In this document: in pieces, positions 1 to 54,130 of the stretch | How the letters are laid out: each line of letters opens with the position of its first letter | Numbering within the stretch: position 1 is the stretch's first letter | Assembly: GCA_946629065.1 (NCBI GenBank) | Contig: CAMOXK010000004.1 | Coordinates: forward strand, 1-54,130 | Origin: an uncultured Clostridia bacterium | Lineage (GTDB): Bacteria; Bacillota; Clostridia; Oscillospirales; Oscillospiraceae | Direction of reading: 5' to 3' | Length of the DNA: 54,130 nt | Notes under the pieces: model-generated | The model's database searches: none | What the model was told of the DNA's origin: nothing | Seen by the model: the letters and a program-made list of their open reading frames with translations, nothing else | Translations under genes and position numbers: made by a program

Positions 1-565
1 AGACGTTCAGCCGCAGTTTTCCGTTAAATGAAGTGCTGCACGACGTGATGTTCGAGGCATTTTCGATCGGGCCGGCGCCCTCCACCGTAATGGTGGCGGC
101 GGTGACATTGAAATTGACGCGCTGTTCATCCGCATCCCCGTTGCCGCGGCCGGCCTTGACCTCCAGATTCACCTGGGTTTCCCCGGCTACAGCCGTTTCG
201 AGGATCTGGAAGGTATAGGTGGCGACCACCCCGGAAAGCGCAGCATCCGCAGAGGTGTCAAACAGTACTACGCCGGTATCCTGCACAACAGTATTGTCCC
301 AGGGAGCGTCGACGGAAACTTCCGTATTCGTCAGCTTCAAAACCGCAGAATCATACACAGGCTTGAACTTCATGCCCATGATGCCGGGGCATTCCTCGAC
401 TGTCACTTCCACTTTCACCGTGTCGCCGGGCTGGCCGGTAGTGTCCACGCCGAGGACGATTTTACCGGTCTCGGCATAGTCCTCTGCCCAGGCGAAGCTG
501 GGGAGAAGGCCGCAAAGGAGCACGCATGCCATCACGATCGCCAGGAAACGCCTTATTGCTTTCAT
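1..565 (-). CDS. Secreted protein with cohesin-like domain, C-terminus off the window
   Basis: The frame opens at the ATG ending at 565 and stays open to the left edge (188 codons seen). A ribosome site GAAAGGAG lies 7 nt upstream. The first ~27 residues form a signal peptide (MKAIRRF, then a hydrophobic core ending near SFAWA). It is followed by a beta-rich domain with the pattern KIVLGVDTTGQPGDTVKVEV, a GIMGMKFKPVYD segment and an LKLTNTEV strand. That pattern is typical of cohesin and related dockerin-binding or surface-assembly domains. The protein is probably exported and takes part in cell-surface or multi-enzyme assembly. No dockerin, sortase or S-layer signal is visible because the C-terminus is missing. 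Reading the domain as cohesin is family knowledge applied by eye; another immunoglobulin-like surface module is possible. Confidence 0.65.
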   Translation of the reverse strand, partial: MKAIRRFLAIVMACVLLCGLLPSFAWAEDYAETGKIVLGVDTTGQPGDTVKVEVTVEECPGIMGMKFKPVYDSAVLKLTNTEVSVDAPWDNTVVQDTGVVLFDTSADAALSGVVATYTFQILETAVAGETQVNLEVKAGRGNGDADEQRVNFNVTAATITVEGAGPIENASNITSCSTSFNGKLRLNV

Positions 566-671
566 GTTGCTCTCCTTTCAACTGTTCAGGAAGGGATACG
601 CAATCCGTCTGCCTGCGTTTTCCGAATTCCTGACCGAGGCGGGAATCCACTTATATCATCATACGGATATC

Positions 672-700
672 ATTTTATCGGAAAATATCGTATTCGTCAA
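672..700 (-). promoter_or_regulatory. Sigma-A-type promoter for the cohesin-like gene
   Basis: On the minus strand TTGACG (700-695) and TAAAAT (677-672) are separated by 17 nt. This leaves a leader of about 100 nt before the ATG at 565. No other promoter is obvious between the gene and the 159-bp repeat element. Confidence 0.6.
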
Positions 701-770
701 TGGTTATCTTTCATGAATGGGGTATTTTTTCTCTCCCGGCTGTGTGACAGCGGTACCAGACAGCATTTAG

Positions 771-929
771 GTAAACGCTGATTCAATCGGCAAGAGCGAA
801 TCCCGAGAAAATATGCGTTCTGATGATGGCACTTTTTCGCAGGAATACTTTGTGTATTGCAAGAAAAAGTGACGAAATCAGAGCACATATTTTCCGGGAG
901 GCGCCGCAGACGATTTGATCAGCGTTTAC
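771..929 (+). mobile_element. MITE-like inverted-repeat element, copy A (complete, 159 bp)
   Basis: The ends are GTAAACGCTGAT and ATCAGCGTTTAC, a perfect 12-bp terminal inverted repeat, flanked on both sides by the 4-bp direct repeat TTAG (767-770 and 930-933). The interior is itself a long imperfect palindrome centred near 850, so the strand can fold into one extended hairpin. There is no coding capacity. A second complete copy of exactly the same length lies in opposite orientation at 52497-52655, and a third starts at 54081. It sits between the 3' end of the D-lyxose-isomerase-like operon and the promoter of the cohesin-like gene. Confidence 0.85.
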
Positions 930-937
930 TTAGAGCA

Positions 938-963
938 AGCCGCAGATTCTTTGATCTGCGGCT
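938..963 (-). terminator. Hairpin terminator of the ABC/isomerase operon
   Basis: A perfect 10-bp stem (AGCCGCAGAT / ATCTGCGGCT) with a 6-nt loop lies 26 nt after the isomerase stop codon. The minus-strand T-tract after it is weak, so termination may be only partial. Confidence 0.55.
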
Positions 964-988
964 GCCTCGTATTGATTGGGTATCCGTA

Positions 989-1678
989 TCAGTCCTTCGC
1001 TCGGGGATATTCGCCGCAGAGCAGACGGTAGGGCGGTTCGTCCTCCTCGATCTGGGGGAAGCGGCCCATGGGCGGGTTGAAGCGGTTGTCGGTATTGTCG
1101 TCGTTGCACTGGCTCACCTCGCCCAGCAGCACCGGGCCGGTGCCGGGCTCCACCTCGAAATCGTGGTAAAGCCTCTGGTAGACGTGGATGCTCTCCCCCG
1201 GGGTGAGGCGCACCTGGGTTCCCGCGGGGACGGTGAAGCAGCGCCCGTCGCACTTCACGGTGACGGGGCTTTCCCGGTCGATCTCTTCATCGGGAAGGGA
1301 GTTATAGACCCGGATGAGCACATTGCCGCCGGCCCGGTTGATGATGTCCTCGGTCTTGAACCAGTGGAAATGCATGGGCGAATACTGCCCCTCCTTCAGG
1401 TAGAGGAGCTTTTCCGCATAGACCTTGGGGTACTTCTCCGGCATGGCGCGGCTGCCGTTGCGGATGGTGATAAGGGAAAAGCCGATGCGGTCAAAATCCC
1501 CCTGGCCGTAGTCCGTGATGTCCCAGCCCAGCATGCAGTCCCGGATCTCGTCATACTCGTGGCCCAGGCTCTGCCACTGCTCGGGGGTGAAATCGCAGAA
1601 GGGCGGCAGGGCGATCCGATATTCCCGGATCATGGCCTCCATCTCCCGAAGGGCAGCGTTGATCTGGCTTCGCTTCAT
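989..1678 (-). CDS. D-lyxose ketol-isomerase family sugar isomerase
   Basis: 229 residues, about the usual length of the Lyx_isomer (PF07385-type) cupin family. These Mn-dependent enzymes interconvert D-lyxose and D-xylulose, and also D-mannose and D-fructose. Visible features are an N-terminal helix (KRSQINAALREMEAMI), a cupin core with the metal-binding stretch MHFHWFKTEDI near residue 120, and NVLIRVYNS followed by LTPGESIHVYQ, where a further metal-ligand His is expected. I chose the ATG at 1678 because it has AAAGGAGAG upstream and overlaps the stop of the HAD gene as ATGA. The longer open frame upstream is HAD coding sequence in another frame. It is the last gene of a five-gene transporter operon, so its substrate probably arrives through that transporter (inference). 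Confidence 0.85.
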   Translation of the reverse strand: MKRSQINAALREMEAMIREYRIALPPFCDFTPEQWQSLGHEYDEIRDCMLGWDITDYGQGDFDRIGFSLITIRNGSRAMPEKYPKVYAEKLLYLKEGQYSPMHFHWFKTEDIINRAGGNVLIRVYNSLPDEEIDRESPVTVKCDGRCFTVPAGTQVRLTPGESIHVYQRLYHDFEVEPGTGPVLLGEVSQCNDDNTDNRFNPPMGRFPQIEEDEPPYRLLCGEYPRAKD

Positions 1679-2298
1679 GCTTCGCTCTCCTTTACGTTGA
1701 CGCCAAGATCGCGGAGCTCCCGGCGCAGACGCGCCATGTCCTGATAGAACACCAGGCCCTGCATGCCGGTGCGCCTGGCGCCCTCGATGTTGGGAGGATA
1801 GTCGTCCAGGAAAAGGCATTCCGCCGGGGCAAGCTGATACGCGGAGAAGAGCTTCTCATAGATCTCATGCTGGGGCTTGAGGAGCTTCCAGTCCGCGGAG
1901 ACGATATGCCCGCGAAAATGTTCCGATCCCGGGATGCGGCAGAAATAGCCGTGGAGGGCGGAGGTGGCGTTGGAAAGCAGATAGATCCCATAGTCCATGG
2001 AATCCAGCTCGGCGATGAGCTCCGCCATGCCGGGGACGGGCCAGAGCTCGTCCTTCCACCAGAAGATGCAGCGGAGGGCGGCCTCGTGCAGCCGCTCCGG
2101 CAGGCGCTTTCCCATGCTCTCCAGCGCCTCTTGCTCGGAAAGGCTGCCCCGGTCCAGGCACACCCATTCCACGCTTTGAAAGACCTCCCGGCGAAGGAGC
2201 TGACTGTCTTCCTCACTGAGCCCAAGCCGGGCCACGATGCGGGCGGGGTCCCAGGCGATGAGGACGCCGCCCATATCAAATACTACGTTACGGATCAT
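1675..2298 (-). CDS. HAD-superfamily hydrolase, subfamily IA (sugar-phosphatase-like)
   Basis: 207 residues. HAD motif I is FDMGGVL at residues 7-13, so the nucleophile is Asp8 and the acid/base is the second Asp-equivalent position, here Gly-shifted as in YihX-like members. Motif II is LLSNAT, the conserved Lys lies in LLKPQHEIYE, and motif IV is FLDDYPPNI. The layout and length match YihX-like alpha-D-glucose-1-phosphate phosphatases and other IA variant 3 enzymes. Both ends overlap neighbours by 4 nt (ATGA), so it is translationally coupled between the permease and the sugar isomerase. In this context a phosphatase acting on an imported sugar phosphate is the natural guess. The precise substrate cannot be read from sequence. 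Confidence 0.8.
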   Translation of the reverse strand: MIRNVVFDMGGVLIAWDPARIVARLGLSEEDSQLLRREVFQSVEWVCLDRGSLSEQEALESMGKRLPERLHEAALRCIFWWKDELWPVPGMAELIAELDSMDYGIYLLSNATSALHGYFCRIPGSEHFRGHIVSADWKLLKPQHEIYEKLFSAYQLAPAECLFLDDYPPNIEGARRTGMQGLVFYQDMARLRRELRDLGVNVKESEA

Positions 2299-4202
2299 AG
2301 GGTTTTATTGACTTCCTTCTTTTCTGTCTTGCCGAAGAGCTTTTCCCAGCGCTCCCGCCGTCTCTTCCGGATCTCCAGCCGCTCGCCCAGGTCTCTCGAG
2401 CCTACGCCATAGACCAGGTAGAGGACAATGCCGGAGACGATCATGATGAACACCGTGGAGGCGCAGCGGCGGCCCAGGGCGTTCATGTTGGCGCCGCGGG
2501 TGGCGTCCGCCAGCATGCCCTGGATGACCATGGCATAGGTGATGCCCTGGGGGCTCTGGAAGGTGGCGGACATGTCGTATTCGGTGAAGAGGGCGTTGAA
2601 GTTCAGGGCAAAGACCGCGAGGACAGAAGGCAGGATGATGGGCAGCTTCACCTTCAGGAAGGTGCTCAGCCCGCTGGAGCCCAGATTTCGGGCCGCGTCC
2701 TGCAGCTCATCGTCGATGGCGTAGAAGCTGGCCTTGATCATACGCAGGGAGAAGGGCAGCTTCGTCACCGTATAGGCCATGATGATCAGGAAGCGGACGT
2801 TTTCCTTGGAGTAGAGATTGGTGTTGCCCACATACCAGACGTCGTTGGAGTTGAAGTAGGTCCGGTAGGAGTAGCAGATGAGGATGGTGGGCAGCAGCCA
2901 GGGGAAGAGCAGGGAGTATTCCAGCACGATGCCGGAGAGCTTGCTCTTTTTCTTGTTGAAGATGTAGTTGCAGGCCACCACTACGATGACGCAGGCAAGC
3001 GCCGCAGCAATGGCGGACATGAGAAAACTGAGCTTGATGCCGCCCAGGGTCTTCTCGTTGGAGAACACGCCGGAAATGGCGCCAACCACCGTCTTCTCCC
3101 GGCCGCGGTCGTTGGTATAGGTATAGTCCTGCTTGCCGATGAAGTTGATGAGGGTCCATCCGTTCAGATCCAGGCGCTTGCCCTTGATGGCGCTGTAGTT
3201 CTGAAAGGAGAAGACGATGATCATGACCACCGGGGTCATGTAGATGATGAAGAGGATATAGGCGTAGATATGGGCGATAACGTTCCAGACGGGGTTTGTG
3301 ATCTTCTGCTTCTGGAGCTTGGCCTTGGTCTTGGAGACGGAGAGGTAGTGGCCCTTGCGCTCATAGGCGGAGAGCACCGTCAGCAGCACGATGGTGAACA
3401 TGGCCAGGATGATGGAGAGCAGGGCGGCGCGGGCCTGGGGGAAGGCCTCGTCCGCGGTGGAGGAGCCGGCCAGACGCACGATCTCGGGGTTGATGGAGTC
3501 ATAGCCCAGAAGGGTCGGCGCGGACATGGCGCAGAGGCCCGTAATAAAGGTCATGACGGTAAGCGAGAAGAGCGTGGGCAGCAGGGAGGGCAGCACCACC
3601 TTCAAGAGCACCTTGAAGGGCCGGGCGCCCATGTTGCGGGCCGCCTCCACGGTGTTGTAGTCGATGCCGCGGATGGCGTTTCGCAAAAAGAGCATGTGGT
3701 TGGAGGTACAGGCGAAGGTCATGGTGAAGAGCACCGCATTGAAGCCGGAGAACCAGTTGGGGTTGAAGTCCGGGAAGGCGTTCTTCATCAGACTCGTGAG
3801 CATACCGTCGCTGGCGTAGAGGAACATGTAGCCGGTGACCAGGGCCACGCCGGAGTAGATCATGGTGGTCATGTAGCCCATGCGCAGGATCCTGGCGCCC
3901 TTGATATCGAAATACTCGGTGAGCAGCACCAGGGAAATGCCGACTACGTTTACCGTGACCACCAGGTAAATGGCAAGCTTCAGGGAGTTCCAGACATAGC
4001 GCTTCATCTTGCCCGCCAGGAAGAAGCGGATGACCGCGAAGGGATCCGTCTCCCCCGCTGCGTTCTTGGTACGGAAGATGCTGGTCAGGGTATTCAGGCA
4101 GGGCAGCAGCATGAAGCCGAAGAACAGATAGGCGAAAAACGCAATGCCGAAGACACGCAGCAGGGTTTCCGGCCGAAGCTTTCTGTCAAGGCCTTGGCTC
4201 AT
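2295..4202 (-). CDS. ABC transporter permease, two fused permease domains (FbpB/AfuB-like)
   Basis: 635 residues with roughly 12 membrane segments and two copies of the binding-protein-dependent permease domain. Each has an EAA loop that docks with the ATPase: EAARNMGARPFKVLLKVVLP in the first half (about residues 170-190) and DAARNLGSSGLSTFLKVKLP in the second (about 500-520). A single chain with both halves is typical of the iron(III)/2-aminoethylphosphonate/hexose-phosphate branch (FbpB, AfuB) and not of the oligosaccharide branch. It is somewhat longer than usual because of a charged insert around NGWTLINFIGKQDYTY, which probably faces outward. The start overlaps the ATPase stop (ATGA at 4199-4202) and the end overlaps the HAD start. 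Confidence 0.88.
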   Translation of the reverse strand: MSQGLDRKLRPETLLRVFGIAFFAYLFFGFMLLPCLNTLTSIFRTKNAAGETDPFAVIRFFLAGKMKRYVWNSLKLAIYLVVTVNVVGISLVLLTEYFDIKGARILRMGYMTTMIYSGVALVTGYMFLYASDGMLTSLMKNAFPDFNPNWFSGFNAVLFTMTFACTSNHMLFLRNAIRGIDYNTVEAARNMGARPFKVLLKVVLPSLLPTLFSLTVMTFITGLCAMSAPTLLGYDSINPEIVRLAGSSTADEAFPQARAALLSIILAMFTIVLLTVLSAYERKGHYLSVSKTKAKLQKQKITNPVWNVIAHIYAYILFIIYMTPVVMIIVFSFQNYSAIKGKRLDLNGWTLINFIGKQDYTYTNDRGREKTVVGAISGVFSNEKTLGGIKLSFLMSAIAAALACVIVVVACNYIFNKKKSKLSGIVLEYSLLFPWLLPTILICYSYRTYFNSNDVWYVGNTNLYSKENVRFLIIMAYTVTKLPFSLRMIKASFYAIDDELQDAARNLGSSGLSTFLKVKLPIILPSVLAVFALNFNALFTEYDMSATFQSPQGITYAMVIQGMLADATRGANMNALGRRCASTVFIMIVSGIVLYLVYGVGSRDLGERLEIRKRRRERWEKLFGKTEKKEVNKTL

Positions 4203-5236
4203 TGCGCCACCTCGACTTCCTCGCCGGGCTCATAGGCCATAATGTCCCGGGGATCCAGGATCACCTTGACGCTCTGGCCCTCCTCGTAGATCCGGACGCC
4301 GTCGTTCTTCTCGATGACCTTGATGGTCTGGCTGCCCAGGTCGATGTAATACTTGATGTAGAGTCCGTAATACTCACGCATGGTCACCTTGCCGTCCAGG
4401 GCGACCTGGCCGGGCAGCGGATCCACATTCACATGCAGGCGCTCCAGGCGCACATAGTTGTGCTTGCCCGGGTCCACATCAGCGCCGGCGGCCTTGAGCT
4501 TCTGCATGACCTCATCGCTGAGGCGGTTGATATCACCGATGAAGTTGCACACGAACTCGGTCTTGGAGAAGTTATAGACCTCATTGGGCGTGCCGATCTG
4601 CTCGATATAACCCTTGTTGAAGACGGCGATCCTGTCGGACAGGGTCAGAGCCTCCTCCTGGTCGTGGGTGACATAGATGGTGGTGATGCCGAAGTCCTTC
4701 TGCATCTTTTTCAGCTCGTTTCTCAGCTGGACACGGAGCTTGGCATCCAGGTTGGAGAGGGGCTCGTCCATGCAGATGATGGCCGGACCCGTCACCAGAG
4801 CGCGGGCAATGGCCACGCGCTGCTGCTGGCCGCCGGAGAGCTGGGAAACGGCCTTCTGCAGCTGCTCGTCGCTGAGGTCCACCTTCCGGGCGATCTCCCG
4901 CACCTTCTGGTCGATCTCCTGCTTCTTCAGCTTTTTGATCTTCAGGCCAAAGGCGATGTTGTCATACACGGTCATGGTAGGGAAAAGGGCATAGCTCTGG
5001 AACACGATGCCGATCTCTCTTTTCTCGATAGGCACATGGGTAATGTCCCGGCCCTTCACGGTGACCGTGCCGGAGACCGGCTCGATGAAGCCGGTGATGG
5101 TGCGCAGGGTGGTGGTCTTGCCGCAGCCGGAGGGGCCCAGGAAGGTGAAGAACTCCCCTTCCTTCACCTGGACGTTGATGTCGTGCAGGGCGGTGAAATC
5201 GCCGAATTTGACCACGATGTCTTTCAGTTGGATCAT
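4199..5236 (-). CDS. ABC transporter ATP-binding protein (FbpC/PotA/AfuC-like)
   Basis: 345 residues. Walker A is GPSGCGKTT at 34-42, the signature is LSGGQQQ near residue 133, Walker B is IICMDEP near 157 with its catalytic Glu, and the switch His lies in [10 protein letters not shown] near 189. A C-terminal extension of about 110 residues corresponds to a TOBE-like regulatory domain. It powers import by the fused permease encoded by the next, overlapping gene. The ribosome site AAGGAG precedes the ATG at 5236. A 147-nt gap with two strong stem-loops separates it from the solute-binding-protein gene, which probably lowers its expression relative to that protein. Confidence 0.92.
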
Positions 5237-5279
5237 AGGGCATTACTCCTTACTCGCTTCTGTTTTTCTCATGATATGG

Positions 5280-5367
5280 GCATCCGGAAACGTCTTCGGA
5301 CCGGAGGCGCTTCCGGATGCACACGAATGATACAGCTATGGCGAGCCGGATCTCTCCGGCTCGCCAT
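5280..5367 (-). promoter_or_regulatory. Two intercistronic stem-loops between binding protein and ATPase genes
   Basis: The first hairpin on the minus transcript has a perfect 13-bp stem with a 4-nt loop (5338-5350 pairs with 5355-5367). The second has a perfect 10-bp stem (GCATCCGGAA, 5280-5289, with 5311-5320). Neither has a T-tract. They probably protect the 3' end of the abundant binding-protein message and attenuate read-through into the ATPase and permease genes. That role is inferred from position. Confidence 0.65.
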
Positions 5368-5384
5368 ATGGAATTCAGGGATGA

Positions 5385-6716
5385 TTACTCGGCCTTCTGG
5401 GTCAGGGTAGCCCAATCCAGGTTGTCCCAATCGGGCTCGGCAGGAGCCTCGGAGGCGTCCTTCCAGTAGAAGCCCAGGTTGGTGAGGATGTTGGTCCACT
5501 CGGCGTTGTGAGCGGCAACATACTCAGCATAGGTCATGCCGCCCTCGACCTCGTTCAGAGCGAAGTTGGGGATCTGGTAGATGGCGGGGATGCCGTCGGG
5601 ATAGAGCTCAGCGGCAGCAACGGTGTTGCAGGGGAAGGAGTCAAACTGCTCGCCCCACTCGGCCTGCACGGCGGCGGAGCCGAACCACTCAGCAAAGGCC
5701 TTGACAGCCTCGGTCTCTTCCTCGCTACGGTCAGCGCGGTCGAGGATGCCCAGGTACTCGGCGATGTAGTAGGTGCCGTCCTTGATGTCGACCAGAGCCC
5801 AGTTCTCCGGGTTCATGGTGCCCTTCAGAGGATGCTCGCTGCCGTCGGCAGCGGTATCGATGGAGCCGTAGAGGGAGGAGGAGTAGAACTCGGTGACCTG
5901 CACGTCGCCGCGGTTCAGAGGCTCGATGCCGTACTTCCACTCGTCGCCGCCGAACTTGCCGTCGGCGCAGAATTTCCACAGGGTCTTCCAACCGTCAACG
6001 GAAATGCCGCCTGCAGGAGATGCGGGATCCACGAAGGGATAGAGCATGGCGGAGTTGATGTTGGCGTTGGTGGTGCCGCCGACCTTGTTCTGGCGGTACC
6101 AGGTGTAGCCGGAGTCGACCACATCGGCCCAGTGGTCGAAGTGCAGCTCCTCACCGTTGGTGCCGAACTCGTCGGTACGGTAGAGCATCAGCACGTTCTG
6201 GATCACGATGCCGTAGGCCTTGCCGTCATACTTGAAGGCGCCCACTTCGTCAGCCCAGGTGGGAGTCCAGTCCATGACGGACAGGTTCTCGTACTGGCCG
6301 TTGACCAGCTGGCCCCAGCGGGTCTCGTTCAGGCCGAAGATCAGGTCTCCGTCCTTGTTCTCGTTGGCGGCCTGGATGGCGGCGGCGTCGCCGGAGTAGA
6401 CTTCGTTGGTGTCCAGGCTGATGGTGAAACCGGCGTCAGCCGCGGCGGCGACCAGCCAGTCCACACGCTCGGTGGAGTTGGAGTTGGAGTAGATGCGGAT
6501 GGTGTAACCGGAGTAGTCCTTGGCCTCCTCGGCGGCTTCCTCAGCGGGTGCCTCGGCGGCGGGCTCTTCGGCTGCGGGGGTCTCTTCCTTCGCTTCCTCG
6601 GCAGGGGCCTCAGCGGCGGGTTGGTCCGCCTTGGGGGCCTCGGTCTTGGCTTCGCCGCAGGCGGCCAGGGCAAAGATCATGGCCAGAGCAAGCAGAAGGG
6701 CAAGCAGCTTTTTCAT
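5385..6716 (-). CDS. Extracellular solute-binding lipoprotein, family 1 (AfuA/FbpA-like)
   Basis: 443 residues. It has a lipoprotein signal peptide with lipobox LAAC (Cys20), then an Ala/Glu/Pro-rich linker to about residue 72, then a two-lobed periplasmic-binding-protein fold starting YTIRIYSNSNSTERVDWL. Recognisable family-1 positions are DLIFGLNETRWGQL, the lobe-crossing segment YGIVIQNVLMLYRTDEFG, and QAEWGEQFDSFPCN near the C-terminus. It would be anchored outside the membrane and deliver ligand to the fused permease. It is the promoter-proximal gene, with a strong TTGACA/TATACT promoter and AAAGGAG ribosome site. The family includes Fe3+ binders and hexose-phosphate binders (AfuA). I see no clustered Tyr ligands typical of iron sites, and the downstream phosphatase and isomerase favour a sugar-phosphate ligand (inference). 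Confidence 0.85.
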   Translation of the reverse strand: MKKLLALLLALAMIFALAACGEAKTEAPKADQPAAEAPAEEAKEETPAAEEPAAEAPAEEAAEEAKDYSGYTIRIYSNSNSTERVDWLVAAAADAGFTISLDTNEVYSGDAAAIQAANENKDGDLIFGLNETRWGQLVNGQYENLSVMDWTPTWADEVGAFKYDGKAYGIVIQNVLMLYRTDEFGTNGEELHFDHWADVVDSGYTWYRQNKVGGTTNANINSAMLYPFVDPASPAGGISVDGWKTLWKFCADGKFGGDEWKYGIEPLNRGDVQVTEFYSSSLYGSIDTAADGSEHPLKGTMNPENWALVDIKDGTYYIAEYLGILDRADRSEEETEAVKAFAEWFGSAAVQAEWGEQFDSFPCNTVAAAELYPDGIPAIYQIPNFALNEVEGGMTYAEYVAAHNAEWTNILTNLGFYWKDASEAPAEPDWDNLDWATLTQKAE

Positions 6717-6804
6717 GTTGGTTCTCCTTTTTTTGATTTTTTATGTTGATACTCTCGCGAGATCGAAGCCCTGCGGAGTAGGAACATCTCTTTCGCCACC
6801 GCTT

Positions 6805-6834
6805 AGTATAGTTTTTTGAAGCGAAATTGTCAAT
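6805..6834 (-). promoter_or_regulatory. Promoter of the binding-protein/ABC/HAD/isomerase operon
   Basis: Near-consensus TTGACA (6834-6829) and TATACT (6810-6805) are 17 nt apart. In the leader, 6753-6762 is a perfect 10-bp palindrome, TCTCGCGAGA, a possible repressor site. The remaining intergenic DNA up to the pullulanase stop (6835-6997) shows nothing else I can name. Confidence 0.7.
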
Positions 6835-6997
6835 TCAGGCAGCTATTTTGCCGTTCGATTTGGACGCTTGCACAAAGTTTCCGTTTCATTTTTGGTCATG
6901 TTTCCGCTTGATTCTTTCCGGCGCTGCATCCTTCACCGCGCGCAAAAGCACCCCGCGGGCTTCCATCCGCGGGGGCCATGAAAAGAGGGCTTCTTCC

Positions 6998-9673
6998 TCA
7001 CTTTTTTGCCTTCACGATCAGGACGCTGCGGGGACCTGCGGTCCACAGGTTCTCGCCCAGCAGCACCTCCCATTCATCGTCATAAGGCGACGGCTCAAAT
7101 ACTACCTCTTTGCCCGTGGGATTGATGTCGGCCCATGCTGCCAACTCGCCGTTCACAGACCACTTCACATGGATCCTATTGCTATCGTCAGGCTCCGCCG
7201 TGACTTCCGCCTGGGTGAAGAAGGGATTGGCCTTGCGCAGGGCGATCAGATCCCGATAGAAGTTCGCCATCTCCCACGCATCGCTCTCCGGGGTCAGGGT
7301 CTCCCAATCCAGGTTGTTCACCTCGTCCGAGGACATGTAGCTGTTGTGGTCGCCGCCCTTGGAGCGCAGCATCTCCTCCCCTGCCAGCATAAACGGCGTG
7401 CCCTTGGAGAGCATCACGATTTCAGCACAGAGCCGGTTCATGGCGAGCAGCTCCTCTTCGGTCGCGTCGGGGCTGGCGGCTTTCAGCTTATCCCAGAGAG
7501 TCAGGTTGTCGTGGCAGGAGGTATAGTTGATGACCATGGCGTTCTCCACGCCCCAGTTGGTCGTGCCGTCCCGCTCTCCACCCCGGATGCCGAAGGCCAC
7601 CTTCCGGGCGTTGGCTTTATTGGGGCTGCCGTTTGCATAGCCGCTCTCCTTCTCATTGAAGACGCTGCCCTTCAGCCCGTCCCGGATGGCGTCGTTGAAC
7701 ACGGCCACACTGCCGATGCTCTGGCCGCTTGCCTGGATCTGGGCAATGTTCTTCTGGCTGGCCTGCACATTCTCCCGCAGGGGCGTGGAGCCGCCGGTCC
7801 AGCCTTCGCCATAAAGGATGGCCTTGGGATTCACTTCATGGACGGCCTTTTCGATCTCCTGCATGGTCTCGATATCGTGCAGAGCCATCAGGTCGAAGCG
7901 GAAGCCGTCGATCTTGTATTCCTCTGCCCAATAGCGGACGCTGTCCACCATGTACTTGCGGAACATCAGCCGCTCTGAAGCGGTCTCATTGCCGCAGCCG
8001 CTGCCGTTGGCGGGGCTGCCGTCCGCGTTGAAGCGATAATAGTAATAAGGTACGATCTTGTTCAGGTTGGAGTCCAGGGCGTAGGTGTGGTTATAGACCA
8101 TGTCCATCACCACGGCAAAGCCGTTGTCGTGGAGGGCCTGCACCATCTGCTTGAACTCCTTCATCCGCACCTCGCCATGATAAGGGTCGGTGGCATAGCT
8201 GCCCTCGGGGGCGTTGTAGTTTTTGGGATCGTAACCCCAGTTGAATTGAGGTTCGTCGCTGCTCTCGTCCACAGTGGCGTAGTCATAGACCGGCTGCAGA
8301 TGCACATGGGTCACCCCCAGCCACTTGAGATAGTCCAGCCCCACGGGAAGCCCGGCGCTGTTCTTTAGCCCCGTCTCCGTAAAGGCCAGGTACTTGCCGG
8401 GATATTGAGAATCGGCGATCCGGTTGGAGAAGTCCCGCACATGGACCTCCCAGATCACCGCGTCCCCGTAGCAGTCCAGATCCTCATAGTATCCGCTCTC
8501 CCGGAAACCTTCCGGGTCGGTGCTTCTCAGATCCACGACCATGCCACGGTTGCCGTTCACGCCCACCGATCTGGCATAGGGGTCCACCGCCTCCTGTGTC
8601 CCCAGGGCGGTGGTAACGGAGTAGGTATAATAGGTGCCGGAACTGCAGGGCGTCGTCAGGCTCCAGACGCCGTGCTCGCCCTTTTCCATCTCCAGGGTCT
8701 CATAGGCCGCTCCCCCGTCGCCCTCCTCAAAGAGGTTCAGCTTCACGTCCGATGCTGTCGGCGCCCAGAGCTTGAACACGGTGTTCTCCCCCTGGATAAG
8801 GGCGCCCAGGTCGTCCCCCTCGTAGGTGTATTTCTCGATGAATGCAGGGCTGTCAAAAATCCCCGTGGGCATGGCGGCGATCTCGCCGTAGCCCTCGATC
8901 TCCACGGTGTAGGCCTTGGACACGTCCAGTTCCTCCTTGACGGTGATGACGCCGGTGACAACGGTATTGTTCAGGCTGGAGAGTTCTTCGATCTCCAGTT
9001 CCCGTCCCTCCTGCCGCACATGGACCTGGCTCAGGCTTTCGATCTTCGTGGAGGGGCTCAGGCTGTAGCGGATCTGATTGGGCGAAAGGATGCCCGCCAG
9101 GGTAAAGACCCGGATGGGCTTGAGCGTCACGCCGCCATCGTCGCTCACATACTGCATGCCGTCTCCGGGCTGCAGATAAATGACCGTGTCCTCCCCGGTC
9201 ATTTGGGCGAAGCGGTCGTCCTCATAATCCTTGACGGCATCGCCCCAAGAGGAGCCGCCGGGATTGGAACAGCTGCGCCGCACGATGAAGCCCACCTCAT
9301 CCACGTCCTCCGGCACGTTCACCATGCATTTCACGCCGTAGGCGCAGGGATGGAACAGCTCGCCATGACCGTCCCTTCCGGGAAACCAGACCCAAACGTC
9401 GCACTTGCTGTAATCCGCGTTCGGATGCTGCCAATAGAGGGTGAGCTGCCGGCAGCCGGGCTCTTTTTCCAGGAAGAACTCCTCTTCCGTTTCTGCCTCG
9501 GGGGCGGGCTCTTCGGGAGCAGAAGCTTCCGTCGGCGCGGCTTCTTCCGCCGGAGCTGCCGTTTCCGTCGGAGCGGGGCCATACTTGGGGGCCGGCGTCT
9601 CCGTACAGGCGGACAGGAGCGTGCAGAGCATCAGCAGCGCAAGCAGGAAGGCCAGACTTCTTTTGCTTTTCAT
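6998..9673 (-). CDS. pulA: Type I pullulanase, cell-surface lipoprotein (GH13)
   Basis: 891 residues. A lipoprotein signal peptide (lipobox LLSAC, Cys about 23) is followed by a Pro/Ala/Glu linker to about residue 65. Next comes a CBM41/PUD-like module (QLTLYWQHPNADYSKCDVWV), then a CBM48-like region (TVFKLWAPTASDVKLNLFEE), then the GH13 barrel. The pullulanase signature YNWGYDPKNY appears here as FNWGYDPKNY near 481. The catalytic nucleophile is in DGFRFDLMA (about 591), the acid/base Glu is in LYGEGWTGG (about 622), and the third carboxylate is in TSCHDN (about 719). It cleaves alpha-1,6 links in pullulan or branched starch fragments at the cell surface. I chose the ATG at 9673 over the GTG 9 nt upstream because GAGGTG then sits at proper spacing. 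Divergent from an esterase gene. Confidence 0.93.
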   Translation of the reverse strand: MKSKRSLAFLLALLMLCTLLSACTETPAPKYGPAPTETAAPAEEAAPTEASAPEEPAPEAETEEEFFLEKEPGCRQLTLYWQHPNADYSKCDVWVWFPGRDGHGELFHPCAYGVKCMVNVPEDVDEVGFIVRRSCSNPGGSSWGDAVKDYEDDRFAQMTGEDTVIYLQPGDGMQYVSDDGGVTLKPIRVFTLAGILSPNQIRYSLSPSTKIESLSQVHVRQEGRELEIEELSSLNNTVVTGVITVKEELDVSKAYTVEIEGYGEIAAMPTGIFDSPAFIEKYTYEGDDLGALIQGENTVFKLWAPTASDVKLNLFEEGDGGAAYETLEMEKGEHGVWSLTTPCSSGTYYTYSVTTALGTQEAVDPYARSVGVNGNRGMVVDLRSTDPEGFRESGYYEDLDCYGDAVIWEVHVRDFSNRIADSQYPGKYLAFTETGLKNSAGLPVGLDYLKWLGVTHVHLQPVYDYATVDESSDEPQFNWGYDPKNYNAPEGSYATDPYHGEVRMKEFKQMVQALHDNGFAVVMDMVYNHTYALDSNLNKIVPYYYYRFNADGSPANGSGCGNETASERLMFRKYMVDSVRYWAEEYKIDGFRFDLMALHDIETMQEIEKAVHEVNPKAILYGEGWTGGSTPLRENVQASQKNIAQIQASGQSIGSVAVFNDAIRDGLKGSVFNEKESGYANGSPNKANARKVAFGIRGGERDGTTNWGVENAMVINYTSCHDNLTLWDKLKAASPDATEEELLAMNRLCAEIVMLSKGTPFMLAGEEMLRSKGGDHNSYMSSDEVNNLDWETLTPESDAWEMANFYRDLIALRKANPFFTQAEVTAEPDDSNRIHVKWSVNGELAAWADINPTGKEVVFEPSPYDDEWEVLLGENLWTAGPRSVLIVKAKK

Positions 9674-9754
9674 GGGGGACACCTCTTCTCTTTCAGAATA
9701 CGGTTATATTTATTATGGTAGCACCCCCACCGTGGAAAGTCAACGGAAGCTCCC

Positions 9755-9784
9755 TTGCATCGATTCTTTCCCCTGTGCTATACT
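9755..9784 (+). promoter_or_regulatory. Promoter of the esterase gene
   Basis: TTGCAT (9755-9760) and TATACT (9779-9784) are 18 nt apart. Transcription would start near 9791, leaving a very short leader with AAAGAGG at 9793-9799 before the ATG at 9808. This supports that start over ATG 9715. Confidence 0.5.
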
Positions 9785-9807
9785 CTCTCCGGAAAGAGGC
9801 GAAGAAG

Positions 9808-10629
9808 ATGCGCAGCGAAACCGAAACCGTATACATTCCCGGCCCCGCGGGCTTTCTCCGGGCCCTGTTGATCCGGCCGGAGGAAGAAGCGCCCGCGGAG
9901 GGCCGCCCCGGGGTCCTGTGGATCCACGGCGGCGGCTACTCCATGGGCATGCCCGAGATGGCCTATTTCTCCCGGGCCATCTCCCTGGTGCGAAAATTCG
10001 GCGCCGTGGTGCTGGCCCCGGACTACCGGCTGAGCCGGGAGGCGCCCTACCCCGCCGCCCTGGAGGACTGCTATGCCAGTCTTCTCTGGCTGCGGGATCA
10101 CGCGCAGGAGCTGGACGTCCGCTCAGACCAGCTCATGGTGGGCGGAGAGAGTGCCGGCGGCGGACTTACGGCAGCCCTCTGCATGCTGGCCCGGGACAAG
10201 GGAGAGGTCAACATCGCCTATCAGATGCCCCTCTACCCCATGCTGGACGACCGGGACACTCCCTCTTCCCGGGATAATCACGCACCCGTCTGGAACACCA
10301 AACGCAATCACCGGGGCTGGCAGCTCTATCTGCGGGGCCTGCAGGGAGCGGAGCCGCCCGCCTATGCAGCCCCTGCCCGCCAGCTTGATTTTTCCGGTCT
10401 TCCGCCCGCGTATACCTTTGTGGGGGACGCCGAACCCTTCTACTGCGAGACCCTGGATTTCGTGCGGCAGCTGCGGGAGGCCGGGGTGGAGGCCGAGGTG
10501 GACGTGTTCCCCGGCTGCTTTCACGCCTTTGACCTGTATGAGTTCTGGTCCGAGCAGGGCAAGACCGCCATCGAGCGCTTTGAGGAACAGTTCCAATACG
10601 CCATGGAGCACTATTTCGCGGAAAACTGA
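9808..10629 (+). CDS. Alpha/beta-hydrolase esterase, HSL/acetyl-esterase family
   Basis: 273 residues. The oxyanion-hole motif HGGG is at 40-43 and the nucleophile elbow GESAGG has Ser115. The likely remaining triad members are Asp207 (in FVGDAEPF) and His239 (in GCFHAFD). This is the hormone-sensitive-lipase/acetyl-xylan-esterase-like fold (alpha/beta-hydrolase 3). There is no signal peptide, so it is cytoplasmic. It may remove acetyl or other short acyl groups from carbohydrate or small esters, which suits its place beside pullulanase and beta-glucosidase genes. The start is set by AAAGAGG 8 nt upstream and by the promoter position; the upstream in-frame ATG at 9715 would lie before the promoter. 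Confidence 0.85.
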   Translation: MRSETETVYIPGPAGFLRALLIRPEEEAPAEGRPGVLWIHGGGYSMGMPEMAYFSRAISLVRKFGAVVLAPDYRLSREAPYPAALEDCYASLLWLRDHAQELDVRSDQLMVGGESAGGGLTAALCMLARDKGEVNIAYQMPLYPMLDDRDTPSSRDNHAPVWNTKRNHRGWQLYLRGLQGAEPPAYAAPARQLDFSGLPPAYTFVGDAEPFYCETLDFVRQLREAGVEAEVDVFPGCFHAFDLYEFWSEQGKTAIERFEEQFQYAMEHYFAEN

Positions 10630-10640
10630 ACCGAATAAAC

Positions 10641-10677
10641 AACCGGCTATGGGAAGCGATGTGTCCCATAGCCGGTT
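10641..10677. terminator. Bidirectional terminator between esterase and beta-glucosidase genes
   Basis: A perfect 14-bp stem (AACCGGCTATGGGA / TCCCATAGCCGGTT) with a 9-nt loop lies between convergent genes. The outer A/T pairs give short T runs on both strands. Confidence 0.75.
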
Positions 10678-10694
10678 TTGTGCTATTCCAGTCC

Positions 10695-13151
10695 TTAATC
10701 CGAATTCCGCATTCCGAATTTCGAATTGTTCTGCTCTTCCGTGAGCTTTCTTGCCATGCGGATGACCCGGGTGGCGTTGACGCGCAGCTGCTGACGGGTG
10801 AGCTTTTTCTTTTTCAGCGCCTTCAAAATAGCCTTTTGATCGTTCTTGCCGCCGGGCATTACCAGATCCCCGCCGGCGGCGGCGATCTTCCCCGCATTGG
10901 GGGCAGGGTACTTCCGGCTGCTGCCCTGGCCCATGGGGATGATCCAGTCGGTCATGACGATGCCGCCGAAGCCGAACTCACAGCGCAGGATCCGGTGGAT
11001 CAGGTCCCGCTGCTCGGAGGTATGGGTCCCGTTGAGGAGATTATAGGAGGTCATCACCGCGAGGGGCGCGCTCTCCCGCACGCAGATACCAAAGCCCCGC
11101 AGATACATCTCCCGCAGAGCGCGCTGACTCACCTGGCTGTTGGAATTGTAGCGGTTATATTCCTGGTTGTTGGCCGCATAGTGCTTGATGGTGACGGCGC
11201 AGCCCGGATGCTTCTGCACGCCCCGGGTGATGCCCGCCGCCATTTTGCCGGAGAGCAGCGGATCCTCGGAATAGTACTCGAAGTTTCTTCCGCAGCGGAT
11301 GTCCCGGTGCAGGTTCAGGGCCGGGGCCAGCCAGAGATGGACGCCGAAGCGGAGCATCTCCTCCCCCACCACGTCGCCGCAGGCCTCCGCCAGCTCGCGG
11401 TTCCAGCTCTGGGCGATGGCCGTGCCGATGGGGATGGCCGTGGCGTACTGATGATGGATCTCGCCCTTGGGCTTGCCGCCGCCCAGTTTGGACATGAGCC
11501 AGCTGAGAGGCTTCGGCATCAGCTCCAGGATGCTTTCGGGCATGGTGTCTCCCACCGGGTGGACGCCTTTTTCGTCCACGGTGTAGTCCCGGCTCAGGCG
11601 AAGCCCGGCAGGGCCGTCCGCCATCACCAGGGCAGGGATGCCCTTCTCCCGGAGATTTCGGCAGGTCTCCCCGGCGGCGCCGGCCACCGTTCTTCCCGCG
11701 TTGCCAATGGTGCTGAGAAGGCCGGGCTTATCCTCAAAGGCACCCACGTTCAGAAGGGCCAACTCCTCGTCGCTGAGCTCCTCGGTGATGAGATCCGTCT
11801 CGCCGCCCAGACGGTAAACCACCCGCTCCCGCTTGCATTTCTTTGCCCGGAAGCGCAGGGTGGGTACCATGCCGGTCTTTTCCTTTTCCCTGGGTTTCGG
11901 GCTCCAGTCCTTGAAGTCCGGCTTGCCGCAGCAGGCACGGCAGTCCAGGGTCACGGCGTCCTTGTTGAGCAGCAGCTTTCCCGCGACGCGGGTATCGGCG
12001 CTGGACGAACCGAGACGCAGCAGATAAGTCCCCTTTTCCAGGGTCCAGGTATCGTCGTCCTCATCGTAATAGGCCAGGTCCCGGAAGTTGAAGGAGAGCT
12101 CCAGCTCGCAGCTCTCGCCGGGCTGCAGCACCGGGGTCTTCTGAAAAGCAGCCAGCACCTGCCAGGGCTGGGCGATCTCCTGCCCGGGCTGGGACACATA
12201 CAGCTGCACCGTCTCCTTCCCGGGAAAGACGCCGGTATTGCGCACGCTTGCCTTCAGGAAGATCTCCTCACCCTCCCGGCGAAGAGCGCCGGGACTCACC
12301 TCAAAGTCCGTATAGCCCAGGCCGAAGCCAAAGGGGAACAGGGGCTTTTTCTCCACGCTGTCAAAATAGCGGTAGCCCACAAAGACGCCCTCTTTATAAC
12401 GGGTCTCGTCCCGGCCGCCGAAATCCCCCACGGTGGGATAATCCGCCCAGGCGGCCCAGGTGGTGCTGAGCTTGCCGGAGGGGAAGCTTTTGCCCAGCAG
12501 GAGATCCGCCAGGATGCTGCCGGTCTCTGCGCCAAGCTGGCTCAGCAGCAGGACGTTCTCCACGCTCTGGACCGGGGAAAGATCCACCACGCCGCCAACG
12601 TTCAGCACCAGGAGGAAGCGCTTGTACTTCTTCTGCAGGGCCAGGATGTCCCGGATCTCGGTTTCGGTGAGCAGGATGTCTCCGGGCTTTGCCTCCCGGT
12701 CCGATCCCTCGCCGGAGATGCGGGAGAGCACATAGATCGCCGTGTCCCCTTCTCCATAGAGGGGGATGGTGTAGTCCGGCTCCGGCATCACCACGCCCAT
12801 GTACTCCAGCACGGCCATCTTGTGCTCCCGGCGGGCCTTTTCCTGCAGCTCCCGCATGAAGTTTTCCCGCGCCGCCTTGCGGAGGGCGTCATAGGTATCC
12901 AGCCAGTATTTGCTGGTGACGGTGAATCCGGCGTTCTCCAGGCCCTGCTCCACCGTGACAAAATAGCGGGAATTCACTTCGCCCGAGCCGGTGCCGCCCT
13001 TCACGGTGCGCCTGGCGCCGCTGCCGAAGAGGGCGATCTCCCCCGCCTCTTGCAGGGGGAAGTCTCCGTTCCGCTTCAAAAACAGGGTGCATTCCGCCCC
13101 AAGGCTCCGGATCCGCTGTGCGTGTTCCTTTTCATAGTCCTGCAGCTGCAT
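10695..13151 (-). CDS. GH3 beta-glucosidase with permuted domain order
   Basis: 818 residues. The domain order is reversed relative to usual GH3 enzymes. The alpha/beta sandwich domain comes first (about residues 30-290, with GEIALFGSGARRTVKGGTGS and VGYRYFDS...FPFGFGLGYT). A fibronectin-III-like domain follows (about 300-390), then the GH3 TIM-barrel (about 460-800: MADGPAGLR, GRNFEYYSEDPLLSG, TIKHYAANNQE). The nucleophile is Asp in IVMTDW near 735. This permuted arrangement is known in Ruminococcus and Prevotella enzymes. It hydrolyses terminal beta-glucosides and lacks a signal peptide, so it probably acts in the cytoplasm. The ATG at 13151 has GGAGGAG 6 nt upstream; the longer frame overlaps the SDR gene. 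The last residues (KFGMRNSD) are encoded by a 21-bp repeat also found at 21102, so the C-terminal tail looks added. Confidence 0.9.
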   Translation of the reverse strand: MQLQDYEKEHAQRIRSLGAECTLFLKRNGDFPLQEAGEIALFGSGARRTVKGGTGSGEVNSRYFVTVEQGLENAGFTVTSKYWLDTYDALRKAARENFMRELQEKARREHKMAVLEYMGVVMPEPDYTIPLYGEGDTAIYVLSRISGEGSDREAKPGDILLTETEIRDILALQKKYKRFLLVLNVGGVVDLSPVQSVENVLLLSQLGAETGSILADLLLGKSFPSGKLSTTWAAWADYPTVGDFGGRDETRYKEGVFVGYRYFDSVEKKPLFPFGFGLGYTDFEVSPGALRREGEEIFLKASVRNTGVFPGKETVQLYVSQPGQEIAQPWQVLAAFQKTPVLQPGESCELELSFNFRDLAYYDEDDDTWTLEKGTYLLRLGSSSADTRVAGKLLLNKDAVTLDCRACCGKPDFKDWSPKPREKEKTGMVPTLRFRAKKCKRERVVYRLGGETDLITEELSDEELALLNVGAFEDKPGLLSTIGNAGRTVAGAAGETCRNLREKGIPALVMADGPAGLRLSRDYTVDEKGVHPVGDTMPESILELMPKPLSWLMSKLGGGKPKGEIHHQYATAIPIGTAIAQSWNRELAEACGDVVGEEMLRFGVHLWLAPALNLHRDIRCGRNFEYYSEDPLLSGKMAAGITRGVQKHPGCAVTIKHYAANNQEYNRYNSNSQVSQRALREMYLRGFGICVRESAPLAVMTSYNLLNGTHTSEQRDLIHRILRCEFGFGGIVMTDWIIPMGQGSSRKYPAPNAGKIAAAGGDLVMPGGKNDQKAILKALKKKKLTRQQLRVNATRVIRMARKLTEEQNNSKFGMRNSD
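10700..10720. repeat. 21-bp GAATTCCGCATTCCGAA-type repeat, copy 1
   Basis: The 21 nt are identical to 21102-21122. Here the repeat forms the last codons of the GH3 gene; at the other site it lies directly after the stop codon of an ABC exporter gene. Confidence 0.6.
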
Positions 13152-13174
13152 GTTGTCTCCTCCCCGCATGATCG

Positions 13175-13936
13175 TCACTGGATCCCCTGCTGTTTGCACC
13201 AGATGTCCATCACCAGCTTCACCGGCAGAAACTTCACCAGGCGCACCTGGCGGCGCACCGGGTGTCCCAGGATGGACACGGTCTTTTTCTTTTTCAGATC
13301 CTTCATGGCCTGCTCCGCCACCTCATCGGGACCGTACCAGCGGTCCACATAGCGGATATAGTCATCGTGATGGGCGTTCTGCTGAAACTCGGTCTTGATC
13401 CAGCCGGGGCAAACGCACATCACATGGATACCCCGTGTCTTCAGCTCTCTCCCCATGGCACGGGAGAGATTCAGCACATAGCTCTTGCTGGCCCCGTACA
13501 CCGCCTGATAAGGTACCGGCTGCCAGGCGGAATTGGAGCCCATGTTCACAATGGCGGCGCCCTCTTTCATATAAGGAAGGCTCACATGGCACATGGCCGT
13601 AAGGGCCAGGGCGTTGAGCCGGGCGCTCATGAGGAGCTTATCCAGGTCCTTCTCCTCGAAGGGACCGAAGACGCCGCAGCCCGCCGCGTTGATGAGCAGG
13701 CCGATCTCCGGCTTCTCCTGTTCCAGAAGGGCTTGATAACGCTTGACATTCTCCGTGTCCGACAGATCCAGGGAAATGGGACGGATGGGATTGCGGCACT
13801 TTTCCCGCAGTTCCTGGAGCCGCTCCTCCCGTCGGGCGATGACCCAGATCTCATCAAAGCGCAGCTCACGGTCCACCGCATAGACGAACTCTCTCCCGAT
13901 CCCGGCGGAAGCGCCGGTGATCACCGCGATCCTCAC
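13175..13936 (-). CDS. Short-chain dehydrogenase/reductase
   Basis: 253 residues. The NAD(P)-binding motif TGASAGIG is at 7-14, NAAG near 88, a catalytic Ser in NMGSNSAWQ, and the YxxxK pair as YGASK near 148. The subfamily resembles DltE/YqjQ-type SDRs, often annotated as ketoacyl or steroid-like reductases; the substrate cannot be assigned. I chose the GTG at 13936 because AAAGGGAGG lies 8 nt upstream and the Rossmann strand starts at once (VRIAVITGAS). Extended upstream starts lack a ribosome site. It lies 23 nt upstream of the beta-glucosidase gene and is probably co-transcribed with it, which might hint at a keto- or glycoside-modified substrate. Confidence 0.85.
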   Translation of the reverse strand: MRIAVITGASAGIGREFVYAVDRELRFDEIWVIARREERLQELREKCRNPIRPISLDLSDTENVKRYQALLEQEKPEIGLLINAAGCGVFGPFEEKDLDKLLMSARLNALALTAMCHVSLPYMKEGAAIVNMGSNSAWQPVPYQAVYGASKSYVLNLSRAMGRELKTRGIHVMCVCPGWIKTEFQQNAHHDDYIRYVDRWYGPDEVAEQAMKDLKKKKTVSILGHPVRRQVRLVKFLPVKLVMDIWCKQQGIQ

Positions 13937-14091
13937 GAAAACGACCTCCCTTTGCGCAGCACGGGGCTGGCAATCTCTTTGCTTGTTTTTCATTGTATTA
14001 CGCCGGGATGCAGATTGCAAACAGAAAATGCTCCGTCTCCTTCTTCTCTTTCCCGCGGCAAAGGCCGTTTGGCTTCCGGATCGCAGAAAAA

Positions 14092-14105
14092 TGTAAGCGC
14101 TTTCC
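14092..14105. promoter_or_regulatory. LacI-family/cre-like operator 1
   Basis: TGTAAGCGCTTTCC fits the half-site symmetry of LacI/CcpA operators (AAGCGCTT core). It lies in the 348-nt divergent region between the SDR and lacI-type genes, just before TTGACA at 14106. The rest of that region (13937-14284) is AT-rich with scattered promoter-like boxes I cannot pair confidently. Confidence 0.55.
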
Positions 14106-14243
14106 TTGACAATTTACACAGAAAAAGCCTCGTATATTACAGCATATGTACGAATTTTTGAAGGATCCCTTGCTGATGGGGAAAAAGCATGGTATTCTTA
14201 TGCAAAAGAAACCGGTTTTCATAGTTGAAAATTGTACAAGTTG

Positions 14244-14257
14244 TGTAATCGCTTACA
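14244..14257. promoter_or_regulatory. LacI-family/cre-like operator 2
   Basis: TGTAATCGCTTACA matches the cre consensus TGWAANCGNTNWCA at every position. Its arms TGTAA/TTACA are perfect inverted repeats around TCGC. It lies 27 nt upstream of the regulator's ATG and 138 nt from operator 1, a layout that would allow looping autoregulation or CcpA control. Confidence 0.65.
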
Positions 14258-14284
14258 TTTTGTGGTCCGTTTCGGAGGTGGCGT

Positions 14285-15283
14285 ATGGCGTCCTCAGCAA
14301 CCATATATGACGTGTCTCGCCTCTCCGGTGTCTCCACTGCCACTGTCTCCCGGACATTTTCAGACCCGGACCGGGTCAAGGAAGCTACCCGCCGCAAGGT
14401 CTATGACGCAGCGGCTGTGCTGAACTATTCCCCCAACGCCATCGCCCGGGCCATGGCCCGGCAGTGCACCGACAAGATCGCCTACATCATCTGCAAGAAG
14501 GGCGCCACCATTCTGGATGAGTTTTATGCCAGCATCTGCGAAGGGATCATGCGCTCGGCCAACCGCGCGGACCTGCATCTTCTGGTGTCCACCGCGGAGG
14601 ACTGGGGTCAGCTCCTTCGATCCGCCCACAGCAAGCAGATCGAGGGCGTGATCCTGGGCGGTACCGCGGACCCCGCGCTGATTTCGGAGTTCCAGTCCCG
14701 GAAGATCCCGGTAGTTCTGGTGAACAACCGGATCACAGGCTCCGAGCTCCCCTGTGTGGTGGCGGACGAGGCCTCCGGCGTCCGGCAGGCGCTGGAGCAT
14801 CTGATTGACCGGGGCCACAGGCAGATCGGCATGGTGGCGGGCAGAGTCAACAGCTATGTGATGAGCGAGCGCTACCACGCTTTTGTGGACTGCCTGAAGG
14901 AGCACGGTCTTCCGGTGAGTCCCGCCTCCATCAAGATGTGCGAGGCCACGGTCCAGAGCACCACCGCCGCGGCGGAGGAGCTGCTGCGCAGTCCGGAAGC
15001 GCGGCCCACCGCCCTCTTCTGCATCAACGACGTGGCGGCGGCGGGAGCCTACAAGGCCGCCCGCAGACTGGGGCTGCGGATCCCGGAGGATCTGGCCGTC
15101 TCGGGTTTTGATGATTCCACGCTCTGCCCCATGCTGGAACCGGAGCTTACCAGCGTCCACATCGATTGCCGCAGGATGGGAGAGCTCTGCGTAGAGCGGC
15201 TTACCCAGCTGCTGCAGCACAAAAAAGATATCGAGCAGTTTTCCATGGTGCCGACGGAGCTGATCGTCCGCCGGTCCACCTGA
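14285..15283 (+). CDS. LacI-family transcriptional regulator
   Basis: 332 residues. The N-terminal helix-turn-helix is typical (ATIYDVSRLSGVSTATVSRT at residues 5-24). The hinge with the RAMA/ARAMARQ segment is near 55-60, and a periplasmic-binding-like effector domain follows, with RPTALFCINDVAAAGAYKA and DLAVSGFDDS near the C-terminus. The ribosome site GGAGGTG precedes the ATG. It lies 17 nt upstream of an ABC sugar-permease gene and directly after two LacI-type palindromes, so it most likely controls itself and the downstream ABC operon in response to an imported sugar. It is an unusual case in that the regulator gene is first in the same transcript. Confidence 0.92.
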   Translation: MASSATIYDVSRLSGVSTATVSRTFSDPDRVKEATRRKVYDAAAVLNYSPNAIARAMARQCTDKIAYIICKKGATILDEFYASICEGIMRSANRADLHLLVSTAEDWGQLLRSAHSKQIEGVILGGTADPALISEFQSRKIPVVLVNNRITGSELPCVVADEASGVRQALEHLIDRGHRQIGMVAGRVNSYVMSERYHAFVDCLKEHGLPVSPASIKMCEATVQSTTAAAEELLRSPEARPTALFCINDVAAAGAYKAARRLGLRIPEDLAVSGFDDSTLCPMLEPELTSVHIDCRRMGELCVERLTQLLQHKKDIEQFSMVPTELIVRRST

Positions 15284-15300
15284 TTGAAGGAGGAAGATCC

Positions 15301-16137
15301 ATGAAGGAAAAAACGAGTACCAAGATCCTGAAAGGGATCGGCGTGGCGGTGCTGCTGTTCATCGCCCTGTTCCCGATCTACTGGCTGCTGGCCATGGGCA
15401 TCCGGGAGACGGATGAGATGCGCGGCGCCATCCCGCTCTTCCCCCAGAGCTTCACCACCGAGCACTTCAGGCAGCTCTTCACCAGCAAGGGCTTCGGCAC
15501 GGCCATCGTGAACAGCCTGCAGACCACCTTCGGCTCTCTGGTGATCTCCCTGGTGGTGGGCGTGGCCTGCGCCTATATCCTGGCCCGGCACCGCTTCCGC
15601 TTCGGCATGAAGCGTCCCCTCACCTACTGGGTGCTGTTGGTGCGTGTGCTGCCCCCGGTGGCCTTCACCATTCCTCTTTACATCATGTTCAACCGCATCG
15701 GCATTCTGAACACCAAGCTCCCTGTGATGCTGGCCTGTGTACTCATCAACGTCCCCCTCATCATCTGGTTTCTCATCAGCTTCTTCCAGGACCTGCCGGA
15801 GGAGGTGGAGGAGAGCGCAAAGGTGGACGGGGCCAGTGAATGGAAGATGTTCACCCGCATCGTGCTGCCCCTGGTGCTGCCGGGGATCGCGGCGGTGGCC
15901 ATGCTCTCCTTCATGTACGCCTGGAACGAATACACCTACACCGTCATCTTCACCCGCAGTCCCGCCAACAGCACCGTGCCCCTGGCCCTGGCGCTGCTGA
16001 ACACGGAGGACACCCTTACGAACTTCGGCCTTGTGGCCGCGGGCGGCATCATCTCCGTGGTACCCATCACTTTGTTTGTGATCTTTGCGCAGAACTACTT
16101 GATCTCCGGTTTGTCAAGCGGTGCTGTAAAAGGATAA
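15301..16137 (+). CDS. Carbohydrate ABC permease, MalG-like
   Basis: 278 residues with six predicted membrane helices. An N-terminal KGIGVAVLLFIALFPIYWLL helix is followed by an outside loop carrying PLFPQSFTTEHF. The EAA loop is EEVEESAKVDGASEWKMFTR near residue 165. The C-terminus FAQNYLISGLSSGAVKG is classic for MalG/LacG/UgpE permeases. It pairs with the MalF-like permease encoded two genes later. GGAGGAAG lies upstream of the ATG at 15301. No ATPase gene is present in the operon, so a shared MsmK/UgpC-type ATPase encoded elsewhere must be assumed. Confidence 0.92.
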   Translation: MKEKTSTKILKGIGVAVLLFIALFPIYWLLAMGIRETDEMRGAIPLFPQSFTTEHFRQLFTSKGFGTAIVNSLQTTFGSLVISLVVGVACAYILARHRFRFGMKRPLTYWVLLVRVLPPVAFTIPLYIMFNRIGILNTKLPVMLACVLINVPLIIWFLISFFQDLPEEVEESAKVDGASEWKMFTRIVLPLVLPGIAAVAMLSFMYAWNEYTYTVIFTRSPANSTVPLALALLNTEDTLTNFGLVAAGGIISVVPITLFVIFAQNYLISGLSSGAVKG

Positions 16138-16165
16138 CAATAAAAAAATATCAGGAGGAAAAAAC

Positions 16166-17485
16166 ATGAAAAAGCTGTTCGCTCTGCTCCTCGCACTGTG
16201 CATGGTTCTGGGTCTGGCTGCCTGCGGTCAGACTGCACCTGCTTCCCCCGCTGCCGAGGCTCCCGCTGCCGAGGCTCCTGCTGCCGAGGCTCCTGCTGCC
16301 GAGGCTCCCGCCGCTGAGGCTCCTGCTGCCGAGGCTCCTGCCGAGGCCACCAAGATGACCATCGCTCTCCGCGGCGGCACCTATGCCGAAGTCATCAAGG
16401 AGTGCCTGCCCGCTTTCGAGGCGGAGAACAACGTCTCCATCGAGGTCCTGGACCTGGGCGAGGACGACCTGCACTCCAGCATCGCCCTGGATGCCATCAA
16501 CGCCACCGGCACCTATGACCTGGTCATGGTCGACGGCTCCTGGATGGCCGAGTTCACCGCCAACGGCGTGCTGGCCAACCTGACCGAGCTGGGCTACGAG
16601 CTGGATGACGACATCATCCCCGCCACCACCGCCATCTGCGTGGTAGACGGCCAGACCTACCTGGCTCCCTACTACGGCAACGTGACCGTGCTGCTCTACA
16701 ACAAAGCTCTCGTGGAAGCCGCCGGCTTCACCGGCTCTGACATCGCGAACCTGGACGACATCATGACCATCTGCAAGGCTGCCAAGGACGCCGGCCAGAA
16801 GGGCTTTATCTACCGCGGCGACTCCAACAACAACACCGTGGTCGACTTCCTGCCTATCCTGCTGAGCTTCGGCGGCTGGGTCATCGATGAAGAGACCAAT
16901 GCCCCCACCGTGAACACCCCCGAGTTCAAGGCCGCCATGGAGTTCTATCTTGATCTGGTCGCCACCGGCGAAGCCGAGAAGAAGGATGACCTGATCGCCT
17001 CTGTCGACACCGGCGCCGCCGCCATGGGCGTTGGCTGGCCCGGCTGGTACACTCCGACTGCCGACACCACCGCTGACTACACCGCCATCACCGGCGTCGC
17101 CCACGAGGGCGATCCCGCGTACCTGGCCAACGTCTACGGCGTGTGGACCATCGGCGTGCCCGCCAACAGCCCCCACCCCGAACTGGCTGTGAAGCTCATC
17201 AGCTACCTGATGGACAAGGACGTGCAGCTGGCCACCGTGCCTTCCGGCGGTGTTCCCTGCCGTTACTCCGCGCTGCAGAATCCCGAAGTCCTGGCCACCT
17301 ATCCCCAGTACGAAGTGGTGTGCAAGGCTCTCGAGGGCGGCAAATATCGTCCCGTTCTGGCCCAGTGGCCCCAGATGTATGACATTCTGGGCGCTGAGCT
17401 CGGCAACATCCTCCAGGGTGTGAAGACCGTTGACCAGGGTCTGGCCGACGCCCAGAGCAGACTGGAGTCCGAGATCGACTGGTAA
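16166..17485 (+). CDS. Sugar-binding lipoprotein, extracellular solute-binding family 1
   Basis: 439 residues. The lipoprotein signal peptide has lipobox LAAC (Cys20). Then comes a low-complexity linker containing six AAEAP units, and a family-1 binding fold beginning near residue 63 (KMTIALRGGTYAEVI). Typical elements are YDLVMVDGSWMAEF, VDGQTYLAPYYGNVTVLLYN and the C-terminal lobe AVKLISYLMDK. It resembles MalE/UgpB-type binding proteins for mono- or oligosaccharides and would be surface anchored. The gene sits between the two permease genes, an unusual order. A strong hairpin follows it. GGAGG is close before the ATG. The ligand cannot be named. Confidence 0.9.
   Translation: MKKLFALLLALCMVLGLAACGQTAPASPAAEAPAAEAPAAEAPAAEAPAAEAPAAEAPAEATKMTIALRGGTYAEVIKECLPAFEAENNVSIEVLDLGEDDLHSSIALDAINATGTYDLVMVDGSWMAEFTANGVLANLTELGYELDDDIIPATTAICVVDGQTYLAPYYGNVTVLLYNKALVEAAGFTGSDIANLDDIMTICKAAKDAGQKGFIYRGDSNNNTVVDFLPILLSFGGWVIDEETNAPTVNTPEFKAAMEFYLDLVATGEAEKKDDLIASVDTGAAAMGVGWPGWYTPTADTTADYTAITGVAHEGDPAYLANVYGVWTIGVPANSPHPELAVKLISYLMDKDVQLATVPSGGVPCRYSALQNPEVLATYPQYEVVCKALEGGKYRPVLAQWPQMYDILGAELGNILQGVKTVDQGLADAQSRLESEIDW
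16250..16339 (+). repeat. Six 15-bp tandem repeats in the binding-protein linker
   Basis: Six units of GCTGCCGAGGCTCCT, differing at only a few positions, encode AAEAP repeated. In-frame gain or loss of units would change tether length without changing the binding domain. Confidence 0.85.
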
Positions 17486-17522
17486 GTCGTCTCTCTGAAA
17501 TCTGATCTTTTACCCCTTGCAG

Positions 17523-17552
17523 GGGAGGAAGCGGGCTTGCCCGCTTCCTCCC
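17523..17552 (+). promoter_or_regulatory. Strong intercistronic hairpin after the binding-protein gene
   Basis: A perfect 14-bp stem of GGGAGGAAGCGGGC and its complement with a 2-nt spacer lies 37 nt after the stop codon. It is followed by no T-tract, so it looks like an mRNA-stabilising or attenuating structure and not a full terminator. Confidence 0.65.
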
Positions 17553-17647
17553 AAACCGGATTGTAACTTCAAGCCCCCTGCTGACGCAAAGCTCTCCCCT
17601 TCTCAAGTGGTGTATCACCAAAATTCCTCTGACGGGAGGTCCCCGCT

Positions 17648-18544
17648 ATGCATAAGAACGAACATCGGATCCTCAGCGGCGCCGCGCAGACCAAGCGCTT
17701 CGGCATGGCCATGATCACCCCCACCGTGATCGTGCTGCTCATCCTCACGGCCTACCCGCTGATTTTCACCTTCTACTACAGCCTCACGGACTACAATCTG
17801 CTGAAAGCGCTGAAGAACCCGACCCACTTCATCGGGCTCAAGAACTACACCAAGCTGCTGGGAAACGAATATTTCCGCAAAGCCATCTGGAACACGGTGA
17901 AGTTCACCTTCTTTGCCGTGATCTTCGAGATGCTCTTCGGTTTCATGATGGCGACCTTTGTGAACAGCCTGAGAAAGGGACAGAAGGCGCTGCGCACCCT
18001 TCTGCTGCTGCCCTATCTGCTGCCCACCGTCACTGTGGCGCTGAGCTGGCGCATGATGCTCTCCCCCAACTACGGCATCGTGAACCACGTGCTGAACGCG
18101 CTGCACCTGCCGGTCTACAACTGGTTTGCCGATATCAAGACAGCCTTTGCCATGCTGCTCATCATTGACATCTGGCAGTCCTCCCCCTTCGTGTTCCTGC
18201 TGCTCTATGCGGCGCTGCAGGCCGTGCCCCAGGACCAGTACGAGGCGGCCAAGATCGAAGGCGCCACCCATTTTGAAACCCTGATCTACATCACGATCCC
18301 CAACATCAAAAATGCTCTGGCTCTGTGCGCTCTGCTGCGCACGATCGACAGTTTCCGTCTGTTCGACAAGGTCAACCTCCTCACCGGCGGCGGCCCTGCC
18401 AACAGCACAACGACGATCACCCAGTATCTATACAACACCGGCATCAAGGTCTTCGACTTCGGCTACGGCAGCGCCGGCGCCATCGTCATGACCATCCTGG
18501 TGCTGCTGCTCGCCAGCGTCTACATCAAACGCGCCATGAGTTGA
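17648..18544 (+). CDS. Carbohydrate ABC permease, MalF-like
   Basis: 298 residues with six predicted helices, the first being MAMITPTVIVLLILTAYPLI. The conserved FIGLKNYTKLL loop follows helix 1, and the EAA loop reads YEAAKIEGATHFETLIYITI near residue 200. The motif LLTGGGPANSTTTITQYLYN is characteristic of MalF/LacF/UgpA permeases. It pairs with the MalG-like protein encoded at 15301. The ribosome site GGGAGG (17634-17639) precedes the ATG at 17648. Its stop codon is only 4 nt before the start of the MBL-fold gene, suggesting translational coupling. Confidence 0.92.
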   Translation: MHKNEHRILSGAAQTKRFGMAMITPTVIVLLILTAYPLIFTFYYSLTDYNLLKALKNPTHFIGLKNYTKLLGNEYFRKAIWNTVKFTFFAVIFEMLFGFMMATFVNSLRKGQKALRTLLLLPYLLPTVTVALSWRMMLSPNYGIVNHVLNALHLPVYNWFADIKTAFAMLLIIDIWQSSPFVFLLLYAALQAVPQDQYEAAKIEGATHFETLIYITIPNIKNALALCALLRTIDSFRLFDKVNLLTGGGPANSTTTITQYLYNTGIKVFDFGYGSAGAIVMTILVLLLASVYIKRAMS

Positions 18545-18548
18545 TCTT

Positions 18549-19535
18549 ATGGAAAACATGAAGCTTACTTTTGTGAACGTCGGCTATGGCGAAGCCATCC
18601 TCCTGGAATGCCCCGATCCGGCTTTCCCCGGCGGCTGCTTCACCATGCTGATCGACGGGGGCGGCGCGGATCCTGCGGAGTTTGACGGGAACACCAGCGG
18701 CCGCATCCCCCTGCGCGAGTATCTGAAGGCTCGTTCCTTGGACCACCTGGATCTGGTGGTGAATACTCATCCCCATGAGGATCATGTGAGCGGGCTGCTG
18801 CAGGCGGTGGAGACGATCCCCGTCCGGGAGCTGTGGCAGACTCTGCCCCCCGCCTTCTGTCGGGAAGGCATGCGGGAGCTGGACGTGAGTCTTGCCCGAA
18901 ACCGCTCCCAGGACAAGTTCCTCCACGCCCTCAACGACTGTGCCGCTCTCTCCCGTCTGGTGGAGGACGCAGGCGGCACGGTACGGCAGGTCAGTCCCGG
19001 CATGGGCGGCGCGCTCTGCAGAGGACTGCGCTGCACGGTCCTTGGCCCCTCTTTGGAAAAGCTCCGGGACCTGGAAGCGCGCTGCGAGGCACTCTATGGG
19101 GATTCAGACAAAGAGGCTTTTCTCGAAAAGCTGAACGCCCTGGACGCCCAGCTCAATAACCGCAGTATCATCCTGCTGCTGGAGTACGGCGAGACCCGCA
19201 TCCTGCTTCCCGGGGACACCAATCTGGCGGGCTACGAGGGCATCGATCCCACGCTGCTGCGGGCCGATCTCTTCAAGGTAGGCCACCACGGCCAGCGGGA
19301 CGGAGCGGACGAAAAGCTGCTGGACGCGGTACAGGCTAAGGCTGTGGTCTGCTGCGCCAACAGCGTGCGGCTCTATAACAGCGCCGATCCCAAGCTCATG
19401 GCGTTGATCCGGGACCACGGCGCCGCGCGCTATTTCTCTGACTGTCCCCCGGTGGAGGGAGAGACGATCCCGCCCCACAGCGCTCTGGTCTTCACCATCG
19501 GAAGCGATGGGACGATCGAGGCGGAATATCAATAA
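18549..19535 (+). CDS. Metallo-beta-lactamase-fold hydrolase, ComEC C-terminal-like
   Basis: 328 residues. It begins KLTFVNVGYGEAILLE, the strand pattern of the ComEC/Rec2 MBL domain (VGxGDxxLI type). The first metal motif is THPHEDHVSG (HxHxDH) near residue 78. A later RILLPGDTN supplies a metal Asp, and FKVGHHGQRDGADE is the typical GHHGs motif. No membrane segment or signal peptide is seen, so it is cytoplasmic. ComEC-like stand-alone domains are proposed nucleases or phosphodiesterases. Its position as last gene of a sugar ABC operon, 4 nt after the permease stop, argues for a role on the imported ligand, such as a phosphodiester or cyclic ester. That is inference. Two in-frame ATGs (18549, 18558) are possible starts. 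Confidence 0.75.
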   Translation: MENMKLTFVNVGYGEAILLECPDPAFPGGCFTMLIDGGGADPAEFDGNTSGRIPLREYLKARSLDHLDLVVNTHPHEDHVSGLLQAVETIPVRELWQTLPPAFCREGMRELDVSLARNRSQDKFLHALNDCAALSRLVEDAGGTVRQVSPGMGGALCRGLRCTVLGPSLEKLRDLEARCEALYGDSDKEAFLEKLNALDAQLNNRSIILLLEYGETRILLPGDTNLAGYEGIDPTLLRADLFKVGHHGQRDGADEKLLDAVQAKAVVCCANSVRLYNSADPKLMALIRDHGAARYFSDCPPVEGETIPPHSALVFTIGSDGTIEAEYQ

Positions 19536-19557
19536 GCGTTAAGGCAAGCAAAAATAT

Positions 19558-19592
19558 CCCCCTCTGCGCCAAAAATCAGGCCGCAGAGGGGG
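19558..19592. terminator. Bidirectional terminator between MBL and 2H-phosphoesterase genes
   Basis: The stem CCCCCTCTGCG / CGCAGAGGGGG is 11 bp with a 13-nt loop. TTATCTTTGTCTTTT follows on the plus strand, and the genes on either side converge. Confidence 0.75.
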
Positions 19593-19606
19593 TTATCTTT
19601 GTCTTT

Positions 19607-20119
19607 TCATTGGGGCAAAAGCGCGATCTGATCCACGATCTCATAACCGTCGGGCAGGACACGGGACAGCTCAAAGCGGACCACCTTTGCATGGAAGGGA
19701 GAAAAGTGCCTCGCCATGACGCTGCAGATCTGCTCCAGGTCCGCATCAGGCCTGTAAAGCAAGGTCGTGTGCGGGTACCAGCGATCCCCTTTTGTCCATG
19801 GATCCAGGTCATCTCCGTGCTTTTCGGCGATGCGCCGATGGAGCGTGGTCAGGATTTCCGAATCCCCAGGTTTTGCGACGATGATGCTGGTTTCTTTCAG
19901 GATCTCCAACCTCTCGTATGCGATCTCGAACGCAGGGATTGCTGCAAGCAGTTCCCTGCAGAAACGAGCAAAGGCCGTCTCCTGCTCTCCCAAATAGCTT
20001 GCCAGCGTGATATGGCCATAGACCTGCTTTCCCTGCTCGTTATCAGGAAGCACTGCTTTCTGGATCCCATTCAGTTTTGCACTTGCCGCATCGTCAAGCT
20101 TTGCGATCAGGCACAGCAT
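19607..20119 (-). CDS. 2H phosphoesterase (2'-5' RNA ligase-like)
   Basis: 170 residues. Two HxT motifs define the 2H superfamily: GHITL near residue 35 and PHTTLLYRP near 120. These enzymes open 2',3'-cyclic phosphates or act on related cyclic nucleotide ends; the natural substrate here is unknown. The start is taken as ATG 20119 because AAGGGGG lies 7-8 nt upstream and the conserved strand MLCLIAKLD begins there. It stands alone between a terminator and a small membrane-protein gene. A second 2H domain is encoded in this window in the fused gene at 45562-46773, but the two are not close relatives by eye. Confidence 0.8.
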   Translation of the reverse strand: MLCLIAKLDDAASAKLNGIQKAVLPDNEQGKQVYGHITLASYLGEQETAFARFCRELLAAIPAFEIAYERLEILKETSIIVAKPGDSEILTTLHRRIAEKHGDDLDPWTKGDRWYPHTTLLYRPDADLEQICSVMARHFSPFHAKVVRFELSRVLPDGYEIVDQIALLPQ

Positions 20120-20166
20120 ATGGAAAGCCCCCTTCGTTTTCATCCGCAAGGAAGATCAATGAACGC

Positions 20167-20460
20167 TTACCGACTCCTTACACGCAGATCCTCCGCCACC
20201 TTCTCGGAATTCTCCACCAGCACGCCAAAGCCGGACAGGACAAGGCCGAGGATGTACGCGCCCAGCGAGCCACCCAGCAGCAAAGAAAAGAAGAGGACAT
20301 CGTGAAAGACCGTGGTGGTATATACAAGGCCTGAGACGGAAGAAGTATAGTGCACCCTTTCGATACCCAGGGTAAAGGCCAGGATCACAGATACGATCGA
20401 GATGCCCCAGAACAGAATGACGGCAAGTTTCTTGAGTTTTTCTCCCGGTTCATCAAACAT
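20167..20460 (-). CDS. Small two-helix membrane protein, unknown function
   Basis: 97 residues. A short charged N-terminus (MFDEPGEKLKKL) precedes a first hydrophobic helix AVILFWGISIVSVILAFTLG and a second around FFSLLLGGSLGAYILGLVL. The basic C-terminal tail ends RSR. This resembles short uncharacterised Firmicute proteins that are often paired with zinc-ribbon proteins; no ribbon is seen here. AAGGAG lies 8 nt upstream. A minus-strand promoter TTGCCC-17-TATCAT lies near 20497-20525. Confidence 0.6.
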   Translation of the reverse strand: MFDEPGEKLKKLAVILFWGISIVSVILAFTLGIERVHYTSSVSGLVYTTTVFHDVLFFSLLLGGSLGAYILGLVLSGFGVLVENSEKVAEDLRVRSR

Positions 20461-20646
20461 GACGATACTCCTTTGTATAAAACACTAAAAACAGGAATGA
20501 TACGAAAATGTATCTACAAGGGCAATACTATCATAAGTGTGCAGAGTTTACAAGCGGTATCAGGATGGAGATGCGTACGCACATCCCTGCTGCCCGGAGA
20601 GCGAGTCCCTGCACAAGCTCTATTTTACCCATCAGGTATCGTGCCC

Positions 20647-20665
20647 GTGCGAGAGAGGAGACTTG
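20647..20665 (-). repeat. Fragment identical to the 3' end of tRNA-Leu
   Basis: These 19 nt are identical to 20835-20853, the acceptor and T-arm end of the tRNA-Leu gene, in the same orientation. No other tRNA part is present. Confidence 0.7.
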
Positions 20666-20670
20666 CCTGC

Positions 20671-20761
20671 ATTTCTTTTTCGCTTGCGTGGGACGCGAAA
20701 AAGAAATCAATGTATCGACCAGTGTTTGCACTGGTCGATGAAAGCCACCTATGTGGCTTTC
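20671..20761. repeat. Array of three perfect hairpins next to tRNA-Leu
   Basis: There are three consecutive stems. One of 13 bp pairs 20671-20683 with 20695-20707, one of 11 bp with a TTTG loop pairs 20714-20724 with 20729-20739, and one of 9 bp pairs 20740-20748 with 20753-20761. Spacing between stems is only 6 and 0 nt. Together with the palindrome that follows they fill the gap between tRNA-Leu and the small membrane-protein gene. The rest of 20461-20646 shows nothing else recognisable. Confidence 0.7.
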
Positions 20762-20782
20762 GGACATGATTCAAATCTCCAT

Positions 20783-20844
20783 TCTCTCGCACCAAAGGAA
20801 AACACCCATCCGTACGGATGGGTGTTTTCCTTTGGTGCGAGAGA
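20783..20844. terminator. 62-bp perfect palindrome: tRNA terminator with inverted tRNA 3' end
   Basis: Every base of 20783-20813 is complementary to 20814-20844. The inner part (ACACCCATCC GTAC GGATGGGTGT, then TTTT) is an efficient intrinsic terminator for the tRNA on the minus strand, and is symmetric for the plus strand. The outer 11 nt of the left arm (20784-20794) repeat the tRNA-Leu acceptor end and CCA in inverted orientation. T-arm-like sequence precedes them (20768-20783). Confidence 0.8.
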
Positions 20845-20917
20845 GGAGACTTGAACTCCCACGTCGGTTGACACACGCCCCTCAAACGTGCCTGTCTACC
20901 TGTTCCAGCACTCTCGC
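20833..20917 (-). tRNA. tRNA-Leu (anticodon GAG), CCA encoded
   Basis: Read on the minus strand the acceptor GCGAGAG pairs with CTCTCGC, followed by discriminator A and CCA (20835-20833). The D-stem is CTG/CAG and the anticodon stem CACGT/GCGTG holds the loop TTGAGGG, giving anticodon GAG. The long variable arm (GTC-AACC-GAC) marks a class II tRNA. The T-arm is GGGAG TTCAAGT CTCCT. It reads CUC and CUU codons. The consensus promoter at 20990-21017 drives it, and the terminator palindrome starts inside its 3' end. Confidence 0.93.
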
Positions 20918-20989
20918 ATACGGCCGATGCTTCGGCTCCATTGAAAGCCGCCTGCACCATATTGGCCCGCCACATTTAAGGCAGAAGTC

Positions 20990-21017
20990 ATTATACCAGA
21001 GTTTCCGTTTTTGTCAA
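20990..21017 (-). promoter_or_regulatory. Consensus promoter of tRNA-Leu
   Basis: TTGACA (21017-21012), a 16-nt spacer and TATAAT (20995-20990) match both consensus boxes exactly, as expected for a stable-RNA gene. Confidence 0.85.
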
Positions 21018-21082
21018 GGCTTATTTTTAAAATCAGAGCTTCGCAGCAAGTTTTCCAAATCAAACTCTCTCCGGCATAAAAA

Positions 21083-21116
21083 GAATGCGGAATTCCTCAT
21101 TCCGAATTCCGCATTC
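21083..21116 (-). terminator. Terminator of the ABC exporter operon, built from a short repeat
   Basis: A perfect 12-bp stem (GAATGCGGAATT / AATTCCGCATTC) with a 10-nt loop is followed on the minus strand by TTTTT (21082-21078). The right half is part of the 21-bp repeat also found at 10700-10720. Confidence 0.7.
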
Positions 21117-21122
21117 CGAATT
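21102..21122. repeat. 21-bp GAATTCCGCATTCCGAA-type repeat, copy 2
   Basis: The 21 nt are identical to 10700-10720. It lies immediately after the stop codon of the downstream ABC exporter gene and contributes one arm of its terminator. Confidence 0.6.
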
Positions 21123-21126
21123 CTTC

Positions 21127-22938
21127 TCACCCCAGCACCGAGTAGGTGGCCTCGTCCTCGTACTGGCGGGTGTAGAGCCGATAGTAGACGCCTTTCGCGG
21201 CCATCAGTTCCTCGTGCCGGCCCCGCTCCACGATTTTGCCGTCCTTCACCACCAGGATCACGTCGGCGTTGCGCACGGTGGAGAGCCGGTGAGCGATGAC
21301 GATGGAGGTCCGGCCGCGGATGATGGTGTCGATGGCGGCCTGGATCTTCTGCTCGGTGATGGTGTCCACCGAGGCGGTGGCCTCGTCCAGCACCAGGATC
21401 CTGGGATCGGCCAGGATGGCCCGGGCAAAGGAGATGAGCTGCTTTTCGCCGGTGGAGAGCATGTCGCCCCCTTCGCCCACATCGGTATCCAGCCCCTTTT
21501 CCAGCTTCTCCACCACGCCCTTGGCGCTGACCAGCTCCAGGGCCCGGTCGATCTGCTCTTCGGTGGCATCGGGGTTGCCGTAGAGCAGGTTTTCCCGCAC
21601 GGTGCCGGAGAAGAGGTGCGGCGTCTGCAGCACATAGCCGATGGCGGAGTGCAGCCAGAGCTGGCTGCGTTCTCTGGCGTCCCGCCCGTCGATCAACACC
21701 TTGCCCTCGGTGGGCTCGTAGAAGCGGCAGATGAGATTGGCCAGGGTGGATTTGCCGGCGCCTGTCTCCCCCACGATGGCCACGTTGGTGCCGAAGGGGA
21801 TGTCCAGGTCGAAGTGCTCCAGGATCTTCTCGTCCCCGTCCGGGTACTGGAAGGACACGTCCTCAAAGCGGATGTCGCCCCGGATGGGCTCCCAGTTCTC
21901 CTTCTTGGGCTCAAAGCTGTCGCCGTAGATGGCGGTGACTTCGGCGCTGTCGTTCACGTCGGGCTTGGTCTCCAGAAGTCTGGTGAGGCGCTCGATGTTC
22001 ACCTGGGTGGTGATGAGGTCGGAGATGGCGTCCACGATCCAGCGGACCGGCTCCATCATGCCCTGGGCATAGGACATGAACATGGAGAAGGTACCGATCT
22101 GGGTCTTGGCGATGACGCCGCCCTTCCAGAGCACGATGGCCAGGGCCAGTGAGGAGGCAAAGTTCATGGTGACGGCGAAGGCGCCCCGCAGCCGGGCGGC
22201 GCCCACGCTCTTGCGGCGCATGGAGGCCGTGTCGGCGACGAAGGACTTTTCCATCTTGTCCTCGATCACCAGGGTCTTGATGGTCCGCGCGCCGGTGATG
22301 CCCTCGTTGAAGTCTCCGGTGATCTGGGAGTTCAGCTCCCGGATCTCACGGTTGGCCTTGGTAAGCCGCGCCTGAAAGAGGGAGAAGAGCAGCACCGTCA
22401 AGGGAAGCACCGCGATGACCAGCAGGGCCAGCTTTGTGTTGATGGCAAGCATGACCACCACCGCGCCCACCACATAGCCGATCTGCCAGAGGCTTTCCAG
22501 CACGGTCCAGGAGACCAGGGAGCCGATACGCTGGGTATCCGACATGACGCGGGAGTGGATGTAGCCCACGCTGTTCTGATTGTAGTAGGAGAAGGACAGG
22601 GTCTGCAGATGGTTGAACGCGGCGTTGCGCAGGTCCCGGTCCACCCCCACCTCGATCTTCATGCTGTACATGGCGGAGACGTAGTTGAAAAGCGCGCCGC
22701 CGCAGATCAGGGTGAGGTACAGGATCACGAAGAGCACGATGGTGTCCAGGGTCCCCTCGCCGATGAAGTGGTTCAGGGCATAGCGCTGAAAGAGGGGCAC
22801 GCCGGTGTCCACCAGGCTCCCTACAAGGCTCCCCAGCACCATGAAGAACAGGGGCTTCTTGTAGTTTTTCAGGTAGGGCAGCACCTTACCGATGCCGAAG
22901 AATTTCAGATTCTTCTGTTTGGAGGTCTCGTTTTTCAT
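21127..22938 (-). CDS. Heterodimeric ABC exporter, subunit with intact Walker B
   Basis: 603 residues. An N-terminal six-helix exporter domain (about 25-320) is followed by an ATPase domain: Walker A GETGAGKSTL near 394, signature LSTGEKQ near 493 (deviating from LSGGQ), and Walker B ILVLDEA near 516 with the catalytic Glu. Its partner, encoded upstream and overlapping by ATGA, has the complementary defects. This is the standard pattern of heterodimeric exporters (LmrCD, BmrCD, YheHI type), with one canonical and one degenerate ATP site. Such pumps export lipophilic drugs, lipids or peptides; the substrate is unknown. Confidence 0.9.
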   Translation of the reverse strand: MKNETSKQKNLKFFGIGKVLPYLKNYKKPLFFMVLGSLVGSLVDTGVPLFQRYALNHFIGEGTLDTIVLFVILYLTLICGGALFNYVSAMYSMKIEVGVDRDLRNAAFNHLQTLSFSYYNQNSVGYIHSRVMSDTQRIGSLVSWTVLESLWQIGYVVGAVVVMLAINTKLALLVIAVLPLTVLLFSLFQARLTKANREIRELNSQITGDFNEGITGARTIKTLVIEDKMEKSFVADTASMRRKSVGAARLRGAFAVTMNFASSLALAIVLWKGGVIAKTQIGTFSMFMSYAQGMMEPVRWIVDAISDLITTQVNIERLTRLLETKPDVNDSAEVTAIYGDSFEPKKENWEPIRGDIRFEDVSFQYPDGDEKILEHFDLDIPFGTNVAIVGETGAGKSTLANLICRFYEPTEGKVLIDGRDARERSQLWLHSAIGYVLQTPHLFSGTVRENLLYGNPDATEEQIDRALELVSAKGVVEKLEKGLDTDVGEGGDMLSTGEKQLISFARAILADPRILVLDEATASVDTITEQKIQAAIDTIIRGRTSIVIAHRLSTVRNADVILVVKDGKIVERGRHEELMAAKGVYYRLYTRQYEDEATYSVLG

Positions 22939-24773
22939 GCCGACACCTCCTCTGCGCTGGCAGACTGGATCTCGCAGATCTTCTGATAGATCCCGCCGCC
23001 CTGTTTGAGCTGCACGTGGGTGCCCATCTCCGCAATACGCCCGTGATCCAGCACCAGGATCTGATCCGCCTTGGAGAGGGTGGTGATCCGGTGGGAGATG
23101 AGGATGATGCTGGCGCTGCCAAAGCGGCTCTCCAGCGCTTTGCGGATCTTAGCGTCGGTCTCCGTATCCACAGCAGAGAGGGAGTCGTCAAAGATCATGA
23201 TGGGGCTCTGTTGGGTCAGGGTGCGGGCGATGGCGGCCCGCTGCTTCTGGCCGCCGGAGAGGGTCACGCCCCGCTCGCCCACAAAGGTGTCATAGCCCTT
23301 CTGGAAGCTCTCCACCGTCTCGTCCAGACAGGCGGCCCGGGAGGCCTCCCGGATGCGCTCCATGGGCATTTCGTCCTCGGTAATGCTGATGTTCTCCGCA
23401 ATGGTACGGGAGAAGAGATAGGGCTCCTGCAGGACCATGCCGATATTCCGGCGCAGATGCCGGGTCTGGATATCCCGCAGGTCTACGCCGCCCACCGTGA
23501 TGCTGCCGCAGCCCTCGGGCAGCAGATAGAGCTTATCCAGCAGGAGCATCATGGTGCTCTTGCCGCTGCCGGTGCCGCCCAGGATGCCCAGGGTGGTGCC
23601 GGCCTTCATGGTGAAGCTGATGTCGTGGAGGATCTCGGGGCTGCCCTCATAAGCAAAGGACACATGGTCAAAGCAGATGTCCCGGTCCATGGCCGGGGTC
23701 AGGGCCTTGCCGGTCTCCCTCTCCTCCTCCGCCTGCATGATGTAGGCCACACGGTCAATGGAGACGCCGGCCTTGCTCATTTCGGAGATCATGCGCCCCA
23801 GCATACGCACGGGCCAGGTCATGGTGGCACCGTAGCTCAAAAAGGCGATGTACTCGCCGGGGAGCATCTCTCCCCGGATGCAGAGCCAGGAGCCGAACAC
23901 CACGATCAGCATGATCTGCAGCCCCGAGAGCACATCGCTGATGCTCCAGAACCGGGCCATGGGGGTGGCAAGCTTCATCCAGAGACCGGTGTAGTACTCA
24001 TTCTGCTCTTCGAAGCGGTCCTTCTCATAGCGCTCCCGCCCGAAGGCCCGCACCACCCGCACGCCGGTGAGATTCTCCTGGGCCATGGCGGAGAGCTTGC
24101 CCTCGTTCTCGTCGCAGTCCAGGAAGGCCGCGCCGATCTTCCGGTGGAACTGGAAGGAGCGCAGGATCACATAGGGCACCGGCAGCATGGCGATGATGGT
24201 GAGCTTCCAGTTCATGGAGAGCATAAAGCTCAGCGACAGCACCAGCAGCACCAGGATCCGGAAGATGGAGGTCATCTGCTCGGACACGAAGCGCTTCATG
24301 GTCTCGATATCCGAGGTGCAGCGCTGGATGATATCGCCGGTGCGGTGCTTGGCGTGCCAGGCATAGGGCAGGCGCTCGATGTGGCCGAAGAGCCGGTCCC
24401 GCATGGTCTTGGTCAGGGTCTCGGCTCCCTTGGTGTTGTACACCCGGAAGCAGTACTGGGCCACCACCTTCACCGCCGCCACGATCAGGATCGCAGCCGC
24501 CATGATCCAGATGTGCTCGCCCAGATAGGCAAAGCCGCCGAAGCGGTCCACGATGCCCATGACAAAGGGAGAGAGGTTGGATTCCTTCCCGCCCAGGGCA
24601 TTGTCCACCGCCATGCGGATGATCTGGGGGCTTACCATGTCCGCCAGGGCGGCCACGGCCGCGGAGAGCATGCTGATGACGAAAAACAGCTTGCTCCCCC
24701 GCAGGAAGTCCCAGAGCAGCTTCCTGCTGAAAGCTTTTTCTTCTTTGGTTTTGGTCTTCTTTTCGTTTTCCAT
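22935..24773 (-). CDS. Heterodimeric ABC exporter, subunit with degenerate catalytic site
   Basis: 612 residues. The six-helix exporter domain includes the QRCTSDIETMKRFVSEQ coupling region. The ATPase domain has Walker A GGTGSGKSTM near 402 and a full signature LSGGQKQ. Walker B is IMIFDDSLSAVD near 526, where the catalytic Glu is replaced by Asp. This matches the degenerate-site subunit of LmrCD/BmrCD-type pumps. No clear ribosome site precedes the ATG at 24773. A TATAAT box at 24826-24821 on the minus strand, with a poor -35, is the likely promoter. It is co-transcribed with the partner gene through the ATGA overlap. Confidence 0.9.
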   Translation of the reverse strand: MENEKKTKTKEEKAFSRKLLWDFLRGSKLFFVISMLSAAVAALADMVSPQIIRMAVDNALGGKESNLSPFVMGIVDRFGGFAYLGEHIWIMAAAILIVAAVKVVAQYCFRVYNTKGAETLTKTMRDRLFGHIERLPYAWHAKHRTGDIIQRCTSDIETMKRFVSEQMTSIFRILVLLVLSLSFMLSMNWKLTIIAMLPVPYVILRSFQFHRKIGAAFLDCDENEGKLSAMAQENLTGVRVVRAFGRERYEKDRFEEQNEYYTGLWMKLATPMARFWSISDVLSGLQIMLIVVFGSWLCIRGEMLPGEYIAFLSYGATMTWPVRMLGRMISEMSKAGVSIDRVAYIMQAEEERETGKALTPAMDRDICFDHVSFAYEGSPEILHDISFTMKAGTTLGILGGTGSGKSTMMLLLDKLYLLPEGCGSITVGGVDLRDIQTRHLRRNIGMVLQEPYLFSRTIAENISITEDEMPMERIREASRAACLDETVESFQKGYDTFVGERGVTLSGGQKQRAAIARTLTQQSPIMIFDDSLSAVDTETDAKIRKALESRFGSASIILISHRITTLSKADQILVLDHGRIAEMGTHVQLKQGGGIYQKICEIQSASAEEVSA

Positions 24774-24970
24774 AGTACTATTTCCCAGAACGGCTGAGAC
24801 TGAGTTTGAGATACGGCGGCATTATATCATATGGATCATAAAAAGGAAAGAGGGCCGCAGCCCCCAAAACGTTCAAAAAGCCCGGTTAGACAGCTCTATT
24901 TCCGCTGTTTTCTCTTTCTTCCCATGTATGGGCGGCTGAAACAGGCCATGAAAGTTTTTTGCTTTCCTCA

Positions 24971-24999
24971 TTGCAATCTTACACCAATTGTTTTACAAT
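24971..24999 (+). promoter_or_regulatory. Promoter of the threonine ammonia-lyase gene
   Basis: TTGCAA (24971-24976) and TACAAT (24994-24999) are 17 nt apart. The octamer ACCAATTG occurs between the boxes (24982) and again just before the ribosome site (25024), a possible operator pair. Confidence 0.6.
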
Positions 25000-25042
25000 G
25001 GACATAGTGTTTTTGGTCATTCTACCAATTGGAGGGAACAAC

Positions 25043-26257
25043 ATGGAATTGGAACTGTACGATTTTGAGCGTGCAGCCGAACGTCTCAAACCCATCCTGC
25101 ACCATACGGAATTGGATCTTTCATCCACCTTCTCCAAGCTCACCGGCGGCAAGATCTATCTGAAATGCGAAAACCGGCAGAAGACCGGCTCCTTCAAGAT
25201 CCGCGGCGCTTCCAACAAGATCGCCTGCATGATCGAACGGGGCGAGCGCTGCCCGGTGGTGGCCTCCTCCGCCGGCAACCACGCCCAGGGCGTGGCCTAC
25301 GCCTCCAGCCGCTTCGGCATCCCCGCCACCATCGTCATGCCCAAGGCCGCCCCCATCGCCAAGGTCCAGGCCACCGAGGGCTACGGCGCCAAGGTGGTGC
25401 TCACCGGCTCCTGCTATGACGACGCCTATAACGAAGCCCTCCGTATCTGCGAGGAGGAAGGCGCCAAGTTCCTGCATCCCTATAACGATCTGGAGGTCAT
25501 CGCCGGCCAGGGCACCCTGGCTCTGGAGATCCTGGGCGATCTGCCCACGGCGGATATCATCATCGTTCCCGCCGGCGGCGGCGGACTGCTGGCCGGTACG
25601 GCTCTGGCCGCCCACCTGCTGAACCCGCGGGTAAAGGTCTATGGCGTACAGGCCGAAGGCGCCCCTGCCATTGCCCTGAGCTTTCAGCAGAAGAAGCTGG
25701 TCACCACCGAGAGCGCCAGCACCATTGCCGACGGCATTGCCGTGAAGGTCCCCGGCGATATCACCGTGGGCCTCATCAACAAGTACGCCGCCGGGGTGGT
25801 CACCGTCTCCGATCGGGAGATCGCAAACGCCATCCTTCTGCTGATGGAGCGCTGCAAGCAGATCGTGGAGCCTGCAGGCGCCACGCCGCTGGCCGCCGTG
25901 CTCAGCGGCAAGATCGACGTGAAGGGCAAGCGAGTGGTCTGCCTCATGTCCGGCGGCAACGTGGACGTGAGCTTTCTGCAAAACATCATCGAGCAGGGCC
26001 TGGTTGCCCGCAATCGCCGCCTCAAGTTTGTCGCCACCCTGGCGGATCGGCCCGGCAGCCTGGTGCAGCTGCTGTCTGTCCTGGCGGACAAGCGTGCCAA
26101 CGTCATCTCCGTGCAGCACGACCAGCTCTATCGCCGCCTGAACCCGGGCCAGACCAGCGTACACGTGGTCTGCGAAGTCGGCGGAGAGGAGCACGGCAAG
26201 AGCGTTATCGAGGCCATCGCCGCCACCGGCTGCGAGGTGGAGATGGAAGCGGAATGA
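25043..26257 (+). CDS. ilvA: Threonine ammonia-lyase (catabolic type, ACT domain)
   Basis: 404 residues. The PLP lysine is Lys52 in KTGSFKIRG, and the phosphate-binding glycine loop is PAGGGGL near 175. SSAGNHAQGVA binds the substrate carboxylate. The C-terminal ~75 residues form an ACT domain (ATLADRPGSLVQLLSVLADK), as in the short TdcB/IlvA forms of Clostridia. It deaminates L-threonine (and serine) to 2-oxobutyrate through the reactive 2-aminocrotonate/iminobutyrate intermediate. The ridA gene 269 nt downstream encodes the enzyme that clears those intermediates. GGAGGGA precedes the ATG at 25043. Whether it serves isoleucine synthesis or catabolism cannot be decided; the symbol could also be tdcB. 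Confidence 0.92.
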   Translation: MELELYDFERAAERLKPILHHTELDLSSTFSKLTGGKIYLKCENRQKTGSFKIRGASNKIACMIERGERCPVVASSAGNHAQGVAYASSRFGIPATIVMPKAAPIAKVQATEGYGAKVVLTGSCYDDAYNEALRICEEEGAKFLHPYNDLEVIAGQGTLALEILGDLPTADIIIVPAGGGGLLAGTALAAHLLNPRVKVYGVQAEGAPAIALSFQQKKLVTTESASTIADGIAVKVPGDITVGLINKYAAGVVTVSDREIANAILLLMERCKQIVEPAGATPLAAVLSGKIDVKGKRVVCLMSGGNVDVSFLQNIIEQGLVARNRRLKFVATLADRPGSLVQLLSVLADKRANVISVQHDQLYRRLNPGQTSVHVVCEVGGEEHGKSVIEAIAATGCEVEMEAE

Positions 26258-26324
26258 ATTTGCTTCCCTTACCGGGAGCAAATTCAGAGAAGAGTGAATA
26301 GAGAAGAAGGAAGAGATAAGGAAT

Positions 26325-26520
26325 AATCCCCCGCACGCTTCGCGGGAGCCCCCTTTAGACAAGGGGGCCTATAAGGAAAGGAAGACCCCTCAGTCTGCCG
26401 CCTTGCGTGAGACGGCGTCAGACAGCTCCCCTTAGTCAGGGGAGCCTATAAGGAAAGGAGACCCCTCAGTCCGCTGCGCGGACAGCTCCCCTTAGTCAGG
26501 GGAGCCAAAGTTGAAAGGAG
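26325..26520 (+). repeat. Three tandem gut-Clostridia palindromic repeat units
   Basis: Three related units run through the gap between ilvA and ridA, each with a GC-rich palindrome and a GGAAAGGAG tail. A 26-nt core (starting GACAGCTCCCCTTAG) is identical at 26421-26446 and 26481-26506, a 60-bp period. Within each unit the CTCCCCTTAGTCAGGGGAG part is a hairpin. The last unit ends in the ribosome site of ridA (GAAAGGAG, 26513-26520). Such repeats are widespread in gut Clostridia, from general knowledge. Confidence 0.75.
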
Positions 26521-26526
26521 ATTGTA

Positions 26527-26898
26527 ATGAAAGCTGTTTCTACCAACAAGGCGCCGGCCGCCATCGGCCCTTATTCCCAGGCTCAGATCGTGGGCAATCT
26601 GGTCTACACCTCCGGGCAGATCCCCATCATCCCCGAGACCGGCGCTCTGGCCGAAGGGCTGGAGGCCCAGGCCCATCAGGTTTTCAAAAACCTGGGTGAG
26701 CTGCTGAAAGCCGCGGGCTCCGACCTGAGCAAGACCGTGAAGACCACGGTGTTCATCAAGAACATGGACGATTTTGGCGCCATCAATGCCATCTACGCCC
26801 AGTATTTCACCGAACCCTTCCCCGCCCGCTCCTGCGTGGAGGTGGCGCGGCTTCCCAAGGACGTGCTGCTGGAGTGCGAGGTCATCGCAGAGCTCTGA
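26527..26898 (+). CDS. ridA: RidA, reactive enamine/imine deaminase
   Basis: 123 residues, the normal length of the YjgF/YER057c/UK114 family. It has the substrate-site Ser/Tyr region (IGPYSQAQIVGNLVYTSGQI) and the catalytic Arg in PARSCVEVARLPKDV near residue 103, with the family ending LLECEVIAEL. It hydrolyses 2-aminoacrylate and related enamines released by PLP enzymes such as the threonine ammonia-lyase encoded just upstream. That makes the ilvA-ridA pairing functionally sensible. GAAAGGAG from the preceding repeat unit is its ribosome site. Confidence 0.95.
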   Translation: MKAVSTNKAPAAIGPYSQAQIVGNLVYTSGQIPIIPETGALAEGLEAQAHQVFKNLGELLKAAGSDLSKTVKTTVFIKNMDDFGAINAIYAQYFTEPFPARSCVEVARLPKDVLLECEVIAEL

Positions 26899-26913
26899 TT
26901 CCATATGAAAAAA

Positions 26914-26951
26914 GACTGGCTCCCATCGATCGGATGGGAGCCAGTCTTTTT
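26914..26951. terminator. Bidirectional terminator after ridA
   Basis: A perfect 14-bp stem (GACTGGCTCCCATC / GATGGGAGCCAGTC) with a 5-nt loop is followed by TTTTT and preceded by AAAAAA, serving both convergent genes. Confidence 0.9.
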
Positions 26952-26963
26952 ATGTTCTGTTTG

Positions 26964-27749
26964 CTATTGCGCTTTCTTTTTCTTCAGCGCATCCGCCAGG
27001 GCAAAGCCCCCGGTGATGAGGCCCATGTAGCTGCCCAGGATCAGGACGGAGGGCAGCAGATACAGGAAGGGCACAGGGATCCAGCGGTGGAAGATCTCCA
27101 GCAGCGGGTTCCCCTCGGTCTCCACGGAAAAGAAGTAATTGGCCTTGGGATTCAAGCCCGTCCGGCGCAGCAGCAGATTGATGAGAAAGACGCCGAAGGT
27201 GATGAGCAGGGCCGTCCCCACCGTGCGCGGCAGATCCCGAAAGCTGGGCCGGTAGAGGCCGAAGCTCACGATGGCAAGCCCCTCGATGACGATCATGAAA
27301 TGGGTGCCGTAATAGCCAAGGTTTCTGGGGAGCAGGAGCGAATAGCCTTCGAAGGCAACGCCCGGCATGGCCAGGGCCATCATGGCCCCCAAAGGCGCAA
27401 GGAAAAAGCAAAAGGCCAGAAGGGGCTTGTGCTTGCGCCACACAGCGATGGGGATCAGCATCATGTTGATGTTGCAAAGATGCAGCGGCAGCTCGCCCCA
27501 CCAGTTGAAGCCGCCCCGCTCCGCGGTGAGCACATTGAAGTCCGCGTCCAGGGAGAGATAGTATTTATAAACGAAAAAGCCCACGAAGGTCACAAGGCAG
27601 GCTGCGATCAGCACCGTCTGTCTGGTTTTTTCGCTCTGATTGCGCAGCAAAAAGCTTGCCACGATGAGAAGCGCGAGGAACACGCCGAAGGTCACAAGAA
27701 ACACCGTGTTGAAGGGCCGGATCACCCACAGGCCGGAATTGCTCTGCAT
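26964..27749 (-). CDS. YwaF/TMEM164-like membrane protein
   Basis: 261 residues with about seven membrane helices. The hallmark WWGELPLHLCNINMML near residue 90 and the later NYFFSVETEGNPLLEIFHRW resemble the TIGR02206/YwaF family (COG5522), related to eukaryotic TMEM164. Function in bacteria is not established; TMEM164 is an acyltransferase in ether-lipid metabolism, so a lipid role is possible by analogy only. AAGGAGG lies 9 nt upstream of the ATG. It is a single gene between two terminators. Confidence 0.8.
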   Translation of the reverse strand: MQSNSGLWVIRPFNTVFLVTFGVFLALLIVASFLLRNQSEKTRQTVLIAACLVTFVGFFVYKYYLSLDADFNVLTAERGGFNWWGELPLHLCNINMMLIPIAVWRKHKPLLAFCFFLAPLGAMMALAMPGVAFEGYSLLLPRNLGYYGTHFMIVIEGLAIVSFGLYRPSFRDLPRTVGTALLITFGVFLINLLLRRTGLNPKANYFFSVETEGNPLLEIFHRWIPVPFLYLLPSVLILGSYMGLITGGFALADALKKKKAQ

Positions 27750-27847
27750 GGGACACGCCTCCTTATCGTTGCTCTATTGCGTGATCCGATGATAGCATGA
27801 TTTCCAAAGTTTGTAAATCCCGATCCGCGGTACTTCGAGATAAAACA

Positions 27848-27875
27848 AAAGGATCTTCCGATTGGAAGATCCTTT
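27848..27875. terminator. Terminator after the NAD salvage operon
   Basis: A 12-bp perfect stem (AAAGGATCTTCC / GGAAGATCCTTT) with loop GATT has further A/T pairing outside, 5 nt beyond the nadE stop codon. Confidence 0.85.
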
Positions 27876-27880
27876 GTGTT

Positions 27881-28639
27881 TTACAGAATGATCGGCATGC
27901 GGCGCTTGTGGAGGTTGGCTCTCTCCTTCCGGCGGATCTTTTCATCCGTCTCGGCGTCGCCGCTGGTGCCCAGGCGCAGATAATTGTGGATGTCCTGATA
28001 ACGCAGGCCCAGCTTTTCCTCGTCGCTCATGCCGGAGAGGCCATCGCTGGGCGTCTTGCAGACCAGATTCCGGGGCAGTTCCTCCATGCTGAGGCCCACT
28101 TCCACCACCTCCACACTGGTAAGCGAGCCCAGCAGCGAAAAGTCACAGGAGGTGTCCCCGTCCTTGGTGCAGTAGCCCACCGTGGCCTCGGAGAGGTTCC
28201 CGGTGCCCACGAGGCGAGCGCCAAGGGCCTGGGCGGCGTAGCGCAGCAGGGTCATGCGCAGGCGCGGGCCAACGTTGATGTTGCTCTCCCGGTCAAAAGG
28301 CAAGGCGAACTCCCCTTCCGCCGGTTCCCGCTCCGGTTCCACCTGGCTGAGAAGGGCCAGGTGCATGGGGCCGATGTTCAGGGTGCGGTGCCGGATCCCC
28401 AGGGCGGCGCAGACTCTTTCGCTGTCCGCAATATCCTTCTGCTCCCCATCGGGAAGCAGGATACCGTACACGTTCTCTTTCCCCAGCGCACGGGCGCAGA
28501 GGGCCGCTGCGACGCTGGAATCCTTCCCGCCGGAGATGCCGATCACCACACGGGAAAAGCCCTGCTGCCGGGAAAGCTCCCGCAGAGCCTCCACCAGACG
28601 GTCCCGCTCCCGGGCTGCGTCAAAAAAGTAGTTTTCCAT
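27881..28639 (-). CDS. nadE: NH3-dependent NAD synthetase
   Basis: 252 residues, the length of the ammonia-dependent form without a glutaminase domain. The PP-loop SGGKDSS is at 36-42. GTGNLSEATVGYCTKDGDTS in the middle is the NaAD/ATP site, and the ending RRKERANLHKRRMP is typical. It converts nicotinate adenine dinucleotide to NAD. It follows pncB by 10 nt in the order pncA-pncB-nadE. A nicotinate-mononucleotide adenylyltransferase (nadD) is not in this operon and must come from elsewhere. Confidence 0.95.
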   Translation of the reverse strand: MENYFFDAARERDRLVEALRELSRQQGFSRVVIGISGGKDSSVAAALCARALGKENVYGILLPDGEQKDIADSERVCAALGIRHRTLNIGPMHLALLSQVEPEREPAEGEFALPFDRESNINVGPRLRMTLLRYAAQALGARLVGTGNLSEATVGYCTKDGDTSCDFSLLGSLTSVEVVEVGLSMEELPRNLVCKTPSDGLSGMSDEEKLGLRYQDIHNYLRLGTSGDAETDEKIRRKERANLHKRRMPIIL

Positions 28640-28649
28640 AGCAGTTTCC

Positions 28650-30098
28650 TCAGTGGGACTTGGAAAGCAGATCCATCTTCATCTCATAATAGGCCGGGCT
28701 CATGTCCAGATAGTGCTGGTGGGGGTTGGAGAAGCGCTGCTCCTCCTTCCAGATCTCGCCCTCCAGCTGATCTTTCAGACGCTGGGCGATCTGCTGGAGC
28801 GGCTCCGGCTCGAAGCAGCGGTGGCCGTCCTTCAGCACCTGGATCTGCAGCTTTTTAGCCGTGCAGTTTTCCAGGAACATGAGCTTCCAGGGGCGCAGGG
28901 GATCCACAAAGCGATAGGGCTTCGTCAGATCCACTTCCTCCCCCTGCATGCAGATGAGATCCGCCACCGCCCGTCCGTCCGCGTCATAAATGCGGTACAC
29001 GTCCTTCAGGCCGGGATTGGTGGTCTTCTCCACCGTGTCGGAGACCTTGATCCGCGGCTCCCAGACGCCGTTCCGGTTCACGGCGCAGAGCTTGTACACG
29101 CCGCCGAACACCGGCTCGGAGCGGGAGGTGATCATCCGCTCGCCCACACCGAAGGCGTTGACCTGGCCGCCCTGGTCCAGGATAGAGGTGATGGTGTACT
29201 CATCCAGGCTGTTGGAGATGATGATCTTCGCATCCTGGAAGCCCGCCTCGTCCAGCATGGCGCGGGCCTTCTTGGTGAGATAGGCAAGGTCTCCGCTGTC
29301 GATGCGAATGCCGTAGCTGCGGGACTGGATGCCCTGCTCCCGCATTTCCTGAAAGACCTTGATGGCATTGGGCATGCCGGAATTGAGCACGTCGTAGGTA
29401 TCCACCAGGAGGATACAGTTGTGGGGGTAGCGCTCAGCAAAGCGGCGGAAAGCGGTAAGCTCGTCCTCATAGAGCATGACCCAACTGTGGGCCATGGTGC
29501 CGCTGACCGGGATATCAAACTTCTGCCCGGCCAGCACCGTGGCGGTGCCTTTCACGCCGCCGATGAAGCAGGCCCGGGCCCCGTAGACCGCGGCGTCGTT
29601 GCCGTGGGCCCGGCGGGCGCCGAAGTCCGACACGGCCCTGCCCCCCGCCGCCTGGACGATCCGACGGGCCTTGGTTGCGATGAGGCTCTGATGATTGAAC
29701 TGGGCCAGGATCTCGGTTTCGATGATCTGGGCCTCCACGATATCCGCCACCACGGTGATGATGGGTTCGCCGGGGTAGATGACGCTGCCCTCGGGGAAGG
29801 CGTACACGTCCCCGTGGAAGCGGAAGTCCTCCAGGTAACGGAGGAAGCGCTCGTCAAACTGCTGGAGAGAGCGGAGATAGTCCACGTCCTCCTTCTCAAA
29901 ATGCAGGGTGTCCAGATAGTCCACGATCTGCTCCAGCCCAGCGAAGACAGAAAAACCTCCCTGATCGGGATTCCGGCGGAAGAATACATCGAAGGCCACC
30001 CGGGTGTTCCGGCTCTCCTCGTCCAGATAGTAGCCGTTGGCCATGGTGAGCTCATAGAGGTCCATGACCATGGCGGGATTGGCAGGCATCTTGTTCAT
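28650..30098 (-). CDS. pncB: Nicotinate phosphoribosyltransferase
   Basis: 482 residues, the long Firmicute type. It starts with MDLYELTMANGYY, and has VAFDVFFRRNP, the active-site stretch SDFGARRAHG near 184, FIGGVKGTATVLAGQKF, and RIDSGDLAYLTKKAR near 275. It makes nicotinate mononucleotide from nicotinate and PRPP, the committed step of the Preiss-Handler salvage route. GGAGGAGAG precedes the ATG at 30098. It is coupled between the nicotinamidase gene (13 nt away) and nadE. Confidence 0.95.
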   Translation of the reverse strand: MNKMPANPAMVMDLYELTMANGYYLDEESRNTRVAFDVFFRRNPDQGGFSVFAGLEQIVDYLDTLHFEKEDVDYLRSLQQFDERFLRYLEDFRFHGDVYAFPEGSVIYPGEPIITVVADIVEAQIIETEILAQFNHQSLIATKARRIVQAAGGRAVSDFGARRAHGNDAAVYGARACFIGGVKGTATVLAGQKFDIPVSGTMAHSWVMLYEDELTAFRRFAERYPHNCILLVDTYDVLNSGMPNAIKVFQEMREQGIQSRSYGIRIDSGDLAYLTKKARAMLDEAGFQDAKIIISNSLDEYTITSILDQGGQVNAFGVGERMITSRSEPVFGGVYKLCAVNRNGVWEPRIKVSDTVEKTTNPGLKDVYRIYDADGRAVADLICMQGEEVDLTKPYRFVDPLRPWKLMFLENCTAKKLQIQVLKDGHRCFEPEPLQQIAQRLKDQLEGEIWKEEQRFSNPHQHYLDMSPAYYEMKMDLLSKSH

Positions 30099-30111
30099 CC
30101 TTCTCTCCTCC

Positions 30112-30657
30112 TCAAATAATGTGGATCTGGCAGCTGGCCATGGTCTCCAGGGCAGCCCGGTGCTTTTCCGGGGTAACGCCGGCGCAGCAAGCGCTGTCCA
30201 CAGTCATCTCCGCCTCAGGGAACGCGGCTTTCAGGATCATGGCGTTGGACACCACGCAGATATCGGTGCAGAGACCGATGAGCTGGATGGAAAGGCCCTT
30301 GCCGTCCCCTTCCGCGCCGGTGAGCTCACGCACCAGGGCAGGCAGCTCCATGCTGCCGAAGCTGGGCTTTTCCAGCTTTGTCTCGTCCCCCAGGGCATCG
30401 CTGATTTCCCCGTTCAGCTCCCAGCCTGGTGTGCCCTTGATGCAGTGCTCCACCGGCAGAAAACGTCCCTCGCGAGTGGCGAGATAGTCCTCTCCATGAG
30501 TGTCCAGGGTGGCGATAACAGGCAGGCCCTCCGCCCGCCAGGCGCGGAGCTTCTCTGCCGCAGCCGGAGTGATGGCCACCGCCTCCGCAGTGCCCAGCGC
30601 GCCGTCGATAAAGTCCTTCTGCATGTCTACCACGATCAAAATGCGGTCATATTTCAT
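30112..30657 (-). CDS. pncA: Nicotinamidase (isochorismatase family)
   Basis: 181 residues. The catalytic Asp11 is in VVDMQKDF and the nucleophilic Cys is in GLCTDICVVSNA near residue 133. The metal-ligand Asp/His stretch is TLDTHGEDYLATREG near 52. It deamidates nicotinamide to nicotinate, feeding PncB and then NadE, so the three genes form a compact NAD salvage operon. GGAGGGC lies upstream. A minus-strand TATAAT box is at 30704-30699 with no good -35. Several ACAG/CTGT elements lie around it (30670-30740), which might be operator parts, but I cannot assign a regulator. Confidence 0.9.
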   Translation of the reverse strand: MKYDRILIVVDMQKDFIDGALGTAEAVAITPAAAEKLRAWRAEGLPVIATLDTHGEDYLATREGRFLPVEHCIKGTPGWELNGEISDALGDETKLEKPSFGSMELPALVRELTGAEGDGKGLSIQLIGLCTDICVVSNAMILKAAFPEAEMTVDSACCAGVTPEKHRAALETMASCQIHII

Positions 30658-30763
30658 GGGAAAGCCCTCCTGTCCTCTTGTTGTTTTTCGCTGTCTGTAT
30701 TATACACGCTTTTTCTGTCTTTGTGCGGGATATGACAGTTAGATTATTCACAAACAACATGTC

Positions 30764-30800
30764 ATAAAACGGCGCCATCGAAGAGATGGCGCCGTTTTAT
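30764..30800. terminator. Terminator of the DUF operon 30816-32636
   Basis: A 16-bp perfect stem (ATAAAACGGCGCCATC / GATGGCGCCGTTTTAT) with a 5-nt loop has U-rich flanks on both strands. Confidence 0.85.
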
Positions 30801-30815
30801 GGATGTCCGCAGGAT

Positions 30816-31208
30816 TCAATTGCCGCTGCGGCGATTGAGCTCTCGCTCCACCTTGTTGAGGGTGTCGAAGAAGCGCTCCGTGGCCACCGCCGGTCCCATC
30901 AACAGCAGGCCGAACACGTTCCAATCGAACATGTGCCGGAAGGAAGTGAGCTTCCCTTCGATGCCAAGCTCCTGGGCTTTGCCTTTCAGCTCCTCCGCGA
31001 TTCGCCCCATCCAGACCAGGGTATAGACAAAAAGCGTGGGGATCCCCAGCAGATAGGCCAGCCAGTAGCGCTGGGTCCGTCTGCCCAGGATCTCGTCCAG
31101 CTCGTCCTGCAGTCCCAGCTGCATGTAGACAAGAAAGAACAGCCCTGCCGTGAAAAAGTCGATAAAGCCCAGGAGAAAGCCCGGGCGATTGGTGTGTTGA
31201 AATCTCAT
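30816..31208 (-). CDS. DUF4234-like membrane protein
   Basis: 130 residues with two or three hydrophobic segments (FLLGFIDFFTAGLFFLVYMQ, YWLAYLLGIPTLFVYTLVWM, VFGLLLMGPAV). The pattern of a short outward loop, a helix, and RTQRYWLAYLLG resembles DUF4234 inner-membrane proteins, whose function is unknown. I chose the ATG at 31208, preceded by AGCGGAG, over the GTG at 31232, which has no ribosome site of its own. It is the last gene of a four-gene minus-strand run. Confidence 0.6.
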   Translation of the reverse strand: MRFQHTNRPGFLLGFIDFFTAGLFFLVYMQLGLQDELDEILGRRTQRYWLAYLLGIPTLFVYTLVWMGRIAEELKGKAQELGIEGKLTSFRHMFDWNVFGLLLMGPAVATERFFDTLNKVERELNRRSGN

Positions 31209-31232
31209 GCCGCGCTCCGCTTCCCCTTCCAC

Positions 31233-31454
31233 TCATGTGATCTCGTTGAGCTTGCGCTGCAGTTGGTCCAGATCCCGCTGGGTAAAGGAGTCCGGGTCCA
31301 CGCCGCAGGAAGAACAGGCGCTGCGAAATTCCGCGGTGTCGATGGTATCGTTGGGGCTCTTGGCCAAAGTCCGAGCCACCCGATTGATGAGCCCGGTGTT
31401 GGTGTCCATGAGGCCGTAGCCTTCCATCATGGCAAGCTGCCAGTCCTTGAACAT
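31233..31454 (-). CDS. Small acidic/polar protein, unknown function
   Basis: 73 residues, starting MFKDWQLAMMEGYGLMD. There is no signal peptide or membrane segment. Asp/Thr/Ser-rich stretches (AKSPNDTIDTAEFRSAC, VDPDSFTQRDLDQLQ) recall a helix-loop-helix fold, but no EF-hand consensus can be claimed. Two Cys lie in SACSSCG. The start has AAAGGAGAG 4-5 nt upstream and lies 14 nt after the DUF4256 stop, so the gene is real and in an operon. I do not recognise the family. Confidence 0.55.
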   Translation of the reverse strand: MFKDWQLAMMEGYGLMDTNTGLINRVARTLAKSPNDTIDTAEFRSACSSCGVDPDSFTQRDLDQLQRKLNEIT

Positions 31455-31468
31455 GCCGCTCTCTCCTT

Positions 31469-31990
31469 TCACACCGCAAGATAGCCCCGCCAGCCCCGGA
31501 CGGAGTAGTAAGAATCCGCTCCGTTGTGGAAGGTGAAGGTCCTGCCGTAGCGCCGCTCGCAGAAAAGAGCGCCGCCCAGCCGTCGGATCTCCGGAGGCGT
31601 GGCGATCCAGCTGGAGGTCTTCAAATCGAATTCGCCCAGTTCCTGGAGTCTGTAATAGAGTTCCTCCGTCAGGAGCTCCACGCCCATCTCCCGGGCCTGG
31701 CGTTCCGCGCTCCCCGCTGGCGGGTTCTTCGCCCGCTTTTTTAAGGCTTCTTCATCATAGCAGAGGCTTCGCCGCCCGGCAGGGGTCTCCTTCGCGCAGT
31801 CACAGAACAGGAGCTTGTCCGTGCCGGGGAAATACCCGATGACGTCCGGCTCTCCCCCGCTCTCCTCCATGCGCAGCAGCGCCGCGAGGGCAGCTTCGTT
31901 TTCCCGCAGGCGGCTTTCCACCTGCTCCCAGCTCAAGTCCGGATGCCGCTGCCTGTTGTCGAGAAATCGCTTTTTCAGAATATCCAACAT
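31469..31990 (-). CDS. DUF4256 family protein
   Basis: 173 residues covering essentially the whole family length. Conserved landmarks are ESGGEPDVIGYFPGTDKL, CDCAKETPAGRRSLCYD, EMGVELLTEELYYRLQELG, FDLKTSSWIATPPEIRRLGG and the C-terminal FTFHNGADSYYSVRGWRG. Function is unknown; the family is cytoplasmic and widespread in bacteria. GGAGGCGG precedes the ATG. It lies in a run with DUF1349 and two small unknowns, all on one strand. Confidence 0.85.
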   Translation of the reverse strand: MLDILKKRFLDNRQRHPDLSWEQVESRLRENEAALAALLRMEESGGEPDVIGYFPGTDKLLFCDCAKETPAGRRSLCYDEEALKKRAKNPPAGSAERQAREMGVELLTEELYYRLQELGEFDLKTSSWIATPPEIRRLGGALFCERRYGRTFTFHNGADSYYSVRGWRGYLAV

Positions 31991-32027
31991 TTCTCCGCCT
32001 CCTCGTTTATGCGATTCAAGCCTGGCC

Positions 32028-32636
32028 TTACGCCTTGTCCGGCTGCTGGCCGTCGTGGGCCTTCCAGGCGCAGTCCGTCACCGCAAGATCGGTGAACCGC
32101 GCCGTGAAGCTGGAATTCTCCGGGCTGCAGGCGTAGATGCCGAAGCGGATCTTCTCCGCGCCCTCCCAAAGGTGGCAGACCCGCATCTGGGAAAAGTGCC
32201 CCCCGTCATAGGAGCACTCCACGCAGTAGTCGTCCTCCCGGCGGCTCAGGCGGTACCACATGGTCTTGACATCCGCAGGAATGGCGGTGATGGCCCAGTC
32301 CGACCAGCCGTGGTTCGTCACCACCGAGCCCAGGTGCTGAAACTGCTCGTTTTCATATTCCACCGAGGCCTTCAGCCAGTTTTCCGCGTCCAGATACAGG
32401 ACGATCCCGCACTGGTCAAAGCGGTGATGGCTCTGGCTGAAATCCGTCTTTACCACGAAAGAAAAATATCTTTCCTCCGTTTCCATCTGCAGGAGCGGTG
32501 CGTTGTCGTTGCGGAAATGATAATAGGTCCGCTGCCAGAGATCCGTGTGGGGCTCGGTAGTGATGGAGATCTTCTCTCCCTCCACGCAAAACGCCTTCGG
32601 CGCCCTGGTCCAGCTCATCTGCTCGATAAAGCTCAC
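32028..32636 (-). CDS. DUF1349 protein (concanavalin-like fold)
   Basis: 202 residues. The family core includes TYYHFRNDNAPLLQM, FDQCGIVLYLDAENWLKASVEYE, SVVTNHGWSDWA and FGIYACSP, matching DUF1349 proteins of the concanavalin A-like lectin/glucanase fold. Some homologues bind or process carbohydrates; no catalytic residues can be proposed. I chose the GTG at 32636 with GGGAGGAG 5-6 nt upstream. The ATG at 32663 lies inside a TATAAT box (32667-32662) that would be the promoter -10, so it cannot be translated from that transcript. Confidence 0.8.
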   Translation of the reverse strand: MSFIEQMSWTRAPKAFCVEGEKISITTEPHTDLWQRTYYHFRNDNAPLLQMETEERYFSFVVKTDFSQSHHRFDQCGIVLYLDAENWLKASVEYENEQFQHLGSVVTNHGWSDWAITAIPADVKTMWYRLSRREDDYCVECSYDGGHFSQMRVCHLWEGAEKIRFGIYACSPENSSFTARFTDLAVTDCAWKAHDGQQPDKA

Positions 32637-32718
32637 AAGCTCTCCTCCCTTTCTCCTTTCCATTATAGCCTATCTGCTCTCAAATTGCGATAGGAGAACG
32701 CACTTTTCTCACCGTCAA

Positions 32719-32753
32719 AAAAGAGCGAACGGCCCATCACCGTTCGCTCTTTT
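32719..32753 (-). terminator. Terminator of the lipoprotein gene
   Basis: The stem AAAAGAGCGAACGG / CCGTTCGCTCTTTT has a 7-nt loop and a continued T run on the minus strand, 9 nt past the stop codon at 32763. Confidence 0.9.
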
Positions 32754-32762
32754 GCTGTTGCT

Positions 32763-34223
32763 TTATTCCTGGGGGCACATCTGCTCGGCGATCGCCAACA
32801 GATCAAAGCCGTCCAGATCCTCCGCCGTCACGCCGACGGCATAGGAAATGCCGGTCTCCGCGTCAAACCAGGTGCAGAGATCCGCGTCATACTCATTTCC
32901 TCCCACAAAGCGGAAGCACTTCGCGGTGAGCTTGCCCTCGGCCCAGTTTTGCAGGCTCCGCGCCATCTCATCCGCCCAGGCATAGTTCATGCCGGAGATG
33001 TCCGCCTCCGCGTCGTCGGTGGCCTGCATTCGGGCGGTGTAGTGCTGCCCGTCCAGGTCAAAGCTCAGCTGCAGCAGGGGGTTGGCGTCGGCGGCTTCCA
33101 TCACGCTCCACTCCACATTCTCTGCGCCCTCGGGCACTTTGAAGGGCTGGGCGAAGAAATTCCGAGCCTCTTCCTCGCTGATGACGCGCCAGGGATTTGC
33201 CATGCCGATGGTCTCGCTCTCCTCCACGGGCAGCCACTCGAACTCCATGTCTTCGCCGTACTCGGACTGATCCTCGTGCCAGGTGAAGCCGCCGTCGTGG
33301 AAGACGATGGTGCCGGTGCCGTCGCCGTAGACCTGCTCCTCGTTCTTCACTTCGCCCTTATCGTCGTAGGTCACGTTGTACTTGCTGCAGCCCTCATAGG
33401 TGATGGTAAGCGTATCGGTGTCCAGCTTGCCAACGATGAGCCAGCGTGCCAGATCCCAGGCGCTGCCGCCCCACTTGATGGTGATCCTGGCCTCGTCCTT
33501 GTCCAGGCATTCCACGGTGGCGAGGGCCCGGCCGCTCTGGTAGTTGCCCACAAAGTTCATCACGGGATTCTGCCAATCGGGATCCTCTTCAAACACGGCC
33601 ACAAAGTCCGCGCTCTCGGTGAGTTCCACGGTGATCTGCGCCTCGGTGGAGAAGTCCTCGCCGTCCTTCTGCCACTTCACAAACAGATAGCCGGTTTGGG
33701 GCCAGGCCAGGATGGAATAGGTCTCCGGCTTCTCCAGATTGATCTGGGCAGACTGGAAAGGCATCTCCGGGTCTGCCTCGGGCGCAGCTTCCCCTTCGGC
33801 ATAGGCAATGTTGCCCATGCCCTCGGTGTTGATGGTGACAAAGATCGTCGCTTCGGGCATGTCATAGGGCATGAAGTGATAGCTCTCGCCGCCCTCCACC
33901 TGGAGCAGCAGGCCGTCCTCCCCCTCCTCGGAGACCGTGACCACGAAGGGCTCCGCGCTCTCGTCCCCGCCGTTCAGGTTGCCGTGAAGGCTGTTCCCCT
34001 CCTGGGGAAGGGTCCCGCCGCCCATCCGCTCGCCCAGCATCACGCCCACATACCAGCCGGGATCCACCACGTCCTCCATCCAGGTGACGGAGAGGATATT
34101 GCCGTTTTCGTCGGAGAAGTAGCCGCTGCGGCTCCACTCCTTCACTTCTTCCGGCTTCTGGCCGCAGGCGCAAAGACCCAGCAGCAAAACCAGGATCATC
34201 AGCAGAGAAATCGTTTTTTTCAT
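32763..34223 (-). CDS. Large surface lipoprotein, unknown function
   Basis: 486 residues. The lipoprotein signal peptide has lipobox LCAC (Cys20). The mature protein is strongly acidic. The region around residues 165-215 (AWPQTGYLFVKWQKDGEDFS, then ESADFVAVFEED) resembles a single InlB B-type/bacterial repeat module, a beta-grasp found in surface proteins. The remaining domains are beta-rich with many Trp but unassigned. AGGAGG lies 8 nt upstream. It has its own terminator and is separate from the DUF1349 gene. It is probably surface displayed; binding or enzymatic activity cannot be inferred. Confidence 0.7.
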   Translation of the reverse strand: MKKTISLLMILVLLLGLCACGQKPEEVKEWSRSGYFSDENGNILSVTWMEDVVDPGWYVGVMLGERMGGGTLPQEGNSLHGNLNGGDESAEPFVVTVSEEGEDGLLLQVEGGESYHFMPYDMPEATIFVTINTEGMGNIAYAEGEAAPEADPEMPFQSAQINLEKPETYSILAWPQTGYLFVKWQKDGEDFSTEAQITVELTESADFVAVFEEDPDWQNPVMNFVGNYQSGRALATVECLDKDEARITIKWGGSAWDLARWLIVGKLDTDTLTITYEGCSKYNVTYDDKGEVKNEEQVYGDGTGTIVFHDGGFTWHEDQSEYGEDMEFEWLPVEESETIGMANPWRVISEEEARNFFAQPFKVPEGAENVEWSVMEAADANPLLQLSFDLDGQHYTARMQATDDAEADISGMNYAWADEMARSLQNWAEGKLTAKCFRFVGGNEYDADLCTWFDAETGISYAVGVTAEDLDGFDLLAIAEQMCPQE

Positions 34224-34299
34224 TTTCTTCCTCCTATTTTGTGCTATGCTTTGATGATTGCTCCAACTTTATCTGAAACCGGCTTTTCAACCGACGGGA

Positions 34300-34965
34300 T
34301 CATTTTTCAAAGATGACGCCGCCCGCCTGGGTCGGATGATCGATGTAAACGATGGTTTTGGCTTCGCTCCGGTAGCGCAGGATCTTCCAGACGATCATGA
34401 TATCCCCCGCCGCCGAATCCGCCATGATGATGCCAAGCAAAAGAAGGCCAAAGGAGCCCAACAGGATCCCCGCGATCATGGGAAGGATCCCCAGAAGCAC
34501 CAGCGGCATCAGGGCGCCGAAGATGTATGCCCCCTTCTCCAGCGGCACGCCGCAGGTACAGTAGGGCGTCAGATACTGCTTCATAAAGCCGAATTCGATG
34601 TCCTTCCAATGGTGCTCGGCAAAGAGCGACCAGCTGAGACCGTGGATCAGCTCATGCACCACGATCAGTGCGAAGAGCAGCACCAGGAAGAGGATCGGAT
34701 TCAGCATTCCCAGGCCCCCGCTCACGCTGTGGTTATGCAGGAAAAACAGACCGATCCCGACGATCAGCAGCGGGAGCAGCAAAACCGCGGCAAAGATGTT
34801 GGCCTTCACGATGCTGACGGTCAGTTCCACCCGCCGGTATCCCTGTCCGATCAGTTCTTCCGAAAGCGCCTCAAAGCGCCGGAGCCGCCGCTCCTCTGCG
34901 GCAGAGAGCTCCCGGCTTTTTTCTTTTTCATCCCGGTTTCCCAAAACGCCGTCTTTCTCTTTCAT
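34300..34965 (-). CDS. DUF3267-like zincin membrane protein
   Basis: 221 residues with four hydrophobic segments. The motif HELIHG near residue 97 fits the HExxH zinc-metallopeptidase signature and lies at the edge of a membrane helix (FLVLLFALIVVHELIHGL), as in DUF3267 'putative zincin peptidase' proteins. A Cys pair-containing loop (YLTPYCTCGVPLEKGAYIFG) follows and is conserved in that family. Probably a membrane-embedded protease of unknown substrate. GGAGGG lies upstream. It precedes the lipoprotein gene by 76 nt. Confidence 0.8.
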   Translation of the reverse strand: MKEKDGVLGNRDEKEKSRELSAAEERRLRRFEALSEELIGQGYRRVELTVSIVKANIFAAVLLLPLLIVGIGLFFLHNHSVSGGLGMLNPILFLVLLFALIVVHELIHGLSWSLFAEHHWKDIEFGFMKQYLTPYCTCGVPLEKGAYIFGALMPLVLLGILPMIAGILLGSFGLLLLGIIMADSAAGDIMIVWKILRYRSEAKTIVYIDHPTQAGGVIFEK

Positions 34966-34976
34966 GATATTCCCTC

Positions 34977-35363
34977 CTATTTACATTCCGAAAATGCGTA
35001 TGCCTCCTCCAGCCAGTTCAGAAGCTCCCCGTCCAGGTCCTCCGGCGAAGAGAGCACAAAATGGGTTGTCCAGCGGCCGGGATAAGCCTCCGTCTTCACC
35101 GCCACCCGCGGAGATTCCAGCGGATAGGGCAGGCCCAGGGTCAGTGTGAGCCAGGTCTTGGGCAGCTCCGCCTTCCGCTTCACCCGGGTCAAGGAGACGC
35201 ACGCGAAAACATAGCGGTGAAAATAGCTGATCTGGGTTTTCCGCACCCGCCTGTTCGTCTCCGGGAAGCGGGTGAAGATTTCCTCTTCCAGCTCCTCCAG
35301 GAGAGGCAGCGCGGAAGGCTGTGCGTTGAAGAGCAGCAGCGTATCCTCGTCCCAGTCTTTCAT
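34977..35363 (-). CDS. DUF5655-like protein
   Basis: 128 residues starting MKDWDEDTLLLFNAQPSALP. The segment LEEEIFTRFPETNRRVRKTQISYFHRYVFACVSL matches the DUF5655 domain, which occurs alone or fused to restriction-like or DNA-related domains; function unknown. The C-terminus (GRWTTHFVLSSPEDLDGELL) resembles the YdhG/DUF1801-type small fold. The ribosome site GGGAGG lies 12 nt upstream of the chosen ATG at 35363, slightly long, so an upstream start remains possible. Next in line after a VanZ gene. Confidence 0.65.
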   Translation of the reverse strand: MKDWDEDTLLLFNAQPSALPLLEELEEEIFTRFPETNRRVRKTQISYFHRYVFACVSLTRVKRKAELPKTWLTLTLGLPYPLESPRVAVKTEAYPGRWTTHFVLSSPEDLDGELLNWLEEAYAFSECK

Positions 35364-35401
35364 AGAAGCATCCGTCCTCCCTTGCTTCGATGCCACGCCT
35401 C

Positions 35402-35974
35402 TCAGTTCCATGAATCAGGCTTCCTGCGGTCCCTACTTCCGCTTTGGAAGCAGCGCCGCGCCAGGGCATAGATTCCATAGCCGATGAGGACGCCGCAGGT
35501 GTTCTGAACCAAATCGTCCGCGTCCGTCGCTCGCCCGAAAAAGGGCAGCTGCAGGATCTCGATGGCAAGGGACATCAGAGCACCCACGCCCGTCACCTTC
35601 CAGAGGCGGTCCAGCTTCCTGTACAGCAGCGGCAGGATGATCCCGCTGGGGATAAACATGGCCACATTTCCGAGCACATTCAGCAAGAGATTCTTTTTGC
35701 TGCTATAGAGCTTCAGATTCACAAAGGGCAGCGAATTCAGCCGGAAGGGCCAGACCCTGGCCGGGTCAAAAAGCAGGGGCTGCACCCGGCCGTCCACCCT
35801 GAACATGGGGAAGAACACGAAGCGCAGGATCACCGCCAGGTTCACTGCCATCAACAGCAGATTGCACTCCCGCTTCCAGTCGATGTGCTTTTGCCGGTGC
35901 CAGACCGCCGCACGAAGCAGCAGCCAGCAGAGCGCGTAGAGGCCCTCCGCCAAAAGAAACGGTATTTCGATCAT
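35402..35974 (-). CDS. VanZ-family membrane protein
   Basis: 190 residues with four to five membrane helices. Conserved VanZ positions are VNLKLYSSKKNLLLNVLGNV, FIPSGIILPLLY, EILQLPFFGRATDADDLVQN and TCGVLIGYGIY. The founding member confers low-level teicoplanin resistance by an unclear mechanism; most family members have unknown roles. The ATG overlaps the stop of the upstream GNAT/YoaP gene as ATGA (35971-35974), so the two are translationally coupled. A longer open frame upstream is the GNAT gene in another frame. Confidence 0.85.
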   Translation of the reverse strand: MIEIPFLLAEGLYALCWLLLRAAVWHRQKHIDWKRECNLLLMAVNLAVILRFVFFPMFRVDGRVQPLLFDPARVWPFRLNSLPFVNLKLYSSKKNLLLNVLGNVAMFIPSGIILPLLYRKLDRLWKVTGVGALMSLAIEILQLPFFGRATDADDLVQNTCGVLIGYGIYALARRCFQSGSRDRRKPDSWN

Positions 35975-36729
35975 AGCGTCTTGCTCCGGGCCAGCAGCTT
36001 CAGGAACCTGGCCTCGTTCATCTGCTCGTTGCTCAAATACGCCCCATCGCAGAAGAGGGCGTAGGTGGTGATGGGTGTGGGCGCTGCCTGGGCCTCCTCC
36101 CGGCTCTGCATATGGATCGCCTGGAAGGGTATGCCCTGCGTTCTTGCCGTCTCCTCCAGGATGGGAACGTATTTGGCGTTGAAGGGACACTGGCTGGTAT
36201 AATACAGCACATAGCCCATCTCGTCCACATGGGGATGTCTGGCGCAGTCCCGGAAGCGGGGCTTTTCCGCTCCCTCTTCAAAGGGCAAGTACCAGAGCTG
36301 AATGCCATTATCCGCCTCGTCGGAGACGGAAAAGCCCTTGTATTGCAAATATTTGGGGTCTGCCAAAAAGGGCTTCTTTTTGGCAGAGGAGAGAATGCAA
36401 AGGCCCTTTTTGCCCTTCTCTTTGCTGTCGGCAATGCAGGCGGCCAGCAGATCGTTGGAGTAGCCGTGGCCCTTGAAGGAGCCGGAGACCCAGAGGCAGT
36501 CGATGTACATATAGTCCTCGGCCTCGATGGGATTCCAAGCCATCTCCGCGGGGAGATATTCAATGAAGCATTTGCCCCGCTCCACGCTTTTGAGGAAAAC
36601 AAGGCCCTCGTCAAAGCGCTGTGATAGCCAGGCTTTTTTGGAGGCGACCTGCACATCCTTGTTGTTGGAGATGGCGCAGCAGATGTGTTCCCGCTCCAGG
36701 TTTTCGTTTGTGACACGGATGTATTCCAT
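35971..36729 (-). CDS. GNAT acetyltransferase with YoaP-like C-terminal domain
   Basis: 252 residues. An N-terminal acetyltransferase domain contains MYIDCLWVSGSFKGHGYSND near residue 80, where the acetyl-CoA pyrophosphate loop SFKGHGYSNDL is a variant of Q/RxxGxG/A. The C-terminal ~90 residues (MGYVLYYTSQCPFNAKYVPI, then PITTYALFCDGAYLS) match the YoaP-like domain, thioredoxin-like in appearance, with one Cys in the TSQCPF position. Substrate is unknown. The start is ATG 36729 with AAGGA 10 nt upstream. The gene lies 13 nt downstream of the U32-like gene and overlaps the VanZ gene. Confidence 0.82.
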   Translation of the reverse strand: MEYIRVTNENLEREHICCAISNNKDVQVASKKAWLSQRFDEGLVFLKSVERGKCFIEYLPAEMAWNPIEAEDYMYIDCLWVSGSFKGHGYSNDLLAACIADSKEKGKKGLCILSSAKKKPFLADPKYLQYKGFSVSDEADNGIQLWYLPFEEGAEKPRFRDCARHPHVDEMGYVLYYTSQCPFNAKYVPILEETARTQGIPFQAIHMQSREEAQAAPTPITTYALFCDGAYLSNEQMNEARFLKLLARSKTL

Positions 36730-36742
36730 AGCAGTCAAATCC

Positions 36743-37645
36743 TTAAAACAGGTCCAGGGAGCCGGTCAAATAGATCTCCTCCCGAACCTTCAGCTGATAT
36801 TCCGGTTTGGTCAGGTAGTAGAGCAGAAATTCCAGCAGCAGAGCGCTGCCAAGACTCCGCCCCTCGATCTTGAACTGGGAAAAGCCTTTGGGAAGATAGA
36901 GGTTCTGAATGTCCCCGATCCCGATAAAGCCGGGGTTTTCCATAGCGTCGGAGAAACGGTAGCCCCGGCTTGCCGTCGGGGAAACGCAGACGTGCTCCGG
37001 GCAATCCTCCCCCAGATTCCGGCGGCTCACGTTTTCATAGCAGGCCTTCCGGTCCGGGCAGTCGAACCAACAGCACTCGTTGCAGAGGAACTCCAGCTTC
37101 TCCTTTTTGTCCTGCGGCAGACTATTCAGTCTGTCAAAGGCCCTGTTCAGCCGAAAATCCGGCACAACAAAGCGAAATTCAGGCCGCTCCAGTTCTTTTT
37201 CCAAAAGCGGGAAGTCCCGAAGCACCTTGGTGGTGGAGGAGACGAAATAGAGGCCAGGGTACTGCTTTTGCAGATAGTCCAGCAGCAGGTCGGAAGCCAG
37301 GATCACGCCGTTTTGCACCGCCCCGCAGTTCTCAAACAGAGCACAGAGGGCGTTGCAGTCCTTGTCAGCCAGATGCTCCGGCCGCAAAAGGGAGTTTGAA
37401 AAGGTGAGCCGGGCGGAGATCCCGTATTCCTCCGTGAGCGCCGCCGCGTCCTCCGGCCGGTCCTCCCCAAAGCCCACCCGGCCGCCGCCCCAAAGGCAGT
37501 CTGCCGGGGCGCCGTAGAGCGAGCCGATCTCGCACCAGTCATAAAACCAGTCACGGTGCTCCCGATAGAGCGGCAGGAAGACGCGGTAAAAGTCGATAAA
37601 TTCAAAGAGCCCCGGGAGATGATAGATCGCTTTTCGCTGCTCCAT
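36743..37645 (-). CDS. U32-peptidase-like protein with a four-Cys metal-cluster motif
   Basis: 300 residues. The start resembles U32/UbiU-UbiV-type TIM barrels: EIGSLYGAPADCLWGGGRVGFG near residue 42 (GAP...GGGRVG), then FSNSLLRPEHLADKDCNAL. A cysteine cluster CNECCWFDCPDRKACYE (near residue 190) with later HVCVSP suggests an iron-sulfur or zinc site; members such as UbiV/TrhP use four Cys for a 4Fe-4S cluster. The C-terminus GFSQFKIEGR is typical of U32 proteins. The specific role is not assigned. The ATG (37645) shares its A with the TGA of the ABM gene, so it is coupled to it, and GNAT follows 13 nt later. Confidence 0.72.
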   Translation of the reverse strand: MEQRKAIYHLPGLFEFIDFYRVFLPLYREHRDWFYDWCEIGSLYGAPADCLWGGGRVGFGEDRPEDAAALTEEYGISARLTFSNSLLRPEHLADKDCNALCALFENCGAVQNGVILASDLLLDYLQKQYPGLYFVSSTTKVLRDFPLLEKELERPEFRFVVPDFRLNRAFDRLNSLPQDKKEKLEFLCNECCWFDCPDRKACYENVSRRNLGEDCPEHVCVSPTASRGYRFSDAMENPGFIGIGDIQNLYLPKGFSQFKIEGRSLGSALLLEFLLYYLTKPEYQLKVREEIYLTGSLDLF

Positions 37646-37929
37646 CACCAGTTCACTTTTTCGATCTCCACCCGCTCACAGAAGCGGGCCTTGATCTCCT
37701 GCAGCTTCTGAAAACGCGGGGTCTGGCAGTGTGCCTGCTGGAAAGCGGGATTGGTCCAGCTCTCCACCAACAGCAGGTCGTTTTCATTCTCCGCCGCGAA
37801 GAAATAATCATAGCGGATATTGCCATTTTCCGCCCGGGAGCCGGCTTTTACGCCCAAATCGCAGAGCGCCTGATAGAAGGCGGCTCTCTGCCCCTTTTTG
37901 CAATGATAGGTCACATACCAGGTCAGCAT
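37645..37929 (-). CDS. Antibiotic biosynthesis monooxygenase (ABM) domain protein
   Basis: 94 residues, the usual length of the dimeric ABM/YgiN fold. Conserved pattern: MLTWYVTYHCKKGQRAAFYQ, then FFAAENENDLLLVESWTNPAFQQAH. Members include quinol monooxygenases and heme-degrading proteins; the heme-binding residues cannot be identified by eye. GGGGAGGG precedes the ATG at 37929. It overlaps the U32-like gene by one base and is first in a four-gene coupled run (ABM, U32-like, GNAT-YoaP, VanZ). Confidence 0.8.
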   Translation of the reverse strand: MLTWYVTYHCKKGQRAAFYQALCDLGVKAGSRAENGNIRYDYFFAAENENDLLLVESWTNPAFQQAHCQTPRFQKLQEIKARFCERVEIEKVNW

Positions 37930-38024
37930 GTTTCCCTCCCCTTTCTCGCCTTCCCTTCCGCTGAGAGCAGGAAGCATTTTTTATACAATACCACGAACAG
38001 GGCGAAAAAACAAGCAAACGAAAA

Positions 38025-38055
38025 ACGGAGTCTGCCCACAGCGAACAGACTCCGT
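38025..38055 (-). terminator. Terminator of the acyl-ligase/ACP/condensation/MMPL operon
   Basis: The stem ACGGAGTCTG / CAGACTCCGT with an 11-nt loop is followed by TTTTT on the minus strand, 18 nt after the MMPL stop codon. This closes the operon here and separates it from the ABM gene cluster. Confidence 0.85.
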
Positions 38056-38072
38056 CTTTTCATGTATACACG

Positions 38073-41000
38073 TCAGTCTTCGGCAGTCCGTCTTTTCCGA
38101 AACAGGAACTCCGAAAACAGCGCAGCGCAGATGGTCAGGATCAATGCTGCCAGGGGCAGCAGGCCGCCCAACATCACGCAGCGGCTGCGCCAGATCACAA
38201 GAGCCATCAGGCTCAGCAGACCGGCGGCGGCGCTGAGGATGGCCGCGGGAAGCGGCTTCTTTTTCAGGGCATTCGCGAGGACCAGGGAAACCACAGCGCA
38301 GATCAGCGACAGCGCCATCAGGATGGACCCAAAGCGAGCGGAACGGTTTTCGTTTTCCGCCTGCTGCAGGAGGCCGCGGTAATAGGACTCCGCAGCATCC
38401 AGCGTCTCCAAGGCGCCGGCATTTCTCGAGAGCGTGTCCTTGAGCCCCGGCTCGGATTTCAGGAGCCGCAGTCCCTGCTTCAGCCGTTCCATCTCATCGC
38501 TGAGCTGGTCCAGGTCGGAAAGGCTGTTGTTCAAGGCTGCCAGGTTCTCCTCCAGCATCTCACGGCCTTCCTCCAGCTTCTGACGGCCGGCCTCCAGCTC
38601 ATTGCCGCCCTCTTCCAGGAGTTCGTGGGCGTCGTTCAGCTGTTGTCTGCCCTCTGCGATCTGGCTTCCGCCCTCGGCCAGCTGGGCATAGCCCTCGTCC
38701 AGGGCGGCTTTGCCCTCGGCCAGCTGCCGTTCGCCTTCGGCCAGCTGCTGCTCGGCCTCCGCGGCTCTGGCATAGCCCTCATCCAGCGCGGCCTTGCCCT
38801 CGGCCAGCTGCTGCTCGGCGGCAGCAGCCTGGGCATAGCCCTCGTCCAGCGCGGCCTTGCCTTCGGCCAGCTGCTGCTCCGCAGCGGCCAGCTGGGCTCT
38901 GGCCTCCTGGTACTGCGCCGCAAGGCCGCCCAGGCTCATCCCGCCAAGCTGGGCCTCCAAGGATGCCCGCACGCCTGCCAGCTCCGCTGCGATGATCAGA
39001 GCGGAGGCAATGTCGCCCTGCTCTATGGCGGCATCATACTGTTCCTGCAGCGCATCGGCGCGGTCCTGCAGGGCACTGATCACCGCGTAGAGCGGTTCCA
39101 CCGCGTCCAGCGCGGCTTTGGCAGAGTTATACTGGGCAAGCCCCTCGTCATACTGGGCCTGGCCTTCGGCCAGCTGGCGCTGGCCTTCCTCGTAAGCGGC
39201 CATGCCGGCGTCATACTGGGCCTGGCCTTCGGCCAGCTGGCGCTGTCCCTCCTCGTAGGCGGCAAGGCCTTCGTTATAAGCGGCAAGGCCCGCGTCATAC
39301 TGGGCCTGCGCCTCGGCAAGCCTTGCCGCGCCCTCGTCATACTGGGCCTGGGCATCCGCCAGCTGGGCTGCGCCGGCATTGTACTGGGCAAGGCCGCTGT
39401 TGTACAGCTCCTCGTTTTCCGCCAGCACCTGCTCGCCCTCAGCCAACTGCACGGAGCCGACCTCGTCGGTGACCAGCTGCTGGGCAAAATCATATTTCAG
39501 GCTGTCCAGGTCATTGCCTTCCCCTTCCAGCTTCTCCGCCAGGGCGCGGAGCTGGCCGGTCTGCTCCAGCAGACCGCCCACCCGCTCTTGAGAGTCCTTC
39601 AGCAGCGAAGCGCCCCGGTGCAGGCCGAGGGGAATGGTGGCTGCGGCAAACAGCATCGCCGCGGCCAGGAGCCCGCCGGCAATGCGCAGGCGATTTCTGG
39701 CCAGGAAGCCCAGGAAGCGGGACTTTTCAGTGTGCAGCGTGGTAGCCGACACGAAGGAATCTCCCAGCAGGAGCACCTGCGGCAGGGCAAAGAGGATCAG
39801 CACAAGGGAGATGCTGGTGCCGGTACCCACATAGTAGCCCATGCCGGCGATGATGCACTGGGACACCTGGAAGCCGATCAGCAGGCCCGCGCAGACCATC
39901 ATGAGGCCCGAGGTGATGATGGTGGGGAAGGCCAGATTCAATGTCTCGATAATGGCGTCCCTCTTGTCCATCGTCTCCCGGAATTCCCGGTAGCGGGAAG
40001 AGACCACGATGGCATAGTCGATATTGGCGCCCATCTGGATGGCGCTGACGATCAGATAGCAAAGGAAGAACACATAGTCGCCCTTCAGGGCGGCAATGGC
40101 AAAGTTCATCCAGATGCTGCCCTGGATCACCAGGATCAGCAGCAGGGGCATGCCGAAGGACTTGAAGGTGAAGAACAGGATCAGCATCACCAGCACCAGG
40201 CTCATGAGGCCCACCACTGCGTTATCCGCGGCGAAGGAATCCCGGAAGCCCAGCGCGCTCACCGAATCGCCGGTGAGGACAACGCCGCTGTCATAATACT
40301 GGGCGGCGATATGGTGGATCTGGTCCAGGAAGCGGAAGGTCTCCTCCGACTGGACCGGCAGATTCAGGTCCAGCACAAGGCGGCTGTAATGCTCGCTCAT
40401 CAGTTGGCCCCGGACCATGCTGAGCTGATCGAAAAGCTGCTTGATGAGCGCCACCTGGTTCTCTTCCAGCTCCACATCCCCGGCCTCTACCCTGTCATGC
40501 AGGAAGAGGAACAGATCCAGAAGCGAGGCCTTGTAGCCGGCCAGATTCTCACGGGCAGCCCGATGGTCGCCCTGTTCTGCGGCGTAATAGGCGAACACAG
40601 CCTTGGCGCTGATCTCATCGATGCCCGCAATGTTCTGAAATTCGGTGTAATCCACCGCATCGGTGATGGTGTGGCCCTCGATGGCCTCGATATCGGCCAG
40701 TCCCATGGCGGACTTTACCTCCGGGTGGAGCTTCAGCTCCTCCAGCAGCTCCCGCTCGGCGGCATAGTCCCCGGAGGGGACCATCACGGCCACCACATTG
40801 CTGTGGCCGAAGGTCTCCCGGACCTCTTCCTTGGAGCGCTCATACTCGGTCTGGCGGAAAGCGGGGACCATGTCCACACTGTAGGCATAGTGCACCCGGC
40901 TGAAGGTCAGATAGGCGCCCACCACCAGCAGCACCAGCAGGATAGGCATCACGAAGCGGGACTTGTAGGCAAATTTGCCGATGGGGGTGATCTTGGGTAC

Positions 41001-41960
41001 GAAGCGGCGATGCCTGGTTTTGTCCATGGCCTTGCCGAAGGCCATGAGAAGCGCCGGCATGAAGAAGAACACCGTGAGCAGGCTGCAGAGGATGGCCTTG
41101 ATCAGGGTCATGCCCATATCCACGCCCAGACGGAACTGCATGAAGGTCATGGCCGTGAGGCCGGCAATGGTGGTCAGGCTGCTGGCGAAGATCTCCGGAA
41201 TGGAGGCTGTCAGAGCCTTCACCACGGCGTCATGGATATCCAGGCGCTCATGCTCTTCCTTGTAGCGGTTGCAGAAGATGATGGCATAGTCCACCGACAG
41301 GGCCAGCTGCAGCACAATGGCCACGGAGTTGGAGACGAAGGAGATGGTCCCCATCAAAAAGTGGGTGCCGATGTTGATGACGGCCGCCACCATAAAGGTC
41401 AGGATCATCACCGGGATCTCGGCATAGGTGCTGGAGGTGAAGACCAGCACCGCAAGGACCACGATGACCACAAAGATCAGCACGGTCAGCATTTGCTCGG
41501 CCACCAGCTTGGAGAGGCTGAAGCCCACCTCCGTATCAATGGTGACGTCCCGGTCTGCCAGCAGCGTCTTCACCTGCTCCAGCGCCTGTTCGCTGCGCTC
41601 GGAGGCCGCCACGTCCGCAAAGGTCAGGTCGAAGAGCGCGGTATCGTCCTTATAGTGGGAAGCGCTGTCGTCAAACTGGACCAGGACCACGTCCTGGACC
41701 TTGGACAGATCCCCGGACAGGGCTTTGGCGTCCTCCAGACTGATGTCCCTCACCATGACCTTGGCAGTGCCGTAGGTGATGAACTCCTCCTCCATGATGG
41801 CCAGGCCCTGCTTGGCTTCGGCCTCCTCCGGCAGATAGGCGGTGATATCCTCCTCCACCTTGATCCATCGCAAGGAGAACACCGAGAACACGAGCATCGC
41901 CGCGAAGAGCAGAAGGATCCATCTCCTTCTGTCAACCACGAAGCTCGCAAGCCGGGTCAT
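38073..41960 (-). CDS. MMPL/RND-family exporter with long coiled-coil insert
   Basis: 1,295 residues, a duplicated six-helix MMPL exporter. The N-terminal helix (RRRWILLLFAAMLVFSVF) is followed by an outside domain (KVEEDITAYLPEEAEAKQGL), the first membrane bundle (VALILQLALSVDYAIIFCNR-like stretch with SVDYAIIF), a second outside domain, and a second bundle with MGANIDYAIVVSSRYRE near residue 650. Between the second bundle and the last helices, about residues 840-1130 form a low-complexity alpha-helical region of units such as LAEGQAQYDAGMAAYEEG. This resembles the extended coiled coil of YhgE/Pip proteins. A C-terminal bundle of about four helices follows. Proton-driven export of lipids or amphiphiles is the family role (MmpL, HpnN). 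I chose the ATG at 41960, with AGGAG 4 nt upstream; the upstream ATG at 41984 lacks one. Last gene of the operon. Confidence 0.88.
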   Translation of the reverse strand: MTRLASFVVDRRRWILLLFAAMLVFSVFSLRWIKVEEDITAYLPEEAEAKQGLAIMEEEFITYGTAKVMVRDISLEDAKALSGDLSKVQDVVLVQFDDSASHYKDDTALFDLTFADVAASERSEQALEQVKTLLADRDVTIDTEVGFSLSKLVAEQMLTVLIFVVIVVLAVLVFTSSTYAEIPVMILTFMVAAVINIGTHFLMGTISFVSNSVAIVLQLALSVDYAIIFCNRYKEEHERLDIHDAVVKALTASIPEIFASSLTTIAGLTAMTFMQFRLGVDMGMTLIKAILCSLLTVFFFMPALLMAFGKAMDKTRHRRFVPKITPIGKFAYKSRFVMPILLVLLVVGAYLTFSRVHYAYSVDMVPAFRQTEYERSKEEVRETFGHSNVVAVMVPSGDYAAERELLEELKLHPEVKSAMGLADIEAIEGHTITDAVDYTEFQNIAGIDEISAKAVFAYYAAEQGDHRAARENLAGYKASLLDLFLFLHDRVEAGDVELEENQVALIKQLFDQLSMVRGQLMSEHYSRLVLDLNLPVQSEETFRFLDQIHHIAAQYYDSGVVLTGDSVSALGFRDSFAADNAVVGLMSLVLVMLILFFTFKSFGMPLLLILVIQGSIWMNFAIAALKGDYVFFLCYLIVSAIQMGANIDYAIVVSSRYREFRETMDKRDAIIETLNLAFPTIITSGLMMVCAGLLIGFQVSQCIIAGMGYYVGTGTSISLVLILFALPQVLLLGDSFVSATTLHTEKSRFLGFLARNRLRIAGGLLAAAMLFAAATIPLGLHRGASLLKDSQERVGGLLEQTGQLRALAEKLEGEGNDLDSLKYDFAQQLVTDEVGSVQLAEGEQVLAENEELYNSGLAQYNAGAAQLADAQAQYDEGAARLAEAQAQYDAGLAAYNEGLAAYEEGQRQLAEGQAQYDAGMAAYEEGQRQLAEGQAQYDEGLAQYNSAKAALDAVEPLYAVISALQDRADALQEQYDAAIEQGDIASALIIAAELAGVRASLEAQLGGMSLGGLAAQYQEARAQLAAAEQQLAEGKAALDEGYAQAAAAEQQLAEGKAALDEGYARAAEAEQQLAEGERQLAEGKAALDEGYAQLAEGGSQIAEGRQQLNDAHELLEEGGNELEAGRQKLEEGREMLEENLAALNNSLSDLDQLSDEMERLKQGLRLLKSEPGLKDTLSRNAGALETLDAAESYYRGLLQQAENENRSARFGSILMALSLICAVVSLVLANALKKKPLPAAILSAAAGLLSLMALVIWRSRCVMLGGLLPLAALILTICAALFSEFLFRKRRTAED
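38620..39440 (-). repeat. Internal near-identical repeats in the MMPL coiled-coil region
   Basis: Blocks encoding LAEGKAALDEGYA and AEGQAQYDAG(M/L)AAYEEGQRQ recur many times. Two blocks at about 39150-39215 and 39215-39280 are almost the same 66-bp sequence. Copy number could vary by slipped replication. Confidence 0.65.
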
Positions 41961-42045
41961 AAAACTCCTGTTCTCATTGTTCATTTTCGCGAATCACACC
42001 TTCTGTAACTCTCGAACACCGCAGAGGGCGCCCGGCAAAAAAGGT

Positions 42046-43404
42046 TTAGATACTCTCGTCAACGAGCGTACCAATTGCCTTGTCCGGCTGTGCGATTCCC
42101 TTTTCCAGGAACTTCAGCATAAATGCATGGAAGCGCTCCACGTTTTCGCGCGGCGTGTAACCCAATGCATAGCTGTAAGTAGCGCTCATCGTTCCATGGT
42201 TGCTGTCAGGAATAATGAGCATATAAAGCGGAATCGCAGCCCAGCCGTTTGTAACAAACTTGACTGACAGATCAATCAGCCCTTCCCCATGGGTAACGGG
42301 AGGGAAATAGGTGAGCCACGAAGAAAAATAGGTGCCGTTCTCCGGAACCCCATATTTCTCATTCACAGCGCTGATCACTTCACTGTCCACGACCTTGGCA
42401 TAGCGCAGTTCTTCATTCTGAATATCCGACAGCATCAAAACCGCATCCTGGAAAGAGCAGTCATCGGGGATCACAGAGCGAACCAGCTGAGAATCTGCCA
42501 TATTCATACCGCAGTGCTTTTCGAAGAGAGTGGACCGGCAGCAAACCAGGGAGGCGATCGTAACATCATCCGTATTGCTTACACGGCCCTGATAGCTCCG
42601 AAGCGCAAGAAGGAAGAAATTCAGCGGCGCGATATTCAATCTCTTTGCTTCCTTTTCTATCATTTCCCCGAAAGCTGGCTGGAGGGGATAAGAGATCATT
42701 CCTCCTCCGAACTGGGAGAAATCCTGCTTCTTCCCGTATCTCTTTCCCTCAACGAACTCCGGTGCGCCGGCTCCATTAATGGAAGAAAAGCAAGGCTCTG
42801 TATCAAAGTAAGAGCAGAGCTTCTGAAAGCCCTTTTGATAGCGGGGACTGGCATGGAAAGCAAGGTCGTTGTCAATCAGCGGCCACGGCTCAGGTCCCGG
42901 GGACGGAAGCTCTGTGCCGCACAGGAGAGAAGTGTATACTTTGCTGACATAGTGAAGCGTGTAAATGCCCGCATACCCATCCATGATAAAATGCTGGAAG
43001 CAGAAGAAGAGTCCCTGGTGTCCATCCTGATAGTGGAGGATCTTGAACTTATAGAGTTGGATTTCCTCGAAGCTCTCGGGAAATGCATCTCTGTTCCACT
43101 GACGGAAGACCTCTTCAAGATTTGCCTCTTCCTCCTGGGACAGGTCAACCGTTTCGATCGGTTCCGGTTCGTTGCCGCACAAATACTGTACAACATTCCC
43201 GTCTTCCCGTCTTCTGAAGCGAACATTGCAATAGGGCAAACGTTTAACCGATTCCACGATCGCTTTTTTCATGAGTTCTTCATCGATCTCACTTTTGAAG
43301 TCCACAACAGCGATCAAAGAAAGCAGTTCCAGGGTATGAACAAAATCAGCCAGGTTCGCCACCACATTTTGCGCTGCGGTCAACGGGTATTCTTTTTCAT
43401 TCAT
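42046..43404 (-). CDS. Free-standing condensation-domain acyltransferase
   Basis: 452 residues, the size of one NRPS condensation domain (CoA-dependent acyltransferase superfamily) with no adenylation or carrier domain attached. The active-site motif appears as FQHFIMDGYAG near residue 140, that is QHxxxDG. The first His of HHxxxDG is Gln, and the catalytic second His and Asp are kept. The N-terminus (EYPLTAAQNVVANLADF) matches the usual PLTxxQ start. Substrate-tunnel segments such as INDADDVTIASLV appear as SNTDDVTIASLVCCRS. It probably transfers an acyl chain from the adjacent ACP to an amine or alcohol. Sampled lines of this gene are about 47-52% GC against 63% in the ligase gene, so it may have a different origin. 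GGAGG lies 10 nt upstream of the ATG at 43404, 16 nt after ACP. Confidence 0.85.
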   Translation of the reverse strand: MNEKEYPLTAAQNVVANLADFVHTLELLSLIAVVDFKSEIDEELMKKAIVESVKRLPYCNVRFRRREDGNVVQYLCGNEPEPIETVDLSQEEEANLEEVFRQWNRDAFPESFEEIQLYKFKILHYQDGHQGLFFCFQHFIMDGYAGIYTLHYVSKVYTSLLCGTELPSPGPEPWPLIDNDLAFHASPRYQKGFQKLCSYFDTEPCFSSINGAGAPEFVEGKRYGKKQDFSQFGGGMISYPLQPAFGEMIEKEAKRLNIAPLNFFLLALRSYQGRVSNTDDVTIASLVCCRSTLFEKHCGMNMADSQLVRSVIPDDCSFQDAVLMLSDIQNEELRYAKVVDSEVISAVNEKYGVPENGTYFSSWLTYFPPVTHGEGLIDLSVKFVTNGWAAIPLYMLIIPDSNHGTMSATYSYALGYTPRENVERFHAFMLKFLEKGIAQPDKAIGTLVDESI

Positions 43405-43420
43405 TATGCCTTGGCCTCCA

Positions 43421-43645
43421 TCAGACCTTTCCCTCCAGGAACTTGACCAGCTCCCGGATGGTGAAGAGATTGCGCAGCTCCGGCGTCTCGATGGTGATGT
43501 CGAATTCATCCTCTAGGTCGCCCACCATGGTCATGATGTCCAGGGAGTTCATGGCAAGGTCGTCGATGAAGCGGGTCTCGGGGGTGAGGCCGCCTTCCGG
43601 CTCCTCCACATAGTTCAAAAGGATCTCGCAGACTTTTTCGTACAT
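43421..43645 (-). CDS. Acyl carrier protein, operon-specific
   Basis: 74 residues with the four-helix ACP pattern. The phosphopantetheine attachment Ser34 lies in DDLAMNSLDIM, so the usual DSL motif is NSL. Helix II then reads IMTMVGDLEDEFDI, followed by acidic residues that would contact partner enzymes. It lies between the acyl-activating ligase and the condensation-type transferase. It is probably charged by the former and unloaded by the latter; it need not be the housekeeping AcpP. It requires a PPTase encoded elsewhere. AGGAG lies 7-8 nt upstream of the ATG. Confidence 0.92.
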   Translation of the reverse strand: MYEKVCEILLNYVEEPEGGLTPETRFIDDLAMNSLDIMTMVGDLEDEFDITIETPELRNLFTIRELVKFLEGKV

Positions 43646-43685
43646 GATTGTTTCTCCTGTTCTATAGTGTTTTGATCGGTACAGT

Positions 43686-45326
43686 TCAGCGCTTCCCGGC
43701 GGGCTGCGCCAGCAGATAACGCTTGATCTTCATGGTGGTGGTCTTTTCAAAGGGAGTGGAGCGCAGCTTGACCTTCTGGATGTTCTTGCAGGAGGGCATG
43801 CTGCTGTTGAAGAGGCGGATATCCTCCTGCAGGCGCTCCGGCGCATCCGGATAATCCGCAGTGTCCAGGTAAAACTCGCCGGTGACGGCCTTGTCTTCCT
43901 CGTACACGGCAACTTCCTTCACATACTCCAGCCTGCGCAGCTTCTCCTCCAGTTCCTCCGGGGAGACGTTCTTGCCGTTCGCCAGAATGATCAGGTTCTT
44001 CTTCCGCCCGGTGATGAAAAGGAAACCGTCCTTGTCTATGTAGCCGTAGTCGCCGGTCTTGAACCACTCGCCTTCAAAGGCTTCGGCAGTGGCCTCCGGG
44101 TCCTTGTAGTAGCCCAACATCACATTGGTCCCGGCAACATAGATTTCCCCCACGCCTTCCTCGTCGGGATCGGCGATCTTTACCCGGTTGCAGGGCAGGG
44201 GCTTGCCCACGCTGCCGAAGCGGAAGTCGTTGTTGCGGTTCACCGCCACCACCGGGGAGCACTCGGTGATGCCGTAGCCGTTGATGACCGTGATGCCGAA
44301 ATCGTACAGGCCCTTCTGCAGCTTGGGGTCCAGGGCAGCGCCGCCGCAGATGATGGTCTCCAGCTTGCCGCCGAAATGCTCATGGATCCGGCGGAACAGG
44401 CGCTTGCGCAGATCGATGCCGCAGATCATCAATGCCTGGCTCAGGGTGATGGTATGGCGCAGCTTTTTGTCCATGCCCTGCTTCTTGGCGTTGACCCAGA
44501 TGCCGTTATAGAGCATTTCCACCATCAGCGGCACCGCGGAGATGTTCTGGGGTTTGTTCTGGTTCAGATCCTTGACGATGCGCTTCATGCTGCCGCTGAT
44601 ATGGGCGTCCACATTGTAAAGGAAAGCGGCGAACATGGCAGAGGCCCAGGAGAAGGTATGGTTCATGGGCAGGAAGATCTGGGTATTGCGGGCGGTGACG
44701 CACTGGCAGGTGGCCACCACGTCGCTGGCCAGATTTCCGTGGGAGAGCATGACGCCCTTGCTCTTGCCGGAGGTGCCGGAGGTGTAGACGATGCAGGCCA
44801 GGGTATCCGGCGTCACGGTGGTCTCGGCAAAGGAGCGGTCTCCGTCCTGCATGAGATATTCCCCTTCGGTCACATAGGCATCAAACTCATTGATCGTGAA
44901 ATAGAGCATATGGGAGAGATCATCCAGGCTGTGGAAATAATCCGCCACATCGGTATATTTCTTTGAGAAGATGATGGCCTGGCAGCCGCAGTGGCGGATC
45001 AGTTCCGCCAGATCCTCCCGGGGCAGCTCCTTGTCCAGGGGGACCACCACGTTGCCGGTGCTGACGATGGCGAAATAGCTCAGGCACCACTCGGTGGAGT
45101 TCTCGCCCAGCAGGGCGATCTTCGCGTCCCGCAGCTCCTGGTTCAGCAGGAAGGTACCCAGGGCCTCCACCAGATGATGGGCGGACTTGAAGCTGATGGG
45201 CTGGGTATTCCGTTTGCCGCCGTAAAAAATCGTGTTGTTGCCGCCCTGATCCCGCCCGTAGGCGATCAAGTCCCGCAAGGTGGGAACTTCGGCGATCTCA
45301 TAGTACGGATACGGTGCGTTTTTCAT
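43686..45326 (-). CDS. AMP-dependent acyl ligase (acyl-ACP/acyl-CoA synthetase type)
   Basis: 546 residues, full length for the ANL superfamily. Motif A3 is YTSGTSGKSKGVMLSHGNL near 184, A5 is GYGITECSPVV near 351, A7 is FKTGDYGYIDKDGFLFITGR near 421, and the C-terminal catalytic Lys is in TTTMKIKRYLL. It activates a carboxylate as acyl-AMP. In the operon with a free ACP and a condensation protein, loading a fatty or aryl acid onto the ACP is the most economical reading. The specificity cannot be deduced. It is first in the operon, about 75 nt downstream of a strong promoter. GGAGG lies 13 nt upstream of the ATG at 45326, a long spacing. Confidence 0.9.
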   Translation of the reverse strand: MKNAPYPYYEIAEVPTLRDLIAYGRDQGGNNTIFYGGKRNTQPISFKSAHHLVEALGTFLLNQELRDAKIALLGENSTEWCLSYFAIVSTGNVVVPLDKELPREDLAELIRHCGCQAIIFSKKYTDVADYFHSLDDLSHMLYFTINEFDAYVTEGEYLMQDGDRSFAETTVTPDTLACIVYTSGTSGKSKGVMLSHGNLASDVVATCQCVTARNTQIFLPMNHTFSWASAMFAAFLYNVDAHISGSMKRIVKDLNQNKPQNISAVPLMVEMLYNGIWVNAKKQGMDKKLRHTITLSQALMICGIDLRKRLFRRIHEHFGGKLETIICGGAALDPKLQKGLYDFGITVINGYGITECSPVVAVNRNNDFRFGSVGKPLPCNRVKIADPDEEGVGEIYVAGTNVMLGYYKDPEATAEAFEGEWFKTGDYGYIDKDGFLFITGRKKNLIILANGKNVSPEELEEKLRRLEYVKEVAVYEEDKAVTGEFYLDTADYPDAPERLQEDIRLFNSSMPSCKNIQKVKLRSTPFEKTTTMKIKRYLLAQPAGKR

Positions 45327-45400
45327 GGAATCGCAAAAACCTCCGGTGGCGTTCGGGCATATTTCTGCCGCACTACGCCATTTTATTTTATGACCAAAAT

Positions 45401-45429
45401 ATTATATGAATCAACTTTCGTGAAGTCAA
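45401..45429 (-). promoter_or_regulatory. Promoter of the acyl-ligase/ACP/condensation/MMPL operon
   Basis: TTGACT (45429-45424), a 17-nt spacer and TATAAT (45406-45401) form a near-consensus promoter. A second TTGACA lies just upstream (about 45448-45443). An imperfect inverted repeat (ACTTcacgaAAGT) lies in the spacer. The AT-rich leader is about 68 nt. Confidence 0.75.
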
Positions 45430-45500
45430 GAGAACCGGGCTTTTGTCAAAAATTTAATTATTCATATCTGCCCTTCAGCCCACGTTTTGCCACAAAAAAC

Positions 45501-45542
45501 AAACGAAGAGGACTGTAAAAAAGCACACAGTCCTCTTCGTTT
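45501..45542 (-). terminator. Terminator of the 2H-MBL fusion gene
   Basis: A perfect 16-bp stem (AAACGAAGAGGACTGT / ACAGTCCTCTTCGTTT) with a 10-nt loop continues as TTTTTT on the minus strand, 20 nt past the stop codon at 45562. Confidence 0.88.
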
Positions 45543-45561
45543 GTCAGTCGGATGGGAACAC

Positions 45562-46773
45562 TCACGGATCGCACAGGAAAACGGCAGCACCCACATCGTA
45601 GGCCCGGATGCTGTTCCCGTGCACTTCCATCGCCTCTCCTTCCACGCTTCCCTCCAGCACCTGGATGGCGCCGTCGTGCAGCTTGTCGATCAGCTCCGGG
45701 AAAACCGGGAACGAGCCGTGAGAGGGCCAGATCTCATCGAAACGGTCCCGCCAGGCCTGCAGATGCTCCAGGCTGCGGATATACTTCTCCATGTTCCGGA
45801 AACGGCCGAACATAAAGATCCGCCCGTCCTGAATGGGGTCTCCGCTGATCAGGACCCGTCGGGACAGGTCCAGCAGGGCGATGCTCCCCGGGGTGTGTCC
45901 CGGAAGATGGATGACTTCCAGCACCCTTTCGCCAAGGTCGATCCGTTCTCCCTCCCGAACGGGGAGGATCTCCCCCTCCCGTCCCCCGCGGCGGAAGTTC
46001 TCTTCCTCCTCCGGGTGCATATAGAAGGCATCAAACTGGGCATTGCTGCCCACATGATCCATGTCTCCATGGGTGTTCAGCAGGCAGATGGGCAGATTTG
46101 TGAGACCTGAAGCAATGTCCCGGGCGTTGTGAACGCTCCGGCCGGAGTCCACCAGCAGCGCACGCTCCGTTCCCGTAAGCAGGAAAAAGCGCACGCCGCT
46201 GTCCTCGATACGCCAGGAGTCCCGGTCGATCTGTATGATCTGATATTTCATATTGTAATCTCCTTCTCCCGAGGCTTCTGCCTCAATGCGGCCCAGCTCC
46301 TTGTAGATCATCCCATTCTTGCCGCGATCGGAGCGCATAAGGGAAATCGCCTCCACCCGCATGGCGGCAGGCGCGATCCCGATCCCCGCGGCATCTCGCG
46401 AGGCCTTTCGCACCAGGGTGATGTGGGGAGAAAAGCGCTTGCGGTCAAAGGGGATGCAGTTCTCGGCCAGGGCGCGGCGCACCCGGCGCGCCACCGCATT
46501 CAGCGCGGCGGAATCCTGCAGGCCCGCCCACCAGAGATCGCCGAAGCGCCCGATCCCTTCCAGTGTAAGTGCGAAGGGCCTGAAGCTCACGGTGCTCAGG
46601 GCATCCAGCACCGGCTCCGCCCGGGGTAGGTCTCCGATGAAGGCCAGGGTCAGGTGGAGATTTTCCTCCGGGCTGTAATTTCCCCGCAGGCCGCGCTCGT
46701 ACATGACGTTCTGGGCCTCGATGAGGGAAGTTTTCATTTCGTTAGACAGCAGGATCGCGATAAACAGTCTCAT
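45562..46773 (-). CDS. Fusion: 2H RNA cyclic-phosphodiesterase and MBL-fold hydrolase
   Basis: 403 residues in one uninterrupted frame. Residues 1-174 are a ThpR-type 2H phosphoesterase with HLTLAFIGDLP near 40 and the second motif SPHITLVRKAS near 125. Residues 175-403 are an MBL hydrolase with NTHGDMDHVGSN (HxDxDH) near 245, LPGHTPGSIALL and SGDPIQDG, and WPSHGSFPV near 350. At 46251 there is an ATG preceded by GAAGGAG at 46258-46264, a strong ribosome site inside the frame. A separate 229-residue MBL protein could therefore also be made. The 2H start at 46773 lacks a clear ribosome site. Probably two formerly adjacent genes whose stop codon was lost. The MBL substrate is unknown. Confidence 0.82.
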   Translation of the reverse strand: MRLFIAILLSNEMKTSLIEAQNVMYERGLRGNYSPEENLHLTLAFIGDLPRAEPVLDALSTVSFRPFALTLEGIGRFGDLWWAGLQDSAALNAVARRVRRALAENCIPFDRKRFSPHITLVRKASRDAAGIGIAPAAMRVEAISLMRSDRGKNGMIYKELGRIEAEASGEGDYNMKYQIIQIDRDSWRIEDSGVRFFLLTGTERALLVDSGRSVHNARDIASGLTNLPICLLNTHGDMDHVGSNAQFDAFYMHPEEEENFRRGGREGEILPVREGERIDLGERVLEVIHLPGHTPGSIALLDLSRRVLISGDPIQDGRIFMFGRFRNMEKYIRSLEHLQAWRDRFDEIWPSHGSFPVFPELIDKLHDGAIQVLEGSVEGEAMEVHGNSIRAYDVGAAVFLCDP

Positions 46774-46826
46774 ATCATTTCAAAGGATCTGGGGATCATG
46801 TTGTTTCCATGCTTCCTCTTGCTGAA

Positions 46827-46855
46827 AGCATACAGCAGAAACTGCAAATTGTCGA
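46827..46855 (-). promoter_or_regulatory. Promoter of the 2H-MBL fusion gene
   Basis: On the minus strand TCGACA (46855-46850) and TATGCT (46832-46827) are 17 nt apart. The remaining region up to 46984 shows nothing further. Confidence 0.45.
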
Positions 46856-46984
46856 CATCTGCAGAGAAAAAATGCATTTCCGGCAGCGCAAACCGAATTG
46901 AGACGCAGCCCTGCGCCGAAATCATATTCCGGTGCGGGCTGCTGTCAGCGCTTGCGCGGTGTTCCGCTTCCGTCAGGCTTGCAT

Positions 46985-48196
46985 CTATGGAAGCGCGGTT
47001 CCGGTCAGCTCCACGCTCGTGCAATCGTTGAATTTTGCAAACCGGGTCAGGCATCGATCCAGTGCGCTTTGCATTTTTTTCGTCAGGCGGACGCCGGGTT
47101 CCAGCCAGATCTTTTTCACCCGGAGGACCTTGTCCCTGCGGTCGGCAACCGCGTCGATCCGGCCGATGAAGTTCTCGCCCCAGAGGATCGGCAAGGTATA
47201 AGCGCCGTACTTTCTCTTCTCCGCCGGCGTATAGATTTCCCAGGAATAAGAGAAGCCCCATACCGCGGCGATCAGCGCCTTATCCCAAAGCAGAGGATCC
47301 AGCGGCGCGAGAAATTCCATCCGTGACTTCCTGTCAAGTCTTCCCGCCAGAACCTCCCCCAGCAGGGCGTCATCCTCTGCCCGGTAATAAAACAGCGTCT
47401 TGATGCCTTCCACCCGGGCTGGCAGAATGGCACCGGATGCCTCCAGCGAGGAAATGATCTCCCTGCGCTGCTCCGCCTTCATGGGGATCCCCAGAAAGGC
47501 GGGGGAATTCCTGTTCCAGAGTAAGCCCACCGCACCGATCCGCCGCAGGACCCGCCAGCGGAGAAAGCTTTCTTCGTCCTCCCAGGGTGGCGCAGCCGAC
47601 AGCAGCGCCGGGTCCAGGTGCCGCTCAGCCAGATCATAGAACTTGCGGGAACCGCTCTTGTGGTGGATGATGAGCGTCCCGTCGGTATAAAGCTGCTCCA
47701 GTACGGAACGGGCCGCCTTCGATTTCTCGTGCCAGTTCCCGCTCCAATGCATGGAGGAGTGCCAGAAGATCTCCCCCTCCAGGGGAAGCGTGTCGCTGGA
47801 GACCGGGCCATTCGCCCGGATATTAGAAATGGCCTCCCGCTCCAGCTCTTGAAGTCCCGGAAAACCGGCTCCATGCACGCGGCTCCGCTCCCGGTATGGC
47901 GCAAAACAGGGCCAATCCTCTGCGGGCCAGATCGAAAGCTCCTTGTCCGCGTAGTCAACCAGCAGACGATCCCGGTACAGCAAGTCCTCCAGCATGGTCT
48001 TTCGGAAGCCCTTTACCCGGGACTGGAGTGTCAGCTCTGCATTCTTGCCGCACACATCCACAGGATCAAACTGAATGCACCCTGCCTGCCGGACATAGTC
48101 ACAGGCCCCTGCCTTGCCGCAGAAATGATAGCTGCCCAGCAATCCCTGTTTGGCAAGGAGGAACTGCCGCGCCTGCTCTTTTGTGATTTCCGTCAT
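46985..48196 (-). CDS. AlkX/YcaQ-like DNA glycosylase (HTH_42 family)
   Basis: 403 residues with the tandem winged-helix architecture of the HTH_42/DUF1006 family. The characteristic catalytic motif QxD is present as IQFDPVDV with Gln42 and Asp44; E. coli YcaQ has QxD, whereas AlkZ/Azl proteins have QxQ. WSGNWHEKSKAARSVLEQLY, RRIGAVGLLWNRNSPAFLG and the C-terminal WGENFIGRIDAVADRRDKVL are further family landmarks. Such enzymes unhook interstrand DNA crosslinks or remove bulky alkyl lesions. A possible ribosome site (GAAAT) is weak before the ATG at 48196. It lies upstream of the 2H-MBL gene with its own orientation and no coupling. Confidence 0.85.
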   Translation of the reverse strand: MTEITKEQARQFLLAKQGLLGSYHFCGKAGACDYVRQAGCIQFDPVDVCGKNAELTLQSRVKGFRKTMLEDLLYRDRLLVDYADKELSIWPAEDWPCFAPYRERSRVHGAGFPGLQELEREAISNIRANGPVSSDTLPLEGEIFWHSSMHWSGNWHEKSKAARSVLEQLYTDGTLIIHHKSGSRKFYDLAERHLDPALLSAAPPWEDEESFLRWRVLRRIGAVGLLWNRNSPAFLGIPMKAEQRREIISSLEASGAILPARVEGIKTLFYYRAEDDALLGEVLAGRLDRKSRMEFLAPLDPLLWDKALIAAVWGFSYSWEIYTPAEKRKYGAYTLPILWGENFIGRIDAVADRRDKVLRVKKIWLEPGVRLTKKMQSALDRCLTRFAKFNDCTSVELTGTALP

Positions 48197-48260
48197 GGCT
48201 CGTATTCTCCGTTCTCAAATCCTCCGGCTCCCGACAGACCAACAGGCTGCGTCCCTCCTG

Positions 48261-49244
48261 TCAATGAGAGCTGGAATGAGAAGCCGCCGTACTGCTGATC
48301 ACGATCATCATGAGGATCATCGTGATGATCGCAAGCTCGACGGATGCGGTCAGCATCGCCGTAGTGCCGAGGCTGTCCTCCTCAGAAAGGGAAGACTGCA
48401 CCATCTGAACGGCGAACATTCTCCTGCACTCTCTTCCAACGCCGAAGATGCCCCGGAAGGGCTTATACTGTTTCAGGAAGTCATCCGCCTCGCAGATCCG
48501 TTCCAGGAGTGTTTCCGTGGGAAGGCTGGAATCGGCAAGGATGCCAAGGATGGCAAGTCTGCTCCCTCTGCCGAGCGAGTGCCCCGCCGCTTTCAGCCCC
48601 TCAGACAAGGCGCAGAGCTTCTCGCATTTATCTTCCGTCCGTCCGCTCCGAACGGCAAGAATATGGCTGAGCATCTGCCGTGTGTCCCTGTTTGCCTTCA
48701 GCTTCTTATCCAGATAGGCATAGATCTCCTCCGCTTCCGCATAAACAGCGGAAGCATCTTTCCCCGTCACGGCCATCAGCGCCGCAAAGGGCAGGTCGTT
48801 TTCGGAGGTCAGCCAGGGGTGGGCTTCCTTCATTTCTTTGTAGATCTGCTTCGTCTTCTCCGCCAGGTTTTCAGCGTTGCCCTGCTCGGCCAGGATCATG
48901 GCAGCGAGAGCCGTCTGCTCTCCGCTGAAGAAGGTTTTGATCTGCCGATAGGCATTCTCCGCGCGCTCAAAATAAAGCTCGGGGTCCGGGGCAAGCGCCA
49001 TCTTGCAGCGCACAAGAAGTTCATCCGAACCGCGGAAATTGGAGAAAATGCCCGCCTTGCTTTTCAGCAGCTTTTTGCATTCCCTGATCCTTTCCAGATT
49101 CGGCTCTTCTCCTTTCGCCAGGTAAAGCCCGGCGCAGGCCAGGATCATTTCCGTAAACTGCATCTTGTTTCCTGCCGCCAGAACGCGGTAGTTTTCCGCA
49201 AGCTTCCGGCACTTGCTTTCCGTCTGTCGATCCAACTTAAGCAT
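48261..49244 (-). CDS. DUF4003 family protein
   Basis: 327 residues, mainly alpha-helical, starting MLKLDRQTESKCRKLAENYR. The family pattern shows as AAGNKMQFTEMILACAGLYL, NFRGSDELLVRCKMALAPDP, SGEQTALAAMILAEQ and GRGSRLAILGILAD. The C-terminal segment MLTASVELAIITMILMMIVISST is hydrophobic and may be a membrane anchor. Function is unknown; the domain occurs widely in Firmicutes. GAGAG lies directly upstream of the chosen ATG; the longer frame upstream (to 49358) lacks a ribosome site. A 7-bp inverted repeat GATCACG / CGTGATC lies within the 3' coding end. Confidence 0.7.
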   Translation of the reverse strand: MLKLDRQTESKCRKLAENYRVLAAGNKMQFTEMILACAGLYLAKGEEPNLERIRECKKLLKSKAGIFSNFRGSDELLVRCKMALAPDPELYFERAENAYRQIKTFFSGEQTALAAMILAEQGNAENLAEKTKQIYKEMKEAHPWLTSENDLPFAALMAVTGKDASAVYAEAEEIYAYLDKKLKANRDTRQMLSHILAVRSGRTEDKCEKLCALSEGLKAAGHSLGRGSRLAILGILADSSLPTETLLERICEADDFLKQYKPFRGIFGVGRECRRMFAVQMVQSSLSEEDSLGTTAMLTASVELAIITMILMMIVISSTAASHSSSH

Positions 49245-49378
49245 CCTCTCTTTCTCTCTATATGAGACTGTTGATTTTCTCTGTTTCTCCTGGTGGATTC
49301 CATTCCATCGGATCCTAACATGAATATGGTCGTCGCCATCCTGTTCCGCCCGGTTCAAGCCGCGCGGCCTTGCCGTCG

Positions 49379-49804
49379 TTACAGGAATTCGTAGAGATTC
49401 AGCCCGGTCACGGCCTCATCCAGCTTTCGCTCGACCCTGCCGTCCAACACACGGACGATCATCTCGCAGGTCGCGGAAATGCGGCATTCGTTCAGATGCC
49501 CGCCGATCACGCTCATATCCGCCCGGCAGAGATTGATGTGCAGATGCAGATAGGGCTCCCCGTCCTTCGTGGACACGCTGCCGAGAAGGGAGGTGATCTC
49601 CATCGGCTCCTCGAAGGTTTGGCGGTGATACTGCTTTGCGGCAACGTCATACAATCCGATCACCACGCGATCCGCCGCGCCCAGCGCCTCCACGGAGGCC
49701 AGCTTCACGCCCTCCTGCCGGCAAAACGCAGTCAGCGAGTCGACCACCTCTTCCCCGCGATCTATGCGGATCACATAGGTATCCTGAAATTTTCTGTATT
49801 CCAT
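49379..49804 (-). CDS. PPC-domain (DUF296) protein
   Basis: 141 residues forming one PPC/PCC domain (PF03479-like trimeric fold). Landmarks are FVIRIDRGEEVVDSLTAFC-like start (YVIRIDRGEEVV), ASVEALGAADRVVIGLYD and HLHINLCRADMSVIGGHLNE, where His residues at LHLHIN and GGHL probably bind a metal. Plant members are AT-hook DNA binders; bacterial stand-alone members have no settled function. GAAAGGAG precedes the ATG. Single gene in a minus-strand run. Confidence 0.85.
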   Translation of the reverse strand: MEYRKFQDTYVIRIDRGEEVVDSLTAFCRQEGVKLASVEALGAADRVVIGLYDVAAKQYHRQTFEEPMEITSLLGSVSTKDGEPYLHLHINLCRADMSVIGGHLNECRISATCEMIVRVLDGRVERKLDEAVTGLNLYEFL

Positions 49805-49893
49805 TCTGTTTACTCCTTTCGATGCTCCCTTTTATGGTATCTACCGAGGGATCTGCCCTTTCACATTCCGATCCTGTTTCCGCTTCTTTCTCC

Positions 49894-50679
49894 TCAGCTC
49901 CGCTTCGTTCTCTTTTCCGTCTCCTCCCGGGTGGCTCCGGTGCAAACGATCCCCCGGATCGCATCGGCAAACTGAGGCGCGTGATTGAGCGACAATTCTC
50001 CGTGTCGAAGACCGGGCATGCGGTGCAGCCTGGCCGACGGGAGCGCACGGCAGATCGCTTCCGCGGAGTTCAGGATATCAATTGTCTCCTTTTCTCCAAC
50101 GGCAACATGGACCCGGGCGGCTGTATCACGGAAGGAGTCTTTCAATTCATAGGACGTGTTCGCCTTCATAAAAGCGATCATGTCCTGTTTCTCGATTTGG
50201 CAGCTATCCCGGTAGTAGTCCTCGAACAGCTCCGGTTTGATATGCAGGGACTGAAACTGCATTTTGGCAAAGCTCCTGTTTCGGATCAGTCCGTAGCTTG
50301 CGCCGATGGCCGGGCCGATCAGGGCGTTTGTCAGTCTGGAAGGGAGCACGGCTGCGCTCTCGACCAGGGCATAGGAGCAAAGCTCCCCGCGCAGTGACAG
50401 CATCTCCAGCAAAACCTGCCCGCCCAGGGACAGTCCCCCGATCAGCAAAACAGAGCCACCCAAATGCTCGTCGATAAAGGAGATGATCTCGGCGGCGTTG
50501 TCCTCGATCGTCGTGAACGGACGGTCGCTTCCCGCGTGACCGTCCAGGATCGGAAGGATAAGGTGGTATTCTTCCTGCAAAAGCTCCGCCGCTTCCCGAT
50601 AGTTCCACCAGGACAGGCCTCCGCCGTGGAGCAGCAGGATCGTCTCTTTCTGACGGTCGCCGTATTCGTGAAATTGCAT
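49894..50679 (-). CDS. Alpha/beta hydrolase
   Basis: 261 residues. The oxyanion region is LLLHGGGLSWWNY near 19-30 and the nucleophile elbow GGLSLGG has Ser near residue 93. A His is likely in GLRHGELSLNH near 238, and an Asp candidate is near AVGEKETIDILN. This is the general alpha/beta hydrolase 6 fold (esterases, epoxide or haloalkane hydrolases, acyltransferases); no substrate can be given. The start is ATG 50679 with AGGGAAG upstream; a longer frame to 50745 lacks a ribosome site. It lies 62 nt downstream of the DUF1905 gene. Confidence 0.85.
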   Translation of the reverse strand: MQFHEYGDRQKETILLLHGGGLSWWNYREAAELLQEEYHLILPILDGHAGSDRPFTTIEDNAAEIISFIDEHLGGSVLLIGGLSLGGQVLLEMLSLRGELCSYALVESAAVLPSRLTNALIGPAIGASYGLIRNRSFAKMQFQSLHIKPELFEDYYRDSCQIEKQDMIAFMKANTSYELKDSFRDTAARVHVAVGEKETIDILNSAEAICRALPSARLHRMPGLRHGELSLNHAPQFADAIRGIVCTGATREETEKRTKRS

Positions 50680-50741
50680 GGTATCTTCCCTCTTCTGTCT
50701 GAGGCGGGCTCCAGGCGAAAAGCCCTTCCGCCGCTGGCTGC

Positions 50742-51035
50742 TCATGCTTTCTCGCTTTCTTCTTTCCTGGTGATGACGATATGGAGCGTGTCGCCCTCGC
50801 TCTTGCCCAGTGCCTGGCGGATCGCTTTGCGCACCCCGATCACATAGCAGACCGAGCCGTCGGCATTTCTCACGCCCATGTTGACGATGCTGCCGTCATA
50901 GGGAATGCCGTCAAAGCTTGCATGCACCTTTACGCGTCCCTTGCCGAACTCCTGCCGGAGGTCCCAGGGAAAGGCCACCCAGGCCCCGCCGCCGTCCGGG
51001 TCTTCATGCAGCACGGCGTCATATTCGTACTTCAT
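50742..51035 (-). CDS. DUF1905 protein
   Basis: 97 residues covering the DUF1905 domain: VAFPWDLRQEFGKGRVKVHA, FDGIPYDGSIVNMG, VIGVRKAIRQALGKSEGDTL. The fold is a small beta-barrel; function is unknown, although fusions with YdeI/OmpD-associated domains occur. The ATG overlaps the stop codon of the upstream DUF1801/YdhG gene (ATGA at 51032-51035), so the two are translationally coupled. Confidence 0.88.
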   Translation of the reverse strand: MKYEYDAVLHEDPDGGGAWVAFPWDLRQEFGKGRVKVHASFDGIPYDGSIVNMGVRNADGSVCYVIGVRKAIRQALGKSEGDTLHIVITRKEESEKA

Positions 51036-51376
51036 TTCGCTCCTTTTCTGTTCGTCTCCCAGCTCCAGCGGGCGATCTCGGCGATCAGCTCCAAGGGCAG
51101 CTCGCGGCTGTTGGGGAACTGGATCGCGCCCTTGCTGGTCTTGTATTCTGTCAGACGCGGCGCGAAAAACGCCACTGCCTCCGCGCCGGGATACAGCCCG
51201 ATGTGTGCTTTTGCCGGGGCGAAGTGGATGATGTTGCGGCCCTTCCAGAAGGTGGGCATGCCCCAGGACAGGCGCTCCTCCGCCTCCGGGATCGCAGTGC
51301 GGATCGTGTCATAGACGGCGTTCAGCCGGGGCCGGATGCTTTCGTCCTGGCTGTCGATGTATTCCCGTATGGTCAT
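51032..51376 (-). CDS. DUF1801/YdhG-like protein
   Basis: 114 residues starting MTIREYIDSQDESIRPRLNA. The SWGMPTFWKGRNIIHFAPAK core, the HIGLYPGAEAVAFFAP strand and GAIQFPNSRELPLELIAEIA are typical of YdhG/Fra-like proteins (frataxin-fold-like; Bacillus YdhG is called an intracellular iron chaperone). The iron role is from family knowledge. AGGAGAG precedes the ATG at 51376; the longer frame upstream is not needed. Coupled to the DUF1905 gene. Confidence 0.85.
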   Translation of the reverse strand: MTIREYIDSQDESIRPRLNAVYDTIRTAIPEAEERLSWGMPTFWKGRNIIHFAPAKAHIGLYPGAEAVAFFAPRLTEYKTSKGAIQFPNSRELPLELIAEIARWSWETNRKGAK

Positions 51377-51408
51377 GTATCTCTCTCCTATTCCTCGCAG
51401 GGTCATTC

Positions 51409-51819
51409 TTAAACTAATATCCCGTTGCAATGGTCGATCTCGTGCTGGATGATCTGCGCAGGAAAGCCGGTGTAGGTTTTGATCCGCGTTTCAAAGCGCT
51501 CGTTCTGGTACTGTACCTTGATGGAGCGGTATCGTTTTGCCCTGCGCGTGCCGGGCAGGGACAGGCAGCCCTCTTCGGCCTCATAAGCCCCGGAGCACTT
51601 GACGATCTCCGGATTGAACATCACCGTCGCGCTGCCGTTGTCGTCGAGAATGATGATCTGCCTGGCAACGCCGATCATGTTCGCCGCCATGCCTACGCAG
51701 CCGTCCCGGTGCGCTTCAAGCGTGTCCCGCAGGTCCTGCGCGACCGGCAGATCCTGTACCGTGGCCGGCGCAGATTTCTGCCCAAGAAAGATCGGGTCTT
51801 TCATGATGGGTTTGATCAT
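51409..51819 (-). CDS. Peptide-deformylase-like protein with non-canonical motif I
   Basis: 136 residues, a compact PDF fold. Motif II is EGCLSLP (metal Cys) and motif III is QHEIDHCNG (HExxH). Motif I, normally GxGxAAxQ, reads CVGMAANM at residues 41-48, so the first Gly is Cys and the catalytic Gln is Met. The length and motif II/III make the metal site likely. The missing Gln, which stabilises the deformylation transition state, makes normal deformylase activity doubtful, as in a recurrent clostridial PDF-like group. GGAGG precedes the ATG at 51819. The genuine def gene is presumably elsewhere. Confidence 0.82.
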   Translation of the reverse strand: MIKPIMKDPIFLGQKSAPATVQDLPVAQDLRDTLEAHRDGCVGMAANMIGVARQIIILDDNGSATVMFNPEIVKCSGAYEAEEGCLSLPGTRRAKRYRSIKVQYQNERFETRIKTYTGFPAQIIQHEIDHCNGILV

Positions 51820-51860
51820 CGTGTTTCCTCCAAAGCTGACTGTCTTTTCCCTTCCGCCCT

Positions 51861-52442
51861 TCATAAGCGCTGCTCATTCGCGTGGGCGTACAGGATCCGT
51901 TTCGGGTGTCGGACCATGATCTGCTCCCAGTCGCTTTTCAGCGCCGGGTTCTCCTCGTATCCCGCCAGGTACGCAAGGGGCTCCAGGTCGCCCACAAGGC
52001 AGCTTCCGTCATCAAGCAGGAGGGAAATGCTGTCTTCGCTGTGACTCGGCGTATGGAGAATCTCGCCGTCGATGCCAATCGATTTCAGGATCTCCCGGCC
52101 CTCCGCGCAGGAGAAACCCGTCGCCGCGTTTTCATCCACCGCCCGGTAAGAAAGCCGCTTGTCCCGGGCAAAGATCCCGTCCGAGGCGTGCACATGCGGG
52201 CGCTGTACCTCTGCGATCATCAGCTTCACGCCGCGCTGCTGGAGCTCTCCGGCCAGGCCCATGTGGTCCGGGTGATAATGGGTGATGAGCAGGGTCGTGA
52301 TCGCTTTCATTTCGATCCCGGCGGCCTTGATTGCCTTGAAAAACTGCGGCAGCGTCCCTGCCCAGTCCGTGTCCACCAACAGGCCGCCGCCCGCTCCCGG
52401 AATATAAAACGTATTGGTGTTGCCGTAACGGAGCTTTATCAT
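51861..52442 (-). CDS. MBL-fold metallo-hydrolase
   Basis: 193 residues. It starts MIKLRYGNTNTFYI, the first strand of a beta-lactamase-like hydrolase. The metal motif is THYHPDHMG (HxHxDH) near 55, HTPSHSEDSISLLL supplies the next His, DLEP supplies the metal Asp, and the C-terminal His is in LYAHANEQ. It is of the glyoxalase-II/lactonase-like general type; no substrate is known. The start is ATG 52442 with GAGAGG upstream. An in-frame start at 52511 lies inside the 159-bp insertion element, so it is not the native start. Its promoter region may have been separated from the gene by that insertion. Confidence 0.85.
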   Translation of the reverse strand: MIKLRYGNTNTFYIPGAGGGLLVDTDWAGTLPQFFKAIKAAGIEMKAITTLLITHYHPDHMGLAGELQQRGVKLMIAEVQRPHVHASDGIFARDKRLSYRAVDENAATGFSCAEGREILKSIGIDGEILHTPSHSEDSISLLLDDGSCLVGDLEPLAYLAGYEENPALKSDWEQIMVRHPKRILYAHANEQRL

Positions 52443-52496
52443 GGCGCGCCTCTCACAGTTGGTCGTATTTTGCGTTGCTGCCCCGGCATTTCTCAA

Positions 52497-52655
52497 GTAA
52501 ACGCTGATCAAATCACCATCGGCATCTTGCGGATAATTTCCGCTCTGCTTTCGTCACTTTTTCTTGCAATACACAAAGTATTCCTGCGAAAAACTGCCTT
52601 CATCAGAACGCAAATTCTCTCGCAATCTGCTCTCGCCGATTTCATCAGCGTTTAC
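52497..52655 (-). mobile_element. MITE-like inverted-repeat element, copy B (complete, 159 bp)
   Basis: Length and ends equal copy A (GTAAACGCTGAT / ATCAGCGTTTAC) but it lies in the opposite orientation. It is flanked by the 4-bp duplication TCAA (52493-52496 and 52656-52659). The central ~45 nt are almost identical to copy A, whereas the stem arms differ with base-pair compensation. Its right end lies inside the 3' end of the MazG-like gene and supplies its stop codon. Confidence 0.88.
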
Positions 52656-52935
52656 TCAACGGGATACTTGGCCTCGTTTGATCCATCTTCGCGCTGATGA
52701 TCGCGTCGGCGTCCAAGCCCAGCGCGTCCAGCATATTCTGGCAGTACACCATCACATCGGCCAGCTCCTCTCCCACGTGGGTGAGGTCGTAATCCGTATC
52801 GCTCCACTGAAAGCACTCCAGCAGCTCATTGGCCTCGATGGAGATGGACTTTGCCAGGTTCGCGGGCGTGTGGAATTGATTCCAATCCCGCTCCGTTGAA
52901 AACCTGCGGATCCGCGCTATCGTTTCCGGTTTCAT
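52645..52935 (-). CDS. MazG-like nucleotide pyrophosphohydrolase, 3' end replaced by the element
   Basis: 96 residues. The all-alpha NTP-PPase core is clear: LAKSISIEANELLECFQWSD with the acidic EAxxLLE pattern near 30, then HVGEELADVMVYCQNMLDALG near 58, which supplies the second acidic pair. Relatives continue with a basic segment such as K(Y)PVEK and about ten more residues. Here the native frame reaches PSIPL, then enters the element, which adds SKR and a TGA. The catalytic helices are intact, so activity is possible. GGAGG lies 9 nt upstream of the ATG. Such enzymes clear non-canonical dNTPs. Confidence 0.8.
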   Translation of the reverse strand: MKPETIARIRRFSTERDWNQFHTPANLAKSISIEANELLECFQWSDTDYDLTHVGEELADVMVYCQNMLDALGLDADAIISAKMDQTRPSIPLSKR

Positions 52936-52967
52936 GGCTTTGGTCCTCCGCTCTGCATTCTGACCTC

Positions 52968-52999
52968 ATTATACTCTATCGTATCTGAAAAAGCGATAG
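52968..52999 (-). promoter_or_regulatory. Promoter and inverted repeat upstream of the MazG-like gene
   Basis: TATAAT lies at 52973-52968 on the minus strand. CTATCG (52976-52981) and CGATAG (52994-52999) form an inverted repeat across the spacer and -35 region, an operator-like arrangement. The -35 box is weak. Confidence 0.45.
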
Positions 53000-53197
53000 G
53001 ATTTCTTCTCATCCACAAATACAAAAATCGCCTTGAAACAGTACATTCAAGACGATTTCTGTGTAAGTGCGCTTATTGTAAAAGCTGATAAAATGTTTAC
53101 CCCCGACGGGCCAGAATATGTAGAAATCGGAGTTCGTCATGGAAAACAAGAAAAGCTGTATGCGAAAGAAGAGACGGAGAAGGCACTTCTTTCGTAA
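53000..53197 (+). pseudogene. Remnant open frame without a gene start
   Basis: The plus frame stays open for 65 codons to a TAA at 53195-53197 and reads protein-like (ALIVKADKMFTPDGPEYVEI, ...KLYAKEETEKALLS). There is no ribosome site, the only late ATG is at 53093, and an intrinsic-terminator-like hairpin crosses it on the opposite strand. It looks like the tail of a decayed gene, but I cannot name the family. The remaining DNA 53198-53303 holds nothing I recognise. Confidence 0.35.
53025..53058 (-). terminator. Orphan minus-strand terminator
   Basis: AAATCG-C-CTTGAA and TTCAAG-A-CGATTT form a 12-bp stem with one mismatch and an 8-nt loop, followed on the minus strand by TTTTTGTATTTG. No minus-strand gene precedes it, so it may be left over from a lost gene. 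Confidence 0.5.
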
Positions 53198-53303
53198 AGT
53201 GTTTTCTTTATGATCAACGCCCTCATACAGTCGTCCAGATAGAGTGGGTCGCGCGGAGGAAATCGGTTTGAGCGAATTGGTTTACCGCTGATCGGATCTA
53301 TGG

Positions 53304-53332
53304 TGGAAAAAGCTCCGGCAACATGATATAAT
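53304..53332 (+). promoter_or_regulatory. Promoter of the ferredoxin-domain gene
   Basis: TGGAAA (53304-53309) and TATAAT (53327-53332) are 17 nt apart, 50 nt before the ATG at 53382. Confidence 0.65.
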
Positions 53333-53381
53333 AGAGTTATAGCAGCTTGGCGACAGCCAGATTTGCACAGGAGGGATACTC

Positions 53382-54035
53382 ATGTTAAGAAAGATCATCA
53401 AAATCGACGAAGACCGCTGCAGCGGCTGCGGGCTGTGCGCCAATGCCTGCCATGAGGGAGCCATCGACATTGTAAACGGCAAGGCAAAGCTGATGCGGGA
53501 GCATTTCTGTGACGGGTTTGGCGACTGCCTGCCCGCATGTCCGATGAATGCCATTTCCTTTGAAATGCGCGAGGCGCCAGGCTATGATGAGCAGGCCGTC
53601 CTGGAGGCCAAGCGCAAGAAAGAAGCCAAAATGTCGGAGAGCACAGGCGGAGACGCGCCAAACGCGCTGAATAACTGGCCGGTGCAGCTGTTTCTTGTCA
53701 GTCCCACCTCTCCGGCCTTCCACGACTGCGATCTGCTGATTGCGGCGGACTGCACGGCCTACGCCTACGGAAACTTCCACCGGGACTTTGTTGCAGGACG
53801 GACGACCGTGATCGCCTGCCCCAAGCAGCGGGAGCACGATCAGGCCGGGAAGCTGACCGCCATCTTCCGGGAAAATGAGATCCGTTCCGTCACGCTGGTG
53901 CGCATGTTTGTTCCCTGCTGCGGCGGCCTGGAATACGCGGTCTGGCAGGCGCTGGCGGAATGCGGGAAGACGATCCCTCTGCGGATCGTTACCGTCGGCG
54001 CAGACGGCAAGGTGCTGAAAGAGGAAGGGACCTGA
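53382..54035 (+). CDS. Two-cluster 4Fe-4S ferredoxin-domain protein
   Basis: 217 residues. Two cysteine sets bind 4Fe-4S clusters: CSGCGLCANAC at 14-24, and a second set with CDGFGDCLPACP near 43-53, where the usual CxxCxxCxxxCP spacing is altered to C-x5-C-x3-CP. The second half (LNNWPVQLFLVSPTSPAFHD, then DLLIAADCTAYAYGNFHRDF, and ACPKQREHD) is a conserved domain of unknown role in clostridial ferredoxin-like proteins; its Cys residues in AADC, ACPK and VPCCGG might bind more metal. It is probably a redox-linked cytoplasmic protein. GGAGGG lies 8 nt upstream of the ATG. It is followed by the third copy of the 159-bp element. Confidence 0.85.
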   Translation: MLRKIIKIDEDRCSGCGLCANACHEGAIDIVNGKAKLMREHFCDGFGDCLPACPMNAISFEMREAPGYDEQAVLEAKRKKEAKMSESTGGDAPNALNNWPVQLFLVSPTSPAFHDCDLLIAADCTAYAYGNFHRDFVAGRTTVIACPKQREHDQAGKLTAIFRENEIRSVTLVRMFVPCCGGLEYAVWQALAECGKTIPLRIVTVGADGKVLKEEGT

Positions 54036-54080
54036 ACCGCAGCTTGCCTTGCAGCTTGGCGCTCCATCAAGAAGATTTAA

Positions 54081-54130
54081 GTAAACGATGATTCAATCGG
54101 CAAGAGCGAATCCCGAGAAAATATGCGTTC
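54081..54130 (+). mobile_element. MITE-like inverted-repeat element, copy C (cut by the window edge)
   Basis: The first 50 nt match copy A with a single difference (position 8 of the terminal repeat, C to A), in the same orientation. TTAA (54077-54080) precedes it, the likely left target duplication. The right half lies outside the window. Confidence 0.8.

Follow-up and report, generated by a model that had tools for sequence, protein, structure and literature searches.

Exchange of a condensation gene within a conserved ligase, carrier protein and MMPL exporter operon, a candidate N-acyl-amide pathway of uncultured Clostridia

Results

A four-gene operon of acyl-activating, carrier, condensation and exporter families

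The window, the whole 54,130-nt stretch analysed here (contig CAMOXK010000004.1 of assembly GCA_946629065.1, an uncultured Clostridia bacterium of the Oscillospiraceae), carries on its minus strand four genes that form one operon: an acyl ligase (A), a free acyl carrier protein (ACP; T), a free-standing condensation enzyme (C) and an exporter of the MMPL family (Table 1). The initial annotation had assigned these functions from motifs, and Pfam matches for all four genes agree with it, although the exporter has 1,303 residues and not the 1,295 given there. Its view of the genes as a single transcription unit was also borne out, with intergenic gaps of 40 nt (A-T), 16 nt (T-C) and 61 nt (C-MMPL), a promoter-like site and a terminator-like hairpin. 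The promoter-like site is the best of 11 such sites in 12 kb (shuffled sequences, mean 3.3, s.d. 2.1), and both of its hexamers were found again 5' of A in G831 and G832, the genomes of the two species nearest to the window. Terminator-like sites numbered 19, against 11.0 in shuffled sequences. Because further genomes of the genus have the operon too, it is more than a chance arrangement.

The exporter has the features of MMPL/RND proteins (MMPL domains and membrane segments). Hydropathy indicated 13 membrane-like segments, and a heptad pattern runs through some 330 residues ahead of the last three of them. Its membrane part resembles the MmpL5 and MmpL4 structures (best match 1.5e-10), so the likeness to mycobacterial FadD-Pap-MmpL pathways proposed earlier holds for the MMPL superfamily. 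Third-position GC was 0.58 in C versus 0.82-0.84 in A, T and MMPL; this low value is clear in the window only, other C genes of the type ranging from 0.63 to 0.88. The window genome has one gene of the ACPS family.

Table 1. Coordinates of the operon and associated features in the window
Feature	Position	Strand	Evidence or remark
Sigma-70-type promoter-like site, TTGACT-17-TATAAT	45401..45429	-	11/12 matches
A, AMP-binding acyl ligase, 546 aa	43686..45326	-	Pfam AMP-binding 5.9e-66
T, free ACP, 74 aa, ...LAMNSLDIM...	43421..43645	-	Pfam PP-binding 2.2e-9
C, free-standing condensation enzyme, 452 aa (counted from the ATG at 43404), QHFIMDG, exchangeable gene	42046..43404	-	Pfam Condensation 5.9e-16
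MMPL-family exporter, 1,303 aa	38073..41984	-	Pfam MMPL (PF03176) 5.1e-39, two stretches
Intrinsic-terminator-like hairpin, 18 pairs	38021..38059	-	Sequence scan
Recombination tract around C	40584..44394	.	Window versus G831/G832 site pattern

Distribution of the operon and its link to MMPL

Relatives of A with 66-98% identity were present in eight other genomes of the same genus. A full-length C occurred in 8 of the 9 same-genus loci having this A, and MMPL followed in all eight loci long enough to read; the co-occurrence of the four families in the same order, which the initial annotation had suggested examining, is supported within the genus. One genome, G029, retains A, T and MMPL (69, 73 and 72% identity) with no C in the operon and no C match elsewhere in the assembly, which is 92% complete, and C may therefore be optional. 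G035 has MMPL without A, T or C, adjoining a TetR gene, and MMPL matches at 1e-30 were found in 35 of 60 relatives searched. A more distant operon from sheep has a different MMPL, and two further loci (L209 and L210) carry related A and T genes with no MMPL match within the stretch covered. Outside the operon group, 37 related regions were surveyed; 27 of them hold a complete C-T-A set and none has a convincing MMPL match, some regions ending at contig ends. All operon-bearing loci with names are metagenome or uncultured-bacterium assemblies. When viral contigs were searched with the window C, seven stretches fitted a pattern and none encoded a relative.

GH3-family (amido synthetase) genes lie inside the operons of G835 and G856, and also inside the sheep operon; the window genome assembly has none. 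Five of 102 genomes of the genus have GH3, two of them together with a window-type operon. Since there are only two such genomes, the association is not firm, and the evidence for it comes from where the genes lie, inside the operon. GH3 enzymes form acyl-amino-acid amides, according to PMC12493201. The bacterial OlsH treated there (N-acyl ornithine) and the plant GH3 amido synthetases belong to the same family as the sister-operon genes, and the GH3 proteins of the two sister operons probably form amides too. The terms 'acyl carrier' and 'condensation' did not occur in the main text of the OlsH paper.

Kinship of C with fatty-acid-amide enzymes

The window C matched OaaC (PDB 12kh) over its full length with an E value of 3.7e-31, the next match being at 0.24; 12kh was not among the 50 VIA-align matches listed for C (library ending 8 April 2026). 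OaaC comes from the fatty-acid-amide (CTA) operons that gut Clostridia carry. Such an operon has been reconstituted in vitro and the structure of its C enzyme solved by crystallography (PMC13142362), and producing strains are described in PMC13060934. The earlier statement that no such system was known in Clostridia is therefore rejected, on this literature and on the homology with OaaC. In the C tree, window-type and fatty-acid-amide C enzymes formed a joint clade apart from NRPS C domains (support 100/99), within which the window type lay beside rather than among the 26 CTA-like sequences, a split with weak support (84/43).

The catalytic His and Asp are conserved in all 35 C sequences. The window C has the motif QHxxxDG and not the noncanonical (D/H)HxxxDS-type motif of CTA enzymes. 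Among the nine window-type sequences, the first motif residue is H in four, Q in three and E in two, and the last is G in five and A in four. The 26 CTA-like sequences begin with D (13), H (9) or others (4) and end in S (15), A (9) or others (2), never in G, and a final G was reported for 17% of 127 C enzymes (PMC13142362). The window operon is a divergent relative of the CTA operons.

Exchange of C between otherwise conserved operons

Between the window and G831/G832, identities were 98/98% for A, 99/98% for T and 96/98% for the membrane part of MMPL, versus 37/37% for C, and the common sequence stops at the stop codon of the ACP gene and restarts at the start codon of MMPL. In the C tree, the window C grouped with those of G848, G835 and G856 and not with those of G831 and G832. 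An AU test on the C data rejected a grouping of the window, G831 and G832 (p = 6.7e-109), the group having been picked from A, T and MMPL identities after the first C tree was known. Furthermore, within the recombination tract but outside C, the window is mostly like G832, and on both sides of it mostly like G831 (maximal excess of 119 over 486 sites, reached by 0 of 20,000 shuffles). This tract extends into the 5' part of MMPL. G848 and G856 hold reciprocal remnants, each of the other's C type, and eroded C genes adjoin intact C genes of another type. The C genes of G831 and G832, on the other hand, are 93% identical, with a dS similar to that of the flanking genes; given their dN of 0.036 and dS of 0.70 (dN/dS about 0.05), these two species have kept C under purifying selection.

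C is diverse throughout the window's clade (34-48% identity in 32 of 36 pairs), and among pairs with A at least 75% identical, C was at most 43% identical in 11 of 13. In classic operons, by contrast, C tracked A in all 19 pairs with A at least 75% identical, none having C at or below 43%; this comparison covered 20 of the 27 complete C-T-A loci, five same-genus genomes included. Because C tracks A in those 20 loci, we rejected exchange as a property of the whole CTA family. C is exchangeable between closely related species whose operon copies are otherwise almost identical, which is new, and no paper on such exchange was found among the literature matches listed. The exchange is the most unusual feature of the locus and was invisible to the initial annotation.

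Discussion

We consider it probable that the locus is an N-acyl-amide operon with a fixed A-T-MMPL core, a C swapped by recombination and an exported product. Using ATP, A would activate a free fatty acid and charge the ACP with its acyl group, the ACP itself being primed by an ACPS-type phosphopantetheinyl transferase; C would then pass the ACP-bound acyl group on to a small free amine or amino acid, giving an amide, and MMPL would move the product out of the cell. With A, T and MMPL as a largely fixed core, swapping of C between species would presumably bring in another amine, and hence another product. The succession of activation, carrier loading, transfer and export proposed in the initial annotation is supported at the family level, and an acylated amine, one of its candidate products, is favoured by the kinship of C with the amide-forming OaaC.

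Could the difference in C have arisen without exchange? Fast divergence in place would suit the diversity of C in this clade, yet it is scarcely credible and was rejected as the sole explanation: adjoining genes are 96-99% identical, the window C groups with those of G848, G835 and G856, and the G831/G832 C genes are 93% identical with a dS similar to that of their flanks, in addition to the AU test, the mosaic tract and the C remnants. Metagenome assembly chimeras are a little less remote, with the window genome 67% complete in 203 contigs and the named loci all from metagenome or uncultured-bacterium assemblies, but still very improbable, as the breaks fall at gene borders with open frames and the pattern is repeated in separate assemblies with reciprocal eroded remnants.

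Other readings concern the roles of the genes. MMPL may be a neighbour exporting something else, beside an ordinary fatty-acid-amide operon of other gene order; the lone MMPL of G035 and the lack of a convincing MMPL match in the 37 related regions speak for this, but its constant place in the same-genus loci long enough to read, the tract reaching into its 5' part and the different MMPL of the sheep operon make it unlikely. Somewhat less likely still, A, T and MMPL would by themselves form a full unit that exports lipids or fatty acids as detoxification, with C as a non-essential extra that comes and goes and has no lasting role. G029 would fit this, as would the toxicity of free fatty acids to related bacteria (PMC13060934), whereas the near-constant presence of full-length C, its purifying selection where it is kept and the eroded copies next to intact ones of another type oppose it. 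A mycobacterial-like ester lipid pathway, in which C would esterify a polyol or alcohol, accords with the MmpL5/MmpL4 resemblance and with the ability of C-fold enzymes to make esters; we give it only a slight chance, since C is nearest to an amide-forming enzyme and sister operons contain GH3-family genes.

Fatty-acid amides made by gut Clostridia have activity at host receptors (PMC13142362), and they may shield their producer from free fatty acids (PMC13060934). Natural diversification of such products would be visible in a branch that has an exporter of its own and a swappable gene for amide formation. Its C modules appear compatible with a single pair of acyl ligase and ACP, and a comparison, in rumen DNA, of the C alleles enclosed by conserved flanks could offer a direct route to what selects the product. 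Beyond the operon proposed above, a natural combinatorial lipid system has, in our judgement, an even chance of being correct: A, T and MMPL would form a fixed core for acyl loading and export, recombination would insert into it entire genes for amide formation, of different C types and sometimes GH3, and related rumen species with near-identical operons would make different exported acyl amides. C would then be comparable to the specificity subunit of a restriction enzyme, with diversity held by selection on the product.

The mycobacterial FadD-Pap-MmpL lipid loci combine acyl activation, acyl transfer and MMPL export, a logic common to the window operon, but as far as compared only superfamilies are shared, and the ACP is separate here. 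The C profile gave 37 PDB matches, none with a Pap name (names only compared); C is nearest to OaaC and to the C domains of NRPS. Starter-type NRPS condensation domains (RzmA and the first, lipid-initiating C domain of CDA) are 12-15% identical to the window C and sit in an assembly line, whereas the window C is free-standing. Among the closest known systems are the CTA operons (OaaA-OaaACP-OaaC of Coprococcus eutactus and the Blautia wexlerae CTA operon), in which ligase, ACP and condensation enzyme are likewise free-standing and together. They differ in gene order (C-T-A versus A-T-C-MMPL), in a C that is 20-27% identical to the window type and tracks A, and in the exporter, which lies within the operon here; the named relatives of the window operon, unlike CTA operons, are mostly from ruminant-gut genomes. 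No description of MMPL in a fatty-acid-amide operon was found among the literature matches listed, and neighbours of this kind may be described in the founding paper (Chang et al. 2021). In OaaC, the C homodimer hides the ACP site, and the reports of amine choice by C concern the classic CTA family, not the window's clade. Recombining NRPS domains, as reported for A-domain replacement in microcystin (PMC2174460) and for a recombination landscape (PMC8097286), also exchange specificity parts within a conserved frame; there the units are domains, whereas the window operon, with its four genes, has had an entire free-standing gene replaced from start to stop. Pathways of this kind are already known; the exchange of the gene that presumably chooses the amine is new.

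The condensation gene differs within a conserved operon

In the window and in the two nearest species, RUG166 (G831) and RUG180 (G832), the operons occupy one shared locus, and the proteins on either side are mostly 77-94% identical. The window proteins are 98% (AMP-binding acyl ligase, A), 99% (free ACP, T) and 96% (membrane part of the MMPL-family exporter, MMPL) identical to those of G831, and 98%, 98% and 98% identical to those of G832, whose ACP comparison covers its 57 residues; the free-standing condensation enzyme (C) is 37% identical to that of either species. DNA likeness among the three stops at the ACP stop codon and restarts at the MMPL start codon. Within C, identity to the window is 43-61% in 100-column bins, and that between G831 and G832 is 81-93%. 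Trees of C placed the window with G848, G835 and G856 (bootstrap 98-99) and G831/G832 with G865 (100); the A and MMPL trees grouped the window with G831 and G832 (100/100). Constraining the three C proteins together cost 143 log-likelihood units (p-AU 6.7e-109, 13 rows), for a group set by A, T and MMPL identity, yet after the first C tree was known.

The window sided with G831 at 300 and with G832 at 186 of 486 informative sites, and 73 further sites were unique to it. The G832-like sites were concentrated in a recombination tract around C, with a maximal excess of 119 that was reached in 0 of 20,000 shuffles, which disregard linkage among sites. G832 itself was not the donor, because its C is of the other type. 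Core genes had dS of 0.12-0.31, below most flanking genes (0.45-0.90; exceptions for window/G831 were VanZ, 0.23, and ABM, 0.32), and the distal MMPL half reached 0.47-0.50 against G832. GC3 of the window C is 0.58 versus 0.82-0.84 in its neighbours, a hint for the window only, since other C genes of this type span 0.63-0.88. Between G831 and G832, dN of 0.036 against dS of 0.70 indicates that C is constrained where retained.

Features of the window operon and of loci of relatives
Feature	Locus	Position	Strand	Support
Four-gene span	window	45.4-38.0 kb	minus	
Promoter-like site	window	45429-45401		
A	window	45326-43686	minus	Pfam family
T	window	43645-43421	minus	Pfam family
C	window	43404-42046	minus	Pfam family
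MMPL	window	41984-38073	minus	Pfam family
Terminator-like hairpin	window	38059-38021		
G832-like sites	window	44394-40584		
Tandem repeats	window	38549-39389		
LigT/metallo-beta-lactamase-fold frame	window	45562-46773		
GH3	L148 (G835)	9422-11140		Pfam
GH3	L149	3241-4983		Pfam
GH3	L211	8253-9947, 11650-13386		Pfam
Short ACP	L144 (G832)	6704-6877		
GDSL-type gene	L210 (RUG13917)	2291-3718		
MMPL alone	L117 (G035)	7005-11672		

Intergenic gaps (A/T, T/C, C/MMPL) are 40, 16 and 61 nt. The C start is likely the ATG at 43404; a longer frame, opening at 43509, would overlap the ACP gene. The exporter has 1,303 residues, correcting the 1,295 of the initial annotation, and carries a heptad-patterned stretch of ~330 residues ahead of its last three membrane-like segments. 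Tandem repeats of 21, 42 and 63 bp encode a Gly/Ala-rich heptad region of the exporter, possibly a coiled coil able to span a thick cell wall. A single 403-aa frame of the window joins LigT (RNA 2',3'-cyclic phosphodiesterase) to a metallo-beta-lactamase-fold part; these are two frames in G831 and lie ~1 kb apart in G832. The G832 ACP gene has an in-frame 51-bp loss past the serine arm relative to the window and G831.

Operon variants and turnover of C

A was found at 66-100% identity in 9 of 102 genomes of the genus, the window genome counted, and a match passing 1e-80 in 19 of 102. MMPL lay downstream in all eight same-genus loci of sufficient length. These genomes are incomplete assemblies (the window genome is 67% complete), one per species, which places within-species variation outside view. 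RUG denotes rumen uncultured genomes, and the names suggest the ruminant gut as habitat of the group.

Gene orders at loci carrying A
Gene order	Genomes
A-T-C-MMPL	window; G831; G832; G865 (SRR873600 bin); G845 (RUG12356)
A-GH3-T-C-MMPL	G835 (RUG498)
A-T-C-GH3-GtrA-(C remnant)-MMPL	G856 (Red_deer_2_mag_2)
A-C-T-(remnants), contig end	G848 (RUG13034)
A-T-MMPL	G029 (RUG13294)
A-T-C, no MMPL match (more distant A)	SRR12081297 bin
A-T (more distant A)	RUG13917
GH3-A-GH3-C-T-MMPL (more distant A; C outside window-type clade)	sheep ileum genome

In RUG13917, a GDSL-type lipase/acylhydrolase gene follows A and T in place of C and MMPL. The G035 MMPL, 77% identical to that of the window in its membrane part, occurs without A, T and C and adjoins a divergent TetR-family gene. 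Acyl ligase and ACP pairs recur in the same order at L119, L122, L123, L150, L151 and L160, with no C match in the stretches examined.

Nine loci carrying C gave 36 pairs, 13 of them with A at least 75% identical (rounded); C was 37-43% identical in 11 of these, and 93 and 78% in the other two. For the classic fatty-acid-amide operon (C-T-A), 20 of 27 complete loci were compared (L040, L043, L044, L046, L047, L071 and L195 omitted). Among 27 pairs with A at least 55%, all 19 with A at least 75% showed C of 79-95%; two lower pairs had A 57/C 40 and A 55/C 40. Pairs have genomes in common, so these counts are non-independent. An internal control of 15 pairs (five same-genus genomes and one family member) gave A of 79-95 and C of 83-95. 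The C remnant of G856 comprises the last 99 residues, 88% like the G848 C, and G848 holds short fragments 63-86% like the C proteins of G856 and G835, together with a GH3 match that is marginal (53%, E 0.002) and 22 residues of GtrA at 95% likeness to that of G856. Such remnants lend support to turnover of C.

Comparison with fatty-acid-amide operons and GH3 enzymes

We mapped 37 regions around C homologues outside the A-T-C-MMPL group, some ending at contig ends. The class set (20 regions, picked from 52 matching among 391 genomes) held 17 complete C-T-A operons and one with A cut at a contig end, the remaining two each showing nothing but a C running off the contig. The order set (8 regions, from 18 matching among 394) held C-T-A four times, A-C-T and C-A-T once each and C alone twice; in the genus and family set (n=9), C-T-A occurred six times, and the other three regions had, respectively, C alone, two C genes, and C-T with no A match. 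Classic operons were present in six genomes of the window's own genus. No MMPL match at 1e-3 was found in the 37 regions bar L201, whose match (4e-4) was confined to the repeat region. Neither exchange of C nor presence of an MMPL in fatty-acid-amide operons was found among the literature matches listed, weak evidence of novelty.

In the proposed mechanism, A and T would make an acyl-ACP, C would join the acyl group to an amine, and MMPL would export the amide; acid, amine and direction of export are our inference. The window genome has one ACPS-family gene. Plausible roles are detoxification of fatty acids, signalling and use as a weapon, and exchange of C favours a role in which product identity counts. 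The GH3-family genes at L148, L149 and L211 sit within sister operons. Against PDB, the G835 GH3 matched plant auxin-conjugating amido synthetases over near full length (9.7e-51), and a bacterial GH3 enzyme yields N-acyl ornithine (PMC12493201). These likenesses point towards amide chemistry in which the partner is an amino acid or an amine.
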